Positions 1-29,805 of a stretch of DNA of 29,805 nucleotides are shown piece by piece (position 1 is the first letter of the stretch; each line of letters begins with the position of its first letter). This DNA comes from Entophlyctis helioformis (lineage: Eukaryota > Chytridiomycota > Chytridiomycetes > Chytridiales > Chytriomycetaceae), in the NCBI GenBank assembly GCA_025526915.1, contig JAHLKH010000258.1, forward strand, positions 1 to 29,805, given 5' to 3'. Below the pieces are notes generated by a model. That model saw only the letters and a list, made by a program, of their open reading frames with translations, searched no databases and was not told where the DNA came from. A program made the position numbers and the translations under genes.

Positions 1-539
1 ACTTTATCATGGGATGCAGCACAGCACCGGGCCGCCCGCAGACGATTGTCACGTTCATTGTGGCGTACTACAACTGCATTGTGGCCATGTTCACGCTCTT
101 GTACGGCACGCGGCTTGGCCGGCCCGAAGCGCGCAGCATCGCGTTCTTCACACAGGCAGTGATTGCGATTGCGAGCGGGCTGTGGATCAAGCGAGGCGAC
201 ACGGCCGTGTTTGATCTGCTGTGGTGGCTGCAGTACATCAGCCCAACCTACTGGACGCTGTCGCCGCTCATCCGTGCCAACATGGCTGGCGCTGGCGAGT
301 GTGTGCTGCTCGACCCGACCGGCACCGAGTGCAGAGCCAGTGTGGGCGATCTGGTGGTGGAGCAAATCCGCGCCGACCGGCTGTCGCCCGACGTGTGTTT
401 GGCGTGCGTGGTGGGTCTGTGGGCGGCCTTCCGCGCCATCCAGCTTGCTCTGCTTGTTGTGGATGCGCATGCGTCTGCGATCACAGGCTGGCTGCGTGGC
501 GTTTTCGGGACAGCACCGACACCAGACACCAAGGCGTGA
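1..539 (+). CDS. ABCG-type transporter, last exon (5' partial)
   Basis: This open frame enters from the left edge (first full codon at 3) and ends at TGA 537-539. It encodes the C-terminal half of an ABC2-type membrane domain: several hydrophobic helices, then the segment LLWWLQYISPTYWTLSPLI, and a final helix. It differs by only five residues in 176 from the end of the esterase-ABCG protein encoded at 16442-21400. Of 14 nucleotide differences in the coding part, nine are silent, which points to purifying selection on a working copy. The rest of the gene lies outside the window, so whether it also carries the esterase domain cannot be seen. It converges on the coiled-coil gene ending at 790. 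Confidence 0.85.
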   Translation, partial: FIMGCSTAPGRPQTIVTFIVAYYNCIVAMFTLLYGTRLGRPEARSIAFFTQAVIAIASGLWIKRGDTAVFDLLWWLQYISPTYWTLSPLIRANMAGAGECVLLDPTGTECRASVGDLVVEQIRADRLSPDVCLACVVGLWAAFRAIQLALLVVDAHASAITGWLRGVFGTAPTPDTKA

Positions 540-789
540 CTGGCATGCTTCGACAACCAATACAAGTGATGTGCACAATGGAATGCTGGCGCAATCGCAG
601 CATGTCTCGTCTGGCTGAGACACGCTGTTTGTTGGCGGGCTGCTGCTGGTGCTGCTCTGCGTTTGAGCCTGGCGTCAAGGACAGATCCAGCAAGCGTCCA
701 TGCGCGCCAGCCTGTTTATTCGGACTGTGGCGCACTGTACATATGATCCTGATCTGCGAGCCGACTGGCCCGCGGTCAGATGCAGCCAG
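540..789. other. Convergent 3' region, no gene seen
   Basis: The 250 bp between the stop of the ABCG exon (539) and the stop of the coiled-coil gene (790) hold no supportable gene. The block is well conserved between the two inverted arms except for a cluster of changes at 745-780. Confidence 0.6.
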
Positions 790-1554
790 TCACCAGAACA
801 GCGACAGCAGGTCTGGCAGCAGCAGACAGGCGGTGGCCAGCACGACTGGAAGCAGGATGAGCTGCGCGACGTGATGCTGCCACGATCAAGCCAGCCAGTT
901 GATGGTGCTCGTTTCAGTGTGGATTGTGGATGCATCCATGCAAGGCACAGCCAGCCGAGCAGCACGCACCTTGGGCTGGACAGTCGGAATGGGTATCTGG
1001 ACGACGCTGTCGAGCTCGGCGCGCAGATCGCCCACGGCCAGCTCCTGCAGTCGCCGCGTGGTGAGTGTCTGGTTGAGGCGTGTGCGCAGCTGCACCTCCA
1101 GCTGCTCCTGGTGCTCGATGCGCCGCATGCAGTCTCGCCGCCTGCCCAGCGTGCGTGTGTAGAGCACCTGCAGCGAGCGGACGTCCTTCTGCAGGTCCAG
1201 AACGTGCGCGAGGTGCGGTGCGAGTCTCTGCCGTGTTTGGTGCGACAAGTGTCAGCGAGTGCCGCTCAAGAAAGCGCAGCAGGCAGCAGGCGGCACCTCT
1301 TCGCCAGAGAGCGCTGCTCGGCGCTGCTCGGCGTTTTCGTTCTGCAGAGCCTTGAGCCGCAGCTGCTCGCCGTAGGCCAGCTCCAGGCTCGTCACGACGT
1401 CGTCGGCCTGCAGCGTCGACAGCCGCCCAAACAGGGCGAGCCAGTCGCCGCCAACGGACATTTCGGTGCAAGCAGATCGCGACAAGCCCGTTGTGGCGGC
1501 CGTGGCCAAGGTGGCCAAGGCGTCAAAGGACATGTATTGTGCAAGGGAAGGCAT
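790..1554 (-). CDS. Predicted tail-anchored coiled-coil protein of unknown function
   Basis: I do not recognise the family. The model has three exons, all phase 0: 1554-1297, 1188-970 and 876-790, with introns starting GTGCCG and GTGCGT and ending CTGCAG and GGCAG (187 aa). The middle exon is rich in Arg, Leu, Gln and Glu with a heptad-like pattern, suggesting a coiled coil. The last exon encodes one strongly hydrophobic helix (about residues 163-182, including LILLPVVLATACLLL) that ends six residues before the stop, the layout of a tail-anchored membrane protein. Without the second splice the protein would stop at 886 with no membrane helix. The start is only 29 nt after the HAAO stop on the same strand. 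The last exon contains the breakpoint of the inverted duplication. Confidence 0.55.
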
Positions 1555-1583
1555 GTGCAGGGGGCGTGGACGCTCGAGCGGCG

Positions 1584-2431
1584 TCACTTCTTGGGGTTGA
1601 CGTGGCCGCACTTGCAGGTGCGCAGCTTGTCGTCGGCAAAGTACTTTTCAATGACCGGCTTGAGCTGCGTGCCCAGGTCGGTGCAGTGGAACGACTCTTC
1701 GAACACAATCTCGCGGCACTGCTCGCAGTACCATCTGAGGCGATCTGTGCCAGGTGTGTGCCAGTCGTGTGCGCCAGTCGTGTGCCAGTCAGATGCCAGT
1801 TGTGCACCAGTCAGGTGCTCGTCAGACAGCCAGTCAGATGGCAGGTCAGATAGCGCTTACCGAGAGAGCCGGCGGGACGCTTGCGCTCAATGACGATGCC
1901 GACCGTGTCGGCAAAGCGCACGGGGTTGTGCGGTACGTTCCCCGGCAGCAGGAACATCTCGTCCTCGCGGATGTGGATGTCCTTGAACTCGCCATTGTCA
2001 ACGACCTTGAGGAGCATGTCGCCCTTGTACTGGAAGAACCACTCCTGCAGCACAGCGTCACGCTGAGTCAGTCCGATGCGGCTGGCTGGCTGGCGGTGGT
2101 TGAGCCCGTGCACAGGGGCTCGTGGTGCGGCAGGCAGCTGGCTGGCAGGCAGCACCACTACGACCAACTACGACCAGGCGGCCCACAGACGGATAGACAG
2201 CCAGACAGACACACAAACCTCGGTCTCGTTGACGTGGTAGTCGTTGCGGGCGTTGGGGCCGCCGACGGCCATGACGGTGTAGTCCTCGGAGCTCCACAGA
2301 CAAAAGTTGTTGACGGGCGGCTGCAGCAAGTGCGAGTTCTCGCTGATCCACTTGCCAAACTTGAACGGCATCACGGCGATGCGGGAGCCGCCCGCGGGGC
2401 CAGTCGACGATCCAGACGCTGCAGTGGTCAT
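1584..2431 (-). CDS. BNA1: 3-hydroxyanthranilate 3,4-dioxygenase
   Basis: This enzyme opens 3-hydroxyanthranilate to 2-amino-3-carboxymuconate semialdehyde, the precursor of quinolinate in de novo NAD synthesis from tryptophan. There are three exons, 2431-2219, 2044-1861 and 1744-1584, giving 185 aa, the length of the short fungal/bacterial form. The cupin iron ligands are present at the expected spacing: His66, Glu72 and His110, with Arg62, Arg114 and Glu124 placed for substrate binding. The C-terminus has a rubredoxin-like metal site, CEQC at 139-142 and CKCGH at 176-180, as in the bacterial and yeast enzymes. The start ATG at 2431 fits the family N-terminus. It is divergent from NOP16 across 176 bp. 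Identification rests on motif spacing and is strong. Confidence 0.95.
1745..1860 (-). repeat. CCAGTC-rich minisatellite filling HAAO intron 2
   Basis: The 116-nt second intron of the dioxygenase gene is built largely from imperfect copies of a 10-12 nt unit around CCAGTC (for example CCAGTCGTGTG and CCAGTCAGATG on the + strand, 1760-1848). Confidence 0.75.
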
Positions 2432-2607
2432 TGGCGGGTGTCGGTTGTTGTGGCAAGATGCGCCCGCCAGATCCTGCCCAGTCGGTGAAGCCGGCCATGG
2501 GTCACGTGACTCTCCACGCGATTGCAAGTTTTTTTTTTGGAATGTTTTAGCTTCGACCACCAGAAGCAGCACCTCCGGCAGCACCACCACCAACACCACC
2601 AACAGAC
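2432..2607. promoter_or_regulatory. Divergent promoter region, HAAO/NOP16
   Basis: The 176 bp between the two start codons contain a perfect 10-bp palindrome GTCACGTGAC (2501-2510) with an E-box CACGTG core, the type of site bound by bHLH factors, and a run of ten T (2529-2538) about 70 bp before the NOP16 start. Poly(dT) tracts often exclude nucleosomes in fungal promoters. Regulation by either element is inference. Confidence 0.5.
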
Positions 2608-3327
2608 ATGGCCCGCCCGCGAGTTCGCAGAAAGACAAGGAACCCCAACTCCAAGACAACCCGCAAGCAGCGCAACCCATACAACGTCTCGTTCTCGGGC
2701 GTGCACCCGCTGGTGCAAAAGACGTGGGATGTGACCAAGACGCTGCGCCAAAACTACAAGGCCATGGGCCTTGTTTCGTCGCTCAACGGCGTGGCAGGTG
2801 GAACCGGCGACGAGGCTGCCCGCCAGCATGCAGAGCTCGAGCGGTTCGAGCAGCTCAAGAACAATGTCGAGTGGCGGGTGATTGACCGGTCAGAGCCGGC
2901 TGACGAGTCCGAGTCTGCTGGTGCTGGTGCTGGTGCTGCCAGCGCCAAGCCGCTCGAGCCATTCGCGCACCTGCAGCCGCTCGAAGGGCCGATTGCCGTC
3001 GACGAGCGTGTCAAGAGCATTGGCTCAAAGGTCAGCGCCAGACGCACCGGAAACACCACCATCTACATCAAGCCGGGATCAACGTCTGTGGCCGAGCCGG
3101 CCGAGCACGTCGAGTCATCGAACCCCGTCATTGCGGCCATGGAAGAGCAGGCACGCAATGCCGTCAAGCTGCAGCGCCACGCCTCGGAGCAGGAGCACCT
3201 CGTCTACAGCGATCTTATCCGCAAGCACGGCGACGACTACGAGGCCATGAGCAGGGACATGCGTCTGAACAAGTACCAGCTGTCGGCCGGCCAGTTGCGG
3301 AAAAAGATTCGGAATCTGCCGTTCTGA
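2608..3327 (+). CDS. NOP16: Ribosome biogenesis protein Nop16
   Basis: Nop16 is a nucleolar factor of 60S ribosomal subunit assembly. The single-exon gene encodes 239 aa, close to the fungal length. The N-terminus is basic ([20 protein letters not shown]), as in the family, followed by the conserved block around [20 protein letters not shown], a variable acidic/alanine linker, and the conserved C-terminal block ending [13 protein letters not shown]. An AATAAA hexamer follows the stop by 8 nt. The start is the first ATG and gives the family N-terminus. It shares a divergent promoter with the HAAO gene. Confidence 0.95.
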
Positions 3328-3335
3328 TGCCATGG

Positions 3336-3341
3336 AATAAA
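3336..3341 (+). terminator. Polyadenylation signal AATAAA of NOP16
   Basis: A canonical AATAAA lies 8 nt downstream of the NOP16 stop codon (3325-3327), less than 100 nt before the start codon of the next gene at 3435. This implies a very short 3' UTR. Confidence 0.6.
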
Positions 3342-3434
3342 CCTGTCTTTGCTTTGTTATTGTGGCCGTTGTTTCGAGACCCGGAACCGCCCAGCCAGCC
3401 CCAGAGACTGCCAGAGACTAGTGAAGACCGCCAG

Positions 3435-3729
3435 ATGGTACGTGCGCATCCACCACACGCCGCTGCGAGGCGGCATCGCCACAGGTTGCGCACCGAGCAG
3501 ACGCGGATCGTGCAGCCGCAGTGGCGCAGCACAGTGCTCATGTGCGAGCACAACACGACCCGTGGCGACTGGGCTGACACCCCCTCGTGCCCCTGCACTG
3601 CACTGCACTGCACTGCAGACAACAATCAACAAACTCGCAGACGATCTCGACAGAAACGTCTCGATTGTCGGCAAGCCCGCTGGTGCAGACATCAACAAGA
3701 CTGCCAGCACCAACGCCGCCGCTGGCAAT

Positions 3730-3763
<34 letters not shown>

Positions 3764-6123
3764 CCGACTTTGCAGATGCCAAGGAAGAGCAGTCGACGTT
3801 TGTGCCCCTCAAGCTCGACAAAAAGGACATCAAGCTCATGCTCGCCGAGAGCGAAAAGACGTTTGATCAGGACCTCACCGATGTTGTCGAAGCCATCCAC
3901 CTGTTCCTCAACTCGCGGGTCAAGGACTCGGAAAAGTTCCTCAAGGCCAAGTACTGCAAGACGCTGATGCACACGATCGGATACGGCGTGATCCTCTCGC
4001 TCAAATGCCTCATGACATTCGACCGGTACGATATCGACGCGGCAATGGACGCCTTGCGCGTGTCCGTGGAGGTCGCGCAGGCGTTCCGCAAGGAGCAGTC
4101 GCTCGTCGGGTCGCTGGCCGGATTCGTGTTTGGCGGCGGCCGGGGCGGCAAGGACGGCTCGAGCTTCAAGGCCATGACCAAGATGCAGCGGCACGCCGAG
4201 GTGGTGTTTGCCGAGGCGTACCTGCTGCGCGCGGTGCTGTCGCTGCTCACGGACACCAACATGGTCGCGTTTGTGCGCGAGGGCCTCAATATCCGCCAGG
4301 CGTACTCCATCTTCAAGTCGGGGTTCCGCTTCCTCAAGCGCTGCTGGGAAGAGGGCGGGCCGCAGGGGCTGGTGGACAACAAGATCGACGCCAACTTTAT
4401 CAACGCCGTGTACCATGGCGTTGGCGTGTTCAACCTGATCCTATCCATCATGCCGGCTCGCATGCTGCGCATCTTTGAGATGATTGGCTTTGGCGGCCAT
4501 CGCGACTTTGGCATGCGCTGTCTCGAGCTCGGTGCTGGATGGGCAGATGCCGTGGACGCACTTGCTGCTGCGTCGGTCTCCAACAGTGCCGGTGCCGGTG
4601 GTGGTGGTGACAGGATCGGCGCGTCTCTGAATGTCAGTCCGACCACCGCTGCCGCCGCCGCTGCTGCTGCTGCTGCCAACACCCGCCGCAAGAAGAAGAC
4701 GAAAAAGGCCATCGACTTTGTATTCCCCGATGGCACAAAGGCCGTCGCGGGCATCCGATCGTTCCTGTGCGACCTGTCGCTGCACCTGTACCACATTGTG
4801 CTGGGGTCCATGATCCAGATGCCCGGCTGCAACATCCCACTCGCACGGCAGATGCTCAACGCAGATCTCGAGCGCCATCCCAACTCGTTCTTGTATCTGA
4901 CGCTGCACGCACGCGTTCTGCAGTCGTCGGCCGACCCCGAAAGCGCCATCACGCAGCTCACTCGCGTGATTGACATTCAGCGCGACTGGCGCCAGCTCGC
5001 GCATGTGTGCATCTGGGATATCGGCATGTGCCATGCGGCTCTTGGACGCTGGCTCGAGGCGAGCGAGTGTTTTGCCACACTGCATGCAGAGAACACGTGG
5101 TCGCCCGCCATCTACCTGTACCTGCGCGCGGCTTTTCTGATCATGCACGATCCGCAGGGCAAGAAGAAGGAGATTGACGAGATGCTCAAGGAAGTGCCCA
5201 AAAAGTGCAAAAAGGTGGCTGGCAAGTCCATCCCGCTCGAGGTGAGTCCGGGTCGGCTTGCTGCATACGCATCGAGTGCGCGCTACTGCTGGCCGCTGCT
5301 GCTGCTGCTGCTGCTTCTGATGATGATGGCTGTGTTGCGACAGAAATTCGTGGCGCGCAAGTCACGCAAGTACTTTCTGCAGGGCGACCGGCTCCTGATG
5401 CCTGGGCTCGAGATCATCTACATGTGGAACGGCTTCGACCACATCCCACACGACCGGCTCAAGGTGATCCAGGCAGACGTCGATGCGGCCATCAAGAGCC
5501 TCGACAAGCAGCAGGAAGAGTTCAAGAAGCAGCCGCGCGCTCGCCAGCCGTCGTCGTCGTCATCGTCTGCGGCCAAGACCGACACCGCCGACGCGCCGTA
5601 CCCAACGTTCTTTGACGACGTGTGCCTGCTGCGGTTCTTCAAGGGCCTGGTGCTGCGCGAACTGGCGTACCCGACCCACATGACGCTCCTCCCCGAAGAG
5701 ACGCTCGTTGCCACCGCATCGACCGTGCTCACGGACAAGATGGCCAAGGACCTGCAGTACGCCGCCAAGCAGTTTGAGTACATTGCGCTGCAGGCCGACC
5801 AGATCGACCTGGACCACTGGATGCTGCCGTTCACGCGGTACGAGCAGGCACAGCTGTACGTGCGGATGGCCAAGTACGATCTCGCCAAGCGCGAGTATCT
5901 TGCTGCGCTCAATGGCGGGTATGCCGAGGACGAGGCTGGGCACCAGCGACGCAAGGCGAGCATGGAGAATAGTCTGCATCTGCGCGTGCACAACGGGCTG
6001 GTCAAGCTCAAGGGGATGGAGGCGCTTGCCGAGGGTGGTCGCAAGAGCATGAGTGGCAGTCCGACGAGTGCGACAACGGTGGGCAGTACGGATGCCGAGG
6101 GCGACGATGACGACTCTGACTGA
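3435..6123 (+). CDS. IML2: Iml2/TTC39-like TPR protein
   Basis: Iml2 and TTC39 proteins are TPR-type helical repeat proteins; yeast Iml2 is linked to lipid droplets and clearance of protein inclusions. The model is exon 1 = ATG only (3435-3437), exon 2 = 3619-5241, exon 3 = 5344-6123, giving 801 aa. The frame is also open upstream through intron 1, but that stretch is repeat-rich and unlike the family, while splicing GTACGT..CTGCAG gives a sensible start MTTINKLADDL. An acidic run of Asp follows near residue 45. Family hallmarks include the block KYCKTLMHTIGYG, a Gly-rich FGGGRGGKDGSS loop, and C-terminal repeats around YVRMAKYDLAKREY. An Ala run and a basic RRKKKTKK patch sit near residue 350. 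The tail is acidic. It converges on the kinase gene across 226 bp. Confidence 0.88.
3438..3618 (+). other. Intron 1 of the Iml2 gene, with CTGCA tandem repeat
   Basis: The 181-nt intron starts GTACGTGCG directly after the ATG and ends CTGCAG. Its 3' end (3593-3618) is a tandem array of the 5-mer CACTG placed where the polypyrimidine tract would be expected. Confidence 0.65.
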
Positions 6124-6349
6124 TGCAGCCATCTGGACGGGCGATTGGCGGTGATGACAAGTGCGGATGTGGCGGATGGACAGAAGGTACACTCGCGATG
6201 GTGGCTGTGCGGCACAGGAGGGCATGCGACCAAGACGACAATGAAGCGGATAGAGGGCACACAGCCAAAGAGGAATGATAGATATTTATGGTTTTCATGT
6301 ACATGGTGAGCAGCGGCCCGCCAACAAGGGAGGGCGGCTGCAGAGGCAA
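6124..6349. other. Convergent 3' region, no gene seen
   Basis: The 226 bp between the Iml2 and kinase stop codons have no supportable gene. A small AT-rich patch at 6277-6300 (GATAGATATTTATGG) is the likeliest place for 3'-end signals of either gene. Confidence 0.5.
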
Positions 6350-9118
6350 TCACAAGGCAAGAGCGTCTCGCACAAACGGGTGCCGCAGCACATCGCACGC
6401 CGAGATGCGCGTCTCCGGATCGATCGCGAGCATCTTGGACACGAGGTCTCTCAGAAGCGGGTTGGCAGCCAGCCCAGACTCGTCAAAGTCGCACGGGAGG
6501 ACCGATGCAGACGCGATGTCGACCTTGCCGCTGATCATGGCTTCGTGGCAGGCAGGGAACCGCCGGTGCGATATGGTGAACAGCATCATGCCCAGAGCCC
6601 ACACGTCGACCTTGAATCCATCAACACGCGTGAGGCCAGCGTCCTTGGCGCAGCCACCTTCGGCCGGGTAGCCGATGGGCTGGTGGTCATCACCCTTGAT
6701 CGGCTGCTGCTGTTGCTGCTGTTGCTGCTGTTGCTGTCGTTCAGTCTGTTTGCAGATCTCGCGTTTGCGAGCAAGGTTTGCAAGTAACTCGGGCGGCGTC
6801 ATGGCTGTCGTGCCAGCAGACACCACGCCAACACATCGCGCGCCATCCGCATTCGCTACGCCGTTTGGCGTGGGCGACAGAGACGCGGTCGGGTCGGCAC
6901 CGCAGGGACGCGCATGGCCAAAGTCGCAGAGGACGGCATTGAGGCACTGGTCGACAAGGACGTTCTCTTCCTTGAGATCGCCGTGGATCCAGCCATGGGC
7001 GTGGAGGAGAGCGACCGACGCGACGAGCTGGGCAAACAGCGAGCAGATGATGGTGTCGGGCAGGACGTCGCGGTTGGACTCGAGCAGCGTGTACAGGTCG
7101 GACGATGCTGATGCGGCATATGCAACGAGAACAGGACGTCCAGAAGGGAGGAAGCACTCGAGCATGAGCGGCTGCTGCTGCAGGTGTCCATGGGTCGCCG
7201 ACGTGGGCGTGTGCGCCGTCTGTGGCGGCCGCAGCAGTGATCGGACGGCACGTCTGTTGGGCGACGAGCTGAGGGCCAGATCTGACACCGACGTTGGCGT
7301 CGTGGACGGTTTGGTGGCAATGGTATGGGTCGTGTCGCTGGCGGTGGCGACTGGCGCAGTGTCTGTAGGTGGATCGGTCTTGAGCGGCGATGGCGAAGTC
7401 GAGGGCGATGGCGATGGTGGCAGAACAGTGCCTGGCAGCGGCTGGGATCGCATGGCTGGCAGAGCCAGTGTGTTGCTGTCGTCGCCATCGCCATCACTGT
7501 CGCTGTCAAAGGCGTCGTAACAGGGCTTTGAGGCAGTTTGCGATGCCGTCCATGCAGGCTCGCACAGGCTGGTGACGAGATAGTAGTAGAATCCGTCTTC
7601 AAAGTCCATCAGATGCGACACGAAGCGCGAGTGCCGACACGCACGGGCCAGGTCCGAGTCCACCGTGCCATGCGCAGAGCCATGGCTGCTCGGGTCCTGC
7701 TGGTCGTGGCCGACGCCCAACGTCATGCCGTCCGCCTGCCAGCTCTTGAGCGACCGCAGGAGCACAATCTCGTTGGGCAGGCAGCTCTCAAACGCAGCAC
7801 GCTTGAGGTCCTTGTAGATGATCTTGATGGCAACCGGGTGGCCGTCCGACAGCCGCACAGCACCAACGACAACGCCGTTGCCGCCGATGCCGAGCAGACG
7901 CACGGGCATGAAGCGCGATGCGAGCAGGCGGTTGGACTCGATGCTGTGCACCGCCGCGCGTAAGCCGGCCTGCTCGATCCGTGTGAGCGGCACGTTTGGC
8001 TGGGATGTCAGGCGGCGCTCCCAGGCAGACAGGTCTGGAAGCTGTGGCCCAAAGCCGCCGCCGCCGCCGCCACCGCCACCGCCACCGCCAGAGGCGTAGC
8101 CGAGACCCGCCGATAAGGGTGCTCGGCGGCCATAGCGTCTGCGGGTGCTGCGGTCGCGTTGCGTAGACCGTCTGCCAAGCGGCGATCCAGGGCCGCTCAT
8201 GGTGGCGAGATGCGAGCCGACAGCGCCTGCACCGGCGGAAGCCACGTCATCGCCGGTGCCGTCTGCATCGTGGTCGTCGTCTGCATCGTCGTCGTGGTCG
8301 TCGTTGTCGTCGTACTCGCTGGTGTGCATGTGTGCGTACGTGTTGTACGGCGACGCAGGGCTGTAGAAGTTGGCTGCGGCGATCGGGCTTGACGGCGAGA
8401 ACAGGAGGGCCGAGTCGAGGCCGGCGACGTCCTCGAAGAAGCTGGCAGGCGTGGGCGGGACGGACGATGCGGGCGAACTGGACGTCGATGGCAGTGCACC
8501 AGGCTGCTGTGACTGGGGCGGCTGCAGCAGCAGTGGCTGTGATTGCTGTGGGCTGCTGGACACGCCGAGCGGATGCAGCAGCGGCCGCTGGAGGCTGGGC
8601 GACGAGCCGTTGCGGGTCTTGGCGGACGGCAGCGTCGAGGCCCGCGAGCGGACGGACCCGCCGGCGGGGGCGGGCGCCGTCATGGGGGCGGTCAGCACGG
8701 AGGCGGACGCAGAAGCCGACGCAGCCATCGCGATGCGCCCGACGCCGCCGGCCGGTGCGGGTGCATGGAGCGACAGCGCGGCGAGAGCGCTGCGGGGAGT
8801 GGAGATGCCGCTGCTCGGCTCGGAGGCGTCTGCTGGTGGTGGTGGTGGTGGTGGCCGTGGTGGTGGTGGTGCGGTGGGAGCGCACGCAGCGTCGGCGGCG
8901 AGGGGCGCCAACGGCAGCAGGCCCGCGGGGGCGCTTGGGGCAGTGGCAGCTCCAGCTGGAGGTGCAGCCGCAGCAGCTGCTGGTGCGTCCAGATGCGGCT
9001 GTGCACCAGCGGTTGCGGGGCAGCTGGCGGCGTGCGTGTGCGTGTGTGCGTGTGCGTGTGCATGCGCAGGCGCGGGGTTGGGGGCCGCCGGGTGCGTGCA
9101 CGCAGCAGCAGTGCTCAT
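6350..9118 (-). CDS. Large protein kinase with HGD catalytic loop
   Basis: A single-exon gene encodes 922 aa. The start at 9118 was chosen because the frame upstream runs into the neighbouring FAT1 exon. Residues 1-400 are low complexity (His/Ala, Ser/Pro, Gly runs) and probably disordered. The kinase domain begins near residue 414 with the Gly loop GIGGNGVVVG, followed by VAIK with Lys432, the catalytic loop HGDLKEENV at 712-720, CDFGHA with Asp732, a TPPELL block in place of APE, and VDVWALGMMLF. All catalytic residues are present, but the usual HRD is HGD. About 150 residues are inserted between the N-lobe and the catalytic loop, and a glutamine run (11 Q, near 795-805) sits after the activation segment. 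The ENV-type loop recalls PAS-kinase/CAMK members; the family is uncertain. Confidence 0.85.
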   Translation of the reverse strand: MSTAAACTHPAAPNPAPAHAHAHAHTHTHAASCPATAGAQPHLDAPAAAAAAPPAGAATAPSAPAGLLPLAPLAADAACAPTAPPPPRPPPPPPPADASEPSSGISTPRSALAALSLHAPAPAGGVGRIAMAASASASASVLTAPMTAPAPAGGSVRSRASTLPSAKTRNGSSPSLQRPLLHPLGVSSSPQQSQPLLLQPPQSQQPGALPSTSSSPASSVPPTPASFFEDVAGLDSALLFSPSSPIAAANFYSPASPYNTYAHMHTSEYDDNDDHDDDADDDHDADGTGDDVASAGAGAVGSHLATMSGPGSPLGRRSTQRDRSTRRRYGRRAPLSAGLGYASGGGGGGGGGGGGFGPQLPDLSAWERRLTSQPNVPLTRIEQAGLRAAVHSIESNRLLASRFMPVRLLGIGGNGVVVGAVRLSDGHPVAIKIIYKDLKRAAFESCLPNEIVLLRSLKSWQADGMTLGVGHDQQDPSSHGSAHGTVDSDLARACRHSRFVSHLMDFEDGFYYYLVTSLCEPAWTASQTASKPCYDAFDSDSDGDGDDSNTLALPAMRSQPLPGTVLPPSPSPSTSPSPLKTDPPTDTAPVATASDTTHTIATKPSTTPTSVSDLALSSSPNRRAVRSLLRPPQTAHTPTSATHGHLQQQPLMLECFLPSGRPVLVAYAASASSDLYTLLESNRDVLPDTIICSLFAQLVASVALLHAHGWIHGDLKEENVLVDQCLNAVLCDFGHARPCGADPTASLSPTPNGVANADGARCVGVVSAGTTAMTPPELLANLARKREICKQTERQQQQQQQQQQQPIKGDDHQPIGYPAEGGCAKDAGLTRVDGFKVDVWALGMMLFTISHRRFPACHEAMISGKVDIASASVLPCDFDESGLAANPLLRDLVSKMLAIDPETRISACDVLRHPFVRDALAL
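6703..6737 (-). repeat. CAG/CAA triplet tract encoding polyglutamine
   Basis: On the minus strand a run of mostly CAG CAG CAA units encodes 11 consecutive glutamines inside the kinase coding sequence, just after the activation segment. Confidence 0.85.
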
Positions 9119-9428
9119 GGGGGCGGGTCGGTCAATGGTCAATGGTCGGTGGTCGGTGGTGCACACGGCACGGCTTTGAGTGTCGCCTTCAGTGCGGCTT
9201 TGAGGGCAAAATCGATCTGCTGAAGCACCAAGTGTCGCGGGCCACGGATCACGCATCGCGGACCACGGCAAGGACCCGCCGGTTGATCCGCGTGCCATCT
9301 GCGCCTTTATTCGCACACACACGCATGCAGACAGGCATGTAGACACGCATGTGGACAGGCATGTAGACACACGCACACGCACACGCACACGCACATGCAA
9401 GAATGCAGATACACACACGGCATGCCGC
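9119..9428. other. Intergenic region with short tandem repeats
   Basis: This 310-bp gap lies between the kinase start (9118, -) and the FAT1 stop (9429, -). It holds the kinase promoter and the FAT1 3' UTR. Visible repeats are GGTCAATGGTCAATGG plus a doubled GGTCGGT (9129-9160), two copies of ACAGGCATGTAGACAC at 9331-9346 and 9355-9370 (24-bp period), and a following CACACG run to about 9395. No gene is seen. Confidence 0.6.
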
Positions 9429-11970
9429 TCAGAAGCGCACGTCGCCGGCCGCCAGACGCGCAACAACCTGCTCGTCGACAGCTTCCCAGCTCCTGCTCGT
9501 GGGCCAGAACACATACACGGCATCGCCCTCGGTGCGCTGCGGATCGTAGCCCTGCTGCACGTACTGGAACTTTTGGAACTTGAGCGTGCTCGTCTTCTCG
9601 TGCTCCCGCTGCCGCAGGCGGATGAAGATGGGCCGCGCGTACGTGGGCAGCTGCTCCAGGTGCGCCGTGAACTTGGCCAGATCAAATGCCGACGGCGGCG
9701 TGGACGGATCCAGCACAATCGACGCCATGCCCGCGCGTCCGTCCGAGTGCGGGATGCGGATGCCATACACTGTCGGCAATGCAATGGCATGCAATGCAAT
9801 GCGGTCAGCTGCCGCTCCGGCCACCATATGCCACCATATGCCGCCGCGGCTTACCATTGACCTCCAGCACGCCTGGAAAGGCACCCACGACCACCTGGAT
9901 CTCTGTTGCGCATCGATCCAAGTGTCAGCGTCTGCACAGTCGACCCCCTCCACCGTGGCTCAGACGTACCGTGTGTGCTCACGTTCTCGCCCTTCCACCT
10001 GAACGAGTCGCCGGTGCGGTCCACAAAGTAGAAAAAGCCCTGCTCGTCCATCTTGAGCAGGTCGCCAGACGACCACCACATGTCGCCGTCCTCAAACACA
10101 TTCTCGTACAGCTTGCGTCTCGTTGCGTTTTCGCCCACGTACCCGTCGTACACGCCTCCAGGAAGCCGCATGATCATCTCGCCAATCTCGCCTGGTCCGC
10201 ATGCAATGCACCGGCCGTCGTCCGTCCGCATCACAGCGTCCTCCTCAACGTCGTACCGCACCAGCATGCCGCCCTCGCCTGTCATGGACTTTTGCTTGGC
10301 AAGCTCGAGCGGGAGAAACCCACACGAGCCTGGCTTGTTGAAGTAATTGAGCACAGCGTCGCCGGGCATCTCCGTAGACCCATAGTGCTCAACCACTTGC
10401 GTGATGCAGAATCGGCGGCACACGTCGGTCCAGATGTCGCTGCGCAGACCATTGCCGATCGCGACGCGCAGAGGCGAAAAGGACGGCGTGCCTTCGTTGG
10501 GCTGTGTTGGCAGCGTGAACAGGTACCGCCACAGCTCGCCAATGTAGATCGTGGCCACGCACTGGACAGTCGTGCAAGCGCAGTGTGAGTACGCGAGATG
10601 GCCCGCAGTTCAGCGTGCACTCATGCCCCACACGGACCTGGTGTTCACGAATGTCCTTGAAAAAGTTGCTGACCGAGAACTTTTCGCGCAGAACAATCGT
10701 GTTGCCGAGCAGGTAGCACGGCGCAACAGCAACCACGCCGGCATTGCTGAGGTCGAGTCATCCATCATGGTCAGCGGACGTCGTTTGTGGCGTGCCTGTT
10801 GAGCTGGCCGGCCGCACTCACCCGTGGTAGAGGGGAAGAGTGATGTAGTAGCGATCGCCTGTCTTGAGGCCGCTAGGGCCAGCCCAGGTGACGGCAGCAC
10901 CAATAAAGCGTCTGTGCGAGAACTTGGCCGCTTTGGACGGGCCGGTTGTGCCTGATGTGAAGATGTAGTACAGCGGCGTGCGAGACGTGACTTGGTTGCG
11001 GACAGATGAGGGCGGACGGTCTGCTCGCTGAGATGCAAGGACGTCGGGGCCTAATGCGTGATGGAAGATGCCATTGACGTATGTGTTTCTGCTGATGCTG
11101 CTGTCTGGCGGACTTGCCGTGTTGGAAGGCACGGCAGCCAGGACCGTGTCCAGTGGAACAGGCGTGTCCTGGCCAGCGTACCAGTACACGTCCTTTGGCG
11201 TGTCAAAGGGCGATGCAACGTCAATGCTTGCCCAGTTGGCGAGCTTGTTGACGGATGCAACAACAACACGTGCACCCGACACATTGATGGCGTGGTGCAG
11301 CAGGCTGCCCTTGAGGTTGGTGTTGATGAGCGCAATGGTGACGCCGATCTTGGCAAAGCCCATGGTCATGGCGAGATACTCTGGGCGGTTCTCCATGAGA
11401 AGCGCAACCTGAGCGATCGTGGTGGGTGTCGAGCGGTGCGATCGTGGAGTGGTTCGATGGCCGAGTGCGAACACGATCGACCGCCGACGGATGGCCGATG
11501 CCACGGCACACGCAGGCGGATGATTTGGTGTCAGCACGCAGGGAATATCCGCAGCCGCCGGATGCCGCAGATGGCCGAGAGCGGCGCTCACCGTCTGCAG
11601 CTGCGCCAGGCCGATGCTCGAGCCCCAGTGCGCAATGCGGTTTGCAGCCGCATCCAGCTCGCCGAACGTGTAGCGGGCGGCGTGGTCGACGGCAAACACG
11701 CACGGCAAGTCGCGGTGCCTTGGACGCCGTGTTGGGCCACGCAGACCGCGCGGCAGACGGAGTCGGCGGTCAGCGCATTGCATCGCATGGCATGGAAGCG
11801 CAGCGCATTGCAGACGCAGCTCACTTGTCGACAGACGCCTCAAAGAACGACGCTGCGTTTTCCACCGCGCCGGCCTCGGCCAGCTGGCGCAGAGCCGCCA
11901 TCTTGCGCTCCTGCATCTCTGCGAACCGCGCTTCGAGCGCAGCCGTCGTCGTTGATTCTGGTGTTGCCAT
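9429..11970 (-). CDS. FAT1: Very-long-chain acyl-CoA synthetase / fatty acid transport protein
   Basis: Fat1/FATP enzymes activate long and very long fatty acids to acyl-CoA with ATP, coupling import to activation at membranes. Seven exons stay in phase: 11970-11825, 11718-11592, 11408-10822, 10746-10638, 10561-9970, 9902-9855 and 9769-9429, giving 649 aa, the normal family length. Motifs in order: the VALLMENRPEYL block; the AMP-binding loop YIFTSGTTGPSKAA; LPLYHG split by an intron; YIGELWRYL; HYGSTEMPG; WWSSGDLL; the family signature DRTGDSFRWKGENVSTHE; and VYGIRIPHSDGRAGM near the C-terminus. Every splice restores these motifs, which supports the model. A first exon of about 48 residues precedes the adenylation domain. 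It is divergent from YSH1 with 91 bp between starts. Confidence 0.94.
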
Positions 11971-12013
11971 TGGTTTGCGTCGTTGTGCGGTTTGCGAGCA
12001 AGATCTTACAGGA

Positions 12014-12061
12014 CACTCGCAGCAGCACTTGCAACAGCACTCGCAGCAGCACTCGCAGCAG
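12014..12061 (+). repeat. Four 12-bp repeats abutting the YSH1 start codon
   Basis: Four head-to-tail copies of CACTCGCAGCAG (the second copy is CACTTGCAACAG) occupy 12014-12061 and end exactly at the base before the YSH1 ATG. The repeat is in frame with the coding sequence (would read HSQQ) and lies in the 91-bp divergent promoter/5' UTR. Confidence 0.9.
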
Positions 12062-15000
12062 ATGGAGTGGAGACGCAAGCGCAAGGCGGCGCCAACGGCC
12101 GTGCCAGTGGCAGACGAGGGCGACATCCTCAAGCTGACGCCGCTGGGTGCGGGCAACGAGGTCGGCCGCAGCTGCATCCTGCTGCAGTACAAGGGCAAGA
12201 CCGTCATGGTGCGTGCGTGCGTGTGTTCGTGCATCTGCGCATGTGTGTGTGCGTTGAACGGCACAGACACGCACAGACACGCACCGGCCTGTGCACGCTC
12301 ACGCTCGGCTGCCTTGGCTGCACCAGCTCGACTGCGGCCTGCATCCGGCCTACTCGGGTCTGGCGGCCCTGCCCTTCTTTGACGACATCGACCCGTCGTC
12401 CATCGATCTGATCCTCATCACGCAGTACGTGCCGTGCCTGTGCTCGTCCACCTGTGCTCGTCCACTCGTGCTGACCGAGACTGACTCGCCGCCCTGGCTC
12501 AGCTTCCATGTCGATCATGCGGCCGGACTGCCCTACTTTATGGAAAAGGTGTGTCCCTGCTGCAGGCTCTGGGCCGCGGATCCGGCTAACAGCGTGTCTG
12601 GCACAGACCACGTTCAAGGGACGAGTGTTCATGACACATCCCACCCGTGCCATCTACAAGTGGCTGCTGGCCGACTACGTCAAGATAAGGTTGGCCGCCA
12701 TCCCGTCTGGGCCGCCCTGGATCTGGGCCTGGATCTCTGCCGGTGGCTGACATGCGTGGTCGCTTGCCCAGCTCGCTCTCGCCAGACGACCAGCTCTACA
12801 ACGAAAACGATCTCGCAAAGTCGTTTGAGCGCATCGAAGTCGTCGACTACCACCAGGAGGTCGACGTGGGCGGCATCAAGTTCACTCCATACAATGCCGG
12901 ACACGTGCTCGGAGCAGCCATGTTCCTGCTGGAGATTGCCGGTGTGCGTATCCTTTACACTGGCGACTACTCGCGCGAAGAGGATCGCCACTTGATGGCG
13001 GCCGAACGCCCGCCGCACGTGACGCCCGAGGTGCTCATCTGCGAGTCGACGTACGGCGTGCAGTCTCACGAGCCCAGACTGGACCGCGAAACCCGCTTCA
13101 CGCGCATGGTCCACACCATTGTCAAGCGCGGCGGCCGCTGTCTGCTTCCCGTCTTTGCCCTTGGACGTGCGCAGGAGCTGCTGCTCATCCTGGACGAGTA
13201 CTGGCAGGCACATCCAGACCTGCACAGCGTGCCCATCTACTACGCGTCCTCGCTCGCCAAAAAGTGCATGACCGTGTACCAGACCTACACCAACATGATG
13301 AACACGCGTATCCGCGAGCAGATCAAGACTTCCAATCCGTTCCAGTTCAAGCACATCAGTAACTTGAGAAGCATTGCGCATTTCGACGACGTGGGTCCGT
13401 GTGTCATGATGGCCAGTCCCGGCATGCTTCAGAGCGGGCTGTCGCGCGAGCTGCTCGAGTTATGGTGCACGGACCGCCGCAACGGTGTGATCATTCCTGG
13501 ATACGTGGTTGAGGGCACTCTGGGCAAGGTGGGGTTTAAAGCAACCTTGCATACCGTGCGATGGCGGCTTTCGGTGAACTGACTCGTGCCTTGCTTCCGA
13601 CCGCTTACAGCAAATCCTGAGCCAGCCAGAGGAGATTCCGTCCATGAACGGATCCAAGCTGCCGCTGCGTCTCACTGTCGAGTACATTTCGTTTTCCGCT
13701 CACGTCGACTACAAGCAGAACTCTGAGTTTATCGAAGACGTTGGGTCGCCCAACCTGGTTCGTCTGCGTGCTTGGCAGCCATGCCCTGGGATCCCAATCA
13801 GTGGATATGCATGCGACTGACACGCATATACACAGGTACTTGTGCACGGCGACTCGAACGAAATGTCTCGTTTGCGCAGCGCACTCCAACGACGCTATTC
13901 CGAGCGAGAAGTGCCGCTGAGCATCTTCACGCCACGCAACTGTGAGACGGTCGAGCTCGTGTTCCGCGGAGAGAAGATGGCCAAGGTCATTGGCATCCTG
14001 GCCAAGGCGGAGCCAGAGGACGGCACGGTTGTCGAGGGTCTGCTCGTGTCCAAGGACTTTGCGTTCCAGATGATGGCGCCAGAGGATCTGGTCGAGTTTA
14101 CCGATCTGAGCACAGCCAACGTCGTGCAGCGGCAGTCGATTGCGACACGTGCACCGTTTGGCCTTGTCAAGTGGCATCTGGAGCAGATGTACGGGTCTGT
14201 CAAGGTGGTGGGGTCGCAGAGCCTGCGCGTCTTTGACACGGTCACGGTGACCATGAGTGGCAACACCAACGGCAGCAGCAGCAGCGGCGGCAGCGGGGCA
14301 GAGTCGGAAAGTGACGCAGCGAGCAAGACGCCGCATGCGCTGCTTGAATGGGAGAGCAACCCGGTCAACGACATGATTGCAGACACGGTTCTTGCTGTGC
14401 TTTTGCAGGCCGACACCAGTCCTGCCAGTGTCAAGGGTGAGGCTGGCATTGTCGGGCACTACCATGCGATGGCCGTGTATGCTGACTGCTGGCTGATGAT
14501 GCGCCAACAGCTACAAAGGGAAGCCATTCCCACTCACACTCTCACTCGCACAAGCACGCTGATGACGGCGACAAAGAACACGATCACGACCATGGCCACG
14601 ACCACGACCACGCCGCCACCGAATCTGTCAAGATCAAAACCGAGCCAGGCCTCGCTTCTGATGACAAGGTCAAGACCGAGCTTCCAGCATCCCCCTCAGC
14701 ACCGTCTGGGTCAGCAGCGACTGTGCGCATCAAGGTCGAAGAAGACATGGACGAATCAGGAGCACAGACAACAGCAACAGTGGCAGTAGCCACCGAATCG
14801 GCTGCTTCGGATATGCCGACGCTGGCCAGTCTGATCACCAAGTGCCTCGTGCTCCAGTTTGGCAGTGAGCGCGTGGCGACTGGCAGCAAAAGCACCGCTG
14901 CAGACCAAGTCCAGACTGCTGGCCATGTCTGGACGGTCTCACTGGACGACGACCACGCGACGGTCACGGTATCGCTTGACGGATCGACATTTGTAAGCAC

Positions 15001-15180
15001 CACCCGCGTGGGACGGCTGTGGTGGCTTTTGCGTGGCAATGGCTCGCTAACACCGGCTGCGTGGATGGACAGGACACCGCATCGGCGTCGGAGGATCTGC
15101 AGCGTCGCGTCCACATGATCGTTGGACGTGCGCTGCGCACATGGACGCCACTGGAGCTGGCATGGGCACCTGCAGTCTGA
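12062..15180 (+). CDS. YSH1: Pre-mRNA 3'-end endonuclease CPSF73/Ysh1
   Basis: CPSF73/Ysh1 is the zinc-dependent nuclease that cuts pre-mRNA before polyadenylation. Nine exons in phase: 12062-12208, 12327-12424, 12503-12548, 12607-12689, 12772-13528, 13611-13757, 13836-14436, 14511-14992 and 15073-15180, giving 822 aa, longer than the human (684) and yeast (779) proteins. The metallo-beta-lactamase motif HFHVDH (82-87) is assembled across an intron. The beta-CASP region is highly conserved ([45 protein letters not shown]). FSAHVDY and VHGDSNEM follow. The C-terminal domain (about 720-822) is recognisable by its pattern. A family-atypical insert at about 627-710 is rich in His/Asp and holds three PsiKxE motifs. 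Confidence 0.95.
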
Positions 15181-15382
15181 GCGTGGCGCGGCCACCAGTA
15201 TCCTGCCTGGTGCCGTGCAATGAACAAGCATGCGGCTGCAAATGCGAACTGGTATGTTTATGAGGTCTCGAGCGAGACAGCAAGATTAAACAGGAGAACA
15301 TGGGACGATCGAGTGGCAGTAGGAGAAAACAGACAGACAGACAAACAGACAGACTCGACTCTGACGAGCGCCGAGCGGGCGA
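15181..15382. repeat. Convergent 3' region with CAGA microsatellite
   Basis: The gap between the YSH1 stop and the SRPBCC gene stop contains an imperfect (CAGA)n run at about 15329-15354. No gene is seen. Confidence 0.65.
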
Positions 15383-15970
15383 TTACTTGCTTTGCGGCTC
15401 AGGCGGCGAGTCGACCTTGCCCGTCTCGCACAGCTGCTTGAGGTTCTTTGTGCAAATGTCAAACGCCTCCATGGTCTTGCCGCCGATCAGGCCGCGGTAA
15501 GCGAACGTGGCCCAACCGGTGAATCGGACGCCCATCTTGAGGTCGAATCCGGCGGCATCGGCGCCCGAGATGTCCCAGTACCAGTCGGCCGTGACGCCGG
15601 GCAGCTTGGTCTGGTACTCGACGTACTCGTTCTCGCGGATGTTCTGCAGGCGGAAGCGGAACGACTGGTTGAACTTCATGTCCAGCGTGCCTTGGGCACC
15701 GTTGAGCGTGGCGGGCGAGAGCACTGCCGGCACGGTGTCGAGCGTTGCCTTGGCCAGGTCGACGTCCCATGTCGGCCAGTTGGGCACGTCCATGAGGATG
15801 CGCCAGAGCGTCTCTACAGCCGCCGATGGAAGAATGGCGGGCGGACAAGGTCAGCGGTGGCTCGCCTCGCCTGGCGGCTGCGCAGCGCCGAGCACGCAGT
15901 GCAGACAGACGAGCCGCAGACACTTACGGACGGGCGTGTTGATGCGAACGGTCTTGTATGCGTCCCACAT
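15383..15970 (-). CDS. SRPBCC-fold (polyketide cyclase/START-like) protein
   Basis: SRPBCC proteins form a helix-grip fold with a deep hydrophobic cavity for lipids, polyketides or other small ligands. Two exons, 15970-15928 and 15813-15383, give 157 aa, a typical single-domain length. The N-terminus reads as the characteristic first strand and helix of the fold (YKTVRINTPVQTLWRILMDV, then PNWPTWD), which only appears after splicing C|GTAAGT to GTAG|AG. The C-terminus is the long helix (GGKTMEAFDICTKNLKQL), followed by a short polar tail. There is no signal peptide, so a cytosolic place is likely. A TATA-like CTATAAG (minus strand, 16030-16036) lies about 60 bp before the start. The ligand is unknown. 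Confidence 0.8.
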
Positions 15971-16441
15971 GGCGTGCGGATGTGCGATGAGATACTGCCG
16001 GGCAGGTTCGGTGGAGGAAACGCCGCCAACTTATAGTATGCGTCGCTATTTCCCCGCCATTTTCCGCGGTCGCCACCTCATTTCTCCACCGCTTACACAA
16101 GTGGCGTCATGGGCAAACCACGCCGCAGATCGAGTCGTGCTGCCAGACCTGCTGTCTGCTGCTGCCAGACCTGCTGTCGCTGTTCTGGTGACTGGCTGCA
16201 TTGGCTCGCGGGCCAGTCGGCTCGCAGATCGTGACCATATGTACAGTGCGCCACAGTCCGAATGAACAGGCCGGCGCGCATGGACGCTTGCTGGATCTGT
16301 CCTTGACGCCAGGCTCAAACGCAGAGCAGCACCAGCAGCAGCCCGCCAACAAACAGCGTGTCTCAGCCAGACGAGACATGCTGCGATTGCGCCAGCATTC
16401 CATTGTGCACATCACTTGTATTGGTTGTCGAAGCATGACAG
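15971..16441. other. Intergenic region: SRPBCC promoter and duplicated 3' flank
   Basis: From 15971 to about 16152 this is the upstream region of the SRPBCC gene, with a TATA-like element at 16030-16036. From 16153 onward it is the right arm of the inverted duplication, holding the 3' flank of the esterase-ABCG gene and a 13-codon remnant of the coiled-coil gene. An 18-bp direct repeat GCTGCCAGACCTGCTGTC (16139-16156 and 16161-16178) sits at the arm boundary. Confidence 0.7.
16153..16191 (+). pseudogene. Remnant of coiled-coil gene last exon at duplication edge
   Basis: These 39 bp are the duplicated end of the last exon of the coiled-coil gene (source 828-790), including the end of its hydrophobic helix and TGA at 16189-16191. 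Upstream of 16153 the sequence no longer matches that gene, so only this fragment was carried over. Confidence 0.7.
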
Positions 16442-16980
16442 TCACGCCTTGGTGTCTGGCGTCGAGGCTGCCCCGAAAACGCCACTCAGCCAGCCTGTGA
16501 TCGCAGACGCATGCGCATCCACAACCAACAGAGCAAGCTGGATGGCGCGGAAGGCGGCCCACAGACCCACCACGCACGCCAAACACACGTCGGGCGACAG
16601 CCGGTCGGCGCGGATTTGCTCCACCACCAGATCGCCCACACTGGCTCTGCACTCGGTGCCGGTCGGGCCGAGCAGCACACACTCGCCAGCGCCAGCCATG
16701 TTGGCACGGATGAGCGGCGACAGCGTCCAGTAGGTCGGACTGATATACTGCAGCCACCACAGCAGATCAAACACGGCCGTGTCGCCTCGCTTGATCCACA
16801 GCCCGCTCGCAATCGCAATCACTGCCTGTGTGAAGAACGCGATGCTGCGCGCTTCGGGTCGGCCAAGCCGCGTGCCGTACACGAGCGTGAACATGGCCAC
16901 AATGCAGTTGTAGTACGCCACAATGAACGTGACAATCGTCTGCGGGCGGCCCGGTGCTGTGCTGCATCCCATGATAAAGT
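16153..16980 (-). repeat. Right arm of inverted duplication
   Basis: Reverse complement of 1-828, 24 mismatches without gaps. It covers the last about 178 codons of the esterase-ABCG gene and its 3' flank. The inner ends of the arms are 15.3 kb apart. Because the left arm is cut by the window edge, the true length is unknown. Confidence 0.97.
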
Positions 16981-19900
16981 ACGCGCACAGAGCGACGGCA
17001 ACAGACTCGAGTGTCGATGTGGCTGTCTCGTACACGGTGCGATGCACCCAGAATGCAACCAAGTGCACCGATCCGTTGAGCGTGTCGTAGTTGTACACAT
17101 CGCGGTCGTCGTAGTAGTCCATGGCAATGCTGATGTTCTTGAGTGCGACCAGACCCATGCTCACTGCGGGACACCAGCAGCAGCGCCACGTTGGAGCACA
17201 AGAGCGTGTCAGCGCACAAAGCACAGTCATCACACGCAACACGCGCATCGCATGCGACACTCACCAAGAATGAGTCCCTTGATCTGCAGAGTCAGTGAAA
17301 TCAGATCGTCCGTCACCCGCCGCTGGATCACGCCTACAATCAGCGTGCTGGCAATGGCCAGAAAGAGCATCCAGAACTTGCGGAACAGCGGTCGCCTGCG
17401 CCACCAGCGCGCGTTGACCACCGACACTTGCTCGACAACACCGATGCGGCCCGTCTGCGCTTCAGTCGTGTCAGACTGCGTGCTCTCCAGAGTGGCGTCG
17501 TCTGATCCGAGAGTCAACGAGCCGAGGCGTTGCATGAACCCACGGCGCTGCTTTCCCTCCTGCCCTGTCTGTCTTGGCAGCCCGAGTCCAGCGTTCTTGG
17601 CAGAATCGCTGCCACGGTCGCTTGAGCTGCTGCTGCTGCTGTTGTTGTGCAGATCACCCACGCCACCGCCTTGCTCGCTGCCTTGCATGTCAAAGTTGCT
17701 GCCAGTCGCGAGTGCGGGCCGTGCTACCGGCACGATACTCACTGGTCTCGGTGCCTTGGCCCATCGCCCTCCCATGCCAGCCACATGGGCAATCTCGCTC
17801 TCGGGGATCGCCGCAACAATGTCCAGGATCGCATCCGCAGGATTGAGGAACGCGTCGCGATCGTTGTCCGGCGCGCTGAACACGAACCGGCTCACGGTGT
17901 ACTCCCACGGTGTCTTGGTGACGCTGTACAGATGCGCCTTGTGGTGCGACTCGGACTCGCGACCGCCCATGCTTGGTGCAAGCTGTCCAGTGGACTTGCG
18001 CACGCTCTGCGCAAACTTGATGCACGACTGCGGCTCGCCCTTGAACAGCAGGTGGCCCTTGGCGAGGAGCAGGACGTCGGTAAACATCTCAAAGATCTCG
18101 CGGCGAGGCTGGTGGATCGACGCGATGACCGTGTATCCCTGGCGAGACAGGTGCGACAGGATACTCATGACTTCAAGAGACGAGCGTGCATCCAGACCCG
18201 ATGTTGGCTCGTCTGTGTATATGGTTGGATTTTGGGTTGTCAGATGTGAGCCAGGCAGGACAACCAAGCCATGCAAGTGTCAACGGCACGCACCAAGAAT
18301 CAGAACACTGGGCTGCTTGAGGAGAGCGACAGCGACAGCAAGGCGGCGCAGCTGGCCGCCGGAGATGCCGCCCTTGTTGTCGGCCGCATCCTGGATCACG
18401 ACATCTGCGCACGACTCGAGACCCAGCATCTCCAGGATCTGCGCCACGCGGCGTGTCAGGCGGTTGGGCGGTGTGCCCGCAGGCAGCTCCAGCTTGGCGT
18501 ACGACAGCAGCACCTCGGTGGGCGTCATGCCGACAAACGGCGGATGGTGTTGAGGCACAAAGCCAACCAGACGCTGGAACTCGCTGTGCGTCATCTTGGA
18601 CAGACGCTTACCGCCATAGTAGACAAACTGCTCCGCGTCTCGATGCTCAATGCGACGTGCAAGCTGGACATGAACAGGCGGCAAGCGTGATACACAGATC
18701 ATCAGGTGTGTGTGTGAGAGAGAGCCAGTGCGGCTGGTCGGCAAGACAGCCACGGCAATCAACGCCACTCACCAGAGCCATCAGAGACGTCTTGCCTGCA
18801 CCGCTGGGTCCGATCAGCGCAGTCAGCGTCTTGGGAGCACACTCAAACGACACATTGTCCAGGATCGTCTTGACAGCAGCCTTGGACCCGACCGTGTATG
18901 CCAGATGGCGGCACTCGACCGACACCGGGATAGGCTTAAAGTCGGCATCAAGCACGCTGGACGCATCTTCCACGTCGACAGAGCCCTTGCCTGCATTCGA
19001 GCTGATGCTACCGGTGCTGCCAAAGTCAAAGTCGTCCGACTTGAACTGGCGCTGCTGTGCAAACTGCGAGTCGAGACGCGTTGCTTGCCACCGAGCAAGC
19101 ACGAGCATGGCCGCCTGTGCAAGGCAGACGAGACCCAAGAGCATCCAGAAGAGAATGGTGCTGAGCGTGGAGATGGACGCCGTCTCTGGCATCTCGGTCT
19201 TGGTCTTTTGCTCGTGCACGTAGGTGAGCGTGTCCATGAACTGGCACTGTGCCGACAGAGGGTGCTGCTGCTCGATCACGACAACAGCGGCATCAGAGGT
19301 GGACGAAGACGAGCCGCTGGACAGTCCGGCAGCATCAGCAGGGGGAGCAGCAAAGCGTGCGCTTGGATATGCACCGACAGTGACTGCGGCGGGTCCAGAC
19401 GCAGCAAAGGCGGGCCACACGGGCAGAGACGGCAGCTGTGCGGCCGATCCGTTCGTGTTGGGGGCGACAGGAGCAGAGGCGGATGCAGTGAACGGCGCGG
19501 CGATGTTGGGATCGTTGTTGTAGACCATGTTGGCGACATACTGGCGAAACGCAGCCGAGATGCGAGACCCGTGTGGGTCGCTTGGCGATCGCAGGAGGAA
19601 GAACAGGTCGGTGGTGTGGCAGGCGTCCTTGCAGACACGGCCAGCCGGATCGTCGAGCGTACTTCCAAACGGAGTCTCCCAAAAGTACGAATAGATGCGC
19701 GGCGCAGGCGTGTTGGAGGCAGCAGTCGGCGCAGACGACACACGGCGCATGCTGCGCTGCGGGGCACAGACAAACAGGTAGTCTGACATGATGCGAGCGA
19801 GTCGCGGGTTCAAGTCGCGGCCAAAGCTGGCGGACTCGACGGCGGTTGTGTCTGCATAGGCGAGACGGACATCCGCGCCACGACCAGGGAAGATGGCATC

Positions 19901-21400
19901 GGTTGCGACGGTGTAGAAAGACTCGGGTGCACCGACTCCCGACAGCTTGTCAAAGAAGTACGTTGTCTCGTTGGACGTGGCGCCGATCATGACGTTCAAG
20001 CCAGCCATAATGGCGCTGTTCTCGAGCATGTCAATGGGGTGTTGAGGGATGAGACTGCCGTCGTCTGAGATGCCACAAGCAGATGGTGGATCGTTGAGAG
20101 CGAGTGCGAGTGTGAGTGCGAGATTGTGGGGCATGAGCATGGGTACAAACGGCAATGCCGCTCAGGCACTCACAGACAGGCGCAAGGGATCTGTCGAGCG
20201 TCTGCGTCTTGGATCTGTCCGTGTCAATGGCATCGACAGCATCGAGCAGCTCGCGCGACGACTTGGACGCCATGCACGCTGCAACAGCCGCGCCATCGGC
20301 AGCGCCACCAGACACACATCCAGCACGCGCGGCGATCTTGAGCACTCTGGCCAAGGCAAGCTGCGGGGGACGCAGCGCAACATCGGGCGGCGACATGAGA
20401 ATGAGGTTGCGGAAGCGTGCCTTTGTGGCGGGATCGGCCATGTGGATGATGGCCGACATGGCGCCGGCCGACTGGCCAGCAAGCGTCATCCGCGCAGGGT
20501 CGCCGCCGAACGCGCGGATGTTGGCGCTGATCCACTCGATGGCCATGCGCTGGTCGAGGATGCCGAGGTTGGGCGATGTGCGCGATGTGGGCGACGCAGG
20601 GGCTGGCAAAAAGGCGGTGGTGCCTGGGAAGCCAAAGATGCCAAGACGGTAGTTGAACGTCACGACGACCGCCTGGATGGCCGCAGACAGCTCGTTGGCG
20701 CGCATGTCGGCGACATCTGCGCCTCCCTGTTGGTTGCCGTTGGCGCCGTTGCAAGTACCGGATGGCGCACAGGTCAGCAATCCAGTCGATGTTGGACGGT
20801 ATTTGTGGCAGTGACATGACGTTGCGCAGACTGACCTGCTCAAACGAGCCGCCGTGGATGAACACAAACACAGGCAGCGGCTGAGAGGCAGCAGCCAGCT
20901 GCGAGGCGTTGCGGAAGGGCGTCCACACACTGAGCGACAGGCAGTCCTCGTCAATGTCCCGAGGGCACGACACTCGGCGGCAGATCTGGGGACAGCTGGG
21001 GCGTGGAGCAAGCGCAAGATACGGCGCAGAGAATGCGGCGACAGGCGACGGTGGCGACCAGCGAGGCGCTTGCGCAAAGGGGATGCCGACAAACGAGAAG
21101 CCGTTGGAAAGAGTGCGGCCGCCGGTGATTCTGCAGGCGCAGTGGGGCAGGGGCGAGCATGGCGAGTGGGTGAGCAAGGCGGCGGCTGGAGGCGTCAACG
21201 ATCGAGGGGCGATGGTGCACATACTGGCCGGCCGTGCTGGCGATGGTGACCGTCTCGACGGGAGGGGCTGCACTGGCAACGCCAAACAGGCACAGCAACA
21301 GACACACAGCAACAGCGACGCTGGGCTGCAGACGCAGCGCACCGCGGCGGCACAGGCGGCGGTTGACGTCTGGTGGCGTACTGCCTTGAACGGAGGGCAT
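16442..21400 (-). CDS. Carboxylesterase-ABCG half-transporter fusion protein
   Basis: Seven exons in phase: 21400-21225, 21130-20836, 20726-20174, 20064-18773, 18663-18294, 18212-17265 and 17163-16442, giving 1451 aa. Residues 1-44 are a signal peptide with a VAVAVCLLLCLFGVASA core. Residues about 50-570 are a type-B carboxylesterase: FVGIPFAQAP, EDCLSLSVW, FIHGGSF, the nucleophile elbow GQSAG with Ser243, the acid Glu374 in ATSNET, and His491 in ACHTTDLFFL, so the triad is present. A Ser-rich linker and a membrane helix (about 642-664) follow. The ABCG nucleotide-binding domain comes next: Walker A GPSGAGKT 760-767, Q-loop Gln810, signature ISGGQ 872-876, Walker B VLILDEP 892-898, switch His929. 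The ABC2 membrane domain fills about 1170-1451. The expected topology puts the esterase outside or in the lumen and the ATPase in the cytosol. Substrates are unknown. Confidence 0.9.
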
Positions 21401-21702
21401 GGTTGTCGCTTGGGAGAAGAAAATCCAGCAGGCAGTGCAAAGAAGGGCAGTGCACGGCATGTGCACGGCCACAGTTGCGTGATTTCCGAGATCCGCTTTG
21501 TCTGGGGCGATGCAGTGGCGACAATGCCCACTGCTGCTGCTGCTGCTGCTCCTGCTGCTGCTGCTGCTGCTGGTCTGGCTCAGTGGACACACACAAACAG
21601 ACACGGCAAACGGATGGTCAAAGAATGATGTACTTTGCTATAATCAGGAACGAATGGTATGCACAGGGATAGGTGGATCGACAGGGCAATGCAGAGAGCG
21701 TG
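21401..21702. other. Intergenic region with CTG tract
   Basis: This 302-bp gap lies upstream of the esterase-ABCG start (21400) and downstream of the MFS stop (21703), both on the minus strand. It contains an interrupted CTG repeat at 21531-21572, about 130 bp before the start codon. The frame with the esterase ATG is open further upstream (in-frame ATGs at 21457 and 21604), so a longer N-terminus cannot be excluded. No other gene is seen. Confidence 0.55.
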
Positions 21703-24004
21703 CTACTGGCGCCGCTCGTCGTCGCCACTCGACACGCTGTGGTACTCTGAGCCGTGGCTGTTGCGCACAGACGCCGCTTCGGATACACTTGCAGACGATG
21801 CGCCGCCAGACTCGTCGTCAGGCAGCGGCACGTATCCGCCAACCTCGTCGACGCGGGTGAACAAGAGACCCGAGGCGGCGCAGCAGTAGATCACGGCCGA
21901 GACAATCAGGAACAGGTTGGACATGGACGTGCCGACGGTCGCCGCCCAGATGTTGGGGAACACAATGCCAAAAATGAGCGACACAATCTGCTCGAGGAAC
22001 TGCACCGACGAGAACAGCTGGCCCTGCGACTGCTCCGGCACAGAGCGCGACAGCAGGCTGCGGATGTTGGGCGACGCAAGCGAGGCAAACCCGTCCACGC
22101 CTGCAATCGCAAAGATCATCCACGACTCCCATGCCAGAGCGAGCGCGAGCGTGGCAACAGCGCCAACACACAGACACGCCTGCACAAGACGCAGCTCGAA
22201 CCGGATCTTGCCGTCGGGACTCGCCTGCATCAGTTTGAACGCACGGCCGAGCAGCGGGAACGTCACCAGCATGTGCAGGATGCGCGACATGGACCCCGTG
22301 AGCATATACTTGCCCTCGATGTATGCGTCCCAGCCAAAGCGGTATGCGGCGTAGTTGAAAAAGTTCATGCGGCCAGAGAGCGACGCCACCGTGCAGCAGA
22401 CCACGACGACGAGGATCACAAAGGTGCGGTTGCTTGCAACGTGGAACACGCGCGCCATCCCCGAGAACACTGTGTGGATCTCGTTGGATGCAATCTGCCA
22501 CGGCGACTTGCTGGATGCCGGTGCAGAGGCAGAGGCAGACGGCTCGCCCGTTGACGGGTTGCGCAGGCCGACGTTGCTCCTGTTGAGTGCGGCTCTGGAC
22601 CGCGACCGGTCGGCGCGTGCCTTGGTCTTTGCCGGCAGCGACTCTGGCAGGATGAAGACCGAGTAAAGCAGAGTGACGATCTCGAGGGCGATGGAGATGG
22701 CAAAGACGTAGTCGACCGACGGCGAGATCTGTCAGGCGTGGTTGGTGGACCGGTGGTGTGTGAGTGGGATGTGGCGGCAGGCCAGGCAGGGCAGGCAGGC
22801 CAGGCAGGCAGGCACGCACCCCGTGTGAACACGCCGCCGAGGAACGGGCCGAGAGCAAAGGCGAGGAAGATGAACGCCTCTGCAAACACAAACGTGCGGC
22901 TGCGGCTCTCAGCATCGGTCGTGTCGGCAAAGTATGACAGCGCGGCCGTCATGATGACCGACCACGAGCCCATGAGGCCCTGGATGAGGTGCACGACAAT
23001 GAGGGCCCACAGACCCAGGCCCAGGTTGGACACGGACAGGATCGACACAAAGTTGAGGGCCGAGCCGATGATGGGCATGATGATGATGAACTTGCGGCCC
23101 CACGAGTCCGAGAGAGCGCCAAAGCACGGGCCGGCAATGAGCGCCGGCGTGCTTGTGCACAGCGACAGCACCATGGACCAGCGCGCGGCGAGTGCCTGTC
23201 AACGTGTCAACGTGTCAGCGATGCGGCGGTGTCAGCGAGTGCGGCTGTTCAGGGCTGTCCTGGCAGGGGCTGTCCAGTGGCAGCGTGCGATGCCAGCCAG
23301 CCAGCAGACGGGCACCAGATCCACGTCCGCATCTCCGACTCGCACTCCGCCCGCTGCCATGGGCAGTGCTTGGGCGGGAGCGGGGAATCAAACGCTCGCA
23401 CAGGCAGCTGGCAGCCAACAAGGGCAAGCGACAAGGGCAAGGGCATGGACATGGGCCGCACCTGGACGGCCGCATTGGCCGAGCACGTGGGCCAGTCGGC
23501 GTCCGAGAACACGGCGGGCGTGTGGAAGAGGCCCGGCAGGAACGCCGACGTGGGCGGCGCTGTTTCGACGGGCAGGTCGAGCCATTGGCCGGCAGCGGGC
23601 AGCAGCTGCTGGTGCTGCTGCGGGAAGCGCCGGCACAGGTACAGGATCATCCACTGCTGCAGCGGCACGATGGCCAGGCTGACGGCAAACACGTGCAGGA
23701 ACAGCGGCACGCAGGCGTGGTACGGCGACGGGCGGCGGGCCTTGGCCGCGTGTGCGTCGTCGTCGTTGTTGTTGTCGTCGTTGCCGTCGCCGTTCAAGGC
23801 AGGCGGCGGCCCAATGTCGCTGGCCGAGCGGGGAAAGCGATTGGACGGCGACGGCGGCACGGGCCTGTGCACCAGCGGCGTGTGCTCGGTGGGAGCAGGC
23901 GCAGGCGCAGGCGCAGACACAGGCATGGCAGCTGCTGTTGGTGTCGCAGTCGTCGCAGTCGCAGTCGCAGTTGCAGCCAAGAGTCCGGGCGTCGGCATCG
24001 GCAT
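21703..24004 (-). CDS. Major facilitator superfamily transporter (SLC46/HIAT1-like)
   Basis: A 12-helix MFS carrier of about 648 aa. Exon 1 is 24004-23462, exon 2 is 23195 to 22818 (or 22833), exon 3 is 22728-21703. The N-terminus is a long cytosolic Ala/Pro/Asp-rich stretch. The first helix is VPLFLHVFAVSLAIVPL, followed by a long loop, then the family A-motif GALSDSWGRKF and an ESRSRTFVFAEAF block typical of SLC46-like carriers. The GPFLGG motif closes helix 5. A charged central loop (PAKTKARADRSRSR) separates the halves. The C-terminus is acidic and Ser-rich. The exon 2/3 junction has no in-frame GT-AG option that keeps the VFTRG residues; a GC-AG donor after 22818 does. The substrate is unknown. 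The start lies only 50 bp from the divergent ankyrin gene. Confidence 0.85.
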
Positions 24005-24054
24005 CGGCGGATTCGTGCTTTGCGGGCAAGCAGAAAGCCAAAACCAGCGCCGCC

Positions 24055-25455
24055 ATGGGCCGCGCGACGCCTCGCAGCCGCTGGGATGCGCTGCCGCTCG
24101 AGCTGCGGCGCCAGACGCTCGCGCACGCCGGCCTGCTGACCCGCTTCCTGTGCGGCCTGTGGGCGCCGGCATCGCCCGCGGCCGTCGGCGCGCTGTGGGC
24201 CGAGGCGCTGCTGCTCGACTGGGCCGGCGACCTGCACGCGCTGCCCGACGTCGACCTGTGCCGATCCGTGGCCGCCTGCGACGTCTTCGATGGCAGCGGC
24301 GCCTTTGACGGCAGCGACGGCAGCAACACAAGCAACACAAGCAACGCAGCGCACGGCCGCTGCTCGCCCCTCATGCTCGGCGTGCGCTCGCGCTCCATGT
24401 TCCATCGGCTGTGCGCTCGCTTCCCGCTGCAGTCCGACACTCACCCTGCGCAGCTGTTTGCGCTGACCGACTGGATCGCCTCGCAGTGCGTCGCCGGCAA
24501 CACCGCTGCTGTCGCCCATCTGGCTGTGCACCACCACACGCCGCCGCTGCCCGACATGCGCCGCCGGCTGCTCAACATTGCGATGCGCCACTGCTGGATC
24601 GACCTGCTGGATCTGCGGACGGCGCCGGCGCTGGTCGCATATGCCATTGCGTGCGGCCACGCCGAGCTGCTGCGGCAGCTGACGAGCGAGCGCAGGCTGG
24701 TGGATCTGCGCAGCGTGCAGTGGGTGCCGTTCATCGCCAGCACAGACGCACAGCCTGGTGCCGTGAGCAGCAGCAGCAGCAGCAGCAGCATCAGCAGCAA
24801 CAGCAGCAACACCAACACCACGATCAGCCTGCATCGGCCAATGGACCTTGCAGCGTCACTCGGTCATGTCGGCGTGCTCGCTGTTCTTCACGAGGCAGGC
24901 AGCACAGCCTGCTCGTCGCATGCCATGGACTACGCATCGCTGCACGGCCGTCTGGATGTGGTGCAGTGGCTACATGCGCACCGCAGCGAGGGATGCACCA
25001 CCAATGCCATGGACCATGCAGCGTCGCGTGGACACTTGGACGTGGTGCAGTGGCTGCACGCCAACCGGACCGAGGGATGCACGCAGCGAGCCATGAACGT
25101 GGCAGCAAGCAGCGGACACCTTGCTGTTGTGCAGTGGCTGCACACTCATCGCACCGAAGGCTGCACCACGGCAGCAGTCAACTGGGCAGCCAAGAACGGA
25201 CACGTGGATGTTGTGCAGTTCCTGCTGGCGCATCGCAGCGAGGGGTTCACGCTGGCTGCGATCGAAGGAGCAGGCTCAGCAGCAACAAGAACAGCAACAG
25301 CAGCAGCAACCAAGAGCAAGCAGCACGATCGCCTCGTTGCGCAGTTGGTGCAGAGCCTTGTGGGCACTCTGAGCGACGAGCAGCGAGCAGAGATGCTGCA
25401 GGATGCAATGGACAGCGGCAGTGTGGTTGCACAGCAGCGACTGGAGAGTGCCTGA
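24055..25455 (+). CDS. F-box-like / ankyrin-repeat protein
   Basis: A single-exon gene of 466 aa. The N-terminus (WDALPLELRRQTLAHAG) resembles a degenerate F-box, which would link the protein to SCF ubiquitin ligases; this is inference. After a serine/asparagine low-complexity run (about 238-255), residues 263-395 hold five ankyrin-type repeats of about 33 residues, with near-identical units carrying GHLDVVQWLHANRTEGCT. This repeat style occurs in very large gene families in oomycetes, zoosporic fungi, amoebae and giant viruses. The C-terminus is a helical segment with no recognised domain. The target is unknown. Confidence 0.85.
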   Translation: MGRATPRSRWDALPLELRRQTLAHAGLLTRFLCGLWAPASPAAVGALWAEALLLDWAGDLHALPDVDLCRSVAACDVFDGSGAFDGSDGSNTSNTSNAAHGRCSPLMLGVRSRSMFHRLCARFPLQSDTHPAQLFALTDWIASQCVAGNTAAVAHLAVHHHTPPLPDMRRRLLNIAMRHCWIDLLDLRTAPALVAYAIACGHAELLRQLTSERRLVDLRSVQWVPFIASTDAQPGAVSSSSSSSSISSNSSNTNTTISLHRPMDLAASLGHVGVLAVLHEAGSTACSSHAMDYASLHGRLDVVQWLHAHRSEGCTTNAMDHAASRGHLDVVQWLHANRTEGCTQRAMNVAASSGHLAVVQWLHTHRTEGCTTAAVNWAAKNGHVDVVQFLLAHRSEGFTLAAIEGAGSAATRTATAAATKSKQHDRLVAQLVQSLVGTLSDEQRAEMLQDAMDSGSVVAQQRLESA

Positions 25456-25571
25456 GTGCGTGGAATGAATGGCCAGATGCGGCCGAAACCTTTCTTGTTG
25501 TTTGTCATCGTGTGCACTGCCACGCAGCCACAGCGGCACGTGGCTGGCTTGAACTTTCTCTCACAAACGCA

Positions 25572-26035
25572 ATGACTGAAGCGGCACCAGCACAGCAGCA
25601 AGACCAGCAGCCAGCGGCACAGGTCCCCGCAGCCAGCGGTGCGGCAACCACTGGACAGCCACAAGCGCAGATGCCGATGCAATCCGCTGCGCAGCCGCAG
25701 ATGGCCTACACTGTGCAGCCGCCGATGGTGTTCACAAAGCCGGCAGTCGGCGGCACCAGCGGCGTGGTGGTGGTGTGTCCCAACTGCCACAACACCGTGT
25801 CGACGACGGTGGACATCAGCCCGAGCCTGCTCACATACATTGTCGCAGGCGTCACCTTTGTCGTGTGCTGCCCGCTGTCGTGGGTGCCGTTCTTCATCGA
25901 CGACCTCAAGGTGTGTTGCCGCTGTGCTCGGCCGCTGGCTTGGCTGGCTTGGCTGGCTTGGACTGACAGGTGCTGCTTGGACAGGATGCGACGCACTCGT
26001 GCCCGGTGTGCAGGATCACTCTGGGCAGCAGCTAG
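25572..26035 (+). CDS. LITAF-domain membrane-associated protein
   Basis: LITAF-like proteins sit on the cytosolic face of late endosomes and lysosomes. Two exons, 25572-25910 and 25985-26035, give 129 aa, with a Gln/Pro/Ala-rich N-terminus. The zinc-ribbon halves are CPNC (exon 1) and CPVC in DATHSCPVCRITLG (exon 2). Between them lies the amphipathic hydrophobic segment LLTYIVAGVTFVVCCPLSWV that inserts into the membrane. Splicing AAG|GTGTGT to GGACAG|GAT is needed to bring the second CxxC into frame, which strongly supports the model. The 74-nt intron contains tandem TGGCT units. Confidence 0.9.
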
Positions 26036-26137
26036 GCTGCCAGGCAGGCTGCCAGACAGACAGACAACCAGACAGACATCCCAATAGCATCCATCTGTAC
26101 CACCAACGTCCGCTTCATTCCCTTGTCAGCCAGGCAG
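26036..26137. repeat. Short intergenic gap with CAGA/CAGT repeats
   Basis: A convergent gap between the LITAF gene and the Brp/Blh-like gene, containing a CAGACAGA run at 26055-26078 and a CAGTCAGG run that extends into the stop codon of the latter. Confidence 0.55.
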
Positions 26138-27587
26138 TCAGGCAGTCAGCCAGTCAGCCTGCGAGTCTGCAACGTCAATGCCCGAGTCGCTGTGGTGCAC
26201 AGGCGGCGGCGGCATCGGCAGCGAGTGCTTGGCAGCCACGACCCACACATGCGGCCCTGTGAGCACCGAGACGGCCATGACAAACACGGCCCACAGCCGC
26301 ACACTTGTATCCACCTGCTGCGATCCGGTCGCTGCTGTCTCTACTGTCTCTACGGTCGATCTGGTGGCACTTGCGGCGTCGTTGTGCAGCAATGGAAACA
26401 CGGCATAGAAGCCTGCCATGGACAGAATGGCCACGGCCGTGTAGGGCACAGCAGCCCTGTAGCACCGCGCAAAGTCGCCGAGTGTCACTCTGTCTTGGTG
26501 TGCTGCAATGGCATCGATGGCATCCTTCTCGTTGTTGCCGCTGTTGCTGCCAGTGCCGTCCAAGGATGCCACAGATGTGCCAAACATCGGATGGCTGCCA
26601 GCCTTGAGAAACGCAATGTCGGCCGCCATGGATCCCAGCGAGTGCCACAGCCCAAAGTACACGGCAAACCCCATCAGCGGATCTGTCAGCCGGAACACGG
26701 CCACATAGAGGAGAGCGCGGCACATCTCGCACATCCACAGCCGTGCTGACGGCGCACTGACCGTGGACGCTGCTGGAAACCGCGCGTGAGAGTCGTGTCT
26801 GCCAGCAACCGACCGCGTCTTGTGTGGCTGCAGCCAGATGCAGATGCCAGCGACGGATGGAGCACCGCAAGCGCAGACAGAACCGCCACGTGCTGCGTGA
26901 CAATGGCTGGATACAGCCACGGGTGCGAGGCGTGGCAGTCATGGCCGACCAACTCTGTGAGGATGGGCACGGAAATGGACGGATCGGATGCCATGGTGAG
27001 ACCGACAAGCAAGATGCCGCGCGACGCAAACACGGCTGGAGCCACAGCCGGCGGATATGCAGCGGCAAAGTCGATGGTATCCAGATCCGACTGCAGCACG
27101 AGGGATGTGAGTGGCGAGTGGCGAGTGGTGAGTGGCGAGTGCTTGCAGCCACAGGGCACGGCAGGCGGCAAGCACCCACCTCGCCGAAATGGAATGCCGA
27201 CACGGCCAGAAAGGCAGCGAGCGTGAGAGACGGCGCAATGGTCCAGCTGAGTGACCATGCAGCCATGATGAGCAGATACGTGGCGTACAGCGCTGCCATG
27301 CTTGGCATGCATGCCAGCCACGATCCCGTTGGCGTGTGGTGTCTGGCGGCTGTTGTGCTGCGATGCTGCAGCAGTGCGTCATGGCTGCGATCAGAGCGGC
27401 TCGTGCGATGGCGGATGTGCTGCAGATGCTCGTGCATGACATGGTCGAATGCGCCGTGTGGGATGCCGAGTGCCAGCACGAGCAGCAGCATGATGGGCGT
27501 CCTGAGCATGGCGTACACTGCTGGCGGTGCTGCACAGGCGACCGCTGTGATGGCGATGGTTGCAGCGATCTGCAACCGCCGCACCAT
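26138..27587 (-). CDS. Brp/Blh-family beta-carotene 15,15'-dioxygenase homologue
   Basis: Brp/Blh proteins are polytopic membrane enzymes that cleave beta-carotene to retinal. Exon 1 is 27587-27180 (136 codons), exon 2 starts at 27090, and the last exon ends at 26138; total about 380 aa. The hallmark metal-site segments are seen in order: LGIPHGAFDHVM (His44, Asp48, His49), SAFHFGE joined by splicing to SDLD (His133), YFGLWHSLG, and LTGPHVW near the C-terminus, each within or beside hydrophobic helices. Frame changes between about 26860 and 26750, so a small intron is needed; candidates are about 41 nt (GTCGGT..TTCCAG) or about 38-62 nt ending CTGCAG, and I cannot choose. Identification rests on motif order; no opsin or carotenoid gene lies in the window. 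Confidence 0.75.
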
Positions 27588-27644
27588 GTCTGGCTGGCCG
27601 AGTCTGGCTGAGTTTGGCTGAGTTTGCGCACAGATCGGCAGGCG
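27588..27644. promoter_or_regulatory. Very short divergent promoter
   Basis: Only 57 bp separate the start of the Brp/Blh-like gene (-) from the ATG chosen for the membrane protein gene (+). It contains three GAGT(T/C)TGGCT-like units (27599-27625). The + strand start may lie further downstream, which would widen the promoter. Confidence 0.35.
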
Positions 27645-28916
27645 ATGGTCGTTGTTGTGCACCAAGACATTGCGTCGCTGCGTCTGCGAGTCGGGACGCG
27701 GGCGCTGTCGCATTCCAAAGCCACGGACGCTGGCAGTAGCAGCAGTGGCAGCAGTGGCAGCAGTGGCAGTGGCACACAGCCGCCCCTCGAGCCGGCCGCC
27801 ACGCCAACGCTGCCAGCCGAAGCAGCTGCCGCCACGCATCAACGGCTGCATCGACGCCTCCCACAGCATCCACAGCATCCACAGCCGCATGGAGCAGCAG
27901 CCGAAGCAGCAGCAGCAGCAGCAGCGCCGCTGCCAACGTCCCACTCGGCGATTCCCATGCAGGCACCTGCTGCCCGCCTGTCCGACTCTGGCTCGCAGTC
28001 GCTGCTTTCCTGGCCGCCATCCTCGACAGCAACAGCAACACCGACACAAAGCGCCACGTTGCTCTTGTCAACGGCATCAGCAAGCCCAACGCCGACATCC
28101 TCCCCGCCTGCGCTGCCGCCTGGAGCAGCGACTTCAACCAGCCCGTCGCTGTTCCTCCTTGCGCCTGCGTTGCTGGTCTTTCTCGGCGGGGCCGGCCTTG
28201 CCTGTCTGCGGTATCTGCCGTATCTGTCGTGGTGCCTGTTCCGGCCAAAGGTCACAAGAGAGGACTCGGTCGAGGTGGCTTACGACAACGACCGAGACTC
28301 GCTGCGAGTGCCGCCAGGTGCGGCTGGCTCTCGCCGTGCCAGCGTCATGACCGTCGCCAGCATCGGGTCCATGAGCCGGCGATCGCTGCAGCCGAGCACC
28401 ATGGCAGCAGCCGGTGCAGTTGGACTGGGAGCGTCCACAGCAGCAGCAGCAGCAGCAGATGGACGTGATGGCGACGAGCAGCCTCGCCGCTCGACCGACT
28501 CTGCCGCCACTGCGCCGTCACGGCCACGATCGCCCGTCCTGCGCTTCCACGACAGCGACCCTGCGCCACGCCGAACCAGCCTCGACACGATCCGCTCCAA
28601 CCCAGACGCCATCACGCCAGCCCCGCTCCACTCGCATCTGGCCGCAGTCGATGCCGCCAACGCAGCCGCCAGTCGCGAGTCCAGACGAGCATCGTTCACG
28701 CCGTCGTTCAGATCCGGACGTGCGCGGTCGTCGTCTGTCGTGCAGTTTCCTCTGGACCAGCCCGTGGTGGTGCAGCCCGACCGCTGGCGGGGCCGAGTGG
28801 AGCGGCCTGCATCCACCGACCTTCCTGCTCTGGAGAGCACGGCGACCATCACGGTTGGACAGCCGCCGTCATACGACCTGTCTGCGCTTGATGCACATAC
28901 CACCAGCAGACTCTGA
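27645..28916 (+). CDS. Single-pass membrane protein with PPxY-containing tail
   Basis: I do not recognise a family. The open frame gives 423 aa from the first ATG. Residues 25-165 are Ser/Thr/Pro/Ala-rich and could be a glycosylated mucin-like ectodomain. A hydrophobic helix (about 168-195, FLLAPALLVFLGG onward) is followed by a basic, Ser/Arg-rich cytosolic tail with several RRxS sites that basophilic kinases could use. A PPSY motif at 407-410 is a ligand for WW domains of Nedd4/Rsp5-type ubiquitin ligases. No clear signal peptide is seen, so the true start or an upstream exon may be missing. Composition is biased throughout, which lowers confidence in the N-terminal half. Confidence 0.6.
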   Translation: MVVVVHQDIASLRLRVGTRALSHSKATDAGSSSSGSSGSSGSGTQPPLEPAATPTLPAEAAAATHQRLHRRLPQHPQHPQPHGAAAEAAAAAAAPLPTSHSAIPMQAPAARLSDSGSQSLLSWPPSSTATATPTQSATLLLSTASASPTPTSSPPALPPGAATSTSPSLFLLAPALLVFLGGAGLACLRYLPYLSWCLFRPKVTREDSVEVAYDNDRDSLRVPPGAAGSRRASVMTVASIGSMSRRSLQPSTMAAAGAVGLGASTAAAAAADGRDGDEQPRRSTDSAATAPSRPRSPVLRFHDSDPAPRRTSLDTIRSNPDAITPAPLHSHLAAVDAANAAASRESRRASFTPSFRSGRARSSSVVQFPLDQPVVVQPDRWRGRVERPASTDLPALESTATITVGQPPSYDLSALDAHTTSRL

Positions 28917-29229
28917 GGCACTACTGGCTGGCGTCTGTTGCCCACCCTCTGTTGTCCACCCCCTTTGTCCCAATACAGTACAGTACACGTTGAGCATCTG
29001 CTGTGCATGGATGCATGCATGGTGGCGATGAGAGTGTCGCACACTGCGAGAAGGAGAGGGAGAAGCAGGCAAGTCTAAAAGGCATGTTTATGAAGCAGAT
29101 ACGGAGCAGATACGCAGCAGATACGGGAGCAGACTAGATGCAGATGGGCACGACTCGAGAAGGGAGTGGCGCCGGAAAGAAGAGACACGGGAAACAGAAC
29201 CAGAAGCAGAGCCAGGTGGAGTCACAGGA
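28917..29229. other. Intergenic region, no gene seen
   Basis: A 313-bp convergent gap between the PPxY membrane protein gene (+) and the DUF3455 gene (-). It contains short direct repeats (ATACAGTACAGTACA near 28972, GCAGATACG copies at 29095-29125) but no open frame of note. Confidence 0.55.
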
Positions 29230-29805
29230 TCAGTTCTTGCGGTAGAACCAGTACTGGGCCGAGAAGCGCTGGTCCTTGACACGGCCAACGTGCTTGAGCT
29301 GCGTGCATTGCGTCAACGGGTTGATGCGGCCGCCAATCGTGAATGCGCGGATGACATAGCTCGCCTTGGTGTCAAAGAACTTGTTGGTGTTGCCCGTCGG
29401 CCACACCTCGCTGATGTCAATGAGACCCCACGGCAGGTTGGTGACGCCCGAGTAGCGCACGTTGGTGCGGATCTGGCGGCCGAGAGCGACCGAGTCGTCG
29501 GCGGTGTACTTGAACGTGTGCGTGTTGGCGACGAGGTTGGCAAAGTAGCTGCCGACGCGTCTGCTGGTTTCGAGCCGGAACAGCGTGGCCTTGGCTTCGG
29601 TGCCCTGCCAGGCGGTGCGGTTGCCTGGGAGAAGGACGCACTTGTATGTGTATGTGCCTCTGCCTGTCAAAGCCTGGTAGCGCGAGTTGGCGGCGGGCAG
29701 CAAGAGGAGGTTCTCGACGTCGCTCTGGGACGGCGTGTCGGATGTTTGTGGGACGGCGACGGCAAAGGCAAGCTGGATGGTGCTGAGCAGCAGGAGGAGA
29801 GTGGC
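29230..29805 (-). CDS. Secreted DUF3455-family protein (5' partial)
   Basis: The frame enters from the right edge and stops at 29230; 191 residues are visible. The first visible residues are a signal-peptide core (LLLLLSTIQLAFAVA), so only a few codons are missing. Family features follow in order: LLPAANSRYQALTGRGTYTY with a Cys just after, an AWQGTEAKATLF block, VGSYF, the segment LPWGLIDISEV, IGGRINPLTQC, and the C-terminal FSAQYWFY. These match the layout of DUF3455, a fungal and bacterial family of secreted proteins without a firm biochemical role. The two cysteines may form a disulfide. The usual family annotation as malate dehydrogenase has no support here. Confidence 0.8.
   Translation of the reverse strand, partial: ATLLLLLSTIQLAFAVAVPQTSDTPSQSDVENLLLLPAANSRYQALTGRGTYTYKCVLLPGNRTAWQGTEAKATLFRLETSRRVGSYFANLVANTHTFKYTADDSVALGRQIRTNVRYSGVTNLPWGLIDISEVWPTGNTNKFFDTKASYVIRAFTIGGRINPLTQCTQLKHVGRVKDQRFSAQYWFYRKN

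What the first reader, a model, noticed from the sequence alone, without database searches (positions are those of the whole stretch)
16442..21400. Carboxylesterase fused in one reading frame to a complete ABCG transporter
A signal peptide, a type-B carboxylesterase with Ser243/Glu374/His491 in family contexts, a membrane helix, an ABCG nucleotide-binding domain with all motifs and an ABC2 membrane domain form one 1451-residue model. Exon 4 (20064-18773) is a stop-free 1292-nt exon that contains the second half of the esterase, the linker, the membrane helix and Walker A, so the junction does not depend on a predicted splice. All six introns keep phase and restore conserved motifs. Some ABCG proteins (yeast Adp1, plant ABCG24/28 types) have an N-terminal lumenal extension plus an extra helix, but I know of none with a catalytic esterase there. 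A pump that presents or hydrolyses its own ester substrate at the far side of the membrane is a plausible new mechanism, for example exporting a lipid or ester that is cut on release, or cutting a ligand before uptake.
Basis: partly seen in the sequence, partly recalled or inferred. Interest (0 to 1): 0.92.

Follow-up and report, generated by a model that had tools for sequence, protein, structure and literature searches.

The report
Esterase fused to an ABCG pump
In chytrid fungi an acetylcholinesterase-like ester-cutting enzyme is built into the same protein chain as an ABCG-type membrane pump, with the enzyme predicted on the outer side of the membrane and its catalytic residues kept, a combination I could not find described in the papers searched.

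Summary
The seven-exon model (21400-16442, minus strand) reproduces exactly: 1451 residues, with carboxylesterase, ABC_tran and ABC2_membrane domains over Pfam cut-offs. The genome, most likely Entophlyctis helioformis (a chytrid), has a second fusion locus where one open frame runs from before the catalytic serine through the membrane helix to Walker A. Seventeen database proteins (13 named chytrid species or strains, one unnamed ENA sequence) carry all three domains. Rows covering the sites keep Ser in 19 of 19, His in 22 of 22, Glu in 19 of 20 (Asp in one). Trees of the two halves share 12 of 14 splits: an old fusion inherited as a unit. The anatomy is a type I membrane esterase joined to an ABCG half-transporter. 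Actinobacteria have an independent parallel, a different secreted hydrolase joined by one helix to an ABC ATPase, which suggests a recurring use. Against: three of the four assembled copies here carry frame-breaking small indels; no transcript evidence; substrate and direction unknown. Export with cleavage on the far side is my best guess.

The parts
21225..21400 (-). Exon 1: start codon and signal-peptide-like segment (hydrophobic stretch aa 27-45, then AAPP)
   Evidence: hydropathy only; no dedicated signal-peptide predictor was run
20836..21130 (-). Exon 2: N-terminal esterase, SCPQIC...CP...EDC cysteine loop, oxyanion-hole HGG (20848-20856)
20174..20726 (-). Exon 3: esterase core with nucleophile Ser243 (20469-20471)
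18773..20064 (-). Exon 4: second half of esterase, Glu374 (19967-19969), His491 (19616-19618), last esterase cysteine C615 (19244-19246), helix TM0 (19100-19156), linker, Walker A (18788-18811); stop-free
18294..18663 (-). Exon 5: NBD with Q-loop and ABC signature (SGGQ 18352-18363)
17265..18212 (-). Exon 6: Walker B/D-loop (Asp896 codon is split over the intron), H-loop His929 (18112-18114), NPAD motif, variable loop, start of membrane domain
16442..17163 (-). Exon 7: most of the ABC2 membrane domain and two cysteines, C1373 and C1383, kept in 21 of 21 covered rows

Best explanation
One gene makes one protein: a type I membrane esterase of the type-B carboxylesterase/cholinesterase superfamily whose single transmembrane helix (TM0) leads into an ABCG-type half-transporter. 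SHOWN (by sequence and comparison): the continuous frame, the domain order, conservation of the fusion, of the triad and of the ATPase motifs, an esterase whose last cysteine lies 30 residues before TM0, and, in most members, more positive charge on the NBD side of TM0. INFERRED: a signal peptide puts the esterase in the ER lumen and finally outside the cell (or inside an organelle); TM0 runs N-out/C-in; the NBD is cytosolic; the ABCG half works as a dimer, so two esterases sit over the exit of one pump. GUESSED (about 35-40%): the pump moves an ester or ester-bearing lipophilic compound outward and the esterase cuts it on release, which traps or activates the product on the far side.
Against: No transcript or protein data. 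Of four assembled copies here only the window's is open throughout: C116 has four one-base deletions inside coding exons and ends before the gene does, C133 lacks one base within the NBD, C27 has several small gaps in the linker; these may be assembly errors or real lesions. Database models are predictions; several are truncated or split (P0004, P0007, P0073, P0165, P0166, P0167, P0074/P0164), and P0001, P0002 and P0073 are three models of one species. A signal-like hydrophobic segment in the first 70 residues was found in only 8 of 21 proteins at the threshold used, and N-glycosylation sequons are not denser in the window's esterase part (3 in 644 residues) than in its NBD (1 in 241). The full-length AlphaFold model has pTM 0.47 and the ABCG rmsd is 17-19, so the placing of the domains is not predicted. 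Hydropathy finds only four TMD helices in the window protein. The Gaertneriomyces member P0189 has Pro for the oxyanion-hole His. Nothing shows substrate, direction, membrane or dimerisation.
Confidence: 0.55

Rival explanations
1. Scavenging: the esterase hydrolyses an external ester and the ABCG half takes up (or flips inward) the product.
For: Same anatomy; chytrids are osmotrophs (recalled); some plant ABCG proteins are importers (recalled).
Against: ABCG half-transporters of fungi and animals are mostly exporters (recalled). No sequence here points to import.
Confidence: 0.15
2. Two-layer detoxification or co-localisation without substrate coupling: the esterase degrades foreign esters at the surface and the pump expels unrelated compounds; the fusion merely puts them in one place.
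For: Both superfamilies are classic xenobiotic-handling families (recalled).
Against: The matching trees of both halves and the juxtamembrane cysteine kept in 23 of 23 rows suggest long joint constraint, but that does not prove coupling.
Confidence: 0.18
3. The esterase fold is a receptor, adhesion or dimerisation module, as in neuroligin or the cholinesterase-like part of thyroglobulin (both recalled), and is not used as an enzyme.
For: Same topology as neuroligin; by eye the position of TM0 matches the hydrophobic segment of neuroligin-named rows; P0189 has lost the oxyanion-hole His.
Against: Ser 19 of 19, acid 20 of 20, His 22 of 22 covered rows; non-catalytic relatives lose these residues (recalled; the neuroligin-named P0139 has T in the His column).
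Confidence: 0.08
4. One translation product that is cut after synthesis into a shed or separately anchored esterase and an ABCG half-transporter.
For: A low-complexity stretch near aa 530-600 of the window and a variable linker after TM0 (661-735), read from the sequence.
Against: The conserved segment around C615 is followed directly by TM0; no cleavage motif was looked for.
Confidence: 0.1
5. Two neighbouring genes wrongly merged by gene models.
For: Database models split the C133 copy into P0074 and P0164; no RNA evidence is available here.
Against: Uninterrupted frame across the junction at both loci; the split models meet in one frame without a stop; the same merge in 13 named species or strains; C615 kept in the esterase-only and in the ABC-heavy truncated models alike.
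Confidence: 0.04

Closest known systems
ABCG half-transporters (ABCG1, ABCG2, ABCG5/8; plant ABCG16, ABCG25)
   Same: NBD before TMD, motifs; best solved relatives of the ABC half by sequence and by fold
   Different: Solved ABCG chains cover only the ABC part of the model (about 571-1138); here about 740 further N-terminal residues hold an enzyme and a helix
Type-B carboxylesterase/cholinesterase superfamily (AChE, bile-salt lipase, pNB esterase)
   Same: Fold, triad, oxyanion hole, cysteine pattern
   Different: Gln before the nucleophile in 19 of 19 covered rows (usual Glu: recalled, and seen in 5hq3); extra cysteines C109 and C114 and a CxxxCH next to the catalytic His; the segment with the choline-binding Trp of AChE is missing, so it is not a cholinesterase
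Neuroligin-type membrane esterase-like proteins
   Same: Esterase fold and a hydrophobic segment just after it (by eye)
   Different: Catalytic residues kept here; the cytosolic part is an ABC transporter
Actinobacterial hydrolase-ABC chains (P0065; Microlunatus and relatives, L025-L039)
   Same: Works-like parallel: N-terminal hydrophobic segment, serine-hydrolase-type domain with GxSxG, one helix (by eye), ABC ATPase in one frame
   Different: Another hydrolase family (Peptidase_S15/PepX_C), ABC_tran without a membrane domain in the chain; in L028 a separate permease-like frame follows (by eye). Not homologous as a fusion
Yeast Adp1 and plant ABCG24/28 type proteins (recalled)
   Same: ABCG with a long N-terminal lumenal part and an extra helix
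   Different: No esterase known there (recalled); not compared here
Peptidase-containing ABC transporters (PCAT; listing and start of abstract of PMC7018657 and PMC10986499)
   Same: Hydrolase and exporter in one chain, cargo processed during export
   Different: C39 cysteine peptidase, cytosolic side (recalled), other ABC class; here a serine esterase predicted on the far side

Membership tests
Type-B carboxylesterase family (PF00135) | Profile match over cut-off | tested here: met
   262 bits against 27, residues 53-529
Type-B carboxylesterase family (PF00135) | Ser/acid/His triad and HGG oxyanion hole | tested here: met
   Window and alignment of 23 rows; one row, P0189, lacks the oxyanion His
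Type-B carboxylesterase family (PF00135) | AChE-like alpha/beta-hydrolase fold | tested here: met
   Paralog P0074 model, Foldseek E 2.2e-33, TMt 0.78; the window protein itself was not folded
Type-B carboxylesterase family (PF00135) | Ester hydrolysis | not testable with these tools
   Needs an assay
Cholinesterases proper | Choline-binding Trp in the first cysteine loop (Trp86, recalled) | tested here: not met
   That loop segment is absent in the alignment to the human AChE variant 5hq3
ABCG half-transporter | NBD N-terminal to TMD, one of each | tested here: met
   One ABC_tran stretch before one ABC2_membrane stretch
ABCG half-transporter | Walker A, Q-loop, signature, Walker B, H-loop | tested here: met
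   All five shown; three residues counted
ABCG half-transporter | Six-helix ABC2 TMD packed on the NBD as in ABCG | tested here: inconclusive
   PF01061 over cut-off; six long helices in the P0012 model, but four by hydropathy in the window and rmsd 17-19 to ABCG chains
ABCG half-transporter | Works as a dimer | not testable with these tools
   Needs biochemistry
PDR-type full-size ABCG | Two NBD-TMD units in one chain | tested here: not met
   One ABC_tran and one ABC2_membrane stretch
Peptidase-containing ABC transporter | C39 peptidase domain | tested here: not met
   No such Pfam match at E 0.001
Adp1 / ABCG24-28 type | Sequence kinship of the N-terminal extension | not tested
   No such sequence fetched

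The most novel reading that the evidence does not exclude
A distinct, ancient class of ABC transporter in chytrid fungi carries a catalytically active serine esterase as its own outer domain and processes its cargo at the exit, a far-side counterpart of the bacterial peptidase-containing ABC transporters; actinobacteria reached a similar layout on their own with another hydrolase, so hydrolysis at the exit may be a general way to trap or activate ABC cargo.
Probability: 0.42. Interest if true: 0.9.

Novelty: new variant of a known kind. Interest (0 to 1): 0.79.

Why it matters
Enzyme-transporter fusions show which reactions are coupled to transport, yet ABCG substrates are hard to find. Here the esterase can report on the cargo: assaying or trapping with the ectodomain would point to what the pump moves. 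The family occurs in a salamander pathogen and in saprotrophs alike (lifestyles recalled), so it is likely basic chytrid biology, and it offers a test of whether hydrolysis on the far side can drive or rectify ABC transport.

Tried and rejected
Assembly error at the junction: rejected. The C116 copy has no substitution over codons 530-735 (618 aligned positions) and the C27/C133 locus has the same junction.

Pseudogene: not favoured for the window copy (open throughout; GC3 higher than GC1 and GC2 in 18 of 19 blocks of 75 codons, block 526-600 being the exception). Substitution counts by codon position were tried (C116 against C258; C27 against C133) and are uninformative: too few changes.

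P0024 (814 aa, COesterase, ABC_tran piece and ABC2_membrane, from a 5-kb contig): set aside as a likely chimera. Pfam shows the first 220 of 515 esterase positions joined to the last 40 of 137 ABC_tran positions, so neither domain is whole; not proven.

Fusion elsewhere: besides P0024, no listed hit joins PF00135 to an ABC domain outside the chytrids. Searches listed all their hits (71 and 103), only 120 of 177; each scored only the roughly 8000 candidates sharing most words, so absence elsewhere is not shown. Batrachochytrium dendrobatidis does not appear in these lists. In rechecking the list I found P0065, a bacterial chain with another hydrolase and ABC_tran, and followed it: 24 loci, 15 of them matching over both halves, 14 of these 15 open in one frame (L038 has 5 stops in its best frame), two in named Microlunatus strains. 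No paper search was left for this bacterial architecture, so I claim nothing about whether it is in print. It raised my odds for the novel reading from 0.40 to 0.42 and the interest from 0.77 to 0.79.

Literature: ten searches; eight aimed at this fusion, one at the organism, one at PCATs. Of PMC5364385, PMC8778642, PMC13257379 and PMC2695561 I saw matching passages or term counts only. None of what I saw describes the fusion; the held library lacks most subscription papers and preprints.

Rfam: no match in the window. Trees: the tree tool warned of long branches (Gaertneriomyces and several outgroups), so their places are unsure.
Full report
CHECK OF THE OBSERVATION. All seven exons join in phase with GT-AG introns of 81-109 nt and give 1451 residues and one stop. 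Pfam finds COesterase at 53-529, ABC_tran at 743-900 and ABC2_membrane at 1164-1362, each over its curated cut-off. The catalytic and ATPase motifs are at the stated places. Exon 4 is open in one frame and has 7 and 9 stops in the other two; none of 5000 Markov-1 sequences of its composition was open over 430 codons.

SAME GENOME. The window is a whole 29,805-base contig (C258) of a 29.57-Mb genome. The organism is most likely Entophlyctis helioformis: two proteins named for that species (P0074, P0164) lie on a contig of 78,434 bases, the length of contig C133 here, and the last 25 residues of P0074 and the first 25 of P0164 read exactly from C133. Searches of the genome with PF00135 and PF01061 found a second locus with esterase and ABC2_membrane in the same order, on C27 and C133. 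These two copies are 96% identical over 4.6 kb, with only a 23-base match in the flanks tested. The long C133 exon is 58% identical to the window protein over 574 aligned residues. There one stop-to-stop frame of 761 codons, 583 of them part of the protein, holds Ser, Glu, His, TM0 and Walker A, so the junction needs no splice at all. The database models split this copy into P0074 and P0164, but both lie in that one frame with 29 stop-free codons between them. Contig C116 carries a 96-98.5% copy of window 16982-29805 and so most of the gene.

RESULTS AGAINST. Three of the four copies are not open as assembled: C116 has one-base deletions at codons 736, 782, 873 and 927; C133 lacks one base near the signature motif; C27 has several small gaps in the linker. 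I cannot tell sequencing errors from real lesions, and mended nothing. A signal-like segment was seen by hydropathy in 8 of 21 family members only (the window among them); sequon density does not mark the esterase half as glycosylated in the window.

OTHER SPECIES. The protein search with the window protein returned 71 proteins. Fourteen of the top fifteen have all three Pfam domains (P0001-P0006, P0008-P0015); P0007 is the same family, truncated at its N-terminus. P0024 also bears the domains but looks like a chimera. A profile search added P0072 (Homolaphlyctis) and a search with the ABC half added P0167 (Rhizophlyctis) and P0189 (Gaertneriomyces), besides ABC-heavy truncated models from Blyttiomyces and Fimicolochytrium. 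That makes 17 proteins with all three domains, from 13 named species or strains of 11 genera and one unnamed ENA sequence; two of them (P0001, P0002) are models of one species, and P0004 and P0167 lack part of the esterase's N-terminus. NCBI's taxonomy places the taxon looked up for each of the 11 genera, and Entophlyctis, in Chytridiomycota. All are predictions; none is named as a fusion.

CONSERVATION. In an alignment of 23 rows (window, P0074 and 21 further models), rows that cover a site keep Ser243 in 19 of 19, Glu374 in 19 of 20 (Asp in Polyrhizophydium A), His491 in 22 of 22, and the oxyanion-hole glycines in 18 of 18; the oxyanion His is kept in 17 of 18 (Pro in Gaertneriomyces). ATPase residues are kept likewise; the one exception at Walker A Lys is P0073, a model that ends before the NBD. 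Gln242 stands before the nucleophile in all 19 covered rows. The sequon N-E-T at the catalytic acid is kept in 18 of 20 rows (N-D-S in one, lost in one).

ANATOMY OF THE JUNCTION. Cys615, 30 residues before TM0, is Cys in 23 of 23 rows. In a wider esterase alignment of 16 rows, positions 441 and 615 are both Cys (11 rows) or both not (5 rows), so C615 is most likely the esterase's closing disulfide and the enzyme domain ends right at the membrane. Neuroligin-named rows have a hydrophobic segment at the same spot, by eye. TM0 is found by hydropathy in 20 of the 20 proteins with a Walker A that were tested; the flank towards the NBD has more Lys+Arg in 16, equal in 4, fewer in none, and a higher net charge in 17, equal in 1, lower in 2. 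This fits an N-out, C-in helix.

STRUCTURE. The paralog's P0074 folded to pLDDT 78, with human acetylcholinesterase as best PDB match. The Boothiomyces fusion P0012 (1155 aa) folded to pLDDT 71 but pTM 0.47; its two halves match ABCG transporters and carboxylesterases separately. The rmsd of 17-19 against ABCG chains shows that NBD and TMD are not placed as in ABCG.

HISTORY. Trees of the esterase half (31 rows) and the ABC half (32 rows) each place the chytrid proteins in one clade apart from the outgroups used (97/95 and 100/99 support). For the 17 shared rows the distances correlate at r 0.93 (0.88 without the long Gaertneriomyces branch), no permutation of 2000 reaches this, and 12 of 14 splits agree. 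The disagreements concern Thoreauomyces against Powellomyces and the place of Quaeritorhiza and Gaertneriomyces. One old fusion with joint descent explains this best. Outgroups were chosen from the search hits, so the clade test is not exhaustive.

A BACTERIAL PARALLEL. P0065, far down the list, has an N-terminal hydrophobic segment, a Peptidase_S15/PepX_C-type hydrolase, a helix (by eye) and ABC_tran in one chain. A scan of bacterial and archaeal genomes found 24 loci; 15 match over both halves, all Actinomycetota by their record titles and my recollection, and 14 of these are open in one frame. Microlunatus kandeliicorticis and M. parietis carry frames of 960 and 871 residues; a permease-like frame follows in the former. 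The hydrolase family differs from the chytrid one, so the layout arose separately. It suggests that joining a far-side hydrolase to an ABC engine is useful in itself, but tells no substrate.

HOW IT MAY WORK. Most likely a signal peptide sends the esterase out, TM0 anchors it and the ABCG half dimerises beneath it; a lipophilic ester is moved outward and cut on release. Steps up to topology are supported by sequence. Dimerisation is taken from ABCG knowledge. Direction, cargo and coupling are guesses. The missing choline-binding segment speaks against a cholinesterase. Rivals are scavenging uptake, loose co-localisation, a non-enzymatic receptor, post-translational cleavage and, least likely, two merged genes.

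NOVELTY. Eight paper searches aimed at it and four papers seen in passages gave no description of this fusion. The parts are known families; the combination, an ABCG transporter with a catalytic esterase as predicted outer domain kept across much of a phylum, is a new variant of ABC transporter. Working analogies are the peptidase-containing ABC transporters, whose hydrolase is on the inner side (recalled), and the actinobacterial chains above.

Noticed in passing
window 1-834 and 16147-16980: An inverted 834-bp repeat at 97%; the contig begins about where contig C116 ends, and C116 covers window 16982-29805 at 96-98.5%. Looks like an inverted duplication, a heterozygous inversion or an assembly hairpin, with a breakpoint about 295 bp past the gene's stop.
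   Followed up: partly
P0065; L025-L039: Actinobacterial chains with a Peptidase_S15/PepX_C-type hydrolase, a helix and an ABC ATPase in one frame, a convergent counterpart of the chytrid fusion.
   Followed up: partly
window 26141-28067, minus strand: Beta-carotene 15,15'-dioxygenase (PF15461) matched in two pieces: a retinal-forming enzyme family in a chytrid, of possible interest for zoospore light sensing.
   Followed up: no
window 1814-15850 and 21706-25452: Neighbours with Pfam matches: 3-HAO, Nop16, Iml2/TTC39, protein kinase, AMP-binding (one piece over the cut-off, one under), CPSF73, MFS and ankyrin repeats; Polyketide_cyc2 just under its cut-off. None points to the transporter's substrate.
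   Followed up: no
L017 (C27) and L018 (C133): The second fusion locus exists as two 96% identical 4.6-kb copies with only a 23-base match in the flanks tested, as if the gene alone had been duplicated to a new place.
   Followed up: partly
P0102 (Kappamyces sp. JEL0680): Another chytrid esterase fusion: PF01569 (PAP2) joined to COesterase, 769 aa, partial model.
   Followed up: no
P0006 (Polyrhizophydium stewartii): The 1981-aa model also has ankyrin and kinase domains in front of the fusion; probably a merged neighbour gene.
   Followed up: no
residues 373-375 of the window protein (19966-19972, minus strand): An N-glycosylation sequon sits on the catalytic acid (N-E-T), kept in 18 of 20 covered rows as N-E-T and in one more as N-D-S; unexplained.
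   Followed up: no
   Followed up: no
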